Shown: positions 1 to 64,000 of the stretch, piece by piece
Layout of the letters: each line of letters opens with the position of its first letter
Numbering within the stretch: position 1 is the first letter of the stretch
DNA from: Paracidovorax avenae ATCC 19860
GTDB taxonomy: Bacteria; Pseudomonadota; Gammaproteobacteria; Burkholderiales; Burkholderiaceae_C
NCBI RefSeq assembly: GCF_000176855.2
Contig: NC_015138.1
Coordinates: 2,046,001-2,110,000, forward strand
Reading direction: 5' to 3'
DNA length: 64,000 bases
Notes under the pieces: model-generated
Database searches by the model: none
Seen by the model: only the letters and a program-made list of their open reading frames with translations
What the model was told of the DNA's origin: nothing
Made by a program: the position numbers and the translations under genes

Positions 1-365
1 ATACGGGGGTGGTCGGCCCGGAAGCCGGCCAGGATCCCGGGCAGCCAGCCTGCGGCCAGCGAGGGCAGCAGCGCCAGGGACACCCGGCCGCGCCGCAACT
101 GCGCCGCATCGCGGGCCATGCCGATCGCGCTGTCGATCTCCGCGCGCAGGCGCCGCGCGGACTCGAGGAACTGCAGGCCTTCCGGCGTCAGCTCCACATG
201 GCGGGTGCTGCGGTCGAACAGGCGCAGCCCGAGACCTTCCTCCAGCGAGCGCACGAGGGCGCTGAACGCCGGCTGTGACAGATGGCACAGGCCCGCTGCG
301 CGCGTGAAGCTGCGCTCCTGCGCCAGGGCCAGGAACGCATCGATGTGGCGACTGGAAAGATGCAT
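1..365 (-). CDS. LysR-family transcriptional regulator, N-terminal part
   Basis: This is the first 121 or so residues of a LysR-type regulator that runs off the left edge of the window. From the ATG at 365 a winged helix-turn-helix is legible at about residues 8-50: FLALAQERSFTRAAG, then HLSQPAFSALVRSLEE and LRLFDRSTR. The linker helix and the first strand of the effector domain (VSLALLPSLAAGWLPG) follow. It is divergent from the AtuA-type gene that begins 137 bases away, the usual place for a LysR regulator relative to its target, so control of that operon is the natural inference. The ligand-binding part is not visible. Confidence 0.9.
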   Translation of the reverse strand, partial: MHLSSRHIDAFLALAQERSFTRAAGLCHLSQPAFSALVRSLEEGLGLRLFDRSTRHVELTPEGLQFLESARRLRAEIDSAIGMARDAAQLRRGRVSLALLPSLAAGWLPGILAGFRADHPR

Positions 366-501
366 GGGTGGGGCAGGGCGGCGTGGCGTGCCGTAGCGGA
401 TGCGGTCGGTGATTGATCGGAAAAACGGATGAATCCATCTTAACAATCTATTTCACGAAACAAGCCGCGGCGCCTACATTGGGCCCAGGAGACCACAACG
501 C
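366..501. promoter_or_regulatory. divergent LysR / AtuA-operon promoter region
   Basis: This 136-base gap separates two divergent genes and must carry both promoters. It is more AT-rich than its surroundings between about 405 and 470. AGGAGACC at 487-494 is a good ribosome binding site for the ATG at 502. I could not pick out a convincing -35/-10 pair or one clear LysR T-N11-A box, so only the general assignment is offered. Confidence 0.35.
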
Positions 502-1854
502 ATGGCGAATGGAGACATCTTGCGCATCGGCTGCGCGGCCGGCTTTTCGGGCGACCGCACCGACGCGGCACTGCCCGTGGTGCGGGCGCTGATCGGCAGT
601 GGCGGCCCGGCCGTGCTCATTTTCGAGACGCTCGCGGAGCGCACGCTGGCCCTCGCGCAACTGGCTCGCCGGACGGATCCGCAGGCCGGCTTCGAGCCGC
701 TGCTCGACGAACTGCTGCGCCCGGTGCTCGCGCTCTGCCTGGAGCACGGCATCCGCATCGTGAGCAATTTCGGCGCCGCGAATCCGGAGGGCGCCGCGCG
801 CCGCATCCACCAACTCGCCGCGGAACTCGGCCTGCGGCGCCCGCGCGTGGCCGTGGTGCAGGGCGACGACCTGAGCGGCCCCGGCTACCAGCCGCTGCTG
901 TCCGGCGCCCTGGGTGCCGCGCTGCGGGCCGAGCCGGTGGTGAGCGCCAATGCCTACATCGGCGCAGAGCCGATTGCCGGGGCGCTGCGCGATGGGGCCG
1001 ACATCGTGGTGTGCGGGCGGGTGGCGGATCCTTCGCTCGTCGTCGGGCCCGCCCTGGCGCATTTCGGCTGGAGGCTGGACGACTGGAATCGCCTGGCCCG
1101 CGCCACCATGGCCGGGCACCTGCTCGAATGTGGCGCGCAGGTCACTGGCGGATATTTCGCCGATCCGGGCTACAAGGACGTGCCCGGCATGGCGCAGCTG
1201 GGCTATCCCATCGCCGAGATCGATGCCGACGGCCACTGCACGCTGTCCAAGCCGGAGGGCACGGGCGGGCGCATCGACGAGCGCACGGTGAAGGAGCAGT
1301 TGCTGTACGAACTGCACGATCCGGCGGCCTATCTCACCCCCGACGTGGTGGCGGACATCACCGCCGCCACGGTGCAAGAGATCGCTCCGGGCCGCGTGCG
1401 GCTCGAGGGCGTGCGCGGGCATCCGCGGCCGGCGGCCCTGAAGGTGAATGTGTGCTTCGAGGCCGGCTGGTTCGCCGAGGGCGAGATCTCCTACGCCGGC
1501 CCCCGGGCCGAGGCGCGGGCGCGGCTGGCGGGCGAGACATTGCGCGAGCGCCTGGCCGGCGTCGCGCCGCTGCGCCTGGACCTCATCGGCGTGACCAGCG
1601 TGTTCGGGGACGACGCCAGCCGCTGGCTGGACCTGGCACCCCAGGGTGACGCCCGCGATGTTCGCCTGCGCGCAGCGCTGCAGCACCGCGACCATGCTGC
1701 GGCCCGGCAACTGGTGCGGGAGGTCACGGCCCTGTATTGCTGCGGCCCGGCGGGCGGCGGTGGCGTGCGCACCGCCATGCGGCCGCGCCTGGGCATGGTG
1801 TCGTGCCTGGTGCCGCGCGAGTCGGTGCCGACGGGGCACCGCTTCCTGGATTGA
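502..1854 (+). CDS. AtuA-family (DUF1446) protein, acyclic terpene utilisation type
   Basis: This 450-residue protein belongs to the AtuA family (former DUF1446), named from the citronellol/geraniol cluster of Pseudomonas; the reaction of the family is not firmly established. Visible blocks are GCAAGFSGDR near the start, NAYIGAEPI around residue 150, VVCGRVADPSLVVGPALAHFGW (spread over about 170-190), CGAQVTGGYFADPG and SKPEGTGGRI. Many relatives carry an extra C-terminal domain of about 100 residues; here that part appears as the separate next gene, 13 bases downstream. A Bug/TctC binding protein follows, which suggests uptake and degradation of a small carboxylate or terpenoid acid. The substrate is unknown. 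Confidence 0.85.
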   Translation: MANGDILRIGCAAGFSGDRTDAALPVVRALIGSGGPAVLIFETLAERTLALAQLARRTDPQAGFEPLLDELLRPVLALCLEHGIRIVSNFGAANPEGAARRIHQLAAELGLRRPRVAVVQGDDLSGPGYQPLLSGALGAALRAEPVVSANAYIGAEPIAGALRDGADIVVCGRVADPSLVVGPALAHFGWRLDDWNRLARATMAGHLLECGAQVTGGYFADPGYKDVPGMAQLGYPIAEIDADGHCTLSKPEGTGGRIDERTVKEQLLYELHDPAAYLTPDVVADITAATVQEIAPGRVRLEGVRGHPRPAALKVNVCFEAGWFAEGEISYAGPRAEARARLAGETLRERLAGVAPLRLDLIGVTSVFGDDASRWLDLAPQGDARDVRLRAALQHRDHAAARQLVREVTALYCCGPAGGGGVRTAMRPRLGMVSCLVPRESVPTGHRFLD

Positions 1855-1867
1855 AAGGACGGACGCG

Positions 1868-2260
1868 ATGGATATTCCGCATTCGGCCGCCCCGGCGGCC
1901 TCCGGCGAGCACATCGCCGTGCCGCTCTACCGGCTCGCGCACGGGCGCACGGGCGACAAGGGCAACCGCTCGAACATCAGCGTGATCGCCTGGCATCCTG
2001 CGCTCTGGGATGTGCTGGTGGAGCAGGTCACCGAGGACGCCGTGGCGCGCCGCTTCGACCAGCGCCGGCCGAGCCGCGTGCGCCGCTACCTGCTGCCGCA
2101 ACTGCACGCGATGAACTTCGTGATCGACGACGTACTCGACGGCGGCGTGAACGATTCCCTCAACCTCGACAGCCACGGCAAGGCGCTCGCCTACCTGCTG
2201 CTGGACCTGCCCCTGCAGGTGCCCGCCGCTCTGGCGCCGCACCTGGCCGGCCCGCCCTGA
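1868..2260 (+). CDS. AtuA-associated small protein (detached C-terminal domain)
   Basis: This 130-residue protein matches the C-terminal domain found fused to AtuA in longer relatives. The key block is RLAHGRTGDKGNRSNISVIA at about residues 20-39, followed by a histidine-tyrosine rich stretch and the ending NLDSHGKALAYLLLDLPL. The ATG at 1868 is preceded by AAAGGACGG and lies just after the stop of the partner gene, so translation is probably coupled. Upstream in-frame sequence overlaps the AtuA gene and is not used. The two products presumably form one functional unit. A precise biochemical function cannot be read from the sequence. Confidence 0.8.
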   Translation: MDIPHSAAPAASGEHIAVPLYRLAHGRTGDKGNRSNISVIAWHPALWDVLVEQVTEDAVARRFDQRRPSRVRRYLLPQLHAMNFVIDDVLDGGVNDSLNLDSHGKALAYLLLDLPLQVPAALAPHLAGPP

Positions 2261-2312
2261 CGGCGGAGCGCACGCACCTTCCCACATAAATCCACAAGGA
2301 GACAAAGCCACC

Positions 2313-3305
2313 ATGAACCATTCCGCCTCCCGCCCGTTGCGCCGCCGCGTGGCCCTGGCCGCCGCATTCGCCCTGTTCGGCCCGGCCGCATCCGTCATGG
2401 CCCAGCCGGCCGCCTATCCGTCCAAGCCCCTCACCTTCGTGGTGCCCTTCGCCGCCGGCAGCGCCACGGATCAGCTCGCGCGCGCCCTGGGGCAGGCGAT
2501 CACCACCGATACGAAACAGCCCGTGGTCGTGGACAACAAGGCCGGCGCGAGCGGCATGATCGCCGCGCAGGCGGTGGCCAAGGCGCCGCCGGACGGCTAC
2601 ACGGTGCTCATCACCACGAACACCACCCATGCGGCCAACGAGCACCTGTACCGCAAGCTGCCCTATGACCCGGTGAAGGATTTCGTGCCCGTCACGGGCC
2701 TCGGCAAGGGCGGCCAGGTGCTGGTGGTGAATGCCGGTGCTCCCTACCGCAGCGTGGCCGACCTGCTGGCCGCCGCGAAGAAGAACCCGGGCAAGCTGAG
2801 CTTCGGCAGCGGCAGTTCCTCCAGCCGCATGGCCGGGGAAATGCTCAAGCAGCTGGCGGGCGTGGACATCCTGCACGTGCCCTACAAGAGCAATCCGCTC
2901 GCCATCACCGACCTGCTGGGCGGGCAGATCGACATGATGATCACCGACACCTCCACCGGCGTGCCGCAGATCAAGTCGGGCAAGCTGCGCGCGCTGGGCT
3001 ATTCCACGCAGAAGCGCAGCGCGCAGTTGCCGGACGTGCCGACCCTGGAGGAGGCAGGCGTCAAGGGCTACGACATGGGCTACTGGTTCGCGGCCTACGT
3101 GCCCGCCGGTACGCCGGCACCGGTGGTGTCGCGGCTGAACGAGCTGCTGACCGCAGCCACGCAGAGCGCCGCGGCGAAGTCGTTCTACGACACCGCCGGC
3201 TCCGAGCCCTGGACCACCACCTCGGCCGAGCTGGCCCGCTTCCAGGCGGCCGAGACGCAGAAGTGGGGCAAGGTGATCAAGGCCGCCGGCATCGATCCGG
3301 AATAG
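2313..3305 (+). CDS. Bug/TctC-family periplasmic substrate-binding protein
   Basis: This 330-residue protein is a tripartite tricarboxylate transporter receptor of the Bug family, greatly expanded in Comamonadaceae and Bordetella. A Sec signal peptide (RRRVALAAAFALFGP, cleavage near VMAQP about residue 31) leads into the family signature YPSKPLTFVVPFAAGSATD. Later blocks are VVDNKAGASGMIAAQAVAKA, DGYTVL, the HVPYKS loop that contacts carboxylate ligands, and VPTLEEAGVKGYD. No TctA/TctB membrane genes are adjacent, which is typical of orphan Bug receptors. It is probably co-transcribed with the AtuA pair and may bind the carboxylate that pathway consumes; the ligand is unknown. Confidence 0.93.
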   Translation: MNHSASRPLRRRVALAAAFALFGPAASVMAQPAAYPSKPLTFVVPFAAGSATDQLARALGQAITTDTKQPVVVDNKAGASGMIAAQAVAKAPPDGYTVLITTNTTHAANEHLYRKLPYDPVKDFVPVTGLGKGGQVLVVNAGAPYRSVADLLAAAKKNPGKLSFGSGSSSSRMAGEMLKQLAGVDILHVPYKSNPLAITDLLGGQIDMMITDTSTGVPQIKSGKLRALGYSTQKRSAQLPDVPTLEEAGVKGYDMGYWFAAYVPAGTPAPVVSRLNELLTAATQSAAAKSFYDTAGSEPWTTTSAELARFQAAETQKWGKVIKAAGIDPE

Positions 3306-3473
3306 GCCCCGTATCCGCGCCTGCTGTGCCGGTTGCCCGCCCGGCAGTCCGCACGGGGCGCTTCGTGCCCGGAACGCATGGCGTCGCGCATCGCCAGGGG
3401 TGGTCGCGTCCTGGACTCCTGCGTTTCTGGTGGCGCTTTCGTATTCCACAACGACAACACTGGAGACATCGCC

Positions 3474-5633
3474 ATGCATTTTTCTCGAGCCCTTTCCCGG
3501 CGCGCCCGTCCGCGGCGCCCATTCCCCGCTGCGGCCGCCGTGGCGCTCGCGGCCACCGCGCTGCTGGCCGCATGCGGCGGCGGCGGTTCATCGACTCTGG
3601 CAGAGGGTGCGCCGAAGCTGCGCCTGACCATCGCTGCCACGGAAGACTTTCCGGGCAGCTTCGGCAGTGTGGGCGCCTATGAAAAGGTGTCAGGCACGGT
3701 GCAGGGCGAACTCGATCCGGCGGACCCGCGCAACGCGGTCATCCAGGACCTGCAGCTCGCTCCACGCAACAGCCGCGGCATGGTGGTGTACAGCGCCGAC
3801 TTCGTGCTGCTCAAGCCCAAGGACATGTCCAAGGCCGGGGGCGTGCTGCGCTACGACGCGCCCAACCGCGGCAACATCCTCACGCTGCCCAATCCGGCGG
3901 CCGTACCGGGCGATGCGGTGTACTTCGAGCGGGGCTACACCTTCCTCTATTCCGCATGGCAGGGCGACGTGCCCAAGAGTTCGCCCGCGCGGCTCACCGC
4001 CACCGTGCCCGTGGCCCGCAATGCCGACGGCAGCAGCATCACCGGCCCGTACCGCACGGAGCTGGTCCCCACCGCCGCGGCCGCGGCCATGGCGCTGCCC
4101 GGAGGCGTCTTCAACGGCACCATGATTCCCTACGAGCCCGCGGGCCTGGACAACACGCAGCCGGGCTATTCGCTCACGCGCCGCCGCAACGAGACGGACG
4201 CGCGCGAAGCCATACCCGCCGCGGACTGGAAGTTCGCTACCTGCGATACCGGTGCCAACCCGTTCCCGGGCACGCCCAGCCCCGCCAGCGTCTGCCTGCG
4301 CGGCGGGTTCGATCCGCAGTATCTGTACGAACTGGTCTATGTGGCCAAGGATCCGAAGGTCATGGGCGTGGGGCTTGCCGCGCTGCGCGATACCGTGGGC
4401 TTCTTCCGCGGCAGGGCCGCCGATGCGGATGGCCGGGCCAATCCGCTGGCGGGCCGCATCACGCACGTCATCGGGCAGGGCACGTCCCAGTCGGGCAATG
4501 CCATGAAGACCTTCCTGCACCTGGGCTTCAACCAGCGGCTGGACGGTGGCATGGTGTTCGACGGCATCTACGCCCACGTCGCCGCGCGCCAGACCAACGT
4601 CAACACCCGCTTCGCCGTACCCGGCGGCGGCGGCGGCCTGCGCACCGACCACACGGCCTTCGGGCAGACGGCGCCGCGCGGCCTGGCGGCGGATTACGTG
4701 GATGCCGTGAGCGGCCGCGAGGGTGGCGTGATGCGCCGCTGCAGCGCGACCGGCACCTGCCCGCGTTTCTTCCTAGGCCTGTCGGGCACCGAGTTCTGGC
4801 AGCTGCAGGGCTCGCCCGTGCTCACCGATGCGCAGGGCCAGCGCGACATCGCCCAGCCCGCCAACGCGCGCATCTACTACTACGCGAGCACGCAGCACGG
4901 CGGGGCGGGCGGGGTGGAAAGCATCAGCTACACACCCTCGCGCACTGTCTATCCCGCCGGCACCGTGGTGCATTTCAACGACACCTTCCGGGCGCTGTTC
5001 CTCGCGCTGGAGGACTGGGTGGTGCGCGGCACGGAGCCGCCGGCCAGCCAGGTGCCCCGCATCGCCGACGGCACGCTGGTGCGCCCGGCCCAGGTCGCCT
5101 ATCCGGCCATGAAGGGACTGGCCTGGAGCGCGGGAGGCGTGCAGACACCGATTCCGGAATTCCGTTACCAGGCGCGCTACAACGGCTTCACCCTGCTGGA
5201 CTTCGGTCCGCAATATGTTCCCCAGGACGAGTCGGGCATCGCCACGGTGCTGCCTCCACGGACGGTGGGGCGCGACTATGCCATCCTGGTGCCGCAGGTG
5301 GATCCGGCGACCGGGCTGGCGCGGGCCGGCATCCAGAGCGTGGAAGCCCAGGCGCCGCTGGGCACGAGCATCGAGTTCAACGAGGTGGCCACACCCGGTA
5401 TCGTCGATCTCGCCAACCTCACGGGCAGCTTCATCCCGTTCCACAAGACACGCGCTGCGCGCCTGGCCGCGGGCGACGGGCGGCCGTCGCTGGAGGAGCT
5501 GTACGGATCGCAGGCGGGGTACGTGGCCGCCGTGTCCCGCGCCGCCGACGGGCTGGTGGCGCAGCGCCTGCTGCTGCGCCGCGACGCCGACGCGATCGTG
5601 GCCAAGGCGCGGGCGGCCAACATCCTGCCCTGA
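3474..5633 (+). CDS. large lipoprotein alpha/beta-hydrolase-domain protein
   Basis: This product is about 719 residues from the ATG at 3474, which follows TGGAGAC. The N-terminus is a lipoprotein signal ending in LLAACGGGG, with Cys34 as the lipidated residue, so the protein should be exported and membrane-anchored. The middle carries a hydrolase nucleophile elbow, GQGTSQSGNAMK, followed by FDGIYAHVAAR, as in the alpha/beta hydrolase domain family of large secreted esterases. The ending NEVATPGIVDLANLTGSFIP with PSLEELYGS is typical of these proteins. The substrate is not predictable; hydrolysis of an ester or polyester is the family expectation. It stands alone between the transport gene and the cytochromes. 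Confidence 0.75.
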   Translation: MHFSRALSRRARPRRPFPAAAAVALAATALLAACGGGGSSTLAEGAPKLRLTIAATEDFPGSFGSVGAYEKVSGTVQGELDPADPRNAVIQDLQLAPRNSRGMVVYSADFVLLKPKDMSKAGGVLRYDAPNRGNILTLPNPAAVPGDAVYFERGYTFLYSAWQGDVPKSSPARLTATVPVARNADGSSITGPYRTELVPTAAAAAMALPGGVFNGTMIPYEPAGLDNTQPGYSLTRRRNETDAREAIPAADWKFATCDTGANPFPGTPSPASVCLRGGFDPQYLYELVYVAKDPKVMGVGLAALRDTVGFFRGRAADADGRANPLAGRITHVIGQGTSQSGNAMKTFLHLGFNQRLDGGMVFDGIYAHVAARQTNVNTRFAVPGGGGGLRTDHTAFGQTAPRGLAADYVDAVSGREGGVMRRCSATGTCPRFFLGLSGTEFWQLQGSPVLTDAQGQRDIAQPANARIYYYASTQHGGAGGVESISYTPSRTVYPAGTVVHFNDTFRALFLALEDWVVRGTEPPASQVPRIADGTLVRPAQVAYPAMKGLAWSAGGVQTPIPEFRYQARYNGFTLLDFGPQYVPQDESGIATVLPPRTVGRDYAILVPQVDPATGLARAGIQSVEAQAPLGTSIEFNEVATPGIVDLANLTGSFIPFHKTRAARLAAGDGRPSLEELYGSQAGYVAAVSRAADGLVAQRLLLRRDADAIVAKARAANILP

Positions 5634-5795
5634 ACTGACCGCCACCTGCGCCCGGGGACGCCTGTGCGCCTCGGGGCGCGGGTGGCGTGGAGTGCGGCGG
5701 TGTGACGCGGCGGGCTGTACGTGCCGGCCGGGGGTGCGTAGAGTGGCGGGGCAGGGCGCCCCGCCCATATAACGAACGAAGAGACAGACCCCCCC

Positions 5796-6668
5796 ATGCC
5801 GCCCATACCCCCAGGCCCGCCCTGGCCTGCATTCCTTTCTTCCCTGCTGCACCGTTGCACCGCCCGGTTCCGGGCCGCTGGGGCCGCACTCATCCGCAGG
5901 GCCAGACGGGTAGACAAAGCGGAGTGCTGGGCGGCGGCCGTGGCGATGGCTGCGATGGTGGGCGCCACCAGCCCTGCCGCGGCACAGGCACCCGTCGATG
6001 CCCAGGTGCCTGCCGCGCCGGCGCCGGCCTCCGGCATGGCCGACCGGGTCATCGCCTGCACGGCCTGCCACGGCCGGGAGGGCAGGGCGATCCAGCAGGG
6101 CTACTTTCCGCGCATCGCCGGCAAACCCGCGGGCTACCTGTACCACCAGCTCCTGAACTTTCGTGACGGGCGCCGCAGCTACCCGCAGATGTCCTACCTG
6201 CTCGAGCACATGACGGACGACTATCTGCGCGAGATCGCCCGGCATTTCTCCGCGCTGGAGCTTCCCTATGCCGCGCCGCCTCCGCCCCAGGCCCCCCCGG
6301 CGACGCTGGAACGGGGCCGCCGGCTGGTGCGCGAGGGCAATGCCGCCCGTGGAATACCCGCCTGCGTGCAATGCCACGGCGGCGCCATGACCGGCGTGCA
6401 GCCGGCCATCCCCGCGCTCGTCGGCCTGCCGCGCGACTACCTCAACAGCCAGATCGGGGCCTGGCAGACCGGCCAGCGCCGCTCGCAGGCACCCGATTGC
6501 ATGGCCCGCGTGGCGCGGCAGCTCACGGCCGAGGACGTGAGCGCCATCTCGGCCTGGCTGGCCGCCCAGCCGGTGGCCGGCAGCGGCAAGCCCGCCGACG
6601 CACCTGCAGGCCCGCTGCCCATGCCCTGCGGCGGCGTGGACGTGTCCGCCTCGGGGAGCGCGCCATGA
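5796..6668 (+). CDS. dihaem c-type cytochrome (cytochrome c4/c553-like)
   Basis: This 290-residue protein carries two CXXCH haem sites: CTACHGREGRAIQQGYFPRI near residue 88 and CVQCHGG near residue 190, each followed by family motifs such as PRIAGKPAGYLYHQL and IPALVGLPRDYLNSQI. That arrangement is typical of two-domain periplasmic cytochromes c4/c553. The N-terminus is arginine-rich, then has a hydrophobic stretch (AAVAMAAMVGATSPAAAQA) that would export it. The stop overlaps the start of the next cytochrome gene, so the two are translated together. An electron-shuttle role toward a terminal oxidase is likely. No dehydrogenase subunit is encoded nearby. Confidence 0.88.
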   Translation: MPPIPPGPPWPAFLSSLLHRCTARFRAAGAALIRRARRVDKAECWAAAVAMAAMVGATSPAAAQAPVDAQVPAAPAPASGMADRVIACTACHGREGRAIQQGYFPRIAGKPAGYLYHQLLNFRDGRRSYPQMSYLLEHMTDDYLREIARHFSALELPYAAPPPPQAPPATLERGRRLVREGNAARGIPACVQCHGGAMTGVQPAIPALVGLPRDYLNSQIGAWQTGQRRSQAPDCMARVARQLTAEDVSAISAWLAAQPVAGSGKPADAPAGPLPMPCGGVDVSASGSAP

Positions 6669-7987
6669 ACGGGCCGCCACTGCATGCACGGAGCTTCTGG
6701 CGGCGCTGGCCTGCGCGCGTGGGCGCGGTCCTGCTGGGCGCGCTGGCGGCCTGCGCGGTGCTCGTGGCCGTGCTCAACCGCTGGGGCGAAACCCCGCTGC
6801 CGCAGGACGACGGCCCGCCCGCGCCTGCCACGCCGCAGGCCATCGCCCGGGGCGAATACCTGGCGCGGGCCGGCAACTGCATGGCCTGCCATACCGAGCC
6901 GGGCGGCGCGCCGTTCGCGGGCGGCCGCGGCATCGAGACGCCGTTCGGCACGGTGTACAGCACCAACCTCACGCCCGACCCCGACACCGGGCTGGGCCGC
7001 TGGTCGGATGCGGCCTTCTGGCGCGCCCTGCACCATGGCCGTTCGCGGGACGGGCGGCTGCTCTACCCGGCATTCCCATATCCCAGCTACACGCACGTGA
7101 CGCGGGAGGATGCCGACGCGATCCACGCTTACCTGCGCAGCCTGCCGCCGGTGCGCCAGGCCGCCCGCCCGCACGCGCTCGGCTTCCCCTACGGCACCCA
7201 GGCCGCGCTCGCCGTGTGGCGGGCGCTGTTCTTCCGGCCCGGCGGCCTCGCGCCCGTGCCGGAACGGCCTGCGGACTGGAACCGCGGCCGCTACCTCGTG
7301 CAGGGTCTGGGGCATTGCGCGGCCTGCCACAGCCCGCGCAATGCCCTGGGCGCCACGCGCGATGCCGGCGCCCTGCGTGGCGGGCTCATTCCCGTGCAGA
7401 ACTGGTATGCGCCGGCCCTGGACACGGTGCGAGAGGCCGGCGTCGCCGACTGGCCCGTGGACGAGGTCGTCGCCCTGCTGCGCGACGGAACCGCGCCACG
7501 CGGCACGGTGACAGGGCCCATGGCCGAGGTGGTCTTCCGCAGCACCCAGTACCTGGACGACGCGGACCTGCGCGCCATCGCGGCCTACCTGCGTGCGCTG
7601 CCCGCGCCGGAAGGTCCCGCGCCCGCGGCACCGCCGCCGCCGTCCCGGCCCGTGATGGAACGGGGCGGGGCGGTGTATGCCCGCCACTGTGCGCAGTGCC
7701 ACGGCGATGGCGGGCTGGGCCGGCCCGGGGCATTCCCTCCACTGGCCGGCAACCGCGCGGTGCTGCTCGAATCGCCGGTGAACGTGGTGCGCACCATCCT
7801 CCAGGGCGGCTATCCTCCGGTGACGCCCGGCAATCCGCGGCCGCACGGCATGCCGCCCTTCACCCAGGTGCTGGGCGACGACGACGTGGCCGCCGTGGCC
7901 ACCTTCGTTCGCAATGCCTGGGGCAACCGGGCGCCCGGCGTGGGTACCATCGACGTGTACCGTGCGCGGGAGCGCCGGGGGCGCTGA
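6665..7987 (+). CDS. membrane-anchored trihaem cytochrome c subunit
   Basis: This 440-residue protein has one N-terminal transmembrane anchor (VGAVLLGALAACAVLVAVL, about residues 18-36) and three haem-binding sites: CMACH near 75, CAACH near 220 and CAQCH near 345. The block TPFGTVYSTNLTPDPDTGLG and YPAFPYPSYT is characteristic of the cytochrome subunit of membrane-bound alcohol, aldehyde and gluconate dehydrogenases. It overlaps the preceding cytochrome by ATGA at 6665-6668. The matching flavin or PQQ dehydrogenase and small subunit are absent, so the electron donor must be encoded elsewhere or the pair has another role. Confidence 0.88.
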   Translation: MNGPPLHARSFWRRWPARVGAVLLGALAACAVLVAVLNRWGETPLPQDDGPPAPATPQAIARGEYLARAGNCMACHTEPGGAPFAGGRGIETPFGTVYSTNLTPDPDTGLGRWSDAAFWRALHHGRSRDGRLLYPAFPYPSYTHVTREDADAIHAYLRSLPPVRQAARPHALGFPYGTQAALAVWRALFFRPGGLAPVPERPADWNRGRYLVQGLGHCAACHSPRNALGATRDAGALRGGLIPVQNWYAPALDTVREAGVADWPVDEVVALLRDGTAPRGTVTGPMAEVVFRSTQYLDDADLRAIAAYLRALPAPEGPAPAAPPPPSRPVMERGGAVYARHCAQCHGDGGLGRPGAFPPLAGNRAVLLESPVNVVRTILQGGYPPVTPGNPRPHGMPPFTQVLGDDDVAAVATFVRNAWGNRAPGVGTIDVYRARERRGR

Positions 7988-8050
7988 GGCACTCCCCCCT
8001 TCCCGTCCTCCGTCCCTCGCGTTCCTTTTTCCAAGCCTGTTGAAAAATCC

Positions 8051-8455
8051 ATGCCGGACACCACTTCTCCACCAGCACCGCTTTCCGCCGGCGACCTCCC
8101 CGTGGTCCCGGGCTGGTGGGTGGTCTGCCTGTGCGCCGCCTGGTGTGGCGTCTGCCGTGAATACGGTGCCGTCTTCGAGGCGCTGCGTGCCGCCCATCCG
8201 GATGTCCGCTTCGAATGGGTGGATGTGGAGGACGAGGAAGACCTGGCCGGAGACCTCGATGTGGAGACTTTCCCCACCGTGCTCGTGGCCGACGGCATCC
8301 ATGCACGTTTCCTCGGCCCCGTGCTGCCCCAGTCCGGCGTGCTCGCGCGCATGCTCGCCGCCCTGCGGCAGGAGGGGGGCGCACCTCCCGTGGATGCGCA
8401 GGCACAGGCGGTATTCGAGCGCATCCGCCAGGCGCGCGCTGCGGCCGGAAACTGA
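8051..8455 (+). CDS. thioredoxin-fold protein
   Basis: This 134-residue protein has the thioredoxin fold: VVCLCAAWCGVCREY with a CGVC active site near residues 38-41, the acidic strand WVDVEDEEDL, and the cis-proline loop VETFPTVLV. No signal peptide or anchor is evident, so it should be cytoplasmic. The CGVC centre differs from the CGPC of classical thioredoxin, which would shift its redox potential. It starts 63 bases after the cytochrome operon and just before the promoter of the rimP operon, so it may be the last gene of the upstream unit. Its partner is unknown. Confidence 0.85.
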   Translation: MPDTTSPPAPLSAGDLPVVPGWWVVCLCAAWCGVCREYGAVFEALRAAHPDVRFEWVDVEDEEDLAGDLDVETFPTVLVADGIHARFLGPVLPQSGVLARMLAALRQEGGAPPVDAQAQAVFERIRQARAAAGN

Positions 8456-8509
8456 CGCTGCGCCGCCACGTTTGTGGCGCGCCTGCAATGCAAATTGCAT
8501 GCCGCCGGC

Positions 8510-8539
8510 TTGGCAAAGCAGCGCGCAGCAGGCTACAAT
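8510..8539 (+). promoter_or_regulatory. sigma-70 promoter of the rimP-nusA-infB operon
   Basis: TTGGCA at 8510-8515 and TACAAT at 8534-8539, separated by 18 bases, form a good housekeeping promoter pointing at rimP. Just upstream, ATGCAA and TTGCAT at 8488-8500 form an inverted repeat with one central base that could be a regulator site. The start of transcription would fall near 8546. Confidence 0.6.
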
Positions 8540-8555
8540 AAGGGCTTCACGGCCA

Positions 8556-8586
8556 AACGGGCGGGTCCCCACCGCCCGTTTTTTTT
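8556..8586 (+). terminator. promoter-proximal intrinsic terminator / attenuator in the rimP leader
   Basis: AACGGGCGG at 8556-8564 pairs perfectly with CCGCCCGTT at 8572-8580 around a 7-base loop and is followed by an unbroken T-run to 8586. The GGCC at 8551 and 8587 can extend the stem. It lies between the rimP promoter and the start codon, so it is either the terminator of a very short leader transcript or an attenuator. NusA, encoded downstream, is itself a termination factor, and autoregulation would be logical. Confidence 0.65.
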
Positions 8587-8678
8587 GGCCGTTCGCTTTC
8601 TTCGAGCTCGAAGCTGTCGGGGAGATTCCTCGGCGGTTATCGGGTTTTTTGCACTTCTGGAACAGAACTGAACGACAC

Positions 8679-9284
8679 GTGGCATTGCAGCAGATCGTCG
8701 AACAAACCGTCGCGGGCCTGGGTTACGACCTGGTGGAGATCGAACGCTCCGCCGGCGGACTGCTGCGCATAACCATCGATCTGCCCTGGCAGCCGCCCGT
8801 GGAAGGCGCTGCCTCCGATGCCGCTCCTGCCGGCCCCGAGGCGTTCGTGACGGTCGAGGATTGCGAGAAGGTCACGCGCCAGCTGCAGTTCGCGCTGGAG
8901 GTCGATGGCGTGGACTACAAGCGCCTGGAGGTTTCCTCGCCGGGCATCGACCGCCCGCTGCGCCATGAACAGGATTTCCAGCGCTTTGCCGGCGAGGTGG
9001 TCGACATCACGCTCAAGGCTCCCATCGGCGATGCCGCCGCCGGCCAGGTCAACGCCAACCGCAAGAAATTCCGCGGCACGCTCGAGCGTACCGAGGCCGG
9101 AGGCTGGCAGATCGTCTGGAGCGACGAGCCTCCGCCGAAGCCGGGCCAGAAGGTCAGCAAGAAGCGGGTGCCCCCGCCGCTGCAGGCCCTGGGCTTCACG
9201 CTCGACGAGCTGCGCGACGCCCGGCTGGCGCCTATCGTGGATTTCAAGGGGCGCGGGCCGAAAGGCGGGCCGGCCCCGGACTGA
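8679..9284 (+). CDS. rimP: ribosome maturation factor RimP
   Basis: RimP assists late assembly of the 30S ribosomal subunit. The start is taken as GTG at 8679, giving 201 residues: the sequence ALQQIVEQTVAGLGYDLVEI is the normal N-terminus, and everything further upstream is leader. Visible blocks are VTVEDCEKVTRQLQFALE and LEVSSPGIDRPL, the hallmark of the family, then the C-terminal SH3-like domain. An unusual insertion of about 20 residues (EGAASDAAPAGPEAF region, about 43-60) and a proline/lysine segment near 150 make it longer than the 150 residues of Escherichia coli RimP, as in other Comamonadaceae. First gene of the operon with nusA and infB. Confidence 0.95.
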   Translation: MALQQIVEQTVAGLGYDLVEIERSAGGLLRITIDLPWQPPVEGAASDAAPAGPEAFVTVEDCEKVTRQLQFALEVDGVDYKRLEVSSPGIDRPLRHEQDFQRFAGEVVDITLKAPIGDAAAGQVNANRKKFRGTLERTEAGGWQIVWSDEPPPKPGQKVSKKRVPPPLQALGFTLDELRDARLAPIVDFKGRGPKGGPAPD

Positions 9285-9365
9285 ATCGGGCCGCAGCGGA
9301 TTCGAAGCAAGGGCCGCCGCGCAGGGCGCGGGCCTTCAAGGGATTGAAAAATAGGAGAGTCGTCG

Positions 9366-10850
9366 ATGAATCGCGAACTGTTGATGTTGGTTGAAGCCAT
9401 TTCGCGCGAGAAGAACGTGGAGCGCGACGTGGTGTTCGGCGCCGTGGAACTGGCGCTGGCCCAGGCCACCAAGAAGCTCTACCCGGGCGAGGTGGACATC
9501 CGCGTGGCGATCGACCGCGACAGCGGCAACTACGAGACTTTCCGCCGCTGGCTCGTCGTGCCCGACGACGCCGGCCTGCAGAACCCGGACGCCGAGGAAC
9601 TGTTGATGGATGCGCAGGAGCGCATCGCCGACATCGAGGTCGGCGAATACATCGAGGAAGGCATCGAGTCCGTGCCCATCGGCCGCATCGGCGCCATGGC
9701 CGCCAAGCAGGTCATCCTGCAGAAGATCCGCGACGCCGAGCGCGAGATGCTGCTGAACGACTTCATGTCGCGCGGCGAGAAGATCTTCACCGGCACCGTC
9801 AAGCGCATGGACAAGGGCGACATCATCGTCGAGTCCGGCCGTGTCGAAGGCCGCCTGCGCCGCAGTGAGATGATCCCCAAGGAAAACCTGCGCAACGGCG
9901 ACCGCGTGCGGGCGATGATCATGGAGGTGGACCTCACGCTGCGCGGCGCGCCCATCATCCTCTCGCGCTCCGCGCCCGAGTTCATGATCGAGCTGTTCCG
10001 CAACGAGGTACCCGAGATCGAGCAGGGCCTGCTGGAGATCAAGAGCTGCGCCCGCGACCCCGGCAGCCGTGCCAAGATCGCCGTGCTGTCGCATGACAAG
10101 CGCGTCGATCCCATCGGCACCTGCGTCGGCGTGCGTGGCACGCGCGTCAATGCCGTGACCAACGAACTGGCCGGCGAGCGCGTGGACATCGTGCTGTGGT
10201 CCGAGGATCCGGCGCAGTTCGTGATCGGCGCGCTGGCGCCGGCCAACGTGTCCTCCATCGTGGTCGATGAGGAAAAGCATGCCATGGACGTGGTGGTGGA
10301 CGAGGAGAACCTCGCGATCGCCATCGGCCGCGGCGGCCAGAACGTGCGCCTCGCTTCCGACCTGACGGGCTGGAAGATCAACATCATGGACGCGGCCGAG
10401 TCCGCCCAGAAGCAGGCCAACGAGACCGATGCGTCCCGCCGCCTGTTCATGGAAAAGCTCGACGTGGACGAGGAAATCGCCAACATCCTCATCGAGGAAG
10501 GCTTCGCCAGCCTCGAGGAAGTGGCCTACGTGCCGCTGCAGGAGATGCTCGAGATCGAGAGCTTCGACGAGGACACGGTGAACGAACTGCGCGCCCGCGC
10601 CAAGGACGCCCTCCTCACCATGGAGATCGCCCGCGAGGAAAGCGTGGAAGGTGTCTCGCAGAACCTGCGGGACCTGGACGGGATGACGTCCGAGCTCATC
10701 GGCAAGCTGGCCGAGGGCGGCGTCCACACCCGTGATGATCTGGCCGACCTGGCCATCGACGAACTGACCGCCCTGACCGGCCAGTCTGAGGAAGAAGCCA
10801 AGGCCTTGATCATGAAGGCGCGCGAACACTGGTTCGCGGGGCAAGAGTAA
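9366..10850 (+). CDS. nusA: transcription termination/antitermination factor NusA
   Basis: NusA binds RNA polymerase and nascent RNA to modulate pausing, termination and antitermination. The 494-residue product matches the usual length. In order: the N-terminal polymerase-binding domain ([18 protein letters not shown], then [13 protein letters not shown]), an S1 domain ([14 protein letters not shown] at about 140-155), two KH domains ([18 protein letters not shown] near 240 and [20 protein letters not shown] spread over about 315-335) and two C-terminal acidic helix-hairpin-helix repeats. ATAGGAGAGT just before the ATG is a strong ribosome binding site. The gene follows rimP by 81 bases and precedes infB by 25. 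Confidence 0.98.
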
Positions 10851-10875
10851 GGGTCAGGGGAGGTACGAACCGAAT

Positions 10876-13716
<2,841 letters not shown>

Positions 13717-13719
13717 TGC

Positions 13720-13824
13720 ACCCCCTGAGTCGCTTCGCGCCTTCCCCCTCCAGGGGGACGACGCCGGTGGCCTGGCAAAGCCAGTTCCACGGCGTCCGCT
13801 GGCATGGCCTGCTCCGCGGCCCTT
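13720..13824. repeat. dispersed Comamonadaceae-type palindromic repeat, copy A
   Basis: The infB-rbfA gap begins with ACCCCCTGAGTCGCTTCGCG, then CCTTCCCCCT and AGGGGGACG, and later GCGGCCCTT. The same order of blocks occurs at 27878-27985 behind guaB. CCCCCT and AGGGGG can pair as a hairpin. It adds about 150 bases to a gap inside an operon where other bacteria have very little sequence. No protein is encoded. Confidence 0.6.
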
Positions 13825-13883
13825 CGAGGGTTGAGGGCAGGGTGCTGGCGAGGTGCGGTGATCCTGCGGAGTTCTGAGACCCT

Positions 13884-14261
13884 ATGGCAGCCAAGAAATC
13901 CTCCACGCCCAACCGCGGCTTCAAGGTCGCGGACCAGATCCAGCGCGACCTGACCGAGCTGATCCGCGAGTTGAAGGACCCGCGCATCGGAATGTGCACG
14001 CTGCAGGCGGTGGAAGTGACGCCCGACTACGCGCACGCGAAGGTGTTCTTCAGCGTGCTCGTGGGCGACGCCGATGCGACGCAGGACGCGCTGAACCAGG
14101 CCGCGGGGTTCCTCCGCAACGGCCTCTTCAAGCGCCTGCACATCCACACCGTGCCGACGCTGCACTTCATGTTCGACCGCACCACCGAGCGCGCGTCGGA
14201 CATGAACGCGCTGATCGCGCGCGCCGTGGCTTCCCGTTCCAAAGACGACGACGAAGCATGA
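13884..14261 (+). CDS. rbfA: 30S ribosome-binding factor RbfA
   Basis: RbfA acts with the 16S rRNA 5' helix during cold-sensitive maturation of the 30S subunit. The 125-residue protein shows the family start [20 protein letters not shown] (with a lysine-rich tail before it), the strand [16 protein letters not shown] and the ending blocks [19 protein letters not shown], which form the KH-like fold. The ATG at 13884 is the first codon after the dispersed repeat. Its last codon overlaps the start of truB by ATGA, so the two are translationally coupled. Confidence 0.97.
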
Positions 14262-15256
14262 CCGCACGCGCTCCCCGCATCCGGGTGCAGCGGCGCCCGG
14301 TGCACGGAGTGCTGCTGCTCGACAAGCCCCTGGGCCTTTCCAGCAACGACGCGTTGCAGAAGGCCAAGTGGCTGCTGCGCGCTGAAAAAGCCGGCCATAC
14401 GGGCACGCTCGATCCGCTCGCCAGCGGCGTGCTGCCGCTGTGCTTCGGCGCGGCCACCAAGTTCAGCCAGCTGCAGCTCGACGCGCCCAAGACTTACGAG
14501 GCCGTGGCCTTGCTCGGCGTGACCACCACCACAGGCGATGCGGAAGGCGATGTGGTGGATCACCGCGAGGTAGATGCCTCGCAGCTCACCCCTGCGCGCC
14601 TGGCCGAGGTGCAGCGGCAGTTCACCGGCCCCATCCGCCAGGTGCCGCCGATGCACAGCGCCCTCAAGAAGGACGGCAAGGCTCTCTACGAATACGCCCG
14701 CGCGGGCATCGCCGTCGAGCGCAAGGCGCGCGACGTGGTCATCCATGCGCTCAAGCTGTCGCTGGTCGAGGACCAGGGCGGCGCGCCCGCCGTGCGCATG
14801 GTCGTGACCTGCAGCAAGGGCACCTACATCCGTACGCTGGGCGAGGACGTCGGCGCCGCACTGGGTTGCGGCGCGCACCTCGTCTTCCTGCGCCGCATCG
14901 ACACGGGCGGGCTGGGCGTGGAGCGCTGCGTCACGCTCGCCGCGCTCGAGGCGATGGACGAGGCCGCGCGGATGGCCTGTGTCCAGCCGGTGGAGACGCT
15001 GCTCGCAGGGCATGCGGCTGTCACGCTGGACCATGACAATACGGCGCGATTCCTCTCCGGCGTGCGCCGCCGCGGGCCCTGGCCCGATGCGCCCGCCGTG
15101 GCGGTGTTCGGCGACGAACCCCGTGCCCTGCTGGGCGTCGGCCGCGTGGCGGCCGGCGAACTCATCCCCGAGCGCCTCCTGAGCCCCCAGGAGATCGCAC
15201 AGATTCTGGAAAGCACGCCGCGGGCAGAGCGCGGCACATTGGAACCCACTCTATGA
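14258..15256 (+). CDS. truB: tRNA pseudouridine-55 synthase TruB
   Basis: TruB isomerises U55 of the T-loop of tRNAs to pseudouridine. The 332-residue product has the N-terminal [17 protein letters not shown], the catalytic [17 protein letters not shown] with Asp52 as nucleophile, the [13 protein letters not shown] strand and the [15 protein letters not shown] loop, followed by the C-terminal [14 protein letters not shown] block and a PUA-like tail. The ATG at 14258 overlaps the stop of rbfA; the end overlaps typA in the same way (ATGA at 15253-15256). This gives a tightly packed rbfA-truB-typA run at the end of the operon. Confidence 0.98.
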
Positions 15257-17079
15257 GCAAACAAATCCGCAACATCGCCATCATCGCGCACGTTGACCAT
15301 GGCAAGACCACCATGGTGGACCAGCTGCTGCGCCAGTCCGGAACCTTCGCCGACCACGAGAAGGTTGTCGATACCGTGATGGACAACAACGCGATCGAAA
15401 AGGAACGCGGCATCACCATCCTGGCCAAGAACTGCGCCGTGAGCTGGGAAGGCACGCACATCAACATCGTGGACACCCCGGGCCACGCGGACTTCGGCGG
15501 CGAAGTGGAGCGTGCCCTGTCGATGGTGGACAGCGTGGTGCTGCTGATCGACGCGCAGGAAGGCCCCATGCCCCAGACGCGCTTCGTGACGAAGAAGGCC
15601 CTGGCCCTCGGCCTGCGCCCCATCCTGGTGGTGAACAAGGTGGACAAGCCGGGCGCCAACCCCGACAAGGTCGTGAACGCCGCGTTCGACCTGTTCGACA
15701 AGCTGGGTGCTACCGACGAGCAGCTCGACTTCCCCGTGGTGTACGCCTCGGGCATCAACGGCTGGTCGTCGCTGGAAGAAGGCGCTCCGGGCGAGCAGTG
15801 GGGCCCCGACATGTCGGCCCTGTTCAACACCATCCTGAAGCACGTGCCCCCGAACTCGGGCGACCCGGCTGCCCCGCTGCAGCTGCAGATCTCGGCGCTC
15901 GACTTCTCCACCTTCGTGGGCCGCATCGGCGTGGGCCGCATCAGCCAGGGCACGCTCAAGCCCGGCCAGGACGTGCTGGTCATGGAAGGCCCCGACGGCA
16001 AGAGCGTCAAGGGCCGCGTGAACCAGGTGCTGACCTTCCAGGGCCTGGACCGCATGCAGACCCCGCTGGCCGGCCCCGGCGACATCGTGCTGATCAACGG
16101 CATCGAGGACATCGGCATCGGCGTGACCGTGACCGACCCGGCCAACCCCGCGCCGCTGCCCATGCTGAAGGTGGACGAGCCCACGCTGACCATGAACTTC
16201 TGCGTGAATACCTCGCCGCTGGCGGGCCGCGAAGGCAAGTTCGTGACGAGCCGCCAGCTCTGGGACCGCCTGCAGAAGGAACTGCAGCACAACGTGGCCC
16301 TGCGCGTGAAGGAAACCGACGAGGAAGGCATCTTCGAAGTGATGGGCCGGGGCGAACTGCACCTGACCATCCTGCTGGAGAACATGCGCCGCGAAGGCTA
16401 CGAACTGGCCGTCTCCAAGCCGCGCGTGGTGTTCAAGGACATCGACGGCGTGAAGCACGAGCCGATCGAGCTGGTGACGGCCGACATCGAGGAAGGCCAC
16501 CAGGGCGGCGTGATGCAGGCCCTCGGCGAGCGCAAGGGCGAGCTGGTCAACATGGAATCCGACGGCCGCGGCCGCGTGCGCCTGGAATACCGCATCCCGG
16601 CGCGGGGCCTGATCGGCTTCACCAACGAATTCCTGAACCTGACGCGCGGCTCGGGCCTGATCTCCAACATCTTCGACAGCTACGAGCCGCACAAGGGCGA
16701 CATCGGCGGCCGCAAGAACGGCGTGCTGATCTCCATGGACGACGGTGAAATCTTCACCTACGCCCTGGGCAAGCTCGACGACCGCGGCCGCATGTTCGTG
16801 AAGGCGAACGATCCGGTGTACGAAGGCATGATCGTCGGCATCCACAGCCGCGACAACGACCTCGTCGTGAACGCCACGCGCACCAAGCAACTGACCAACT
16901 TCCGCGTCTCCGGCAAGGAAGACGCGATCAAGATCACGCCCCCGATCGACCTGACGCTGGAATACGGCGTGGAGTTCATCGAGGACGACGAGCTGGTCGA
17001 AATCACGCCCAAGAGCATCCGCCTGCGCAAGCGCCACCTGACGGAAAACGAGCGCAAGCGCGCTGCCCGCGGCATGTGA
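15253..17079 (+). CDS. typA: ribosome-associated GTPase TypA/BipA
   Basis: TypA (BipA) is an EF-G-like GTPase that binds the 70S ribosome and matters for 50S assembly and growth under stress. The 608-residue protein has the G domain (IAHVDHGKTTMVDQLL, ERGITILAKN, DTPGHADF, NKVDKPGA), the beta-barrel domain II, two EF-G-like domains (EEGIFEVMGRGELHLTIL, RVRLEYRIPARGLIGF) and the unique C-terminal domain ending SIRLRKRHLTENERKRA. Length is normal for the family. It is the last gene before the terminator at 17121. Confidence 0.98.
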   Translation: MSKQIRNIAIIAHVDHGKTTMVDQLLRQSGTFADHEKVVDTVMDNNAIEKERGITILAKNCAVSWEGTHINIVDTPGHADFGGEVERALSMVDSVVLLIDAQEGPMPQTRFVTKKALALGLRPILVVNKVDKPGANPDKVVNAAFDLFDKLGATDEQLDFPVVYASGINGWSSLEEGAPGEQWGPDMSALFNTILKHVPPNSGDPAAPLQLQISALDFSTFVGRIGVGRISQGTLKPGQDVLVMEGPDGKSVKGRVNQVLTFQGLDRMQTPLAGPGDIVLINGIEDIGIGVTVTDPANPAPLPMLKVDEPTLTMNFCVNTSPLAGREGKFVTSRQLWDRLQKELQHNVALRVKETDEEGIFEVMGRGELHLTILLENMRREGYELAVSKPRVVFKDIDGVKHEPIELVTADIEEGHQGGVMQALGERKGELVNMESDGRGRVRLEYRIPARGLIGFTNEFLNLTRGSGLISNIFDSYEPHKGDIGGRKNGVLISMDDGEIFTYALGKLDDRGRMFVKANDPVYEGMIVGIHSRDNDLVVNATRTKQLTNFRVSGKEDAIKITPPIDLTLEYGVEFIEDDELVEITPKSIRLRKRHLTENERKRAARGM

Positions 17080-17120
17080 CCGGGGCCCCGGCCGGGGCCT
17101 TGGCTTCCCGCATGGAACGA

Positions 17121-17142
17121 CGCGCCCCGAGGGGCGCGTTTT
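17121..17142 (+). terminator. intrinsic terminator of the rimP-typA operon
   Basis: CGCGCCC at 17121-17127 pairs with GGGCGCG at 17132-17138 around a CGAG tetraloop and is followed by TTTT. It lies 42 bases after typA and is oriented to end that operon. The opposite strand has no matching T-run, so it probably does not serve the convergent gene at 17196. Confidence 0.75.
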
Positions 17143-17195
17143 CATTGCAGGATCCGTTGGGAGCCCTGTGCCGCCGCTGCACAGAGGGCAGGGCC

Positions 17196-18788
17196 TCAGG
17201 GGCTTGCGGGTGGCGATGCCGGGCCGGCCAACGCCGGATCGGTGTTGTCGTCGCGGCGCACGTCCACGCGGGCGATGCGCCGTCCCTGCAGGGCCACCAC
17301 CTCGAAGCGCAGGCCGTGCAGCACCATGGCGCGGCCGGGCTCGGGCAGTTCCCCGAGAGTCTCCAGCAGCAGCCCGGCCAGCGTGCTGGCATCGTGCGCG
17401 CTGTGCGCGAGCCGCTCCACCCGCACCGTACGCGCGAGCGTGTGCAGGTCCACCAGTCCATCCGCCAGCCAGTGGTCCGGCCCCACGGGCTGCACCAGCA
17501 GGTCTTCCCCCGCATCGGGGAACTCGCCCGCGATGGCTTCCAGCACGTCCATCGGCGTGACGAGGCCGAGGATCGTGCCGTATTCATCGCTCACCAGCGC
17601 CAGGTGGTTGCGCGTGCGGCGCAGGTTCTCCATGAGGCGCAGGATGCTCACCGTTTCGGGCACGATCAGCGGCGGCTGCAGGCTGCGCTGGCGGTCGATG
17701 GTGCCGCGCTCGACGAGGTCGGCCATGAGGTCCTTGGCGCGGCCCACGCCGAGCACCGCGTCCAGTCCGCCCCGGTCGCAGACCGGGAACAGCCCGTGCG
17801 GCTGCGCCTGCAGCTGGCGGTAGAGCGACGGCTTGTCCTGGCTGATGTCGATCCAGTCCACATCCGCGCGCGGGGTCATGATGGAGAGCACGGAGCGCTC
17901 GGCCAGCGAGAGCACGCCCCGCACCATGCTGCGCTCCTCCTGGCGGAAGGCGCCCCTGAGCGCGGCTTCCGCGCTGGCGGCGGCAGAATTGCCTCCGGAT
18001 ACGCCCGCGTCCTGGCCGCCCAGCAGGCGCAGCACCGTGCGCGCCGTGCGCTCGCGCAGCGGCAGCCGCGCGGCATGGCGCGCGATATTGCGCAGCCGCC
18101 ACTGGTTGAAGAACTCGATGAGGATGGAAAAGCCGATCGCGGCGTACAGGTAGCCCTTGGGCAGGTGGAAGCCCATGCCCTCGGACACCAGGCTGAGCCC
18201 GATCATGAGCAGGAAGCTCAGGCACAGCACCACCACGGTGGGATGGCGGTTGACGAAGGCGGTGAGCGCGCGCGACGCCACCATCATGACGCCCATCGCG
18301 ATCACCACGGCGGCCATCATCACCGGCAGGTGCTGCACCATGCCCACGGCGGTGATGATCGAGTCGAGCGAGAACACCGCGTCCAGTGCCACGATCTGCA
18401 CCAGCACGACCCCGAAAGCCGCGTGCTCGCGGCGCTCCGGCCCGGTCGCATCCACGCCTTCCAGGCGCTCGTGCAATTCGGTCGTGGCCTTCCACAGCAG
18501 GAAGATGCCGCCGGCCAGCAGGATGATGTCCCGCCACGACAGCGACAGCCAGCCCCATTCGAGGACCGGCGTGGTGAGGCGCACCAGGTGCGCGATGGCG
18601 GCCAGCAGGCACAACCGCAGCACCAGCGCGAGGGACAGTCCGACCAGCCGGGCGCGGTCACGCTGCTCCGGCGGCAGCTTGTCGGCCAGGATGGCGATGA
18701 AGACGAGGTTGTCGATGCCGAGGACGATTTCCAGCACCACCAGCGTCGCCAGGCCCGCCCAGGCCGAGGGGTCGCTCAGCCATTCCAT
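17196..18788 (-). CDS. TerC-family membrane protein with CBS pair and CorC/HlyC domain
   Basis: This 530-residue protein is built like YoaE/YegH. An N-terminal TerC domain has about seven membrane helices (residues 1-240) with the signature ascribed to metal coordination: [15 protein letters not shown] and later [15 protein letters not shown]. Two CBS domains follow (about 300-430: [20 protein letters not shown], then [20 protein letters not shown] spans), and a CorC/HlyC accessory domain closes the protein. TerC proteins are implicated in manganese export and membrane-protein metalation; the CBS pair may sense a nucleotide. It is monocistronic and convergent with typA. Confidence 0.9.
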
Positions 18789-19037
18789 GGCGGGTCTCCC
18801 TGCGGGCTGGTGCGCTGCGGCGCCTGGCCCGCAGCGAAGCGGCCCTCAGCGTGGGGCAGCATGCGGGGCGGCGTGGTGGAGGAGACAGGGGAGGGCCGCG
18901 GTGCCGCGGCGGGGTGGGGCATGCCGGAACATTCTAGGCAGCACTCCAGGCAGGTCCTGTAGGAGACCGGGCACACCGCGCGGCCTGCGGCACAATTTCC
19001 GGCACGTTCCAATACCGGATTCCAAGGAGACTATCGA

Positions 19038-20129
19038 ATGGATGCAACGCAACGCGACGTGCTGGCCGAGGTGCGCGGACAGGTGGGCTTCATCACGCTG
19101 AACCGCCCGCGCGCGCTCAACGCCCTGTCGCTGGGCATGGTGCGCGAACTCATGGAAGCGCTGCTGCGCTGGCAGTCGGACCCGACCGTGCTCGCCGTGG
19201 CGATCCGCGGCACGAACAAGGAGGGTGCCTTCGGTGCGTTCTGCGCGGGCGGGGACATCCGCTTCCTGCACCAGGCCGGCAGCACCGGCAACCCGCAGCT
19301 GGAAGACTTCTTCACCGAGGAATACGCCCTCAACCACCTGATCCACACCTTCGGCAAGCCCTACATCGCCTTCATGGACGGCATCGTCATGGGCGGCGGC
19401 ATGGGCATCAGCCAGGGCGGCAGCCTGCGCATCGTGACGGAGCGCACCAAGATGGCGATGCCCGAGACGGCCATCGGCCTGTTCCCGGACGTGGGCGGCG
19501 GCTACTTCCTGTCGCGCTGCCCCGGCCGCACCGGCGAATGGCTGGCGCTGACGGGTGACACCATCGGCGCGGGCGATGCGGTCGCGCTGGGCCTGGCCGA
19601 TGGCTGCATGCCCGCAGAAGCCCAGCACGGCGTGTGGGACGGCCTGGCCACGCAGCGCTTTGACGATGGCGCCGCCATCGAACGCTGGGTGGCCACGCAT
19701 TTCGTCGCGACCACGCCCGCTGCCACGGCCGACCGCGCGCGCATCGACGCGGCCTTCGGCCAGGAGAGCGTACCGGCCATTGTCGCGGCGCTGGAGGCCG
19801 ACGGCAGCGACTGGGCCCGCACCACGGTGGCCACGCTGCGCAAGCGCTCGCCGCTGATGCTGCACGTGGTGCTGGAGCAGGTCCGGCGTGCCCGTGGGAT
19901 GGACCTGGCCGCCGACCTGCGCATGGAGCGCGACATGGTGCGGCACTGTTTCTACCTGCGGCCCGGCCAGAGCGAGACGGTGGAGGGCATCCGCGCGCTC
20001 GCGGTGGACAAGGACCATGCGCCCCGCTGGAACCCGGCGCGCATCGAGGACGTCATGCCCGCGATGTGGCAGCCCTTCTTCGACAGCCCCTGGCCCGCGC
20101 ATTCCCATCCGCTGGCCGCTCTGCGGTAG
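19038..20129 (+). CDS. enoyl-CoA hydratase/isomerase family, 3-hydroxyisobutyryl-CoA hydrolase-like
   Basis: This 363-residue crotonase-fold enzyme resembles 3-hydroxyisobutyryl-CoA hydrolase of valine catabolism. The oxyanion-hole blocks are FCAGGDIRFLH and MDGIVMGGGMGISQGG; AMPETAIGLFPDVGGGYFLS is the signature that separates the hydrolases from ordinary hydratases, and the C-terminal part ends with WNPARIEDV, another hydrolase hallmark. Length fits hydrolases (about 350) rather than hydratases (about 260). AAGGAG precedes the ATG. No other valine-pathway gene is adjacent, so assignment beyond the subfamily rests on these motifs only. Confidence 0.85.
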   Translation: MDATQRDVLAEVRGQVGFITLNRPRALNALSLGMVRELMEALLRWQSDPTVLAVAIRGTNKEGAFGAFCAGGDIRFLHQAGSTGNPQLEDFFTEEYALNHLIHTFGKPYIAFMDGIVMGGGMGISQGGSLRIVTERTKMAMPETAIGLFPDVGGGYFLSRCPGRTGEWLALTGDTIGAGDAVALGLADGCMPAEAQHGVWDGLATQRFDDGAAIERWVATHFVATTPAATADRARIDAAFGQESVPAIVAALEADGSDWARTTVATLRKRSPLMLHVVLEQVRRARGMDLAADLRMERDMVRHCFYLRPGQSETVEGIRALAVDKDHAPRWNPARIEDVMPAMWQPFFDSPWPAHSHPLAALR

Positions 20130-20130
20130 A

Positions 20131-21015
20131 TCACAGCTGCGGATGGACGGCCGTCGCGATGGCCAGCAGTGCATCGCGCGGCAGCGGCCCGCTCAGCGCG
20201 TAGCCGAAACCATCCTCCACCCAGTAGAAGCTGGGTACGGGGCCATCGCCTTCGTAGCGGAACGCGGTTTCCGCCGGAGCCGCAGGCAGCGCGCCGAGGT
20301 ACAGGGTGACGCGCTGCCCCGCGGCGTTCTGGTACATGAATTGTGCCCGCGCGCCGCTGGCGCCACCCGGACTGGCATCGCCCGGCAACAGGCGCCCGCC
20401 CACGAGTTCATAGCCCTGGGGCTGCAGGTCCGGAATGTGCAGCGGCCGGCCCAGGCGCCGGGAGAGCCATTGCACCAGATGTTCCTGTTGCGCCGCGCCC
20501 ACCTCCACCGGGTGGCGCTGCTCGGGCTGGTACACCGCATGGGCCGCGGCGGCCTGCAGCGCGAAACGCTGGGTGGGGGGCAGGGTCGAGGGTGCCGGGC
20601 TTGCCAGCGTGGCGGATGCCGGATCGGCGGGCCGGACCGTGCCGTGCAGCGTCCACCCCAGCCCGAAGGCAAGCACCAGGGACGCTGCAAGACCCGCCAT
20701 GCTCCAGGCCCGTGACGCCTGCAGGCGGCGGTTGCGGAAGTCCTGAGCCGCCTGGGCGAGCAGGGGCGGGACCGGTGCCTCTTCCCAGTGGGCATGCAGC
20801 CCGCGCAGCTGTTTGCGCTGGGCTTCCCAGGCCTGCACGCGTTCCCGGTTCGCAGGGTCGTCCTCCAACTGCCGGCGCAGAGCCTGTGCTTCCTCGTGCG
20901 GCAGCCGGCCGTCCACCAGCGCATGCAGGTGGTCGTCGTCCAGGCCGGTGGCCGGAGCGCCGGGTGGGGCGCCATGCGGAGTACCGCCGGGGTAAGGTGT
21001 GCGCGGGTCGATCAT
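20131..21015 (-). CDS. membrane-bound anti-sigma factor
   Basis: This 294-residue protein is encoded directly after the ECF sigma factor, with a 16-base gap, and has the anti-sigma layout. A cytoplasmic N-terminal segment (DDDHLHALVDGRLPHEEAQA, about 24-43) resembles the zinc-type anti-sigma domain but lacks the HxxxCxxC core, so it would be a non-zinc member. One transmembrane helix (MAGLAASLVLAFGLGW, about 106-121) follows, and then a periplasmic domain of about 165 residues that would sense the signal. It would hold the sigma factor inactive at the membrane. The signal is not apparent. Confidence 0.8.
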   Translation of the reverse strand: MIDPRTPYPGGTPHGAPPGAPATGLDDDHLHALVDGRLPHEEAQALRRQLEDDPANRERVQAWEAQRKQLRGLHAHWEEAPVPPLLAQAAQDFRNRRLQASRAWSMAGLAASLVLAFGLGWTLHGTVRPADPASATLASPAPSTLPPTQRFALQAAAAHAVYQPEQRHPVEVGAAQQEHLVQWLSRRLGRPLHIPDLQPQGYELVGGRLLPGDASPGGASGARAQFMYQNAAGQRVTLYLGALPAAPAETAFRYEGDGPVPSFYWVEDGFGYALSGPLPRDALLAIATAVHPQL

Positions 21016-21031
21016 GGCCTGCGGTCCATCG

Positions 21032-21577
21032 TCATTTCAGCCGCCGCAGCCGCGGTGCTGCAGGCGGCGAGGGCGGCCGCCGTGCCACGGTCTCCGGCGC
21101 CGCGCCGGGCGTGCGGGCATGCGGCTCCATCAGTTCGCGCAGCCGCTGCCGGGCACGCGAGAGGCGCGACATCACCGTGCCCACCGGCACGTCCAGCACC
21201 TTCGCGGCGGCGGCGTAATCCATGTCTTCCAGCGTCACCAGCAGCAGCACCGCGCGCTGGTCGGCGGGCAGGCGCTGCAGGCAGCGGTCCAGGTCCAGCG
21301 CGTCGTCCGTGCGCGCGGGCGGCGCCTGCAGGTGGTCCTGCACCGATTCCAGGTCGAGCGGCGGCTGGGCCGGCACCGCCCGCAACTGGTTCAGGTACAC
21401 GCGGTGCATGAGCGTGAACAGCCAGGCGCGCAGGTCGCTGCCCGGGCGCCACAGCAGCCATTTGCGGCAGGCGCGTTCGAGCGTGTCCTGCACCAGGTCG
21501 TCCGCCGCCCAGGCATTGCCCGTCAGCGCCCGCGCATAGCGCCGCAGGCCGGGCAGATGCGGAGCGATGTCGTCCAT
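21032..21577 (-). CDS. ECF-type RNA polymerase sigma factor
   Basis: This 181-residue sigma factor has only regions 2 and 4. Region 2 reads LPGLRRYARALTGN, then ADDLVQDTLERACRKW and DLRAWLFTLMHRVYLNQLR; region 4 has LPADQRAVLLLVTLEDMDYA with the helix-turn-helix VLDVPVGTVMSRLSRARQRL. The anti-sigma gene follows in the same operon and is the expected negative regulator. A small lipoprotein gene is upstream on the same strand and might belong to the regulon. Target promoters were not identified. Confidence 0.92.
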   Translation of the reverse strand: MDDIAPHLPGLRRYARALTGNAWAADDLVQDTLERACRKWLLWRPGSDLRAWLFTLMHRVYLNQLRAVPAQPPLDLESVQDHLQAPPARTDDALDLDRCLQRLPADQRAVLLLVTLEDMDYAAAAKVLDVPVGTVMSRLSRARQRLRELMEPHARTPGAAPETVARRPPSPPAAPRLRRLK

Positions 21578-21630
21578 GCGGCGGTTACTTGGGGGGAGTC
21601 ACGGCACGTCGACTACGTTCATGCCGTCGT

Positions 21631-21735
21631 ATACGGGTTCGCCATCCCAGCGAGAGCAAGGCGCGCAGCCGCAGACAGTGCTGTAGCACGGCAAGGCGAA
21701 GCAACGCAGTTCTCGCTGGGATGGCGAATCCGTAT
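21631..21735. repeat. inverted-repeat element between sigma factor and lipoprotein genes
   Basis: ATACGGGTTCGCCATCCCAG with CGAGA at 21631-21655 is mirrored at 21711-21735; the 25-base arms differ at one position. The 55-base interior contains smaller self-complementary pieces. The second arm touches the stop codon of the lipoprotein gene. It looks like a REP-type or miniature mobile repeat that can also act as a terminator hairpin. No T-run follows the arms. Confidence 0.65.
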
Positions 21736-22130
21736 CAGGGCTTGGCGGTGCGCCAGACCTGATTCACACCGTCGCCCGTGCGTTCGCCGGGCTGGGTGTC
21801 CTTCACCCAGTAGTAGAGCGGCTTGCCCTTGTAGGCCAGTTGCTTGGCGCCGTCGTCGCGCTCCACCACGCTGAATTCGCCCGTGGGCGTGTCGCTGCCG
21901 GCCAGCAGCGGCGGCCAGTTCTTCGCGCAGGGGCCGTTGCAGACCGATTTGCCGCCGCCGGCCGGGTCGCGGTCGAAGGTGTAGAGCGTCATGCCGTTCG
22001 GGCCCACGAGGGCGCCGTTCTTCTCGGCCACGCCGCCGGGCATGCGGGACGACGACATGGAGGCGCAGCCGGCAAGTGCCAGTGCCAGTGCCAGGGCGGA
22101 GGTCGCGAAGAGGGTGGAGAGTCGGGTCAT
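21735..22130 (-). CDS. COG4315-type secreted repeat lipoprotein
   Basis: This 131-residue lipoprotein has the signal ALALALALAGC, with Cys22 as lipidation site. The mature part holds two copies of the small lipoprotein-15 repeat: GPNGMTLYTFDRDPAGGGKS followed by CNGPCAKNWPPL, and later AYKGKPLYYWVKDTQPGERT. The family is common in Burkholderiales near ECF sigma factors; its function is unknown. The start at 22130 is chosen for the signal peptide; further upstream in-frame sequence overlaps the smpB region and is not credible. CAGGAG lies about 8 bases before the start on the minus strand. Confidence 0.88.
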   Translation of the reverse strand: MTRLSTLFATSALALALALAGCASMSSSRMPGGVAEKNGALVGPNGMTLYTFDRDPAGGGKSVCNGPCAKNWPPLLAGSDTPTGEFSVVERDDGAKQLAYKGKPLYYWVKDTQPGERTGDGVNQVWRTAKP

Positions 22131-22243
22131 CGGTGTGTGCTCCTGTAGGCGCGGGTGGCGGCGACATGCCGGCCCCACGCAGGATAGAACACCGGGCGCG
22201 ATCGGTTTATTCCGCACCGTCCGAAAATTTTTTTGCGGCCGCC

Positions 22244-22717
22244 TCAGCGGTGGCGGCTCTTCATCGCGCGCTCCACCTCGCGCTTGCCCTCGCGTTCCTT
22301 GATGGTGTCGCGCTTGTCGTGCTCGGCCTTGCCCTTGGCGAGCGCGATCTCGCACTTGGCGCGGCCGTTGGTCCAATGCAGGTTCAGCGGCACCAGCGTA
22401 TAGCCCTTCTGCTCGACTTTGCCGATCAGGCGCTTGATCTCGTCCTTGTGCAGCAGCAGCTTCTTGGTGCGGACCGCGTCCGGGCTCACGTGGGTGGAGG
22501 CCGTCTTCAGGGGATTGATCTGGCAGCCGATCAGGTAGAGCTCGCCTTCGCGGATCACCACGTAGCCGTCGGTGAGCTGCACCTTGCCCTCGCGCAGGGC
22601 CTTGACCTCCCAGCCGTGCAGCACCATGCCCGCCTCGTGGCGTTCCTCGAAGAAATAGTTGAAGGCCGCCTTCTTGTTGTCGGCGATGCGGGACAGGGTC
22701 TCGGGTTTCTTGGCCAT
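22244..22717 (-). CDS. smpB: SsrA-binding protein SmpB
   Basis: SmpB binds tmRNA and delivers it to stalled ribosomes for trans-translation. The 157-residue product has the conserved core [20 protein letters not shown], then [19 protein letters not shown], the NPLK loop and the basic C-terminal tail [18 protein letters not shown], which folds into the decoding centre. Length is normal. It is divergent from ratA with a 122-base gap; smpB next to ratA is a common arrangement in proteobacteria. The tmRNA gene itself is not in this window. Confidence 0.98.
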
Positions 22718-22839
22718 GGGGAATCAGATGCGGCACATGGAGGCGTTTGAAAGCCCTCCCTACAATCGGACGATCGGCCGTGCGCTATCCGGGGATTCTA
22801 GTGCTCCGTTCCGCCGCGGCCCGCCATGCCCGTCCTTCC

Positions 22840-23280
22840 ATGAAAAACGTCAACAAGTCCGTCCTGATCTGGTACAGCCCCGAAGAGATGTTCGCCCTCG
22901 TCACCGACGTGGCGAAGTACCCGGAATTCCTGCCCTGGTGCGACAGCGCGCGGGTGCTGGAACAGGACGAGCACGGCATGACCGCCGAGGTGGGCATCGC
23001 CTTCAGCGGCCTGCGCAAGTCCTTCGTCACGCGCAACCAGCACGAGCCCGGGCGGCGCGTGCAGATGCGGCTCGTGAAAGGGCCTTTCTCGCAGCTCGAC
23101 GGCGACTGGCGCTTCCATCCCGTGGGCGATGGCAGCCAGCGCGCCTGCAAGGTGGAGCTGCAGCTCAACTACGGTTTCGACAATATCGCGCTGGCCGCGC
23201 TGGTGGGCCCGGTGTTCGACCGCATCGCGGGCAGCATGGTGGATGCGTTCATCCAGCGCGCGGAGCAGGTCTATGGCTGA
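22840..23280 (+). CDS. ratA: RatA/coenzyme Q-binding START-domain protein
   Basis: This 146-residue protein belongs to the RatA/Coq10 START-like family, linked to ubiquinone function and, in Escherichia coli, to inhibition of 70S ribosome formation. Visible blocks are SVLIWYSPEEMFALVTDV, YPEFLPWCDSARV and RFHPVGDG, then the C-terminal helix VFDRIAGSMVDAFIQRAEQV. The start at 22840 is chosen because MKNVNKS is the normal N-terminus; in-frame sequence before it is promoter. Its end overlaps the next gene, so the two genes form the usual ratA-rnfH pair opposite smpB. Confidence 0.93.
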   Translation: MKNVNKSVLIWYSPEEMFALVTDVAKYPEFLPWCDSARVLEQDEHGMTAEVGIAFSGLRKSFVTRNQHEPGRRVQMRLVKGPFSQLDGDWRFHPVGDGSQRACKVELQLNYGFDNIALAALVGPVFDRIAGSMVDAFIQRAEQVYG

Positions 23281-23623
23281 GGCAGGCGTCGTGGCCGCCA
23301 CCACGGGCCGCGTGGCGGTGACCGTCGCGTGGTCACCCGGGCCGCGTGAGGTGCGAGAAACAGTGCTGGAATTGCCTGCCGGCGCCACGGTGCGCGATGC
23401 GCTCGCGGCCTGCGGCGGCCCGGAGGATGGATCGGCCACCTGCGGCATCTGGGGCCGCCCCGTGGCGCTGGACCGTGTGCTGCAGGACGGCGACCGCGTG
23501 GAGTGGTACCGCCCGTTGCGGATCGATCCCAAGAAGGCGCGGCGCGAGCGCTTCGCGCGCCAGGGGGCCCGGGCCACGGGGCTGTTCGCCGCGCGGCGCC
23601 CGGGTGCCAAGGCCGGGTACTGA
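23273..23623 (+). CDS. RnfH/RatB-family ubiquitin-like protein
   Basis: This 116-residue member of the RnfH (RatB) family has a beta-grasp fold. The core VAVTVAWSPGPREVRETVLE, the strand GATVRDALAACGG and the ending DRVEWYRPLRIDPKKARRERF are diagnostic. It begins eight bases before the end of ratA, giving translational coupling. A glycine and arginine rich C-terminal tail extends past the common core. The name RatB comes from this genomic position; the molecular role is not established. Confidence 0.9.
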   Translation: MAEAGVVAATTGRVAVTVAWSPGPREVRETVLELPAGATVRDALAACGGPEDGSATCGIWGRPVALDRVLQDGDRVEWYRPLRIDPKKARRERFARQGARATGLFAARRPGAKAGY

Positions 23624-23738
23624 GAATCCTGAACGGGGGCTGGTGGGCGGGTTTTTGTGCAATCAAGAAAACCCTGGCATAAGAAGGTTCTGCCTTGTCA
23701 TATCCGTGACCTACATCGTACAAGGCGAAGCAACTGAA

Positions 23739-25370
23739 TCAGTCGGCATTTCCTCCTGTTTTGGGAAGCTGTCCCAAACCTACGGGGGTTCCATTTTTGT
23801 CGCGGATTTGCATGGCGAATCCTCTTCTCCATCTGTAGAGATCTGGTTTATCCACGGTGCGTGACATGGCGGGAACGCCTCGAATTTCTGAGGTTGCATC
23901 GAATGACACAGCCTGAAAGGTGGTGCTGCCGCTGCCAAAAACATAAAGAGTACATAATATGGTTCCGTTGTACTCTAAATATGGATTGGTTCTGCCTTCG
24001 GTGTAGTGGCAGCTTGCATTTCTGCCTTTGGCCTCGTTGCCTTCCACCCTGTCCAGGGTTACTCCATAATCCCAGTCATCAAACGCTCCAAAGCTCCACT
24101 CCCCCAGTAGTGCCTCTGGGTTCTTCTTTCCATAACCAAATTGAAATTTTTCGATTGCGAGCCAGTCTTCACCCGGAAACTTCACCCAGCCTGCCAAAGT
24201 CGAGTCGAAAGCCAATTCCACTTTTCCAGAATCAGCGGCTTCATGCCCAGTCAATGGCGGGCCGCCAAAATAACGCCCTCCCGCATAGCGTTTGAGTTGA
24301 GTGACGACGTTGGAGGTGCCGTATTTCATTTTTCCCACTGCAAGATGGAAGGTCGGGTCTCCATTGCTTTCGTAGTTGAATACTTGCATGACCAGCACGT
24401 CATTTTGCACATCGATGGCCATGCCCCGCCCTGGTGTTCCATTCAGCTCCTGGCTTATCACCCATGTTCCCGGCTCGGGGGTGTATACATCGATGCCATT
24501 CTCGTATATGACCCCTCTATAGTCGGTGATTCTGTCTTCGCCAATATTCGCCATCCTGTAGGACGTGAAGTTCGACTGGTTGAAGTTTGAATATTTGCTT
24601 CCGCGTAGTTTGTTGCGTCTGCCTGGTGCATCCTGCCGGGTTATGAAGCCCTCAAGACCATTCAATGATCTACGTATTTCAAAGACCGCCTTTTCAGGGG
24701 GCACGCTGTCGAAGGTGGCATCGCATCGTATCCATCCATCTGCCTCCATGGCGGAACAGGGGGCGGAGGATTGAAAAGTGGATTCATACGCGTGGCTGCC
24801 AATCACTTGCAGAGATTCCTTGTTCCCATTGTTGGGGTCTCTGTATATCTCAATTTTCCGCATGGGTTTGAGTGGGTACCTTTCATCAAACTCTGCAACT
24901 ATCCAGCTTTCCCGGAAGTTCGGCTTGAGCAATGAACCTTGTGGCGCCTCGTCGAACTTGAGGCGGGACATGGCGACCTCGGGTTCCCCTGGAAATTGGA
25001 TGAATCCTGTTGTAGAGCTTTCGAAGCGGATGCGAACATCGCCAGGAGATTGCTCCTCCCGCGCTGTTCGGTCGCCGCTGCCAAAGAATCGGCCACCCCT
25101 GTACTGCTTCAGTGGGGCCTGGAACTGCATTCCATCCAGCGGGCCGGACGCCAGATGAAAGGTAGGTTGCCCCGTGGCGGTGTAGTTGTAAACCTGCATT
25201 ACCAGATGCTGGTTTTGTATGTCGATGGCCATCCCTCTCCCGGGTTTGCCATTCAACTCGGAATCTACGATCCAGGTACCGCTCTGGATGAAAACTGGTG
25301 TCGCTGAAGCGCCCATCGCGCTGGCGTAAAGAACAAGAATGCTGAAGAAAGCGTTTATAAGAAACTTCAT
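23739..25370 (-). CDS. secreted protein with two tandem GxW-type repeat domains
   Basis: This product is 543 residues from the ATG at 25370, which starts a signal peptide (MKFLINAFFSILVLYASAM, cleavage near SATPV). The mature protein holds two related domains of about 110 residues: the first has GTWIVDSELNGKPGRGMAID and YNYTATGQPTFHLASG, the second GTWVISQELNGTPGRGMAID and FNYESNGDPTFHLAVG. Both continue with a QYRGGRFFG/RYAGGRYFG strand and a FPGE turn. The pattern resembles secreted repeats with GLWW-type cores seen in other proteobacteria, which is inference. AT-rich codons distinguish it from its neighbours and suggest acquisition. Function unknown; an extracellular binding role is likely. 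Confidence 0.7.
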   Translation of the reverse strand: MKFLINAFFSILVLYASAMGASATPVFIQSGTWIVDSELNGKPGRGMAIDIQNQHLVMQVYNYTATGQPTFHLASGPLDGMQFQAPLKQYRGGRFFGSGDRTAREEQSPGDVRIRFESSTTGFIQFPGEPEVAMSRLKFDEAPQGSLLKPNFRESWIVAEFDERYPLKPMRKIEIYRDPNNGNKESLQVIGSHAYESTFQSSAPCSAMEADGWIRCDATFDSVPPEKAVFEIRRSLNGLEGFITRQDAPGRRNKLRGSKYSNFNQSNFTSYRMANIGEDRITDYRGVIYENGIDVYTPEPGTWVISQELNGTPGRGMAIDVQNDVLVMQVFNYESNGDPTFHLAVGKMKYGTSNVVTQLKRYAGGRYFGGPPLTGHEAADSGKVELAFDSTLAGWVKFPGEDWLAIEKFQFGYGKKNPEALLGEWSFGAFDDWDYGVTLDRVEGNEAKGRNASCHYTEGRTNPYLEYNGTILCTLYVFGSGSTTFQAVSFDATSEIRGVPAMSRTVDKPDLYRWRRGFAMQIRDKNGTPVGLGQLPKTGGNAD

Positions 25371-25775
25371 GATGGGTGCTGGCGTGATGCAGCCGCGCAT
25401 GCTCGGCCGGGGCTCGACAAATGTATCATCTTGTGAGGAAAATGTCGGCCGATTTTCGCGAGCAAATAACGATCCCAACCAGTTGTAGCTTGGCGCAGCC
25501 GATTTTTCAGCAGGTGGCTGCGCAATTCACCGTTGAAGGAACGGGCCGACGGAGTTGATCGGGGGAGGCGGTTGCCGCTGTTCTAACGCCCCTGCGTCCG
25601 CAGGACACCAGCCTGTGGAAGCCAGCCTCATCGTTTCAGGCACGCTGTGTTGGCGGCCGCCGTGGTTCAGTTGTGAAGGAAGGCAGGCAGGGAACGCATC
25701 ACCTTCCCGCGTAGTCATGCTGCATGGTGACGGTGTAGCCAATAGCGCCAGAAGTCTTCTGCCGCCTGCTTTCAA
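25371..25775. other. intergenic region with no recognised gene
   Basis: This 405-base gap lies between two genes on the minus strand. It must carry the promoter of the repeat-domain protein near its left end. The open frames in it lack a ribosome binding site and recognisable protein features. No tRNA, hairpin terminator or repeat copy was seen. Confidence 0.5.
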
Positions 25776-27871
<2,096 letters not shown>

Positions 27872-27877
27872 AGCACA

Positions 27878-27985
27878 ACCCCCTGAGGCGCTTACGCGCC
27901 TTCCCCCTTCTCTCGAACGGCTGCGCCGTTCGGGAAGGGGGACGCAGCCGGTGCGGCGGGGCGGCCCTTGCACGGCTGCTCTGGC
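27878..27985. repeat. dispersed Comamonadaceae-type palindromic repeat, copy B
   Basis: ACCCCCTGAGGCGCTTACGC, GCCTTCCCCC and later GGGGGACG and GCGGCCCTT repeat the order of blocks seen at 13720. Here the centre can fold: CGAACGGC pairs with GCCGTTCG, and CCCCCTTC with the GGAAGGGGG that follows. It begins seven bases after the stop of guaB and may help to end that transcript, although no T-run is present. Confidence 0.6.
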
Positions 27986-28085
27986 CTGGGGCCGCGGGGG
28001 CTTCGGGTGCCATGACGAATTCAAGGCTCTGGGCTCTCGGCTCTGGGCTATTCTGGTCTGATTGCCAGGGTCTGGTCGGTTTGGT

Positions 28086-28129
28086 AAAGTCTGGTCTGAA
28101 TTCTTGTTCAGGCCAGACTTTTCTTTTTT
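28086..28129 (+). terminator. intrinsic terminator or attenuator before the vapBC-type pair
   Basis: AAAGTCTGG at 28086-28094 pairs with CCAGACTTT at 28113-28121; an inner stem CTGAA/TTCAG closes a 6-base loop; TCTTTTTT follows. It is oriented rightward, 17 bases before the antitoxin start, so it either ends guaB transcription or limits expression of the toxin-antitoxin operon. Confidence 0.7.
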
Positions 28130-28146
28130 CCGGAAGCCTTTCGCGC

Positions 28147-28410
28147 ATGCAGACCGTCGGCATCTACGAAGCCAAGACCCGCTTTTCCGCGCTCATCGAG
28201 GCGGTGGAGCAGGGCGAGGAGGTGCGCATCACCCGCCATGGCAAGGAGGTGGTGCGCATGCTGCCGGTGCGGCGCCGGCCGGTGATCACCGACGAGCAGA
28301 TCGCGCGCGAGCTGGGGCAGATCGATGCGCTGCATGCCAGCATCCGTGCAGCGACCCAGGACACGGCGGCGCCGGCCCTGCGCCGCAGCGGACGGAGCAC
28401 CGCCGCATGA
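28147..28410 (+). CDS. Phd/YefM-family antitoxin
   Basis: This 87-residue protein is a Phd/YefM antitoxin. The N-terminal DNA-binding part reads VGIYEAKTRFSALIEAVEQG followed by EEVRITRHGKEVVRMLPV, the usual fold. The C-terminal arm, rich in charge, would wrap the toxin. The ATG at 28147 is taken because MQTVGIYEAK is the normal start; it lies just after the hairpin at 28086. Its last codon overlaps the toxin gene by ATGA, so the two are co-translated and the antitoxin comes first, as expected. It should repress its own operon. Confidence 0.9.
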   Translation: MQTVGIYEAKTRFSALIEAVEQGEEVRITRHGKEVVRMLPVRRRPVITDEQIARELGQIDALHASIRAATQDTAAPALRRSGRSTAA

Positions 28411-28853
28411 CCATGTCCACCACTGCCTTCGTGCTCGACGCCTCCGTGACCGCCGCCTGGCTGCTGCCCGATGCGGCCAGCGAGCATACGCGGCGCCTCT
28501 ATGCCCGCATCCGCCGCGACGAGGTCGAGCCGCAGGCACCGAATCTCTGGCAGTGGGAATGCGGCAACCTGATCGCGAGCGGCGTGCATGCCGGCCGCAT
28601 TCCTGCAGGCTCCGTCGAGGGGCTCTGGGCCGTGCTCGAGGCCATCCGCCACCGGGTGGAGCTGCACGAACTGGCGCCCGCGCAGCACAAGGCCGTGCTC
28701 GATGTCGCGCTGGACACCGGCCTGCCGGTCTATGACGCCGCCTATCTCTGGCTCGCGCGCTCGCTGCGCCTGCCGCTGGCCACGTTCGATACCGCCCAGG
28801 CCGAGGCCGCAACGCGCACCGGCGTGGCGCTGCTCGACCTGTCCACGTTCTGA
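28407..28853 (+). CDS. VapC-type PIN-domain ribonuclease toxin
   Basis: This 148-residue protein has a PIN domain. The acidic active-site residues are visible as [14 protein letters not shown] near the start (Asp about 11), [11 protein letters not shown] (Glu about 51) and [15 protein letters not shown] (Asp about 111), with PLATFDTAQ near the end. PIN toxins of this type cleave RNA, often tRNA. The start overlaps the antitoxin stop. The pair sits between guaB and guaA, an unusual position that puts a mobile stability module inside the GMP biosynthesis region. Confidence 0.92.
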
Positions 28854-28908
28854 TCCCTCACGATTTCCCACCCTTTCCCTTTCCGCCCACCGTTCTCCCC
28901 CGACCACC

Positions 28909-30534
<1,626 letters not shown>

Positions 30535-30834
30535 AATCGGGTCCTTCGCGGACTATCGCCAGCTATCGAAAAATCGCCGCAACATGTTGATCTGAAAGGT
30601 TAAAAGTTGTGGCTGCTATCGGTGACTATCGCCGCCTAGCAGAAAAATTTGACGGTATAGGTGACGGTAAAAAAAGCGGCCGGATTCAGTCGTTCTCATT
30701 CACTATCCAGACTTATACCGTCTTTGACGGTAAAAGTTTTCTCGGAAAAGCTTGTTTCATGCGGCTTTCCGGGCATCAGCAGGCCTCCAGGTCCCTGACG
30801 GTAAAAGCCGTCGGAAAAACCGGAGAAAACGTCG
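30535..30834. repeat. attachment-site region with repeated integrase arm-type sites
   Basis: This 300-base gap holds TGACGGTAAAA at 30662, 30725 and 30796, with a partial copy TGACGGTA at 30650. GACTATCGCC occurs at 30551 and 30624. The motifs are directly repeated between guaA and the integrase, the place where a tyrosine integrase binds its arm sites. The gap is also clearly poorer in GC than guaA. The promoter of the integrase must be here. Confidence 0.6.
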
Positions 30835-32091
30835 ATGCTGACCGATGCTGCGCTACGAAATTTGAAGCCCAAGGCCAAGCCCTACAAGGCTTCTGACCGC
30901 GATGGGCTTTACGTGACGGTATTGCCGAGTGGTACCGTCACCTTCCGCTACGACTACCGCCTCAATGGCCGCCGCGAGACCTTGACCCTGGGGCGCTATG
31001 GCGCTGGCGGTATCTCGCTGGCGATGGCGCGCGAACTGCTGCTGGAGGCGCGCAAATCGGTTCAGGCAGGCGTCTCGCCTGCGATCGAGAAGCAGCGGGC
31101 CAAGCGGCGGGTTACCGCCATCAAGACCTTTGGGGCGGCGATGGATGCGTGGCTGGCCAATGCCAGGTTGGCCGACAGCACGCGCGCCATGCGCAAGCAC
31201 ATCATCGACCGGGACATCCTGCCGGTCTTCCGCCACCGCCTGCTGACCGAGATCCAGGCGGATGACCTGCGGGCTCTGTGCAACAAGGTCAAGGAGCGTG
31301 GTGCGCCGGCGACCGCGGTCCAGATCCGGGACATCGTCAAGCAGGTCTATGTCTATGCCATCGCCCAGGGCGAGAAGGTAGAGAACCCGACGGATAGCGT
31401 CAGCGCTTCATCGATCGCCACCTTCACACCCAAGGACCGCGCTTTGTCGCCGCTGGAGATCAGGCTGATGCTGCAACAACTGGAGTCGGTGGCGACCTAT
31501 CCGACGATCAGGCTGGCGTTGCGTCTGGTTCTCCTGACGCTGGTTCGCAAGAGCGAACTGATCCATGCCACCTGGGACGAGGTGGATTTCGAGCGGAAGA
31601 CCTGGACGATTCCCAAGGCGCGGATGAAGGGGCGCAATCCGCACGTGGTCTACCTGTCGAAACAAGCGCTCGACATCTTCGTGACGTTGCATGCGTGCGC
31701 GGCGGGTTCGAGGTTCGTTTTCCCGTCCCGATACGATGCGGAGCGCTGCATGTCCAATGCGACGTTGAACCGGGTGACGCAACTCATCGTCGAAGAAGCC
31801 AGGGGCAAGGGCCTGCCGTTGCAGCCGTTCACCGTTCATGACCTTCGACGGACAGGCTCGACGCTATTGAACGAAATCGGATTCAACCGCGACTGGATCG
31901 AAAAGTGCCTTGCGCACGAGGATGGGCGCTCGTCGCGGTCCGTCTACAACAAGGCCGAGTACGCCGAACAGCGGCGTCACATGCTGCAGGAGTGGGCCAA
32001 CCTGGTCGGTGCCTGGGAACAGGGACAGGACTACGTTCCGAAGCTAGTCCCGAGGAACGTGGTCGTGCCCGGATTGAGTGCAGTGGCATGA
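30835..32091 (+). CDS. P4-type tyrosine recombinase (island integrase)
   Basis: This 418-residue integrase has the N-terminal DUF4102 arm-binding domain (MLTDAALRNLKPKAKPYKAS, then DGLYVTVLPSGT), a core-binding SAM-like domain to about residue 190, and the catalytic domain. The active-site set is Arg238 (LVRKSELIH), His335 and Arg338 (HDLRR), His361 (LAHEDG) and nucleophile Tyr371 (SVYNKAEY). All are present, so it looks active. It follows guaA and would excise or insert the island at the guaA end. The long C-terminal tail beyond the tyrosine (about 45 residues) is normal. Confidence 0.95.
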   Translation: MLTDAALRNLKPKAKPYKASDRDGLYVTVLPSGTVTFRYDYRLNGRRETLTLGRYGAGGISLAMARELLLEARKSVQAGVSPAIEKQRAKRRVTAIKTFGAAMDAWLANARLADSTRAMRKHIIDRDILPVFRHRLLTEIQADDLRALCNKVKERGAPATAVQIRDIVKQVYVYAIAQGEKVENPTDSVSASSIATFTPKDRALSPLEIRLMLQQLESVATYPTIRLALRLVLLTLVRKSELIHATWDEVDFERKTWTIPKARMKGRNPHVVYLSKQALDIFVTLHACAAGSRFVFPSRYDAERCMSNATLNRVTQLIVEEARGKGLPLQPFTVHDLRRTGSTLLNEIGFNRDWIEKCLAHEDGRSSRSVYNKAEYAEQRRHMLQEWANLVGAWEQGQDYVPKLVPRNVVVPGLSAVA

Positions 32092-32149
32092 TCGTGTCTT
32101 GGTTGTCACTTGACAACTTTGTTTGTCGCCACCACACTGGAGGCCGTTG

Positions 32150-32425
32150 ATGGTCCGCCCCTCCCATCCGAAGAAGGAAGTCGAGGAGGCGCTCCGGCAT
32201 GCCGAGGGGCAGGGCTGGCGTGTCGAGGTTGGCGGAAGCCATGCGTGGGGGCGGATCTATTGCCCCTACAACGACCAGGAGTGCCGCTGCGGCGAGTTCT
32301 GCATCACCAGCGTGTGGAGCACGCCGAAGAATCCTGGTAACCACGCACGCGCCTTGCGGCGCGTCGTGGACAACTGCACCACGCACCGCCGCCAGCGCGA
32401 TGCTGGCGTGGGTGTCCAGGAGTAA
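32150..32425 (+). CDS. HicA-like small protein, candidate toxin
   Basis: This 91-residue protein starts at the ATG at 32150, after GGAGG. The pattern VEEALRHAEGQGWRVEVGGS then HAWGRIYCP and VWSTPKNPGNHARALRRVVD resembles the alpha-beta-beta-beta-alpha layout of HicA-type ribonuclease toxins: a helix, a GW strand, a Gly-Ser-His motif and a final helix. A cysteine cluster (CPYNDQECRCGEFC) is unusual for HicA and might bind metal. It is followed after 4 bases by a helix-turn-helix protein, as toxin and antitoxin would be. Toxin function is inference from this layout only. Confidence 0.5.
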   Translation: MVRPSHPKKEVEEALRHAEGQGWRVEVGGSHAWGRIYCPYNDQECRCGEFCITSVWSTPKNPGNHARALRRVVDNCTTHRRQRDAGVGVQE

Positions 32426-32429
32426 CGCA

Positions 32430-32954
32430 ATGGAATACACCTTCACCCTGAAGTACCAACTGGCTGACGAGGACCGCGGCATCGATGCGCTGGTCGAGCG
32501 CTTGGGCGAGGCCGGCTGCGACGATGCGCTGGTCGGCATTGGGCAGCCGGGGCGCCTGGCGCTGGAGTTCACGCGCGAGGCGGCCGATGCCGGCGAGGCG
32601 GTGCGTAGCGCGTTGGCCGATGTGCGCGCCGCGGTGCCTTCAGCGCGGCTGATCGAGGTGGCTCCGGACCTAGTGGGGTTGACCGACGTGGCCGAGATCG
32701 TGGGCGTGTCGCGGCAGAACATGCGCAAGCTGATGCTTGCGCATCCTGGAAGCTTCCCGGCCCCGGTGCATGAGGGCAGCACGTCGATCTGGCATCTGGC
32801 CGACGTGCTGGCTTGGCTGCAGGATCGCGGAGGTTATGCGCTGGCGGAGAATGTGCTGGACGTGGCGCGTGTGGCAATGCAGGCAAATGTGGTGAAGGAG
32901 CGTCTGCGACTGCCGAAGGCAGCAGCGAAGGAACTGGATGCCTTGGTGGGATGA
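32430..32954 (+). CDS. HTH protein, candidate antitoxin/regulator of the HicA-like gene
   Basis: This 174-residue protein begins with a ferredoxin-like strand and helix stretch (YTFTLKYQLADEDRGIDALV) and an FTREAADAGEAVRSALADV helix, which are HicB-like in arrangement. The middle has a helix-turn-helix of AlpA/MerR type: VGLTDVAEIVGVSRQNMRKL, then FPAPVHEGSTSIWHLADVLA. The end is a charged helix. Partnership with the small protein just upstream (4-base gap, AGGAG inside the upstream stop region) suggests a toxin-antitoxin-like module or regulator. It is convergent with the HEPN-motif gene. Confidence 0.5.
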   Translation: MEYTFTLKYQLADEDRGIDALVERLGEAGCDDALVGIGQPGRLALEFTREAADAGEAVRSALADVRAAVPSARLIEVAPDLVGLTDVAEIVGVSRQNMRKLMLAHPGSFPAPVHEGSTSIWHLADVLAWLQDRGGYALAENVLDVARVAMQANVVKERLRLPKAAAKELDALVG

Positions 32955-32983
32955 ACGGCTCGGCGCTCGACTAGTTCGTTACC

Positions 32984-34246
32984 CTACTGTGCCCCGAGTT
33001 GCACGCTCTTGACCCATAGATCGGTCGTCAAATTGGGCATGACAAACCACTGGCCTCCGGCCGTGCCTCGTACCATCGGTTCGAAGGAAGGGTCCGCGTA
33101 CATCGTTCTTATCTCTCCAGAGAACTCGTCGCGACAGCCGGCGACCTCGACCTGGAGATCCACCTTGATCGTGGTGCTGCTCGCGGATGTGTCACGGATG
33201 CTGCTGATAGTCCAATGCAGCACGCGTAGCCCCTTTAGTTCTTTGCGAAGTTGCCCCGCACGATAGGCTACCGAGCGTTGAGGGTAGTCGACGTTTAGCG
33301 CAGCAAGCGCTCCGTAGTTGGATTTTTTCAAAAGCTGCAAGTACTTGGCGGCAATCGCTTCAGGAATCGTTTCGTCGCCCAGATCTGCGCATGTTTCATC
33401 TATGGCCAAGCTGGTGCGGTCAGGTCTGGGTTGCCACGATTCGAACGCCGCCCTGAGCTCTGCTGTTCGGCGCATGGAGGCGGCAATCTCACTGAAGCTG
33501 CCGGGCCGCTGCTCCTCTTCTGCCCGGGCAAGCCGCTGTGCTTCGTCCTTCATGCTGACGAAGTAGTCCACTGTAGCCTGTAGCAGATTGAACGCCTTCG
33601 CCGCGACGATGGGATGTCCGTAGTTCGGGTTCAGTCCATGGACTACGCCATGCCTAAACGGGGCGTCTATAGCGTCCTCACTGAGCTTACGTCGCGTCGC
33701 TCCGAGAACCTTCAGCGCTTCTGCTAACCCGCCTGTACCGCTAGTCTGGGTATCAAAGACTTCTGCGTCTGCGCCGCCAGAAAACGGATGCTTACCAGAA
33801 TTTGTAGTGCAAATCCCGTCGATGATGATGAGTGTGAGAGCAACGGTGCTGAGCCAATCCTCTACCTTGCACCGCTCGATGGCGCGCTCGTAGATCGCTG
33901 CCCAGGGTTGGAACTGGGCCGAATGGAATCTGTAGCCCAACACCTGCAAGGTTTGCTCGTCGAGATGGTGCTGAGTGAGGAGTTGCTCTCCGTGCTCAAC
34001 ACCGCACTTGGCTAGTTCTGCGAGAACCTGCGACGACATACGGTCGTAGTTCGCCCATCCGAGCGGCACGTAACGCTCGGAGAACAGCGAAATATTCATT
34101 TTTATTTCCTGGACGATCGCGAATCGGGATTCCACTTCGCGCCAGCTTTCTCGCACCTTGGGGCTGAAGAGGCCGGCGACCCTGGCCATGAGGCGCATGG
34201 CCGGTAGTTGAGCCGATATGTGGTCGTAGGGAGTCTTAGGTGGCAT
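32984..34246 (-). CDS. unrecognised protein with HEPN-type RHxxxH motif, defence candidate
   Basis: I do not recognise this 420-residue protein as a named family. It is mostly helical with a central segment FRHGVVHGLNPN: Arg198-His199-x3-His203 fits the RX4-6H motif of HEPN ribonucleases, in which the second position is N, D or H. An N-terminal helical domain precedes it, and a beta-rich C-terminal domain (TTIKVDLQVEVAGCRDEFSG) follows. It is divergent from the OLD-type ATPase gene with 298 bases between the starts. Composition is below that of the chromosome. Adjacent defence genes make an RNase effector plausible; HEPN folding needs structural support. Confidence 0.45.
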   Translation of the reverse strand: MPPKTPYDHISAQLPAMRLMARVAGLFSPKVRESWREVESRFAIVQEIKMNISLFSERYVPLGWANYDRMSSQVLAELAKCGVEHGEQLLTQHHLDEQTLQVLGYRFHSAQFQPWAAIYERAIERCKVEDWLSTVALTLIIIDGICTTNSGKHPFSGGADAEVFDTQTSGTGGLAEALKVLGATRRKLSEDAIDAPFRHGVVHGLNPNYGHPIVAAKAFNLLQATVDYFVSMKDEAQRLARAEEEQRPGSFSEIAASMRRTAELRAAFESWQPRPDRTSLAIDETCADLGDETIPEAIAAKYLQLLKKSNYGALAALNVDYPQRSVAYRAGQLRKELKGLRVLHWTISSIRDTSASSTTIKVDLQVEVAGCRDEFSGEIRTMYADPSFEPMVRGTAGGQWFVMPNLTTDLWVKSVQLGAQ

Positions 34247-34377
34247 GTTTTCATCCCCGATCGTCGGCGACCGGCGGTGCCAAGGCGGTGGTCGCGCCGA
34301 CTTCTTTATGTCCTCCTAGGCTGGAAGTGATCCTTAATTCCTCGGCTATCCTACAACATACAAGTTGAGGTTAGACG

Positions 34378-34497
34378 ATTGGTGTCTACGAATCCATCCA
34401 GCTGTTCGCGCGGAATCAGCGCTATCCTGACATCAAGGGGGCGTTCAAATTCGACGCGCTGTTTTCGATCGACGGGAATGCAGTCGACGCCAGCTAA
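34378..34497 (+). pseudogene. short coding-like remnant upstream of the OLD-type gene
   Basis: A 39-codon open stretch ends at TAA 34495. It reads GVYESIQLFARNQRYPDIKG and then AFKFDALFSIDGNAVDAS, which looks like the end of a real protein. There is no start codon and stops lie just upstream, so it is probably the C-terminal remnant of a gene lost from this island. No family is recognised. Confidence 0.3.
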
Positions 34498-34544
34498 GCA
34501 GCTCGATGCCATGAATGGCCAGCGAAAATTAAAGGGAGTTCATC

Positions 34545-36953
34545 GTGAAGCTACAGGCCTATCGGCTACAAAACTATCGCAGGCTGCGTGACGTCGTCAT
34601 CGAACTCGATGATGAGATATCTATCTTTGTCGGCGCCAACAACAGCGGGAAGACGTCTGCTGTCCAAGGGCTGTATTCGATGCTCCGTGGCGATGCCAAG
34701 AAATTCGAAATCTTTGATTTTAGTGCGGCGCTATGGGCTGAAATCGACGCAATCGGAGTGTCGAACCCAGGGGATGAGGAGGCGCCAAAGAAGTTGCCAT
34801 GCATCCTCTTGGATCTTTGGTTCCGCGTCGATGAAGATGATCTCGCCACTGCGATGCCGCTGCTTCCGAGTACTGAGTGGGACGGCAAGTGTGTTGGAAT
34901 CCGTGTGGCGTTCGAGCCTCGTGATGATCACGAGCTAGTCGGTCGGTTCCATGATTTGCATCAGAAGGCTAACAACGCGGCGATTGCGATGGCTGCCAAA
35001 CGTAAAGCCGCTGGTTCCTCTGGAGCCGACGTGGAGACAGGTCATGGGGTCGAGGGATCGGCAGAGGTCAGCGAATACAAGCCTTGGCCGGAAAGCCTGA
35101 CGAAGTACCTCACAAAAGAACTTAGCAAGGAGTACACCTTTCGTTACTACGTACTTGATGAGCGGGCCTTCGACGGTTGTCTGCCCGTAGACGCCAACTA
35201 CGAGCCACTCCCCTTAGGAAAAGAGCCCGGCGGCGCGGCCATTCTCAAGTCGCTAGTCAAGGTGGACTTTCTACGGGCGCAGCGGCACCTTGATGATCCG
35301 GATGCTGGCAGTTCCGACCGCGCCGAAAGCCTTTCGCGGCGCCTAAGTCGGTTCTACCACCGTAATCTTGAGAAGCGTGGCGACGACCACGCTGCTCTCG
35401 AAGCACTTGATACCTCGGAGAGGGAGTTGAACTTCCACCTGAAGGAGGTTTTCAGTGATACTCTCAAGCGCCTAGCTAAGCTCGGTTATCCAGGAGTTAA
35501 TAACCCCGAGATCGTTATTCGGGCTGCATTGGATCCGACCACTGTCATGGGGCAAAACGCCAAGGTTCACTATATGGTTCCAGGCGCTGCAACCGCTCAT
35601 CTTCCTGACAGCTATAATGGTCTTGGGTTCAAGAACTTGGTCTACATGGTGGTTGAATTGCTCGATCTGCACGAGCAGTGGAAAGCTGACGAAGACAAGC
35701 GGGCTCCGCTACATTTGCTCTTTATTGAAGAGCCTGAAGCCCACTTGCATGCGCAGATTCAGCAGGTATTTATCAGAAATGTTTTGCGTTTGCTTGAGGA
35801 TGCCAACGACCATTCGACGTTTTTCCATACGCAACTCGTCATCACCACGCATTCCCCGCACATACTTTACGAGCGTGGCTTCTCGTCCATCCGGTACTTC
35901 CGCCGCGTCAGCGACCAGTTGGATCATCAAACGAACGTACGAAATCTGTCCCTCTTCAAGACGAGCGATACCGACGCTCCAGGACGCGAGTTCCTGCAAC
36001 GGTATTTGAAGCTGACACACTGTGACCTATTTTTTTCCGATGCGGTCATCCTGGTGGAAGGCAACGTCGAGCGTTTGCTCTTGCCTGCGATGATTGAGTT
36101 GGCTGCCAAGCGCCTGCGTTCCTCTGCCCTGACCATTCTCGAAGTCGGAGGCGCGTTCGCGCACCGCTTCCAGGAACTTATCGCCTTCATTGGGCTCACG
36201 ACATTGGTCGTGACAGACCTTGACAGTGTGATAGTCAAGGCGGATGACGAGAACGCCGCCGCACAAACCATCGGCGCTGGCGACACCGTGGACGATGACG
36301 ACGACTTGAAACCATTCGAGGTCGAGGACGACGACGCAACACAACCAAGCGGAAAGAAGAAGTCCAAGAAGCGCGGCAGCACCTGTCACGCGCACGTGGA
36401 TGGTGCTGTAACGTCCAACCAGACCCTCATCAGCTGGATTCCAAGGAAGCGCTCCGTAGCCGAGCTCTGGGAAGTTACAGCGGAGCAGAAGACGTTGTCG
36501 CTGGCAGAAGGGTCCAGTGCAGCGGTCCGCGTGGCCTATCAGACAAAGGTCTCGGTGACGGTGGGTTCGGTGACTGCGCAGCTCTGCGGCCGTACGCTTG
36601 AGGAGGCCTTTGGCCTTGAGAACGCCGATTGGTGTCAGGCTGAGGCGAACCGGGCCGTCGGCCTCAAGCTGAAGTGCGCACCGAACAGTCCCGAGGAACT
36701 GGCTGAAAAGTTGCATGACAGGGTGGTCGGCAAGAACTTCGACAAGACCCGATTTGCGCTGGAGGTCCTCGCAAGTGGGCCGCTCAATGGCTGGAAGGTT
36801 CCCACGTACATCGCCGAAGGTTTGGCCTGGCTTGAGGCGAAAGTGGCCCATGAGCTTGAGGCGGATGCGGCCATCGCCAGCGAGGTTGCGACAATCGAGC
36901 CGAATGCGGCCGGTACTATCTCTGTTATTGCTGGCGCGGAGCAGACAGCATGA
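34545..36953 (+). CDS. OLD-family ATP-dependent nuclease (GajA-like), AAA ATPase plus TOPRIM
   Basis: This 802-residue protein uses a GTG start after AAAGGGAG. The N-terminal ABC-type ATPase has the Walker A loop GANNSGKT (30-37), a Walker B LLFIEEPEAHLH (391-402) and the ITTHSPHIL switch. The TOPRIM nuclease domain has ILVEGNVE (502-509) and LVVTDLDS with Asp558 and Asp560. Inside it a low-complexity acidic insert (about 566-610: DTVDDDDDLKPFEVEDDD then GKKKSKKR) is odd. It is about 200 residues longer than typical GajA. The next gene, a UvrD-like helicase, overlaps by four bases: a Gabija-like or class 2 OLD pair. DNA cleavage during phage attack is the expected role. Confidence 0.85.
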   Translation: MKLQAYRLQNYRRLRDVVIELDDEISIFVGANNSGKTSAVQGLYSMLRGDAKKFEIFDFSAALWAEIDAIGVSNPGDEEAPKKLPCILLDLWFRVDEDDLATAMPLLPSTEWDGKCVGIRVAFEPRDDHELVGRFHDLHQKANNAAIAMAAKRKAAGSSGADVETGHGVEGSAEVSEYKPWPESLTKYLTKELSKEYTFRYYVLDERAFDGCLPVDANYEPLPLGKEPGGAAILKSLVKVDFLRAQRHLDDPDAGSSDRAESLSRRLSRFYHRNLEKRGDDHAALEALDTSERELNFHLKEVFSDTLKRLAKLGYPGVNNPEIVIRAALDPTTVMGQNAKVHYMVPGAATAHLPDSYNGLGFKNLVYMVVELLDLHEQWKADEDKRAPLHLLFIEEPEAHLHAQIQQVFIRNVLRLLEDANDHSTFFHTQLVITTHSPHILYERGFSSIRYFRRVSDQLDHQTNVRNLSLFKTSDTDAPGREFLQRYLKLTHCDLFFSDAVILVEGNVERLLLPAMIELAAKRLRSSALTILEVGGAFAHRFQELIAFIGLTTLVVTDLDSVIVKADDENAAAQTIGAGDTVDDDDDLKPFEVEDDDATQPSGKKKSKKRGSTCHAHVDGAVTSNQTLISWIPRKRSVAELWEVTAEQKTLSLAEGSSAAVRVAYQTKVSVTVGSVTAQLCGRTLEEAFGLENADWCQAEANRAVGLKLKCAPNSPEELAEKLHDRVVGKNFDKTRFALEVLASGPLNGWKVPTYIAEGLAWLEAKVAHELEADAAIASEVATIEPNAAGTISVIAGAEQTA

Positions 36954-38887
36954 GCAGGCGAGTCGATAGCCCGGATACCGATGCGGATCGCGAGATCCAC
37001 GCCTGCATTGCGGCAATGCCTCCGCAGCCCTTCGTTGTTCGTGCAGGCGCAGGTTCTGGCAAGACCACCTCTCTCATCAAGGCGCTGGACTGGGTGGTGT
37101 CTGAGCACGGCGCCAGCATGCGGGCAAAGAAGCAGAAGGTCGCCTGTATCACCTACACAGACCTCGCTGCGAATGAAATGCTGGCGGACGTCAACTCCAA
37201 TCCGTTGGCTCATGTTTCGACTATCCATAGCTTCTATTGGGCCATTGCCAAGACGTTTCAGGCCGATATCAAGATCTGGCTGAATAACGAAATCCGCAGG
37301 CGGATTTCTGAACTGGAAGAAGATTCTAAAAACTACAGTTCGCGCGTTCGGCAGGCCACGCGAGACAGGAACCAGGCGGATCAAGATCGCTATGCCCGAA
37401 ACTTGGAAGCCCTGGGCAGCGTCAAGACGTTCAATTACGGCGTCGGCAGTGACTATGCGAAGGGCATACTTGGCCACGAAGACATCCTTCAGTTCGCTGA
37501 TTTCCTACTCCAGAATCGCCCACTGTTCCGACGTGTCGTAGCGCTGAATTACCCGTTTGTGTTCATTGACGAGAGTCAGGACACATTCCCGAGCGTGGTC
37601 AAGTCCTTCAGGGAAGTTGAGGCCCAGATGCGGGGTAAATTCTGCCTCGGTTTTTTTGGTGACCCGATGCAGTCGATCTTCATGAGAGGCGCTGGGGACA
37701 TCGCGCGCGAAGACCATTGGCGAGCCATTACAAAGCCGGAGAACTTCCGCTGCGCCAAGCAGATCCTGGACGTCGCCAATGCCGTGCGCGCGCATGGCGA
37801 CGGCATGAAGCAAGTCCGCGGGCTGCACGAAAAGATCGATGGTGAGCTCAAGCTCGTGGAGGGCTCGGCCAGAATGTTCGTCTTGCCGAACACGTTGAAC
37901 CGAAATGAGGCTCTGGCAAGGGTCCGAGAATGGAGTGCGGCAGCGAACAACGACGAGGGATGGACTACCCCAGATCTTGCGGTCAAGATCCTTGTTATCG
38001 TGCACCGAATGGCCGCAAGCCGGCTGGGTTTTGGCGGCATCTACTCGGCTCTGAACGACAAGACGTCGGATGCCATGAAGCAGGGGATGCAGGACGGTAC
38101 CGGCTGGCCCGTTCGGCCCTTCCTCAGTTTCGCGCTGCCAATAGTTGCAGCGATGAGCGCCGGCAACGAGTTCGCCGCGATGAATCTGCTCCGGGAATTC
38201 AGCCCTCGCCTAAAGCCTGGCACGCTGACCGGCCGGCGTGTTGCGGGCGTTTTGCGTGAGCTGCGCACAGCCGTTTTGAGACTAGTCGCTATGCTGGATG
38301 AGGCCGGAACCACTGTTGGGGACATAGCCATCCATCTCCGCGACTCAGGCCTATTCGATTTTGACGAGCGTTATGAGCGGGTGCTTGGTTTCGTCCAGGA
38401 CATTAGTGACGTTGCTCAAGAAGCAGAAGCCGCCGATACAGCCCCTGTCGAGGGACGGTCCTTGGACGCGGCGATGGTCAAGTTCTTACGGTGCGCAGCA
38501 CAAGAGCTTCGCCCATACGAACGATACGTCTCTGAAGACTCACCCTTTGCTACGCAGCATGGCGTGAAGGGCGCTGAGTTCGACCGCGTTGTTGTGGTGA
38601 TGGACGAGGACGAGAGCGACTATCGAACGTACAACTACGAGCGGGTCTTTGCCAACGCTGATGCCCGTGCTGCAGATCGTGCACAAGCCCAGAATGGTGA
38701 TGAAAACACTTGGAGCCGAACGCTGCGGTTGTTGTATGTCTGTTGTACTCGCGCCAAGCGAGGACTGGTGCTGACTTTTTTTGTTGCCGACCCGGCGACC
38801 GCCGTAGAAAACGTTGTGTCGAGCGGGATTCTGCCGAGGAGCGCGGTCTTCACGCAGGATGCGCTGGCTGCCCAAGCCATTCGGTAG
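36950..38887 (+). CDS. UvrD/Rep-type helicase (GajB-like)
   Basis: This 645-residue superfamily 1 helicase starts inside the stop of the OLD-type gene (ATGA at 36950-36953). Motifs in order: Walker A GAGSGKT (33-39) in VVRAGAGSGKTTSLIKALDW, ITYTDLAANEM (Ia), STIHSF, Walker B FIDESQDT (205-212), FFGDPMQSIF (III), the ENFRCAKQI (IV) arginine motif, VKGAEFDRVVVV (V) and YVCCTRAKRGL (VI). All are intact. In Gabija, GajB is the helicase partner of GajA; this one is longer than the 500-residue norm. Class 2 OLD nucleases are also encoded next to UvrD/Rep-like helicases. An IS element lies 65 bases past its stop. Confidence 0.9.
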   Translation: MSRRVDSPDTDADREIHACIAAMPPQPFVVRAGAGSGKTTSLIKALDWVVSEHGASMRAKKQKVACITYTDLAANEMLADVNSNPLAHVSTIHSFYWAIAKTFQADIKIWLNNEIRRRISELEEDSKNYSSRVRQATRDRNQADQDRYARNLEALGSVKTFNYGVGSDYAKGILGHEDILQFADFLLQNRPLFRRVVALNYPFVFIDESQDTFPSVVKSFREVEAQMRGKFCLGFFGDPMQSIFMRGAGDIAREDHWRAITKPENFRCAKQILDVANAVRAHGDGMKQVRGLHEKIDGELKLVEGSARMFVLPNTLNRNEALARVREWSAAANNDEGWTTPDLAVKILVIVHRMAASRLGFGGIYSALNDKTSDAMKQGMQDGTGWPVRPFLSFALPIVAAMSAGNEFAAMNLLREFSPRLKPGTLTGRRVAGVLRELRTAVLRLVAMLDEAGTTVGDIAIHLRDSGLFDFDERYERVLGFVQDISDVAQEAEAADTAPVEGRSLDAAMVKFLRCAAQELRPYERYVSEDSPFATQHGVKGAEFDRVVVVMDEDESDYRTYNYERVFANADARAADRAQAQNGDENTWSRTLRLLYVCCTRAKRGLVLTFFVADPATAVENVVSSGILPRSAVFTQDALAAQAIR

Positions 38888-38952
38888 CTGGTACACCATT
38901 TATACGTGCCTGAACAGCTCGGCAAAGTCCAGCTTACTGGACAAAGCCTTCG

Positions 38953-40240
38953 GGGAACCTCTCAAAACCCGGCCACTCCCTTGTTCACCGACAAGACCTG
39001 AGCCGTCCTCTTTGCCATGATCTCTCCTCGCAGCGCCTTGAAGTTCGATCTGTTTGCGAGGCGTCGCGCCAGCATAAGAGAGATGAAGTGGGCGATCCGT
39101 TGCAGGTGATCGCGCGGCACATCGACTTCGCCGAGCTGGCGCGGCTGGTGGATGCACTCATCGAGCGCGGCGATGGCCGCAAGGGTGGTCGGCCGGCCTA
39201 TCCCATCGAGGTGATGGTGCGCATCCTAGTCTTGAAGCGCCTGTACAACCTGTCGGACGAGCAGATGGAATACCAGTTGCTGGACCGGGCGAGCTATCAG
39301 CGCTTTTGTCTGCTGCAAGACGCGATGAACGTGCCGGACCGCAACACGATCTGGCGCTTCGGCGAGCGGCTGGGCGTTGACGGGGCGACGGCGTTGTTCC
39401 AGGGTGTGGATGCGCAACTGCACCGCCATGGCTATATCGCCCGGGGCGGACAAGCCATCGATGCCACGCTGGTGCCCGCGCCCCGCCAGCGCCTGGACAG
39501 GCAGGAACGCGAGGCCCTGGCCGAAGGCAGAACGCCCGATTGGAGCGAGGCCGAGCGCCGGCAAAAGGATGTGGCCACGCACACGAAGAAGCACGGCAAG
39601 GGCTACTTCGGCTACAAGCTCAGCGTGAGCGTGGACCTCAAGCACGGCTTCGTCCGCAGGATCGCCACGGGCACGGCCAGCGAGCACGACGGGCACCACT
39701 TCGATGAGGTGCTGGACATGCGCAACAACGGGCGTGCAGTGCATACGGACAAGGCCTACGCGAGTCGGCAGCGCCAGCAGCTACTCAAGGTGCTGGGCTT
39801 GGTGGACGCGATGCAACGCAGGGCCCGGCCGGGCAAGCCCCTGAGCTAGTGCCAGCAAAGGCGCAACCAGCGTATCGCAAAGAAGCGTGCCAAGGTGAAG
39901 CATGTGTTTGCCGGTCTCCGTCACCTGGGCGGCAAGTTCGTTCGCACGATCGGACAGACCCGCGCCACGGTGGGCATGACGATGATGGCCGCCTGCTACA
40001 ACCTCAAGCGCCTGGCGTCGTTCCTGCATCGGCAAGTGGATGCATTCTTCAAACCCGAAAGCGGCACCTGCAAGGCACAGGTGCGCCCGCGTACGGCGAA
40101 CGCATGAGCCGCTGGGGCCGAAAGGCCCCTGAGTACGGGGATCGGCCCCCCAGGGCAGTCGCTATCGCGCTCCCGAAGCAGGTGAATGTGTGCGGATAGC
40201 CTTGATGCTGGGCTCGGATCAGGGGTTGTGAGAGGTTCCC
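38953..40240 (+). mobile_element. IS5-family insertion sequence with decayed transposase
   Basis: The element is 1288 bases. Terminal inverted repeats are GGGAACCTCTCAAAACCC (38953-38970) and, reversed at the other end, GGGTTGTGAGAGGTTCCC (40223-40240): 17 of 18 positions match. TTCG flanks both sides (38949-38952 and 40241-40244), consistent with a 4-base target duplication. The transposase gene within has a frameshift and an in-frame stop, so this copy cannot move on its own. It lies just after the helicase gene and leaves it intact. Confidence 0.8.
39017..40107 (+). pseudogene. IS5-family transposase, frameshifted and interrupted
   Basis: The transposase is recognised by VMVRILVLKRLYNLSDEQME and YQLLDRASYQRF, the catalytic ATLVPAPRQRLDRQ (first Asp), and the HGKGYFGYKLSVSVDLKHG and HTDKAYASRQRQ regions, with the conserved glutamate region at the end. 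Two lesions separate it from an intact gene. The N-terminus from the ATG at 39017 (ISPRSALKFDLFA) runs out of frame with the rest; one base is missing near 39058. A TAG at 39847-39849 replaces the usual Glu codon before CQQRRNQRIAKKRAK. The reading resumes in the same frame to 40107. Confidence 0.85.
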
Positions 40241-40401
40241 TTCGCTCAGCTACAGTTCGCGCAAATGTTGCACACCAAGATCGCCTGCTCGCCGCGAGCA
40301 TATTTACGGCTGTATCGTTCTTGTCATCGCATTGCATTTACTCATGGGTCGGTCCCATGAGGTAGCGAGACTCGATGGCTTACGTTTTGTGTTAATAGGC
40401 C

Positions 40402-40770
40402 CTAGGCTTTTAATGAGCGCGTCCGTACAGGACGGGTTTTTCGTTGGCGGACATCGGGCTTGAGGGTGGCTGTGCGAGGTGCCTGCTTGCATTGTTCGAT
40501 CCACGCTTCCACTTCGGCCAAGTCCCACACGACGCAGCGGGGCGTCAGGTTGAAGCGGCGCGGAAACTCGCCGCGGCGCTCCATTTCGTAGATCGTCGTT
40601 TCGGCCAGCGGGACCATCTGATGCAATTCGTGGCGTCGGATGGTGCGGCGGAAGGGAAGGGGACTGCGCTGGGGAAACTGCGGCATTGCCTCATAGGCGT
40701 GCGTGCCTGGGACGGGGAGGGGCTGGGCTGTGTTGCTGTCCTCAACCGGTGCCTGTGATCGTTGTTCCAC
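40402..40770 (-). CDS. AlpA-family DNA-binding regulator
   Basis: This 122-residue protein has a GTG start. Its central part RRHELHQMVPLAETTIYEME then RRGEFPRRFNLTPRCVVWDLAEVEAW is the AlpA/prophage excisionase-type winged helix, common in integrative islands near the integrase or excision module. An N-terminal proline/glutamine-rich segment (about 40 residues) is uninformative. The C-terminal tail is basic. It is separated from the frameshifted gene upstream by about 117 bases. Regulation of island excision is the usual suggestion for such proteins and remains inference here. Confidence 0.75.
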   Translation of the reverse strand: MEQRSQAPVEDSNTAQPLPVPGTHAYEAMPQFPQRSPLPFRRTIRRHELHQMVPLAETTIYEMERRGEFPRRFNLTPRCVVWDLAEVEAWIEQCKQAPRTATLKPDVRQRKTRPVRTRSLKA

Positions 40771-40887
40771 CTGGATCTCCGTCGGTTTTGCTGCAGGGAG
40801 GTATAGTGGTTTTCGGGGGCTATCGGCACAACCAGTTGGGGCGTAGAAAGCATGCGGCGAGCAACATCGTGCCGATGTGCCGGTCCA

Positions 40888-42226
40888 CTATCGGCGTCGG
40901 CCGGCTGCTGACTTTTCTTGCGACGGATCGATGATGGCGAGCATGGCCTGTCGGCCACCTTCTTGGTTGGCGCTCAGGACGTCTTTTAATAGTGCGGCTG
41001 ACTGAGCACTGGTGCCAATCCAGCCGGACTTTGCCAACTGGATGAACTCCGAATTGTTCAAGTAGCGCGGGCAGTTGTGATAGCCAACGGATGTGCTCCC
41101 CCTCTTGTTCCTGGCTTCAGGAAGTTGAAGAAACTCGTCCAGATGATCGGCTGACATCGTGATGCCAGAGATCAGGCTTTCGTCGCGTGCATTGGGGCGG
41201 AATTGCTCACAGAATTTGAAGAAGAAGGGCTCGTGGCTCAGCCTGTAGCTCCATAGCGATGGCGATGGCGCGAGGTTTAGGCGGGCGGCGGCGGCCTTGA
41301 AGTTCTTGGTCTTCTGCAACTGAGTAAGAAGGTCTGACGATGGCGGAATCGGATAGCTCCAGCTCTCAGATTCCTTGCGCATGCGCTTGTACTGCAAGAG
41401 GATGTAGTTGTCGTAGCAGCTGTTGTAGATCAGGAGGTCGATGCCCAGTACGGCCTCCAGATTTGTCTGGTCGGTGACGATTACTCGAACCGAGCGATCG
41501 CCGTTGTCAAAAAGTTGCGACCCTGACTGGTCGTTCTCCGAGAAGGCTATTGAAGATCCTGCTGTCGTGCTCCAGTAGCGTGCGCTCATGAACAGGGAGG
41601 GCGTCCAACAGATCCAGCACCGACGTGGCGTTCGGGGCGCGCTCGATGTTCATGGATTTGAGGACTTCCGCCCGGTCCAGCCCTCCAATGTCCAAGGCCA
41701 GGCCGAGGCCGTCTCGCTGCTCATTCAAGCGAAGCTCGCGCTCGCTGGTTTCTGGCAAGCGATGCTGCAAGGTGCGCAGGGCAATGATGTCGTTGATGCG
41801 CTCTGCATCAGCCGGGCGCGCTTGTTGCAGCCGCTCTATGAACTGGTTCCAGGTCTGCCCGTCCAATCGTGTCAATCGCTCCGGAGTGCTCACGAGCGAT
41901 TCCAGGTTCAGTGGCGCCAGCATTCTTGAGGTGATGGGCCGATCGAAGACAAGCAATGGCTTAACCATGCGCATCTTGCGCTTGCCCGAGCCGCCGCTGC
42001 CATGCATGTGTTCCATCATGGCAAACGCATGGATTTGAAGCTGTTCCTGTTGCAGCGCCAGGGCGACCAATTCTCGCGATTCGATGTCCCAGTCGAGCGC
42101 GGAGAACGAGTCCGAAAAATCCACCTGTGGATGCAAACGTTCTTGCAGCCACTGGGTACGCCCAGGTTCGAATGTCAGGATGAAGCCGCCGTATTCGGCT
42201 GGTGCATTCCTTTTCTTTCTTGGCAT
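40888..42226 (-). pseudogene. large island protein of unknown function, single frameshift
   Basis: Two halves read as one gene. The first (42226 down to 41507, about 239 residues) begins MPRKKRNAPAEYGGFILTF and ends with LLEHDSRIFNSLLGERPV then RVATF, at a TGA. The second continues in another frame with DNGDRSVRVIVTDQTNLEAV and ends with KSAAGRR at 40888. Joining ...RVATF to DNGDRSV... needs removal of one base in a run of five (plus strand A's at 41507-41511), so a single-base slip is the probable cause. The full protein would be about 445 residues. Function unknown; similar proteins occur in integrative elements. Confidence 0.6.
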
Positions 42227-42642
42227 CGTGCGATTCCCTTGCCCTTTTGCCAGATGGTATCTCCCTGGATGGTCATAGATAGGCAGTGGGCGTCTCCCGG
42301 CAACGCCGGGCCGCGCTGTCGTGCTGCGCATCGAGCCCCGCTGTGCGCGGGTCTCGCCCCTGGCGGGCATCCATCGTTCCCTCGCTGCACTCGGCTGACG
42401 CCTACGGCGCGGCCCTGCAGGCCACGCCTGCGCGCTTCGCTTGCCGGTCCTGGCTTCGTTTGGGGCCGGGGTGGGCGGAGTTGCCGTTCCCTCGAACGTA
42501 CCACGGCGTTCTCGCCGTCAAGGGCTGCGCGTACCTGTTCGGCACGCTGGCGGCCTGCGGCCGTCTGCGACCCCTGACAGCTTGCGCTGCGCCGTGATGG
42601 CGGCGGTGCCGGGCAATTTCGCCCGAGCAACCGGAGATCGCC
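42227..42642. other. GC-rich ICE-type leader region without recognised gene
   Basis: This 416-base region precedes the small gene at 42643. It has no frame with protein-like features despite long open stretches, which arise from GC richness. The last 40 bases before 42643 (ATGGCGGCGGTGCCGGGCAA to CCGGAGATCGCC) look like a conserved leader of ICE genes known to me; a copy search would test this. CCGGAGATCGCC supplies the ribosome binding site of the next gene. Confidence 0.4.
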
Positions 42643-43038
42643 ATGAACGAGAAATCGCACGTTTCGCTGGAACAACACGTCTGCCTGGTCTGTGGCAGCG
42701 CGTTCGAGACCGGCTCCCTCCTGCTGGACAAGCGCCTGCGCGCCAGCATGGAGCGCCACACGAGGACGGGCTGGGGGCTGTGTCCCGAGCACCGGAAGTT
42801 CGCCGACGATGGCTTCATCGCGTTGATCGAGTGTGACCCTGAGCGCAGCGCGTTGGCGACCAATGCAGAGCGCCTGAAGCCGGAGCATGCGTACCGGACG
42901 GGGCACGTTGCGCATCTGCGGCGAGAGGTGTTCGCGAAGCTGTTCGATGTGCCCTTGGAATCCTGCCAGGACTGCGTGTTCGTCGAGGTCGGGCTGATCG
43001 ATCAGTTGGAGTCGCTGCTGAAGCGCGAGGCCACCTGA
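42643..43038 (+). CDS. ICE-associated hypothetical protein (LDKRLRASMERHTRTG family)
   Basis: This 131-residue protein has two cysteine pairs suggesting a zinc ribbon: CLVCGSAFETGS near the start, then a Cys in GLCPEHRK. The core LDKRLRASMERHTRTGWGLC and the block AYRTGHVAHLRREVFAKLFD match, as far as I recall, a short conserved protein of integrative conjugative elements in Beta- and Gammaproteobacteria; no role is established. It is followed by a strong terminator. If the recollection is right, the right-hand part of the island derives from an ICE rather than a phage. Confidence 0.6.
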   Translation: MNEKSHVSLEQHVCLVCGSAFETGSLLLDKRLRASMERHTRTGWGLCPEHRKFADDGFIALIECDPERSALATNAERLKPEHAYRTGHVAHLRREVFAKLFDVPLESCQDCVFVEVGLIDQLESLLKREAT

Positions 43039-43049
43039 TCTAAGTCATG

Positions 43050-43084
43050 GGCGCTGCCTGCCGTGAGGCGGGCGGCGCCTTTTT
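43050..43084 (+). terminator. strong intrinsic terminator
   Basis: GGCGC at 43050-43054 through GCC pairs with the sequence up to 43079: a 13-base-pair stem with two G-T pairs, a GTGA (GNRA-type) loop at 43063-43066 and TTTTT at 43080-43084. It lies 11 bases behind the stop of the small ICE-type gene. Confidence 0.8.
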
Positions 43085-43229
43085 CGCAGACGTGCGGTGA
43101 ATGGCAAAATGGGCACTGCGCGCACTGCAGATGGCTTGCTCAAGCGCGAAGTTCCCGGCACGTGCTAGGTGGTCTGTCGTCGGTGCGTGCAAGCTTGCGC
43201 GAGACGCTGACGGCAGAAGTTGCCGACGG

Positions 43230-44447
43230 CTATAGGCGGTACAAGCTCCCGACGCCGTTCCCAGACATCTCGTCGGTGCAATTGGCCATTGGCAAACCCT
43301 GCGACCATCCAGCCGCCATCGCTTGCGCGTCACGCAATGGAACGGACGCCTTGGCGCGCTCATTGCGAATGCGGCAGGTTTCGGGGTCCTGGGCAAAAAG
43401 GCCGCGCGCGAACATTCGGCCCTGCTCCGCCAGTTTGGTGGTCTTTGGACCGCGCACCGTGGCGAAGCGCGTCAGTGCTTCATCCAGGCCGCCGTTGGCC
43501 CCATCGAGGCATCTTGCCAGATGCCAAGCGTCTTCCAACGCCTGACAGGCGCCTTGACCCGAGGTCGGCAGTGGCGCGTGCGCCGCGTCTCCGACGAGCA
43601 GCACATTGGCTCGGCTCCAGGTTTGCAGCGGCTCCACGTCATGCACGGCAATCAGCTGGATGGAGTGCGCCGGCGTGGCTTCGATGAGGCGGGCGATAGG
43701 ATCGGGCCATTCCCCAAACAGGTCCATCACCTCTTTATGCATGTCCGCTGCGGGCGTCGCGCCAGGCAATGGCCGCGCCTGCGCGGCCGCCCAGTACACC
43801 AAATCTGTCCGGATCGGGACGCAACCGAAACGATCGCCAGACCCCCAGTAGTCCTGAATGGCGATGTCGCTCACCAACGGGCCATTCCCTTGTGCAACAC
43901 CGATCCAGTTCACAAACCCCTGGTAGATGGGGGTGTTGTCACCTGCGACGAACCTGCGCGCCACCGAGTCCATGCGGCCATCCGCACCAATGAGCAGATC
44001 CGGACAGATACTCTTCCCGTTCTCGAACCTCGCCACGGCCTTATGGCCGGCATCCAGGTCAATCGCTACCGCCCGATGTCCGAACTCCACCTGGATACCC
44101 GCGCGTGCCACGTGGTCGAGGAGTACCGACTGCAAGTCCCGACGCAGGATCGTATGGGTTGGGTAGCCCATGAGCTGGTCCAGCATCGTGATGTCCAGAC
44201 CTCCCAGCGAGGTCCCCGTTGCGTCTTTGCGGTGCACTGACAACGGCCGACCGCCCACCGCCCCGACATCCTCCAACAGCCCCAGCTCTTGCAGCACAAA
44301 GCCAGCGTTGGGCCAAAGCGTTACGCCAGCTCCCATGGTCGCCGGCGCGTTCCGACGTTCATAGACGCGGAGGGTGTGCCCCTGCTTGTGCAGAGCAAGG
44401 GCCACGCTCAAGCCTGCGATTCCGCCACCAAGTATTCCGATTTCCAT
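43230..44447 (-). CDS. FAD-dependent aromatic monooxygenase
   Basis: This 405-residue flavoprotein has the class A monooxygenase pattern: the N-terminal Rossmann loop GILGGGIAGLSVALALHKQG, GADGRMDSVARR (the DG motif) and LLVGDAAHAPLPTSGQGACQ (the GD motif), followed by the FAD-binding helix ALEDAWHLARCL. It resembles salicylate or kynurenine hydroxylase-like enzymes that use NAD(P)H and an aromatic substrate. The substrate is unknown. It is divergent from a LysR regulator with 137 bases between the coding regions, so the pair is probably a regulator with its single target. The right end of the island may be either side of it. Confidence 0.85.
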   Translation of the reverse strand: MEIGILGGGIAGLSVALALHKQGHTLRVYERRNAPATMGAGVTLWPNAGFVLQELGLLEDVGAVGGRPLSVHRKDATGTSLGGLDITMLDQLMGYPTHTILRRDLQSVLLDHVARAGIQVEFGHRAVAIDLDAGHKAVARFENGKSICPDLLIGADGRMDSVARRFVAGDNTPIYQGFVNWIGVAQGNGPLVSDIAIQDYWGSGDRFGCVPIRTDLVYWAAAQARPLPGATPAADMHKEVMDLFGEWPDPIARLIEATPAHSIQLIAVHDVEPLQTWSRANVLLVGDAAHAPLPTSGQGACQALEDAWHLARCLDGANGGLDEALTRFATVRGPKTTKLAEQGRMFARGLFAQDPETCRIRNERAKASVPLRDAQAMAAGWSQGLPMANCTDEMSGNGVGSLYRL

Positions 44448-44538
44448 CCCGATGCATCCCTATTCAATGAGTCCAGGTACGCCGTTGAGGGGCGTCCATT
44501 GGACGGGAGTGCATCCTAGACTCCGCCATCTTGGAGAA

Positions 44539-44552
44539 CTAGCATGCGCTAG
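44539..44552. promoter_or_regulatory. palindromic operator-like site between FAD monooxygenase and LysR
   Basis: CTAGC at 44539-44543 and GCTAG at 44548-44552 flank ATGC. A second short palindrome, GTCCA-T-TGGAC, lies at 44494-44504. Both are in the region shared by the divergent promoters and could be LysR-bound sites; this is only positional evidence. Confidence 0.4.
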
Positions 44553-44584
44553 CGGCCTACTTTGATACCTTGAATGGGATAATT

Positions 44585-45532
44585 GTGCGCAACAACCTCG
44601 ACCTGAATACCGTCCGTGTCTACGTGGCCGTCGTAGACGAGCAGAGCTTTTCCGGGGCGGGGCGCCTGCTAGCCCTGCCATCGTCCAACGTCAGCCGCCA
44701 CGTTGCGGCGCTGGAGCGCAGGCTGGGCGTTCGCTTGCTGGAACGCAGCACTCGCCATCTGCGCATGACGGAGGCCGGGAGGCTGGTTTACGAGCGTGCC
44801 AAACCGCTACTCGACGCCTTGCTCTCCACAGAGGAGGAACTCGGCGCGGTGCAGCGCGAATTGAAGGGGCCTCTCAGGATGTGCATGCCAAACGAAGCGC
44901 CCAGGTTGCTCGCTCCTATCCTCGCCGAATTCTGCAGTCTGCATCCAGGCATTGAATTGGAGTGCGACACACGCATGGCAGGCCTGGAAGTGCTGCGGGA
45001 AGACATGGACCTCTCCATCGTCTTCCACCGGGGACGTCAAGATGACAGTGCGTTCATCACCCGCGAACTCGCGACATTGCCAAGCATTGTGGTCGCCGCG
45101 CCCGCACTGCTCGCTCAAACGGGGATCCCACGCCAGGTGCGCGAACTCAAGTCCTTGCCGTGCATTACCACCATGAGCGCACTGAAGGGCCAGCCCTGGC
45201 AGTTTCTCGACGCGGCGGGCGAGATCGTGAAGGTGCCTGTGCGTAGCCGCTACCGTGTTAACAGCGGGGAGCTGGCGGTAGCGGGAGCGCGCCAGGGACT
45301 GGGCTTCGCAATAGTTGCAGCCCACCCGTGCCAAGACGATCTTGCCGCGGGCCGGTTGCAGGAAGTCCAGTTGGATCTGAGCCCTGCGCCGCTGCAATTG
45401 CTTGGTGCCTACAGTCACCGTCATTCTGTCACTGCGCGGGTTCGTGCTTTGTTGGAGTTCATCCAGGAGCAGTTGCAGCGGCGCGGCGCAATTCAAGTTC
45501 AGGGCCAACTCGCAACATCAAGTCTTCCTTGA
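44585..45532 (+). CDS. LysR-family transcriptional regulator
   Basis: This regulator is about 315 residues. The start is taken as GTG at 44585, giving RNNLDLNTVRVYVAVVDEQS; a TTG at 44570 is possible. The winged helix-turn-helix has FSGAGRLLALPSSNVSRHVA and LERRLGVRLLERSTRHLRMT. The effector domain starts near residue 90 (GPLRMCMPNEAPRLLAPILA). The FAD monooxygenase gene is divergent and the most likely target; an aromatic compound is a reasonable inducer. It is convergent with the efflux operon beyond 45634. Confidence 0.9.
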   Translation: MRNNLDLNTVRVYVAVVDEQSFSGAGRLLALPSSNVSRHVAALERRLGVRLLERSTRHLRMTEAGRLVYERAKPLLDALLSTEEELGAVQRELKGPLRMCMPNEAPRLLAPILAEFCSLHPGIELECDTRMAGLEVLREDMDLSIVFHRGRQDDSAFITRELATLPSIVVAAPALLAQTGIPRQVRELKSLPCITTMSALKGQPWQFLDAAGEIVKVPVRSRYRVNSGELAVAGARQGLGFAIVAAHPCQDDLAAGRLQEVQLDLSPAPLQLLGAYSHRHSVTARVRALLEFIQEQLQRRGAIQVQGQLATSSLP

Positions 45533-45633
45533 GGGGGGCGCTCTCCCAAGTCTGACTTTAGCCCGCAGCCATATGCCGTCAAGGCGCGTCAGGCCATGTC
45601 CTCCGCTGCGTCTGGGTGACTGCGATTCCGGCC

Positions 45634-47157
45634 TCACTCCCACCCCCCACCCAGCGCCATGAACACCGCCACCTGCTCTTGCGCCACCCGCGCCTGCGCG
45701 GCCGCGAGGCTGGCCTCCGCCGTGGCCAGCGAGCGCTGCGCATCTAGCGCATCGAGGTACGCGCTGCGGCCGCCCACGTAGAGGCGCTGGGCCTGCCGGG
45801 CCACCTGGGCGCTGTCGTCCCGGGCGCGCTTCAGTGCCTCCACGCTGATCAGCTCCTGCCGGTAGGCCGACAGCGCAGTCTCTGTCTCGCGCAGCGCCTG
45901 CAGCACGGCGCCGTCGAAGCTTGCCAGGGCCATGCGGGTGCCAGCCTCGGCGCCGGCGATGCGCGCGCGGACGGCACCCGTGTTGGGCAGGCTCCAGCGG
46001 ATCAGGGGCCCGATGTTCCAGGCGAAGGTGTCGCGGCCCAGGAAGTCGCCGGCCGGCCCGGTCGAGCTGGCCGACAGGCCCAGCGACACCTTGGGGTAGA
46101 GCTGCGCGGTGGCCACGCCGATGCGGGCGGTGGCGGCGGCCAGTTGCCGCTCGCTGCGTCGCAGGTCGGGCCGCCTGCGCAGCAGCGCTGCCCCGTCGCC
46201 CACCGGCAGCGCGCCGGCCACCTGCGGCACGGCGGCGCACTGCTGCACCGCGGCCGGCAGCGCACCCGGCGTGCGGCCCAGCCAGGCCGCCAGCTGGTAC
46301 AGCGCGGCCTGGCGCTGCGCTTGCAGCGCGGGGGGCGAGGCTTCCAACTGGGCGAGCAGCGCGCGCGAACGTGCCAGGTCGGTGGCACCGGCGCGGCCTG
46401 CGTCGTGCAGCAGCTGCACCACACCCAATTGCTCCTTCTGCAAGCTGACGGAGGATTCGGCCACCTTCAGTTGCTGGCCCGTGGCGCAGGCCAGGGCATA
46501 GGCGCGTGCGGTGCCCGCGGCCACGTTCACGCGGGCCAGGTCGAGCGCGGCCGCCGCGCCCGAGAAGTCGGCTTGCGCCGCTTCGGCCGCACGCCGCAGT
46601 TCGCCCACCACATCGACCTGGTAGGAAAGGCCCGCTTCCACGCTGTAGGCGAACTGGTTGGAGGGGCTGAGGCCGGGTGCCAGTTCAGACAGGCCCGAGA
46701 CGTGGCCGAAGCCCGGGCCGCCGGAGAGCGACAGTTGCGGCTGTTCGGCGGCGCGCACCTGGGCCAGTGCGGCCTGCTGCAGTTCCAGGTTGGCGGCGGC
46801 GACGCGCAGGTCGGTGTTGTGCGCCAGCGCCTCCTGCACCAGGGCGTCGAGGGTCGGGTCGCGGAACAGGTGCCACCAGCGCGGCGGGAGGGGATCGGTG
46901 GAGAGGGCTGCATCGGCGCCGGGTGCGTTCGACCGGGCCTGCGCCTGCGTTTCCTGGAACGGGCCAGCCGCGGCCGGATCACGCATGGCCGCCTCGGCGG
47001 GTACGTGGTAGTCGGGCCCGACGGCCAGGCTTCCGCAACCGGCCAGGAGCAGTGCGGTGAGCAGCGACGTGGCCCGGCGGGCGAGGCCTGCAGCGAGGAG
47101 CGGCACAGCGCGCTGGACAAGGCCAGCGGAGCGGGGCAGGGCGGCGCGGCGTCTCAT
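45634..47157 (-). CDS. RND/AaeB-type outer-membrane efflux factor (NodT family)
   Basis: This 507-residue outer-membrane factor is a TolC-like lipoprotein of the NodT family. The signal ends in LLLAGCGSLAVGPDYHVP with the lipidated Cys in AGCGS. The two repeats of the alpha-barrel are visible (ALAHNTDLRVAAANLELQQA, then LQKEQLGVVQLLHDAGRAGA), with AVGPDYHVP and the ending YVGGRSAYLDALDAQRSLAT. The start at 47157 overlaps the stop of the adaptor gene by ATGA. It is the last gene of the exporter operon and would span the outer membrane as a trimer. Confidence 0.93.
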   Translation of the reverse strand: MRRRAALPRSAGLVQRAVPLLAAGLARRATSLLTALLLAGCGSLAVGPDYHVPAEAAMRDPAAAGPFQETQAQARSNAPGADAALSTDPLPPRWWHLFRDPTLDALVQEALAHNTDLRVAAANLELQQAALAQVRAAEQPQLSLSGGPGFGHVSGLSELAPGLSPSNQFAYSVEAGLSYQVDVVGELRRAAEAAQADFSGAAAALDLARVNVAAGTARAYALACATGQQLKVAESSVSLQKEQLGVVQLLHDAGRAGATDLARSRALLAQLEASPPALQAQRQAALYQLAAWLGRTPGALPAAVQQCAAVPQVAGALPVGDGAALLRRRPDLRRSERQLAAATARIGVATAQLYPKVSLGLSASSTGPAGDFLGRDTFAWNIGPLIRWSLPNTGAVRARIAGAEAGTRMALASFDGAVLQALRETETALSAYRQELISVEALKRARDDSAQVARQAQRLYVGGRSAYLDALDAQRSLATAEASLAAAQARVAQEQVAVFMALGGGWE

Positions 47158-48068
47158 GTCCGGCCTCCCGGAGCCACTACTTCGACCAGCACGGTCTGGC
47201 CGGCCACGAGTCCGGCTGCGTCCGGCTGCGCATCCAGTTGCACCCGCACCGGCACCCGCTGCGCGAGGCGCACCCAGTTGAAGGTGGGGCTGACGCTGGG
47301 CAGCAGGTTGGCGCCGGTGGAGCGGTCGCGGTCGGCGATGCCGGCGGCGATGCTCTGCACCGAGCCGGACAGCGCCACGCGGCTGCCCATGGGCGTGACC
47401 CGCACGGCATCGCCGGGATGGATGCGCGCCAGCTTGGTCTCCTCGAAATAGCCTTCGACGTAGAAGGAGCCGCGATCGACGATGGCCATGGCGCCGCGGC
47501 CGGCGGCGGCGTAGGCGCCCGTGCGCAGGTCGAGGTTGGTGACCCAGCCATCCACCGGCGCGCGCACCGTGGCGCGTTGCAGGTTGAGTTCGGCCGTGCG
47601 CAGATCGACCTCGGCACGGGCCAGCGCGGCGGCGGCGGCTTCCACGCGCGCCCGGGTCTGCTCGCGCGCCTCGCGCGGCACCAGGTCCGACAGGCTGTCG
47701 TTGCGGGCGTCCTCGCGGCGCGCCTGCGCCAGGGTGGCCTGGGCCGACTGCACGCCGGCGCGCGCCTGCTGCACGGCGAGCGAAAAGCGCGCGGGGTCGA
47801 TCTCGAACAGCACCTGGCCCGCCTTGACGGCCTGGTTGTCCTGCACCTGCACCGCGTGCACCAGCCCCGAGACGTCGGGGGCCACCTGCACGACGTTGGC
47901 GCGTACGCGGCCGTCGCGGGTCCAGGGCGCGAGTTCGTAGTGGTCCCACAGGCGCAGTGCGGCCCACGCAGCCAGGGCCACCATGCCGAGCGTCAGCAGC
48001 ACGCGGGCCAGTTGCACAGCGAAGGCGCGGGTGCGCGTCGCGATCGGTTTTGTCGTTGTCGAGGTCAT
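47154..48068 (-). CDS. HlyD/EmrA-type periplasmic adaptor
   Basis: This 304-residue adaptor is of the AaeA type. One N-terminal transmembrane helix (LLTLGMVALAAWAALRLW, about 24-41) is followed by APWTRDGRVRANVVQVAPDV, the lipoyl half-motif VQDNQAVKAGQVLFEIDPAR, a coiled-coil hairpin to about residue 160, and APVDGWVTNLDLRTGAY as the second lipoyl half. It links the FUSC inner-membrane pump with the outer-membrane factor encoded next. Both ends of the gene overlap neighbours by ATGA, so the products are made together. Confidence 0.93.
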   Translation of the reverse strand: MTSTTTKPIATRTRAFAVQLARVLLTLGMVALAAWAALRLWDHYELAPWTRDGRVRANVVQVAPDVSGLVHAVQVQDNQAVKAGQVLFEIDPARFSLAVQQARAGVQSAQATLAQARREDARNDSLSDLVPREAREQTRARVEAAAAALARAEVDLRTAELNLQRATVRAPVDGWVTNLDLRTGAYAAAGRGAMAIVDRGSFYVEGYFEETKLARIHPGDAVRVTPMGSRVALSGSVQSIAAGIADRDRSTGANLLPSVSPTFNWVRLAQRVPVRVQLDAQPDAAGLVAGQTVLVEVVAPGGRT

Positions 48069-48283
48069 GGGAAGAAGAGTCCTCCCGGCGCGGTAAGCCG
48101 GGTGAGCAGGAACAGGATCAGCACGTAGATCGCCGTGTCGAACAGGGCGGCATGCCATACCCACCGGTAGACACCCAGGCTGCCCAGCAGGCGGCGCGCG
48201 CCCCAGCACAGGGCCCAGGCCACGATGGCCAGCAGCAGCAGCCAGGGCACATACACGCCATAGAACGTTGCTTCGCCGGTCAT
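48065..48283 (-). CDS. DUF1656 small membrane protein (AaeX-like)
   Basis: This 72-residue protein has two transmembrane helices (YVPWLLLLAIVAWALCWGA and FDTAIYVLILFLLTRL). DUF1656 proteins, including AaeX, are regularly encoded between a FUSC exporter and an HlyD adaptor, as here; their role is not known. The start overlaps the FUSC stop, and the stop overlaps the adaptor start, each by ATGA (48280-48283 and 48065-48068). Confidence 0.9.
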   Translation of the reverse strand: MTGEATFYGVYVPWLLLLAIVAWALCWGARRLLGSLGVYRWVWHAALFDTAIYVLILFLLTRLTAPGGLFFP

Positions 48284-50466
48284 GCCATGGCCTCCTGCGT
48301 GGGACTGGGGGCAGCCGGCCAGGGCCGCGAGGGAAACAGGTTGCGGCGCAGGCCCACCAGGGCGGCGAGCACACGGCGGCGCTCGTGGATGTGGTCGGTG
48401 TCGGTGCTGCTGGCCGGGCAGGGCTGCGTGGCCGGTGCCGCAGGCAGCAGAGCCTGCAGCGCCTCGTCGATGCGCTCGGCGAGCAGGGGTTGCGCCTGCG
48501 CGGCCTGCTCGGTGGTGGACCGTGCCGGATGTTCGCGGAACAGCCGTGCCACCTGCGCCAGGATGTCCGGCCCCAGCCGGCCCGGCAGCAGCGCGGCATG
48601 GCGGCGCAACGCGTGCAGGTCGGTGCCGATGCGCAGGTCCACCAGCGCATCGTCGGCATTCACGCCCGCCACCGTGCCGCCGGCCTGGGCGATGCGCGGT
48701 GCCAGCAGGCCGATGCGATCGAGCACGCGGGCCGCGTGCAGGCGGGCCTGGGCGGGGTCGGCATTGCGGGGCAGTTGCCCCAGTTCGCGCCAGGTGCGGC
48801 GCTGGATGCGGCGGGCGCTCCATTCGGCGCTCACGGAACGCATCAGCGCCGTGACCACCGCGGCGGCGGCCCCGCCCAGCACCTGGCCGACCGAGCCGTT
48901 GACGAAATTGGCGAAGTCCGCCTGGCCGGTGTCGTGCAGCGACAGGGTGCCGATCACGCCCGACAGCAGCAGCCCCATGGCCATCAGCGTGGTGGCGGGC
49001 CGCGCCATGTAGGCGCCCAGCACCAGGAAGACCGGCGCGCACACCACGGCCAGCGTGGGCAGGTCCACCACCAGCGGCATCAGCACCAGCACGTAGAGCA
49101 CGCCCAGCGGCAGCGACAGCAGCAGCGCCTTGAGGAACGAGTAGATCGCCGGCACGGGGTCGTCCATGCCGGCGAAGAAGGAGGAGAAGACCGCCGCCAT
49201 CATGGGCATGGCTGCGCCGCCGGACCAGCCGGTGAGGATCCAGAAGGCCGAGCACAGGCAGATCGCCACGGCTGCTGCCACGGCCGACCACGCGGCCATC
49301 CCCACATCGCGGTGCAGCACGTCGCGCGCTGCAGGCACCGCCCTCCGGTGGCCGGGCACCGACAGCGGCTGCTGGCGGCCGGCCAGGCCGGCGTCGATGT
49401 GGTCCCGCAGTTGCACGCAGGCGGCCCAGGCATCGATCAGCTCTTCCAGGCGCACGGCCAGGCCCGTGCTCAGTGCCAGGGACCAGCCATCCGCGGAGGG
49501 CGGTGCGCCATCGGCCAGCGCACGGGCCGCCGAGCGCAATTCGGCCACGTCGGCGGCGGCGAGGGGGAGGCCGGCATGGCCCGGTGCCGCGCGGCCACTG
49601 TCGGCGAGGCGTGCGAGCACCCGGCCCACCGTGCGCTCCACGTCCGCCGGCAGGCGGCCATCGGCATCGCGCAGGGCGCGCAGCCGGTCGTCCACGGCGG
49701 AGGCGAAAGGCGTGAGCGCTGCCACTTCGTGCTGCAGCGCGCGGATGGCTTCCGCCGTCCACTTCAGGTGGCTGGTGTCGAAGGGCACGTGCGTGGCCAT
49801 CACGCGCAATTGGGAGATGTCGCCCGCCAGCTTGCGCCGGGCGGCCTGCTGCGTGGACGTGGCCGGCCGGCCACCCTCGGAGGGGGCGGGCGGCTGCAGC
49901 ATGGCGCGCAGCCACGCGCCGGCATCGGCCAGGGTGCGGTCCACCATGCCGACCAGCGTCGGGCCCATGCTCACCGGCCACACCAGGCTGTGCACCAGCC
50001 CGGCGCAGACGATGCCGATGCCGATCTCCTGTACGCGTGCAGACGCCGTCTCGAAGATGCCCGCGGGCGCACTCACGGCCGGAAAGCCGATCAGCGCCGC
50101 CGAATAGCCGGCCAGCATGAAGAGGTAGGAGCGTGGCGTGCGGTCGAGCAGCGAGACGAACAGGCACAGCGCCACCCACAGCGCCAGCGCCAGCGTGAGC
50201 AGCTCGGGCGCATCGACCAGTGCCGGCACCATCATCAGCGTGGCGGCGCAGCCCAGCAGCGTGCCGCCCAGGCGGAACACGGCCTTGGACCGTACGGCGC
50301 CCGCCAGCGGGTTGGCCACGATGTAGGCGGTCATCAGTGCCCAGAAGGGCCGCGGCAGGCCGGCCCAGCTTGCGACGGCCATGGCCAGCATGGCGGCGGC
50401 GAAGCATTTCGCGGAAAAGAGCATTTCGGCCGGGCTGAAGCGCGGCAGCAGGCGGGGCAGTGGCAC
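48280..50466 (-). CDS. FUSC-family aromatic-acid/fusaric acid exporter (AaeB-like)
   Basis: This inner-membrane exporter is about 728 residues from a GTG at 50466, one base after the MarR stop; longer in-frame sequence to 50547 overlaps the MarR gene and is discounted. It has two halves, each with a membrane bundle (FWALMTAYIVANPLAGAVRS, then AMLAMAVASWAGLP near the start, and YMARPATTLMAMGLLLSGVI later) and a soluble domain between. FUSC pumps export hydroxylated aromatic carboxylic acids or fusaric acid. The complete operon with MarR, DUF1656, adaptor and outer-membrane factor supports this; plant phenolics are plausible substrates for an Acidovorax-like organism. Confidence 0.92.
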   Translation of the reverse strand: MPLPRLLPRFSPAEMLFSAKCFAAAMLAMAVASWAGLPRPFWALMTAYIVANPLAGAVRSKAVFRLGGTLLGCAATLMMVPALVDAPELLTLALALWVALCLFVSLLDRTPRSYLFMLAGYSAALIGFPAVSAPAGIFETASARVQEIGIGIVCAGLVHSLVWPVSMGPTLVGMVDRTLADAGAWLRAMLQPPAPSEGGRPATSTQQAARRKLAGDISQLRVMATHVPFDTSHLKWTAEAIRALQHEVAALTPFASAVDDRLRALRDADGRLPADVERTVGRVLARLADSGRAAPGHAGLPLAAADVAELRSAARALADGAPPSADGWSLALSTGLAVRLEELIDAWAACVQLRDHIDAGLAGRQQPLSVPGHRRAVPAARDVLHRDVGMAAWSAVAAAVAICLCSAFWILTGWSGGAAMPMMAAVFSSFFAGMDDPVPAIYSFLKALLLSLPLGVLYVLVLMPLVVDLPTLAVVCAPVFLVLGAYMARPATTLMAMGLLLSGVIGTLSLHDTGQADFANFVNGSVGQVLGGAAAAVVTALMRSVSAEWSARRIQRRTWRELGQLPRNADPAQARLHAARVLDRIGLLAPRIAQAGGTVAGVNADDALVDLRIGTDLHALRRHAALLPGRLGPDILAQVARLFREHPARSTTEQAAQAQPLLAERIDEALQALLPAAPATQPCPASSTDTDHIHERRRVLAALVGLRRNLFPSRPWPAAPSPTQEAMA

Positions 50467-50467
50467 G

Positions 50468-50968
50468 TCAGCCTTCCGTGGCGGCTCCGCCGCGGTCGGC
50501 CTTGCCCAGGCGCGTCCAGAGCGTTCCGAAGACGCGCAGGCATGCACGTACGTCTTCGGCCGGGATGTCCTGGAACAGCTCGGAGCGCAGGTCGTTCAGG
50601 GCTTCCTCGATGCGGGCGAGGATGGCTTTGCCGGCTTCGGTCAGGTGCAGCGTGCGCGCGCGGCGGTCGGCCGGATCGTCCCGGCGCTCGACGAGGCCTG
50701 CGGCGACCAACTGGTCCAGCGTGCGGATCAGCGTCGGCCCTTCGATGCCCAGCAGGTCGGCGATCACGCCCTGGCGGGTGCCGTCGCCCTGCCGGCCGAT
50801 GGTCACCACCGCCCAGCCGGCCGCCTGCGACACGCCCAGGTGCGCGACCGCCCGGTCGGCCGCGGCGCGGTAGGCGCGCTGCAGCAGGTTGAGCGTGAAG
50901 GTGAGGTTGCGCAGTTCCGCCGGATCGGCCGGAGCGGGGCGTGAGGCATCAGGTGGGGCGTCAGGCAT
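50468..50968 (-). CDS. MarR-family repressor of the efflux operon
   Basis: This 166-residue regulator has the MarR winged helix-turn-helix: LGVSQAAGWAVVTIGRQGDG, the recognition region IADLLGIEGPTLIRTLDQLV and the wing VERRDDPADRRARTLHLTEA. The C-terminal helix forms the dimer. It is the first gene of the operon and precedes the FUSC gene by one base. The palindrome TAGCTAGCTA lies 16 bases upstream of the start, so autorepression of the whole operon with relief by an aromatic ligand is likely. Confidence 0.92.
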   Translation of the reverse strand: MPDAPPDASRPAPADPAELRNLTFTLNLLQRAYRAAADRAVAHLGVSQAAGWAVVTIGRQGDGTRQGVIADLLGIEGPTLIRTLDQLVAAGLVERRDDPADRRARTLHLTEAGKAILARIEEALNDLRSELFQDIPAEDVRACLRVFGTLWTRLGKADRGGAATEG

Positions 50969-50983
50969 GGTTGGAAGTTTAGT

Positions 50984-50993
50984 TAGCTAGCTA
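50984..50993. promoter_or_regulatory. MarR operator-like palindrome
   Basis: TAGCTAGCTA at 50984-50993 is a perfect 10-base palindrome in the AT-rich leader TTTAGTTAGCTAGCTATCTT. It lies 16 bases before the MarR start codon, where repressor binding would block transcription or initiation. Confidence 0.6.
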
Positions 50994-51105
50994 TCTTTAT
51001 GTTTGGTGTTTCAGGTTTGACCTTTCATCCGTCTCGGGATTGGCCGGTGGCCAGCCCGCACGGCAGGTTGTCGGTAGGGCTGGCGTGATGGACCGGAGGT
51101 CGGCT

Positions 51106-52020
51106 TCAGCCGCCCGCGCACCGGGAACCATCGGCGGTGGAGGCCGCTTCCTCGACCAGCCATTGCGCGAAGACCTTGATCGGCTCAGTGCAGAGCTCCG
51201 CGGGACCGGGCAGCACGAGGCAGAACGTCTTCGATACCGTCTTGCCCTCTGGCCAGGGTGCCACGAGATGGCCCCGTGCGAGCTCGGCCTCGACATAGAG
51301 GCGCGGTACCAGGGCCACGCCGAGGCCCGACAGCGCGGCCTCGATCAGCATGGCATGCAGGTCATAGCGGGCTCCGGTGGCCGGCCTGGCCATCGCCGTG
51401 CCGGTTTCTTCCGCGTAGCGCTGCCAGGCCTCTGGGTTCTGGCGCCGGTGCAGGCGCGGCAGCCGATCCAGAGGCGGTACCGGGCCCATGCCGTCCAGCA
51501 GCCGAGGATGGCACACGGGCACCAGCGTTTCCTGCAACAGGGGAAAGGTGTGCGCGCCGCTCCATGCAGGGTGCTCGAAATGGATGCAGGCGTCGAAGCC
51601 GCTGCCGGCCAGCACGAACGGCTCCATCCGCTCGGACAGGTGCACGGTGATGTGCAGGTGCCTGCGCTGGAAGCCGGCCAGGCGGGGAATCAGCCAGCGC
51701 GTCGCGAACGTGGGAAGGACGGCGATGTCGAGGCTGGCGCCGCCTTCCGGCTGGCCCATCAGGTACTGGCTCTCGCGGTCGAGCTGTTCCAGCACCTGCC
51801 GGACCTGGGCTGCGTAGCGCTCCCCGTTGGGAAGGAGTCGCACGCGGTTGCCGATGCGCTCGAACAGGGTGACGTCCAGGAAGGATTCCAGCCGTGCGAT
51901 CTGGCGGCTGATCGCGCCCTCGGTCAGCGACAGCTCGTGCGCCGCGCGGGCGAAGCTGCCATGCCGGGCTGCAGCCTCGAAGGCCTGGAGTGCGGAGCTG
52001 CTCGGGATTTTCTTGCGCAT
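51106..52020 (-). CDS. LysR-family regulator, GcvA-like
   Basis: This 304-residue regulator begins at 52020 (MRKKIPSSSALQAFEAAARH). The helix-turn-helix is AAHELSLTEGAISRQIARLE followed by LFERIGNRVRLLPNGE; the TEGAISRQI recognition helix is typical of the GcvA/AmpR group. The effector domain has LDIAVLPTFATRWLIPRL and the C-terminal APWPEGKTVSKTFCLVLP block. It is divergent from the three-gene operon at 52113 with 92 bases between the starts, so those genes are the expected targets. The inducer is unknown. Confidence 0.9.
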   Translation of the reverse strand: MRKKIPSSSALQAFEAAARHGSFARAAHELSLTEGAISRQIARLESFLDVTLFERIGNRVRLLPNGERYAAQVRQVLEQLDRESQYLMGQPEGGASLDIAVLPTFATRWLIPRLAGFQRRHLHITVHLSERMEPFVLAGSGFDACIHFEHPAWSGAHTFPLLQETLVPVCHPRLLDGMGPVPPLDRLPRLHRRQNPEAWQRYAEETGTAMARPATGARYDLHAMLIEAALSGLGVALVPRLYVEAELARGHLVAPWPEGKTVSKTFCLVLPGPAELCTEPIKVFAQWLVEEAASTADGSRCAGG

Positions 52021-52112
52021 GGGGTCAGCTTGATGTTTGTGCAAGGCAGTGTGCCGAATAATCGTTTTACCCGCCACTTCCACGCCAATACCATGCATGA
52101 ACATCAACTTGC

Positions 52113-52673
52113 ATGGGCGTATCCATGATCTACACGGTGGAATGCAGCTTCACGGACCCTGACGGCGAAGCCGCCTGGAATGATTTCTACAGCCTGGACA
52201 AGTTGCCGGCCCTGATTTCGGTGAGGGGGTTCCATACCTCCCAGCGCTTCAAGGCACTGCGCCCGGGATGCCCGACCTACCTGGCACTGCACACGATCGA
52301 TGGCATCGATGTGCTGCTGGGCGAGGAATACCGGCGCAAGGGCGGCGGCAGCTTCGCACGCTGGCAGGCGGGCATCACCGACTGGCACCGCAATCTCTAT
52401 GCAGGAGCGGACCGTGCTCCGGCGGTGGAAAGCGATGCCTGCCTGGTGATGAGCTCCGCCGGGCCGGAGCCCCTCGTGCACCGCGGCCTGGCTCCGCAGG
52501 CCCTGCAGGCGGTCGCGCTCGACCGATCGCCGGAGCGCCGTTGGCTGGCGACGGCCCGGATGTCCGACGTCATCGCCTGGACGGGTGCCGCTGCATGGCC
52601 GGAGGGTGTCCACGCTTACGCCCCCATGACGGCCCAGCTCACTTCCATCCGCGCGGCCATTGCAGCCGACTGA
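52113..52673 (+). CDS. unrecognised protein, first gene of a LysR-linked operon
   Basis: This 186-residue protein is not recognised. No signal peptide is present. The start YTVECSFTDPDGEAAWNDFY and the segment LPALISVRGFHTSQRFKALR with YLALHTIDGIDVL resemble the dimeric alpha/beta-barrel (EthD/antibiotic monooxygenase-like) fold in pattern; this is a weak inference. ATG at 52113 is used, with ATG at 52125 an alternative; neither has a clear ribosome binding site. It is followed after 11 bases by the small Pro1 protein and then by a metallo-beta-lactamase-fold hydrolase. Confidence 0.7.
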   Translation: MGVSMIYTVECSFTDPDGEAAWNDFYSLDKLPALISVRGFHTSQRFKALRPGCPTYLALHTIDGIDVLLGEEYRRKGGGSFARWQAGITDWHRNLYAGADRAPAVESDACLVMSSAGPEPLVHRGLAPQALQAVALDRSPERRWLATARMSDVIAWTGAAAWPEGVHAYAPMTAQLTSIRAAIAAD

Positions 52674-52684
52674 CGAAGCGCCCC

Positions 52685-53011
52685 ATGCCGAACATCACGC
52701 TGTTCATTCCGGCTGCTGCGATGCCGTCGGGCGAGGCCGTCGCAGAACTTTCCGATCGATGCGCGCTGCTGTGCACGGGCTTGCTCCAGTCAGCCCTCGC
52801 CAATGTGCATGTCGCCTGCGTCGCGGTTCACCCTGGCTGCGGGCATCCCGTCTTCGCCGACGTCCGCTACCGGCTGGAGCCGTTCCGCACGCCCGCTGTC
52901 ATGGAGGCATTCATGCAAGGTCTGGAAGAGGCCATCCTGCAGACCCTCCGGCTGGTGCCCCGCATTCGATGCTTCGGCTATGCGGCGTCGAACCTGCATG
53001 CGCGCAACTGA
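52685..53011 (+). CDS. small protein resembling a Pro1 tautomerase
   Basis: This 108-residue protein has the start MPNITLFIPAAAMPSGEAVA. A proline after the initiator methionine could act as Pro1, the catalytic residue of tautomerase-superfamily enzymes, and the length fits one long subunit. Later segments (HVACVAVHPGCGHPVFADVR) keep the alternating strand-helix order. Family membership is only suggested by position and pattern. It is one base short of the next gene and clearly part of the same operon. Confidence 0.5.
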   Translation: MPNITLFIPAAAMPSGEAVAELSDRCALLCTGLLQSALANVHVACVAVHPGCGHPVFADVRYRLEPFRTPAVMEAFMQGLEEAILQTLRLVPRIRCFGYAASNLHARN

Positions 53012-53012
53012 C

Positions 53013-53948
53013 ATGGAGACCGTACGCACGGCGACGAACCCGGTGTTTCCCTGTCAGCAAGTGGGTGAGTTTTCCATCACGGCCCTCAGCGATGGCTACC
53101 TGGCTGCCAGCCTGGACCTGCTCTCCGATATCGATCCGGCAGAGGCGGCCCGCTTGCAGGCGGCGCGCCGGCAGGAGCCGTCGGCGGTCCACATCAATAC
53201 CTACCTGGTCCGGGGCCGTGGACGCACGGTGCTGATCGATGCCGGCGCGGGAGGGTTCAAGGGATGGGGCGGCCAGTTGCCGCAGCGCCTGGCGCTGGCG
53301 GGCGTGGCGCCATCGGAGATCGACACCGTGCTGTTGACCCATGCGCACCCGGACCACGTCGGTGGCCTGGTCGATGGGTCCGGCGCCTGCGTGTTCCCGA
53401 ACGCGGAACTGGTGGTGCACCGGGCAGAGCTCGACTTCTGGCAGGACGACAACCACCTGGGGCGCGCCAGCGAGCGGGGGCGCGGCAACTTTCTGGTGGC
53501 GCGACGGGCCTTCGACGCTTACCGCGCCGCGCTGCGCCCCATCGGCGCCGGCGAAGTCGTTCCCGGAGTCGAGGCCGTGCCGCTGCCGGGCCACACCGCG
53601 GGACACACAGGCTACCGGTTCGACTCCGAAGGCCGCAGCCTGCTTGTCTGGGGCGATATCGTCCATTTCCCGCACATCCAGGTCGCCCGGCCGGAGGTGT
53701 CGATCGCGTTCGACCAGGATCCGATGCGTTCGGCCAGCACGCGCGCGCGCGTGCTGGATCTCGTCAGTGCAGAGCGGATGATGGTCGCCGGCATGCATCT
53801 GGGCGAGTTGGGCTTCGCGCGCATCGAGCGGGCTGGCGGTGGCTATGAGATCGATTACCAACCTGGAGAGGGCTTCGGCCAGGATGGGCATCACAGTTCG
53901 GGCCGGGCGCACCTGCAGTCCTGCTACCCCAGGCCGAACTGCGTGTGA
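53013..53948 (+). CDS. metallo-beta-lactamase-fold hydrolase
   Basis: This 311-residue enzyme has the metal-binding motif LLTHAHPDHVGG (HxHxDH, about residues 105-116), a further His in VPLPGHTAGHTGY, LLVWGDIVHF and VAGMHLGELGF near the end, the usual five-motif layout of the superfamily. A Sec signal is not evident, so it may be cytoplasmic. It resembles quorum-quenching lactonase and related hydrolases in length, but the specificity is unknown. ATG at 53013 is preceded by the stop of the upstream gene. Its last 25 bases overlap the convergent SDR gene. Confidence 0.88.
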   Translation: METVRTATNPVFPCQQVGEFSITALSDGYLAASLDLLSDIDPAEAARLQAARRQEPSAVHINTYLVRGRGRTVLIDAGAGGFKGWGGQLPQRLALAGVAPSEIDTVLLTHAHPDHVGGLVDGSGACVFPNAELVVHRAELDFWQDDNHLGRASERGRGNFLVARRAFDAYRAALRPIGAGEVVPGVEAVPLPGHTAGHTGYRFDSEGRSLLVWGDIVHFPHIQVARPEVSIAFDQDPMRSASTRARVLDLVSAERMMVAGMHLGELGFARIERAGGGYEIDYQPGEGFGQDGHHSSGRAHLQSCYPRPNCV

Positions 53949-54742
53949 AGCGCCTTGTCGAACAGCGAGCGCGGCAGGAAACGGCGAGCGAACGCCCCCT
54001 GGCGAGCAGATTTGCCCGAGGGATAGCGCAATTGCGTTTGCCGGTCCTGCGCTGCGCGCACGATGGTTTCGGCCACGCTGTCTGGAGTGCCTGCATCGGC
54101 CATCGCCCGCTCATAGGCCTTCAGATAGCTCGCGCGCAGGGTGTCGTAGGCGGCCAATGGCCTGTCGGAGGCGACCGTGGCCGACTCGAACGAGGTCCTG
54201 GTCGCGCCGGGCTCGATCACCGCCACGCGGATGCCGAAACCGCGTACCTCGTGGTCCAGCGATTCGGAGTAGCCCTCCAGTGCGTGCTTGGTGGCCGAGT
54301 AATAGGCGCTGAAGGGGGCGGGAATGAATCCGAGGGCCGAGCCGACGTTCAGGATGCGGCCGCGGCCCTGGCGGCGCATCAGCGGCAGTAACGCATTGGT
54401 CACCCGGACGACGCCATGGAAGTTGGTCTCGAAGAGCGCTCGCACCTGTTCGATGGAACTCTCCTCCGCTGCGCCGGTGACGCCGATGCCGGCGTTGTTG
54501 ACCAGCAGGTCGATGCGCCCCTCGCGGTGCTCCAGAGCGCCGATGGCAGCGGTGACGGAAGCGTCGCTCGTCACGTCCAGCTCAAGCAGCGGGAAGGCGC
54601 GCTGTCCACTCGCAGCGCCGCGGCGGCTGGTGCCATAGACGATGAAGCCGGCCGCGAGCAATTGCCTGGCGGCAGCCTCTCCGATGCCTGATGATGCGCC
54701 CGTCACGAGGGCCACGCGCCTGTCTTTGTCGTTGCTGTTCAT
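53924..54742 (-). CDS. short-chain dehydrogenase/reductase
   Basis: This 272-residue SDR has the NAD(P)-binding motif VALVTGASSGIGEAAARQLL, the NNAGIG strand and the catalytic YYSATKHALEGYSESLDHEV, where Tyr and Lys form YxxxK, followed by VIEPGATRTSF. It resembles oxidoreductases of the DltE/YdfG type. It is convergent with the hydrolase gene and overlaps it. A second SDR lies 54 bases upstream on the same strand. Substrate unknown. Confidence 0.93.
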   Translation of the reverse strand: MNSNDKDRRVALVTGASSGIGEAAARQLLAAGFIVYGTSRRGAASGQRAFPLLELDVTSDASVTAAIGALEHREGRIDLLVNNAGIGVTGAAEESSIEQVRALFETNFHGVVRVTNALLPLMRRQGRGRILNVGSALGFIPAPFSAYYSATKHALEGYSESLDHEVRGFGIRVAVIEPGATRTSFESATVASDRPLAAYDTLRASYLKAYERAMADAGTPDSVAETIVRAAQDRQTQLRYPSGKSARQGAFARRFLPRSLFDKALHTQFGLG

Positions 54743-54763
54743 GCCTGTATCCAGTGATGCTGC

Positions 54764-54774
54764 GGGGGGGGGGG
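54764..54774. repeat. homopolymeric G tract between two SDR genes
   Basis: Eleven consecutive G residues occupy 54764-54774 in the 54-base gap between the two SDR genes, 22 bases upstream of the first codon of the downstream one. A tract like this can vary in length by slippage and might alter expression; sequencing error is also common at such runs. Confidence 0.6.
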
Positions 54775-54796
54775 AGGGGCCTGGGGCACGGGGTCA

Positions 54797-55585
54797 TCAG
54801 GAGGCGCTGCGGTAGCGCTCGGCGGCGTGGGCCTGCCGGATGTCCGACATCAGGCCCTGGCGTGCGCTCTCCAGCGCGTCCCAGCGCCCGGCGGCATGCA
54901 GTGGAGGAATCGTGACTGCCTCGCGGCGGTCGAACCCCACCAGCGCCGCATCGACCAGCTCGCCGGCATCCATCATTTCGCTCATCGTACTGACATCGAT
55001 GCCGGCACGCTCCCAGATTTCGGTGCGCGTGCCAGCCGGCAGTACGGCCTGCACATAGACCCCCTTGGGTGACAGCTCCACGCCCAGGCCTTGCGACAGG
55101 AACAGCACGAAGGCCTTGGTCGCGCCATAGAGGGACATGCCGAATTCGGGCGCGAAGCCTACGACCGAGCCGATGTTGACGATCGCGCCGCTGCCGGCCT
55201 GTGCGAAGCGCGGTGCAACGGCGGCGGCAAGCCGCGTGAGCGCCGTGGTGTTCAACGCGATGAGGCGCTCGATGCTGTCCGGGGTCTGCTGCAGGATGCC
55301 GCCGGACTGGGCTGCGCCGGCATTGTTGATGAGGATGCCGATGCGTGTGTCGTCCCGAAGCCGGGCTTCGACGCTCGCCAGGTCGGACGCGTTCGTCAGA
55401 TCGGCGGGTAGTACGTCCACCGTGACGTCGAACTCCGTGCGCAGGCGAGCGGCGAGCGTTTCCATGCGGGCCTCGTCCCGTGCAACCAGCACCAGGTCAT
55501 GGCCGCGCTGCGCGAAGCGCTCCGTGTAGGTGGCGCCAATGCCGGTGGATGAACCGGTGATGAGGACGGCGGGAGTGGGGGCCAT
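54797..55585 (-). CDS. short-chain dehydrogenase/reductase
   Basis: This 262-residue SDR has AVLITGSSTGIGATYTERFA, NNAGAAQSGG, the catalytic MSLYGATKAFVLFLSQGLGV (YxxxK) and VLPAGTRTEIW. It is close in length and order to the neighbouring SDR but not obviously a recent duplicate. It shares the strand and spacing with that gene and may be co-transcribed. An 11-base inverted repeat lies 42-72 bases upstream. Specificity unknown. Confidence 0.92.
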   Translation of the reverse strand: MAPTPAVLITGSSTGIGATYTERFAQRGHDLVLVARDEARMETLAARLRTEFDVTVDVLPADLTNASDLASVEARLRDDTRIGILINNAGAAQSGGILQQTPDSIERLIALNTTALTRLAAAVAPRFAQAGSGAIVNIGSVVGFAPEFGMSLYGATKAFVLFLSQGLGVELSPKGVYVQAVLPAGTRTEIWERAGIDVSTMSEMMDAGELVDAALVGFDRREAVTIPPLHAAGRWDALESARQGLMSDIRQAHAAERYRSAS

Positions 55586-55626
55586 GTGGGAACTTCCGTT
55601 GTTGGGATGGCCTTAATGATGTCGTT

Positions 55627-55657
55627 CATCATCAAAAAGTCAATAGTTTTGATGATG
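55627..55657. promoter_or_regulatory. inverted-repeat operator upstream of an SDR gene
   Basis: CATCATCAAAA at 55627-55637 and TTTTGATGATG at 55647-55657 match perfectly around 9 bases. The AT-rich region just before the SDR start at 55585 is a natural place for a repressor of the TetR or MarR kind; no such regulator gene is adjacent in an intact form. Confidence 0.5.
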
Positions 55658-55706
55658 GGTGAAATCAAAATATGGCCCGGCAACCACGGTCCGGCACATC
55701 AGGCGT

Positions 55707-55868
55707 TCAGCAACTCCCACAGCCAGCCGTTCGGTCTCCATCGCCCCGGCGCTCCGGAAACACCCGCGCGCACAGGAAATCGACGAGCGCCCGGACCTTG
55801 GGCGAGGGGTGCCTGCTCGCTGGCCACAGCACGTGGAAAACTCCGCTGCGCTCCACATGTACGGCTGG
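55707..55868 (-). pseudogene. LysR-family regulator remnant, C-terminal end
   Basis: On the minus strand the frame ending at 55707 reads [20 protein letters not shown] then [20 protein letters not shown], which is the C-terminal end of a LysR effector domain. About 80% of the gene is missing. It abuts a truncated SDR on the other strand. The likely history is a divergent LysR/SDR pair that lost both 5' parts in one deletion. Confidence 0.65.
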
Positions 55869-56297
55869 AACGTGCGCCGCTTCCAGCGATGCTGGCCCAG
55901 GGCTCGGGCGTCGTCATCCACGCCAGCTCCATCCAGCGTGCTGCCCCTGCCCGAGTCCACCACCGCCTATGCCGCGGCCAAGGGGGCTCTCACGACCTAC
56001 AGCAAGTCGCTGGCCAGAGAGGTGACGCCCAAGGGCGTTCGCGTGCTGAGCGTCGCACCGGGCTGGATCGAGACCGAGGCTTCCGTGGCGTTCGCGCAGC
56101 GGATGGCGGCAGACGCGGGAACGGACTACGAGGGCGGCAAGAAAATCGTGATGGATTGGCTGGGCGGAATCCCGATGGGCCGGCCCGCCACACCGCGCGA
56201 GGTGGCCGATTTGATTGTCTTCCTGGCGTCCCCGCGGGCCGCTTCGATCGCCGGGGCCGAGTACCGGATCGACGGCGACTCCGTTCCCACTCTGTAG
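55869..56297 (+). pseudogene. short-chain dehydrogenase remnant, truncated and frameshifted
   Basis: Two pieces of an SDR lie in different frames. From about 55883, [19 protein letters not shown] is the strand before the active site. After one extra base near 55938-55942 the reading continues [20 protein letters not shown] with the YxxxK motif, [20 protein letters not shown] and ends ...GDSVPTL at 56297. The NAD-binding N-terminal half is absent. The ATG used by a naive start lies in the LysR remnant and is not meaningful. Confidence 0.75.
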
Positions 56298-56381
56298 CCA
56301 CGGGCTGGATGTTCGGTGGCCGCCGCTCGCCGCTACAGGCCTGGCGGCGGGGTGGCCTGGAGGACCGGCCGGCTCCGGCCG

Positions 56382-56786
56382 TCAGCGAGAGGGTTCCCCG
56401 TCCGTTGCCAGCAGTTCCATTGCCATCTCGATGGCCTGCTCACGCGAAGAAGCCAGCAGGAGGGGGTAGCCCCAGAACTTGGCAAAAACCACCGCAAAAG
56501 CCTTGAATCCCAGGCGCTTTGCCGCATTGGGTTCGATGAGGATCATTGCCCGGACGAGCCTTCGCAATTCCACCTTGTGCTTTTTCATCCAGAGCGCGGT
56601 GCGTTTCTTTTCTTCCGGCGTGTGCTCATGGTCGTCGCCCTCCGGTGCGGAATCGCTCAGGATCACGAAGGGCTCGCCGCGCTGCAGATTGGCCTCGAAT
56701 TCGTCGAAGTCCTTCTCGTGGTCATGTCCGGGTTCTCGCGAAAGATTCATCCAGACCAGGGGAAAGTTCGAGCTATTCATGGACAT
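56382..56786 (-). CDS. hypothetical charged protein downstream of TonB receptor
   Basis: This 134-residue protein is not recognised. It is soluble, acid-rich at the start (EPGHDHEKDFDEFEANLQRG) with GEPFVILSDSAPEGDD, then a basic helix (EKKRTALWMKKHKVELRRLV) and a hydrophobic part with AKFWGYPLLLASSREQA. It overlaps the preceding membrane protein by 14 bases and is the last gene of the TonB receptor group. A role accessory to siderophore use is suggested by position only. Confidence 0.65.
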   Translation of the reverse strand: MSMNSSNFPLVWMNLSREPGHDHEKDFDEFEANLQRGEPFVILSDSAPEGDDHEHTPEEKKRTALWMKKHKVELRRLVRAMILIEPNAAKRLGFKAFAVVFAKFWGYPLLLASSREQAIEMAMELLATDGEPSR

Positions 56787-57249
56787 GGCCTACTCCTTTG
56801 TTTTTGATGTGCCGCCAGGTGGTCGCGATGGCGAACACTCCGGGCAGCGTGATGAAGAACACTGCCGAGAAGGCCACGTACCAGCCGTCGCGCAGACCGT
56901 CCGATACCCCGCCCAGCGTATTGAGGATGACGAGCAGGCTGCCGAGGACCAGGGCAGCCCACTGGGCCTTGCGGGTCCCGATCAGTGCGATGAGCACCGT
57001 GACGAACCAGCAGCCATAGAAGGCGGAAAACATCCACAGCACACCGGGATCGAAGGTGATTGCCGGCGTCGCTCCTTGTGCCCTCACGAAGTCGTTGACG
57101 TAGAAGAACAATTGGAAGGTGACGAAAAGCACGGCGCCAGCGGCTGTCGTCAACCAGAACAGGGCGACCTTGTTGGGATTGCCAGTGGCCAGGTCCTGGA
57201 CGGGGCGGAGGGGAGGCTGAAGGGGCATGGGAGCTTTCTCGAAGATCAA
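56773..57249 (-). CDS. hypothetical four-helix membrane protein downstream of TonB receptor
   Basis: This 158-residue protein has four hydrophobic segments: KVALFWLTTAAGAVLFVTFQ, VLWMFSAFYGCWFVTVLIAL, WAALVLGSLLVILNTLGGVS and VAFSAVFFITLPGVFAIATT. No family is recognised. The start may be 57249 or the Met at 57228. It lies 22 bases after the TonB receptor stop and overlaps the next gene, suggesting one operon. Small membrane proteins downstream of siderophore receptors are often permease accessories or reductases, but no motif supports that here. Confidence 0.7.
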   Translation of the reverse strand: MIFEKAPMPLQPPLRPVQDLATGNPNKVALFWLTTAAGAVLFVTFQLFFYVNDFVRAQGATPAITFDPGVLWMFSAFYGCWFVTVLIALIGTRKAQWAALVLGSLLVILNTLGGVSDGLRDGWYVAFSAVFFITLPGVFAIATTWRHIKNKGVGHVHE

Positions 57250-57271
57250 TGGATGAATGTCTGCGGGCGAA

Positions 57272-59557
57272 TCAGTACCTGTAGTCCAGCGTCACCATCA
57301 CGTTGCGTGGTGCGCCATAGCTCACGGTGTCGAAATCGCCCTTCTGCAGCGCGTATTTCCTGTCGAACACGTTGTTGACGTTCACCGTCACGTTGGTTTC
57401 CTTCGTGACGGCATAGCGCGCCATCAGCGACACCAAGGCATAGGACCTCTGTTCCCCACCCAATGAGCTGGTGCCCGTATTGGGGGCCTGGTAGAAGCGG
57501 CTTTGCCACCTGGCGCCAGTGCCCAGCGTCCACTGGCTCCACTCTCCCGGCAACCGGTGGGTGGTGAAAAGCTGGGCGGTGGTGCGTGGAATCTGCGAAT
57601 TCAAGCGGACGCCTGCGCCATCCTCCGCCGTGAAGTGGGCGATCCCCGCGGAAATGTTCCAGCCACGCGCCAGTTCGCCCTGCAGGTCCAGCTCGATCCC
57701 GCGCGACGTGGTCCCATCGGCGCCGCGATAGGCTTGGGCGCCGCTGGGCGTACGGACCCCGGCGACGATCTGCGCCGCATTGTCCAACTCGGTATCGAAC
57801 AGGGCGACCGACGCATTCAGCCGCCCGTCGAGGTACTCGCCTTTCAAGCCGACTTCCCGGGTCTTGCCCTTGGACGGCGTGAGTACGTTGCCCAGGCTGT
57901 CCCGGTAGTCGGTTTGCGGATTGAAGATGCCCGTATAGCTGGCATAGGCCGAATAGGTCTTGTTGATGGAATAGACCAGGCCTGCATACGGGGTGAACTG
58001 GCTGCTCTTTTTGTAGTGCAACGACGCTCCACCGGCGGTATCGTCGATTTCATAGCTGCTGAAACGCCCGCCGACGATCAGCTTCACCGGGTCGGCCAGC
58101 GAAAACCGGGCTGCGCTGTAGACACCGCTCTGCTTGATTCGAGTGCGCGTCGGTATCCGGGCCATGGCATCGAAGTTGGGCCGGGCAAAGCCGGGACTCA
58201 GGGTGTAGACGTTGACCGGCATGACACCCGCGATAAACGGCGGCACATCGTCCTGGGCAGCGGTGCGACGAGAACGGGTCGCGCCTGCCACCAGGTCGTG
58301 TTGGCGGCCCAGCAGTTCGAAGGGGCCGCAGGCCATCACGTCAAAGGTGTTCTGGCGGCTGCGCCCCTCGGATGCCAAAGCTATTGGAAGGGCACCGCTG
58401 GGGAAGCTGCCCAGTCCCGTTGCATGATCGGGGCGGCCAATGAGGCCGAGCAGTTCCATATCCTGCTCGGTACGGTACTGGTTGGCAGTGGCCCGCACAT
58501 TCCAGCCGTTGTCGAAGCGGTGCTCGATCCCGGCGAACGCGGTCTTGAGGTTGGTGTCCCAATGGCTCCAGTCCTGCGCGTAAGTCCTGCCGCGCGAGTA
58601 TTCCGCCTGCGTGCCGTCGCTGAACCATAGCGGCAGGCCGCCCCAGGTGGCGCCTTTCGGCGTGATGTCCTGGTACCCGTAGCCCAGGCTCGCGGTCGTA
58701 TCCGGAGTCAGGTCCGCCTCGACGATGCCGTAGAACGACTTGCGCTGCGGCTTGTAGCCGTCGATGTAGGAATGGCCGTCCTCGTACGTGCCCACCACGC
58801 GTGCGCGGATGCGGCCGTCCTGGGTCAGCGGCGTCGAGACGTCGGCCATTCCCCGGTAGGTGTCCCAGCTTCCCGCGCCGAGCGAGGCAGACGCCGAGAA
58901 ATCACGGGTCGGCCGCTTGCGCACCAGGTTGATGGCAGCCGAGGGATTGCCGGTGCCGGTCAGCAGGCCGGAGGCGCCGCGCACGATCTCGACACGGTCG
59001 TAGAACGCGGTGTCGAGAGAGCCGATGCCGCTCCCGTTGATGATGTTGCCGACCACCGTGGGGATGCCGTCGTACTGGACGTTGTTGATCAGCAAGCCAC
59101 GTGAATAGAAGCTCGTGCGCTCGCTGTCGGACTGGTACGCCGCGATGCCCGTGGTGTTCTCCAGCACGCCCTGCACCGAATTCAGTTGCTGGTCGTCCAT
59201 GCGCTGGCGCGTGATCACCGTGACCGACTGCGGCGTTTCCTTGAGCGACAATGGCAGGCGCGTGGCCGCTGCCGTCTCGCCGGTGGTGTAGGAGTCCGTG
59301 CCCTCGGTGGTCGCTGCATCCAAGCGGCCCGTGACGGAGACGGCCGGCAGGGTGGTCTCTTGCGGCTGCGCCGGCTCGGCGGCGCATGCACCCTGCGCGC
59401 TGGCGAAAGCGACCGCCGCGACTGCCGAGCCCAGCACGCTGCGTGGAGCGATCCTGCGGGTGCCCCGGGTGGGCCCGTCCAGCCCGGGAGGAGCGAAGCG
59501 CATGGCGCGCATACCGATTTGCCACTGGAGCCCTTCAGCACCCTTGAAATCGCGCAT
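57272..59557 (-). CDS. TonB-dependent ferric-siderophore receptor
   Basis: This outer-membrane receptor is about 761 residues from 59557; an in-frame ATG at 59590 would sit in the Fur-like box and later Met codons at 59512 or 59503 are alternatives. The signal region ends near SAQGACAAEPA. A TonB box (ETTLPAVSVTG) is followed directly by the plug (LSLKETPQSVTVITRQRMDD, VEIVRGASGLLTGTGNPSAA) and a 22-strand barrel that ends YGAPRNVMVTLDYRY. The N-terminal signalling domain of FpvA-type transducers is absent, so it is a plain FhuE/FoxA-like receptor. It should import a ferric hydroxamate or similar siderophore. Confidence 0.92.
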   Translation of the reverse strand: MRDFKGAEGLQWQIGMRAMRFAPPGLDGPTRGTRRIAPRSVLGSAVAAVAFASAQGACAAEPAQPQETTLPAVSVTGRLDAATTEGTDSYTTGETAAATRLPLSLKETPQSVTVITRQRMDDQQLNSVQGVLENTTGIAAYQSDSERTSFYSRGLLINNVQYDGIPTVVGNIINGSGIGSLDTAFYDRVEIVRGASGLLTGTGNPSAAINLVRKRPTRDFSASASLGAGSWDTYRGMADVSTPLTQDGRIRARVVGTYEDGHSYIDGYKPQRKSFYGIVEADLTPDTTASLGYGYQDITPKGATWGGLPLWFSDGTQAEYSRGRTYAQDWSHWDTNLKTAFAGIEHRFDNGWNVRATANQYRTEQDMELLGLIGRPDHATGLGSFPSGALPIALASEGRSRQNTFDVMACGPFELLGRQHDLVAGATRSRRTAAQDDVPPFIAGVMPVNVYTLSPGFARPNFDAMARIPTRTRIKQSGVYSAARFSLADPVKLIVGGRFSSYEIDDTAGGASLHYKKSSQFTPYAGLVYSINKTYSAYASYTGIFNPQTDYRDSLGNVLTPSKGKTREVGLKGEYLDGRLNASVALFDTELDNAAQIVAGVRTPSGAQAYRGADGTTSRGIELDLQGELARGWNISAGIAHFTAEDGAGVRLNSQIPRTTAQLFTTHRLPGEWSQWTLGTGARWQSRFYQAPNTGTSSLGGEQRSYALVSLMARYAVTKETNVTVNVNNVFDRKYALQKGDFDTVSYGAPRNVMVTLDYRY

Positions 59558-59580
59558 CAAATAATACTCATTAACGTTTG
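59558..59580. promoter_or_regulatory. Fur-box-like site before the TonB receptor
   Basis: The region 59558-59580 includes AATAATACTCATTAACG, which is close to betaproteobacterial Fur boxes and to the GATAAT-repeat consensus. It lies immediately upstream of the receptor reading frame. Repression by iron-loaded Fur would follow; binding has to be tested. Confidence 0.5.
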
Positions 59581-59701
59581 TATGCGTCATTTGACGGCGA
59601 AGGGAGGATGGCCCGATAGCGAAGTCAGGCCAGAGTGTTATTCAATCAGGCCAATCGCCTGGACAGGTAAAGTAGCCCGTGGAGGACGAGGTCCGATCCG
59701 G

Positions 59702-60553
59702 TCAGGGCGAGGTCTCGTCGGCAAGCCTGATGGCGGCCGTGGGCGCCGGCTCGGCGCCGTGCGTGCGATCCGAGAGGTAGCGTGCCGGCGGTTTGCCCAC
59801 CGCCTTGCGGAACATGGTGACGAACCCGCTGGCGTTTTCGTACCCCAGTTCCCATGCCACCGTCTGCACGCTTTCGCCCCTGGTCAAGCGCTGCAGTGCA
59901 AGGATCACGTGCAACTGCCGGCGCCAGCGCCCGAAGCCCATTCCGAGTTCATGCAGAAGCAGGCGGCTCATGCTGCGCTCGCTCATGCCGATGCGCGTGG
60001 CCCAATCGGCTTTCGAGGTTTTGTCCGTGGGGTCGGACAGCAGCATTTCCGCGAGGCGGCGCAATCGGGGATCGCGCGGCATGGGCAGGTGCAGGTCCTC
60101 CACCGGCGCCTCCACCAGCTCGTCGAGCAATGCCGCAATCAGCCGGTCTTCCCGCCCTCCCAGCGCGTACAACCCAGGAAAGCCTGCCACCTTCAACAGC
60201 AATTCGCGCAGCAATGGCGAGACCGCAATCGTGCAACAGGATTTGGGAAGATCGGGTGCGGCGTCCGGTTCGACGAACAGGCAATGGATTTCCGTTTCAC
60301 CCGACCCCCGGGCCGAGTGGGGCAGGTCTCCGGGTATCCATATCGCGCACTGTGGCGGCACGATCCAGACGCCGTCTTCTATTTCGCAGTGGAGGATGCC
60401 GCGAACGGAGTAGATCAACTGGGCCTTGTGGTGCTGGTGCCTCGCATTCTCCCAGTCCCTCGCCACCGATGTCGCGCTCAGGGCCACAACGGGTCGAGGG
60501 ACGTTGTCGACATCCCTGGGCGCAGTCACATCGGTGATGGCAACGCTCGACAT
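59702..60553 (-). CDS. AraC-family regulator with cupin-type sensor domain
   Basis: This 283-residue regulator has an N-terminal sensor of cupin type (HQHHKAQLIYSVRGILHCEI, then WIVPPQCAIWIPGDLPHSA) and a C-terminal double helix-turn-helix: WATRIGMSERSMSRLLLHEL and VAWELGYENASGFVTMFRKA followed by VGKPPARY. It lies upstream of the receptor on the same strand with a 145-base gap, so regulation of siderophore uptake is a reasonable guess. It has no sigma/anti-sigma partner. The cupin half likely binds a small hydrophobic or metal ligand. Confidence 0.9.
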   Translation of the reverse strand: MSSVAITDVTAPRDVDNVPRPVVALSATSVARDWENARHQHHKAQLIYSVRGILHCEIEDGVWIVPPQCAIWIPGDLPHSARGSGETEIHCLFVEPDAAPDLPKSCCTIAVSPLLRELLLKVAGFPGLYALGGREDRLIAALLDELVEAPVEDLHLPMPRDPRLRRLAEMLLSDPTDKTSKADWATRIGMSERSMSRLLLHELGMGFGRWRRQLHVILALQRLTRGESVQTVAWELGYENASGFVTMFRKAVGKPPARYLSDRTHGAEPAPTAAIRLADETSP

Positions 60554-60738
60554 GGTGCGTATTGGGCCTCGTGTTGAAGATGAGGCATTGTCTTATGGCC
60601 GCCGGTCGCGCCGGCGCTCTTGTCCTGCCGGTCAGCGCTGCGCAGGAGTCGACCATCCGCTTCCCGGTGAAGCTCTTTCGGGCCGATCTGCCGGCAGGCC
60701 AGCGCTGACCGGGCCTGGCGGCCGCTTAACATGGCGCC

Positions 60739-61561
60739 ATGGCCTCGCTGCATCGGCATCCCGCACCCGCATTGCGCGGCTTGGTGGCATCCGTCTGGGC
60801 GCACGATCCCGCGCCGGTGGTGGGGCGGCCGCCCGCGCGAACACGTGCTGCCGACCGGTGCCACCCATCTTGCCGTGCGCATCGGCGGCGCACCGCTGAG
60901 GGTGTTCGACCACGCGGCCGACCTGCGCGGCCACTGCCTGGGCCATGCGGTGGTGGGCGGAGCTCGCACGGCATACCATGTGCGCGATATCGCACAGCCT
61001 GCGGTCTCGGTCGGCGCGATGCTGCGTCCCGGCGCTGCCGCCGTGCTGCTCGGTGTGCCCGAATCCGCGCTGGCCGGGCACCATACGCCGCTGGAACTGC
61101 TGCTGCCTGCCGGCGAGGTCGACGCGCTGCTGGCGCACCTGCATGCGTGCGCCGACGCGCCGGCGCGGCTGTCGGTGTTCGAGCGCTGGCTGGCCGACCG
61201 CGCAACTGGACGGCCGCTGCGGCTGCATCCGGCGCTGCAGACGGTGCTTCAGCGGTCCTGGCACCCGGACGCGTGCGTGGAGGACATGGTGCGCGCCAGC
61301 GGACTCAGCCACCGGCACTGCATTGCCGTGTTCCGGCAGGCGACCGGTCTCGCGCCGAACGCGTGGTTGCGCCTGCAGCGCTTCTCGCATGCGCTGGAAC
61401 TGGCCGGCGATCGGTCACTGGGCTGGGCCGACATCGCGGCTGCCAGCGGTTTCGCGGACCAGGCACATCTGGCCAATACCTTCCGCCACATGGCTGGCGT
61501 CACACCGTCCGCATGGCGCCAGGCGGCCGATCCCGCCGCGCCGCGGCATGTGCCACGCTGA
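60739..61561 (+). pseudogene. AraC-family regulator, frameshifted near the N-terminus
   Basis: The start MASLHRHPAPALRGLVASVW then AHDPAPVVGRP is the normal N-terminus of an AraC protein of the DUF6597 type. At about 60822-60840 one extra base shifts the reading, and the rest continues in the other frame with REHVLPTGATHLAVRIGGAP, a sensor part, and the helix-turn-helix ASGLSHRHCIAVFRQATGLA followed by FADQAHLANTFRHMAGV. An in-frame ATG at 60731 also opens the second frame, but its first 33 residues look non-native. If a slip or sequencing error is responsible the protein is about 273 residues. Confidence 0.7.
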
Positions 61562-61642
61562 GCGCGGCGCAGGTCAAATGCCTGCAAGACGGCGCGGGGG
61601 AGGGCATCCAGAATGGGTGCATACACCACATGAGGAATTGCC

Positions 61643-62092
61643 ATGGCGATCCACGAACTCTATGCCTACCTGTGCGTGCGCGATGCCGCCGCAGCGATGG
61701 ATTTCTATGCCCGCGCCTTCGGCGCGCGCGAGCTGTTCCGGCTCACCGAGCCGGATGGGCGCATCGGCCATGCCGAGGTGGATCTCGGCGGCCACACGCT
61801 GCTGCTGTCGGAGGAGTATCCGGACATGGGCGTGCGCAGCCCGGAGCACCTCGGCGCCACGCCGGTCACGCTCCACCTGCATGTGGACGATGCCGATGCG
61901 CTGGTGGCGCGCGCCGTCGCCGCAGGCGGCACGCTCGAGCGCGGCATGCAGGACCATTTCTACGGCGAGCGCTCCGGCACCGTCCGTGATCCGTTCGGCC
62001 ATCGCTGGCTGATCGGCCATGCGATCGAGTCGGTGACGCCCCAGGAGATGCAGCGTCGCTACACGGCGTTGTTCGATACGCCGAAGGCGTGA
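61643..62092 (+). CDS. VOC-family (PhnB/glyoxalase-like) protein
   Basis: This 149-residue protein of the vicinal oxygen chelate superfamily resembles PhnB. The two beta-alpha-beta-beta-beta units are visible: AYLCVRDAAAAMDFYARAFG with ARELFRL, and PVTLHLHVDDADALVARAVA with RSGTVRDPFGHRWLIGHAI. The DPFGHRW end motif is a family marker. It lies 81 bases after the frameshifted AraC gene on the same strand and may be its target. Enzyme activity is not predictable; many relatives bind small metabolites or antibiotics. Confidence 0.9.
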   Translation: MAIHELYAYLCVRDAAAAMDFYARAFGARELFRLTEPDGRIGHAEVDLGGHTLLLSEEYPDMGVRSPEHLGATPVTLHLHVDDADALVARAVAAGGTLERGMQDHFYGERSGTVRDPFGHRWLIGHAIESVTPQEMQRRYTALFDTPKA

Positions 62093-62111
62093 TGACGCCG
62101 GACCCGGTGGA

Positions 62112-63302
62112 CTAACGGTCCAGTTCCGCCAATCGCCTGGCCAGTTTTCTCTGCAGGGATGGAACGCGGCCCACCAAGCCGAGCAGCGAGCCGCGGACCA
62201 TGCGGCCCGGCGGCGAGGACACCGTGGCGATGCGCGTCATGGCGTCGGTCATGCGGACCACGCCGCGCGCGATCCGGTGGCGGTGCCGGGCCCAGGCGTC
62301 GAGCCCGTGAGAGTTGCCATCGCGCAAGGCCTGTCGCAACGGTTCCGCGAGGGACACTGCATCCTGGATGCCCGTGTTCATTCCCTGTCCGCCGGCAGGG
62401 CTGTGCACATGGGCGGCATCGCCGCAGAGCAGCACGCGCCCGCGGCGGACCTGTGCGGCCACGCGGTGCTGCAGCTGGAAGCTGGAACTCCAGGGCATGT
62501 CCTTCACGCGCCGGCCGGGCGAAGGGAAGCCGCGTGCAGCGAGCAGTGCTTCGACTGTATCCAGGTTGGGAGGGCTTGCCGGGCCGGCCACTGCCGCGAC
62601 CATGCGATAGCGATCCTCCGGTTCTCCCGCACATGTGGGAAGCGGAGCCACCACCATCAGGCCTTCGGGTGCAAAGAACAGGCTCACTTCGGTGCGCTGC
62701 AGGGGCCAGGCCATCCGCAGGTCGGCCAGCACGAAAGTCTCGGCATAGTTTCCGCCCACGAAATCGATGCCGGCCTGCTGCCGCACCACGCTGTCGGCGC
62801 CATCGCATCCCACGATCCATCGCGCCTGCACGTGCTGTACGCTGCCATCCGGCCGCGCCAGCTCGGCGCTGATGCGATCACTGGCTTCCGTGAACGACAG
62901 CAGCCGCGCGGGGCGCCACACGCTGCCGAGCCCGTCGCCGATCCGGCCCGCCAGGATCGCTTCCGTGATGTTCTGCGGGCACATCAGGGCATAGGGGTAG
63001 CGGGAGGGCAGGCCCTGGAAACCGATGTGGAGGAGCACCTTATCGGCTTCGCGCACGCGGAAGTCCGTGGCCTGCATGCCGGCAGCGAGCAGGTCAGGCA
63101 CGACGCCCAGTGGCTCGAGCACTTCCAGGGTGCGGGCGTGGATGACGGCCGCGCGCGATGTGTTAAGCCCTGCCGCATGTTGGTCGATCAGCAGTGAGGC
63201 GATGCCGAGACGGTCCAGTGCCAGCCGCAATGCCATGCCGGTCGGGCCGGCCCCCACGATGAGCACTTCCGTGACAACCGGTCCATCGGCTGCTGCGTCC
63301 AT
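62112..63302 (-). CDS. FAD-dependent aromatic monooxygenase (hydroxylase)
   Basis: This 396-residue class A flavin monooxygenase has EVLIVGAGPTGMALRLALDR (Rossmann loop), VGCDGADSVVRQQAGI (DG motif) and VLLCGDAAHVHSPAGGQGMN (GD motif). It is close in layout to phenol and polyketide hydroxylases. TetR at 63379 is divergent, with 76 bases between the starts and two shared operators, so the pair forms an inducible detoxification or catabolic unit. Convergent with the VOC gene across 19 bases. Substrate unknown. Confidence 0.92.
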   Translation of the reverse strand: MDAAADGPVVTEVLIVGAGPTGMALRLALDRLGIASLLIDQHAAGLNTSRAAVIHARTLEVLEPLGVVPDLLAAGMQATDFRVREADKVLLHIGFQGLPSRYPYALMCPQNITEAILAGRIGDGLGSVWRPARLLSFTEASDRISAELARPDGSVQHVQARWIVGCDGADSVVRQQAGIDFVGGNYAETFVLADLRMAWPLQRTEVSLFFAPEGLMVVAPLPTCAGEPEDRYRMVAAVAGPASPPNLDTVEALLAARGFPSPGRRVKDMPWSSSFQLQHRVAAQVRRGRVLLCGDAAHVHSPAGGQGMNTGIQDAVSLAEPLRQALRDGNSHGLDAWARHRHRIARGVVRMTDAMTRIATVSSPPGRMVRGSLLGLVGRVPSLQRKLARRLAELDR

Positions 63303-63315
63303 GGCGATCTCCAGA

Positions 63316-63373
63316 AGTAAACAGGTGTTTTCATTCTGCTCCCGATGGTCCGGAGAGTAAACTGGTGTTTACT
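63316..63373. promoter_or_regulatory. two TetR-type operators
   Basis: AGTAAAC-TGGT-GTTTACT at 63356-63373 has perfect 7-base arms. AGTAAAC-AGGT-GTTTTCA at 63316-63333 is a degenerate copy. They are 40 bases apart in the gap between the monooxygenase and the TetR gene, so one repressor could control both promoters. Confidence 0.75.
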
Positions 63374-63378
63374 AATCC

Positions 63379-63954
63379 ATGTTCCCGGAAGGCACTCCGT
63401 TGACACGCTCGCAAGCCACGAAAGACCGCATCCTCGACGCTGCACGGACGCTGTTCGCGTCGCAAGGGTATGACGGCACCACGGTGCGCGAGGTCGCGGC
63501 GCTCGCGCAGACCAACCCCGCGCTGGTCATCCGGTACTACGGCAGCAAGGAGGCGCTCTTCCTGGCGGCGGCCGAGTTCGATCTGCAGTTGCCGGACCTT
63601 GCAGGCGTTTCCAGGGACAGTCTGGGCGAACGGCTCGCTGCGCATTTCTTCACGATCTGGGAGGACAGCCCTTCGGGACGCCAGTTGGTCGCATTGCTGA
63701 GGGCGGCCGCGACGCATGCGGATGCGAGGGCCCGGATGCAGGACATTTTCGAGCGGCAGTTGCGGGCGGCCGTGCGCAAGCTGGCGGCGCCCGCTGCCGA
63801 TGCCGATGTGCGTGCTGCGCTCATCGCGTCCCAGATGCTCGGATTCGCGCTCGTGCGATACGTGCTGGAGTTTTCTGCCAGGGGGATGAGCCGGCAGATG
63901 GCCGTGCGAGCGCTGGGCGCGACGCTCCAGCGGTACCTGGTTGAACCTATTTGA
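63379..63954 (+). CDS. TetR-family repressor
   Basis: This 191-residue regulator has the N-terminal helix-turn-helix RILDAARTLFASQGYDGTTV followed by REVAALAQTNPALVIRYYGS and KEALFLAAAEF, and a C-terminal ligand domain. The operator AGTAAACTGGTGTTTACT lies directly before the start, and a weaker copy further upstream faces the divergent monooxygenase gene. Autorepression together with control of the monooxygenase is the straightforward reading. The inducer is presumably the monooxygenase substrate or a related compound. Confidence 0.92.
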   Translation: MFPEGTPLTRSQATKDRILDAARTLFASQGYDGTTVREVAALAQTNPALVIRYYGSKEALFLAAAEFDLQLPDLAGVSRDSLGERLAAHFFTIWEDSPSGRQLVALLRAAATHADARARMQDIFERQLRAAVRKLAAPAADADVRAALIASQMLGFALVRYVLEFSARGMSRQMAVRALGATLQRYLVEPI

Positions 63955-64000
63955 TGGGCGTATGGGCGGCGGCCATCAGTGACCTGACGGAGCATCAAAG

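Follow-up and report, generated by a model that had tools for sequence, protein, structure and literature searches.

We conclude that the locus likely carries two independent defence modules, a Gabija system and a single gene for a probable HEPN-type RNase, as cargo of one island lying downstream of guaA. The locus was studied in the window, i.e. the whole stretch of 64,000 nucleotides that was analysed, and its features are given in Table 1. The Gabija system found here is already known in kind, and the family of the 420-aa protein encoded divergently from it is uncharacterised and may encode an RNA-cutting toxin. As Gabija and the 420-aa family almost never occur together in the genomes examined, they are most likely independent cargo modules.

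Table 1. Genes of the guaA-downstream locus, with positions in the window
Feature	Position	Strand	Description
Tyrosine integrase	30835..32091	+	Pfam Arm-DNA-bind_3, Phage_integrase
PDC-M06A	32123..32425	+	PADLOC PDLC04385, E=4.3e-54; one of a phage-defence candidate pair
PDC-M06B	32199..32954	+	PADLOC PDLC04388, E=6.1e-83 across residues 78-250
420-aa protein gene	32984..34246	-	Putative HEPN-type RNase; divergent from gajA
gajA	34545..36953	+	GTG start, 802 aa, OLD-family ATPase-TOPRIM nuclease
gajB	36950..38887	+	645 aa, UvrD-like superfamily 1 helicase

Integrases and genomic islands appear together with guaA in published papers. In the window, the guaA ORF ends at 30534, the integrase starts 300 bp past the 3′ end of guaA, and the PDC-M06A/B pair comes next, ahead of the 420-aa gene. 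The PDC-M06B ORF exceeds the matched part of its product, and therefore its true start is probably near 32430; this product also resembles excisionase-type regulators (phrog_2620). The GC content was 0.66–0.70 over 27–30.5 kb of the window, 0.59–0.65 across the genes for the integrase and PDC-M06, about 0.57 where the 420-aa protein is encoded, 0.54–0.59 over gajA–gajB and 0.57–0.67 past gajB to about 46 kb. An att repeat of the guaA end was not found in the window, where the sole match was 12 bases inside the integrase, and the far end of the island was not found either. We infer that this region is a horizontally acquired island adjacent to guaA. In a Pantoea locus (L009, 7896–14306), a relative of the 420-aa protein is encoded right after guaA (named by reading), with a PDC-M06 pair beyond it and without Gabija, as would be expected if this site takes up cargo in modules.

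Other frames were observed around these genes. Directly downstream of gajB lies an IS5-family transposase frame (39088–39849, 253 aa), which matches positions 7–230 of a 285-position model and is possibly shortened. It is followed by an AlpA-like regulator (40402–40770) that adjoins two ORFs (40888–41589 and 41507–42370), neither of which had a significant family match. Upstream of guaA, a Phd/YefM-type antitoxin frame and a PIN-domain frame (28012–28853; PIN just under the Pfam cut-off) are likely to form a toxin–antitoxin pair. The divergent 420-aa gene and gajA are separated by an intergenic region of 298 bp, in which we found no sigma-70-like promoter; on its plus strand, between 34286 and 34457, there are three terminator-like sites, two of them overlapping, compared with 0.4 in shuffled sequences.

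Judged from its sequence, the gajA–gajB pair is a standard two-gene Gabija. GajA matched the PADLOC model PDLC00095 over positions 1–749 of 752 (E=2e-291) and GajB matched PDLC00143 over positions 1–631 of 632 (E=4.5e-257); in Pfam, the matches were AAA_15 and OLD-like_TOPRIM for GajA and UvrD-helicase for GajB. Consistent with the preliminary description, the OLD-TOPRIM and UvrD-like ORFs overlap by ATGA (the last base of gajA is 36953 and the first of gajB 36950) and their motifs are intact: read from the sequence, GajA has a Walker A motif at G30–T37 and keeps its TOPRIM residues, and GajB has GAGSGKTT and DESQD. The TOPRIM region of GajA aligns gap-free with the solved GajA chains, and its residues E505, G535, D558 and D560 align with E379, G409, D432 and D434, given as the TOPRIM residues of the Bacillus cereus protein in the available part of PMC10781630. 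Hence the OLD-family ATPase of the window has the TOPRIM catalytic residues, and a UvrD-like helicase is encoded immediately downstream of it. The pair had been called Gabija-like, and by the PADLOC GajA and GajB models it is plain Gabija. The greater length of the two proteins had also led to the suggestion of a new, distinct subtype; this was abandoned, as PADLOC models of similar length (752 and 632 positions) are matched end to end. The larger sizes of GajA and GajB lie in the range of the PADLOC models themselves, so that a new subtype is not needed. Relatives of GajA (E up to 1e-50) were present in 11 of 399 genomes from the order, the window's own genome among them, and in 59 plasmid records, and none was present in viral contigs.

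We examined 19 other GajA loci, ten of them from the search of the order, one from a class-wide search with GajB (G591) and eight from the 59 plasmid records. Fourteen of these stretches were 18–19.5 kb long, those of L056, L058, L060, L063 and L072 being shorter. The gajB gene adjoins gajA at all 19 loci (G591 was found through gajB). The preliminary description had asked for a conserved third gene across such OLD and UvrD pairs, and the 420-aa family did not qualify: with two profiles (A1 and A2) and E up to 10, it was found in 0/19 of the stretches examined. Even next to the closest Gabija pair (G098, 85–86% identical), no relative of the 420-aa protein is encoded within 19.5 kb. As for any other recurrent third gene, no cluster occurred in more than three of the 19 loci (LysR-type regulators in three, others in two). 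One of the two-locus neighbour clusters is Shedu-like.

The converse question was asked at 40 further loci with a member of the 420-aa family; a single scan of genome contigs supplied 39 of them and a plasmid the remaining one. Only one of them, within the DNA examined, where several contigs were short, has a Gabija pair. At this Brevundimonas locus (L023), the pair (1064–5205) lies about 4.6 kb from the 420-aa relative with other genes between, and its GajA is of the PDLC00090 type, another subtype than that of the window. A helicase at L031 matches both the GajB and the RTasHel models, with no GajA match at this locus. Weak matches to the GajA profile, and nothing further of Gabija, were seen at L036, L025 and L017; they were left uncounted because there is no GajB match at these loci. 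Adjacency of the 420-aa gene to Gabija therefore does not recur at the loci examined. A HEPN partner of Gabija is not described in the titles and abstract openings of the papers found for Gabija together with HEPN; the terms 'HEPN' and 'accessory' do not occur in the available part of PMC10781630, nor 'accessory' and 'subtype' in that of PMC12407980.

The 420-aa protein has the R198-H199-x3-H203 motif (in the string PFRHGVVHGL) that had been reported for this minus-strand ORF. We shuffled the protein 20,000 times and observed that R[NDH]x3H arises by chance in 6% of the shuffles and the looser Rx4-6H in 88%, and so the motif on its own is weak evidence. Its conservation across the family is stronger evidence than its presence. 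R[NHD]xxxHG is kept in 118 of 119 family proteins, the window's own among them, the single exception being a protein of 276 aa (P0042); R198, G200, H203 and G204 are invariant in 57/57 aligned proteins, and an acidic residue, D143, is invariant in the family alignment. The protein thus has the Rx4-6H pattern in conserved form, its R followed by a polar residue, the property by which PMC3710099 recognizes the HEPN superfamily. The family is uncurated. For the 420-aa protein there was no Pfam family above the cut-off, no PADLOC or NCBIfam match and no significant relative among PDB sequences. The best PDB sequence match to the family profile (E 0.87) was taken as chance, and so were weak Pfam matches of family members, e.g. 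TetR_C_11 in 8/57 (best E 0.006). In the order the family is rare (1/399 genomes at E up to 1e-10, own genome only), and relatives were found neither in viral contigs nor in phage records.

The predicted model of the 420-aa protein (pLDDT 88.3; 60–66 for the block around the motif) has a helical N-terminal region (about 1–270), with the motif at 198–204 inside it, and an NTF2-like C-terminal domain (about 274–412). In the model, the order of the helices would fit HEPN. Among viral folds, the model is matched best by a DUF4209 protein (E 1.4e-4, TM 0.33/0.50, rmsd 14.6; residues covered not given), and no other viral match had E < 0.001. Among the PDB fold matches listed there was no HEPN protein; the NTF2-like domain filled these matches, which are silent on the N-terminal region. 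Curated HEPN profiles matched neither the protein nor its family, and searches for DUF4145 and HEPN_Apea gave no match in its own genome. When the family was compared by hhalign with three DUF4209 frames, chosen by the R[NHD]x3HG pattern within their Pfam match, the scores were within the range of shuffled sequences, although the best alignments set motif on motif. The profile search and structure prediction proposed in the preliminary description gave a helical N-terminal region and a loose DUF4209 match in the prediction, and no match to a curated profile. The earlier assignment as a HEPN-type RNase is plausible: the conserved motif and the fold match speak for it, and the curated profiles and the hhalign scores speak against it. 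From the model and the motif, the protein is probably a HEPN-type RNase.

A constant partner gene was not found at the 40 loci of the family, and close relatives of the 420-aa gene have varied neighbours. The only recurring arrangement is with type I restriction–modification (R-M) genes, seen at 8/40 loci as a raw count with no background rate alongside; the R-M profiles were built from five of these same 40 loci, so that this number is a lower bound. At L019, L021 and L027, a distant relative lies between hsdS and a gene for a YhcG/DUF1016-type nuclease, followed by hsdR, and traces of the order hsdS–relative–hsdR remain at L020 and L036. At L012 and L033, hsdS and hsdM are further away from the relative, and on an Acidovorax plasmid (L064) 311 bp separate a close relative and hsdR. 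The R-M genes were checked against Pfam for L021, for two genes of L012 and for one of L033, the remainder being assigned by similarity to these. This arrangement is reminiscent of the association of HEPN RNases with R-M systems known from the literature. PrrC and RloC, both HEPN-type RNases, often occur in R-M operons (PMC3710099).

Other readings of the locus have to be weighed against that of two independent modules, and the confidences that we attach to them are not mutually exclusive. The preliminary description had proposed a three-component defence, in which DNA cleavage by Gabija is combined with an obligate, divergently encoded HEPN RNase effector. The divergent adjacency across 298 bp, the single lower-GC stretch shared by the 420-aa gene and Gabija, and the Brevundimonas locus as one further case with both families within 5 kb would all agree with such a system, and this last locus also counts against the two-module reading. 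However, in the DNA examined the 420-aa family is absent from 19/19 GajA loci and Gabija from 39/40 family loci, the exception having a different Gabija subtype and intervening genes. The 420-aa gene was thus rejected as a third Gabija component by the distribution in both directions, and we hold the obligate three-component system to be highly improbable. It is unlikely that the R-H-x3-H-G protein is no HEPN RNase and is instead a helical enzyme of another kind, or a binding protein, that ends in an NTF2-like tail. The missing HEPN profile match, the hhalign scores within the shuffles and the loose DUF4209 superposition would be expected of such a protein, but the conserved R-[NHD]-x3-H-G with its polar residue after the R, the invariant D143, the viral fold search, in which a DUF4209 protein alone scored under E 0.001, and a helix order that would fit HEPN all point the other way.

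It is also unlikely, though less so than a three-component system, that the 420-aa proteins are portable RNases of a second line, backing type I restriction in some genomes, and that Gabija may replace the R-M partner here. The relatives within type I R-M (L019, L021 and L027, with traces at L020 and L036), the close relative beside hsdR on the plasmid, the 8/40 loci having type I R-M and the HEPN domains, DUF4209 included, described in R-M operons (available part of PMC3710099; compare PrrC and RloC) argue for this proposal. On the other hand, 32/40 loci are without type I R-M genes by the profiles from five of these loci, the neighbourhoods of close relatives vary, and nothing in the data links the protein functionally to Gabija. 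A bolder form appears quite improbable to us: the R-H-x3-H-G/NTF2-like family would be a new, widespread HEPN RNase of bacteria and archaea, a portable effector that forms the second line behind DNA-cleaving defences unrelated to one another (type I R-M in some genomes and, here, Gabija), with the NTF2-like domain switching it on when the DNA-cleaving layer is inhibited.

In the preferred reading of two independent modules, GajA would cleave invading DNA with GajB as its helicase partner, by analogy with characterised Gabija. The R198-H199-x3-H203 centre is predicted to cleave RNA independently of metals, and a role in sensing, ligand binding or dimerisation would fall to the NTF2-like C-terminal domain. 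We infer for the 420-aa protein an RNase activity, a dormancy or abortive outcome, and a trigger. With this reading, genes that are neighbours by chance are not mistaken for a new three-component Gabija, and notice is drawn to a probably HEPN-type family that is uncurated, has an NTF2-like domain and lies inside the type I R-M operons of several genomes. The family offers a directly testable candidate for a single-gene defence toxin.

Compared with known systems, both genes of PDC-M06, a PADLOC candidate whose name was found in no paper of the literature searched, occur in the window, separate from the Gabija and 420-aa finding. The Gabija pair resembles characterised Gabija in that a UvrD-like helicase comes after an OLD-family ATPase-TOPRIM nuclease and the TOPRIM and helicase residues are kept, and differs in size, GajA having 802 residues vs 578 in the solved Bacillus protein and GajB 645 vs 493–499 in the solved Bacillus proteins. 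The anticodon nucleases PrrC and RloC share the R-M operon setting with the distant 420-aa relatives at type I R-M loci; both contain a fused ABC ATPase (Table 1 of PMC3710099), whereas the 420-aa protein shows none and has an NTF2-like domain. The HEPN family DUF4209/C6orf70 (DUF4209 is among the HEPN domains described in R-M operons in the available part of PMC3710099) is similar to the 420-aa protein in its R-polar-x3-H-G motif and as its top viral fold match. It differs in having no significant profile match with the 420-aa family, and in the place of the motif, which is near the C-terminus in the two long DUF4209 frames and central, with the NTF2-like domain following it, in the 420-aa protein.
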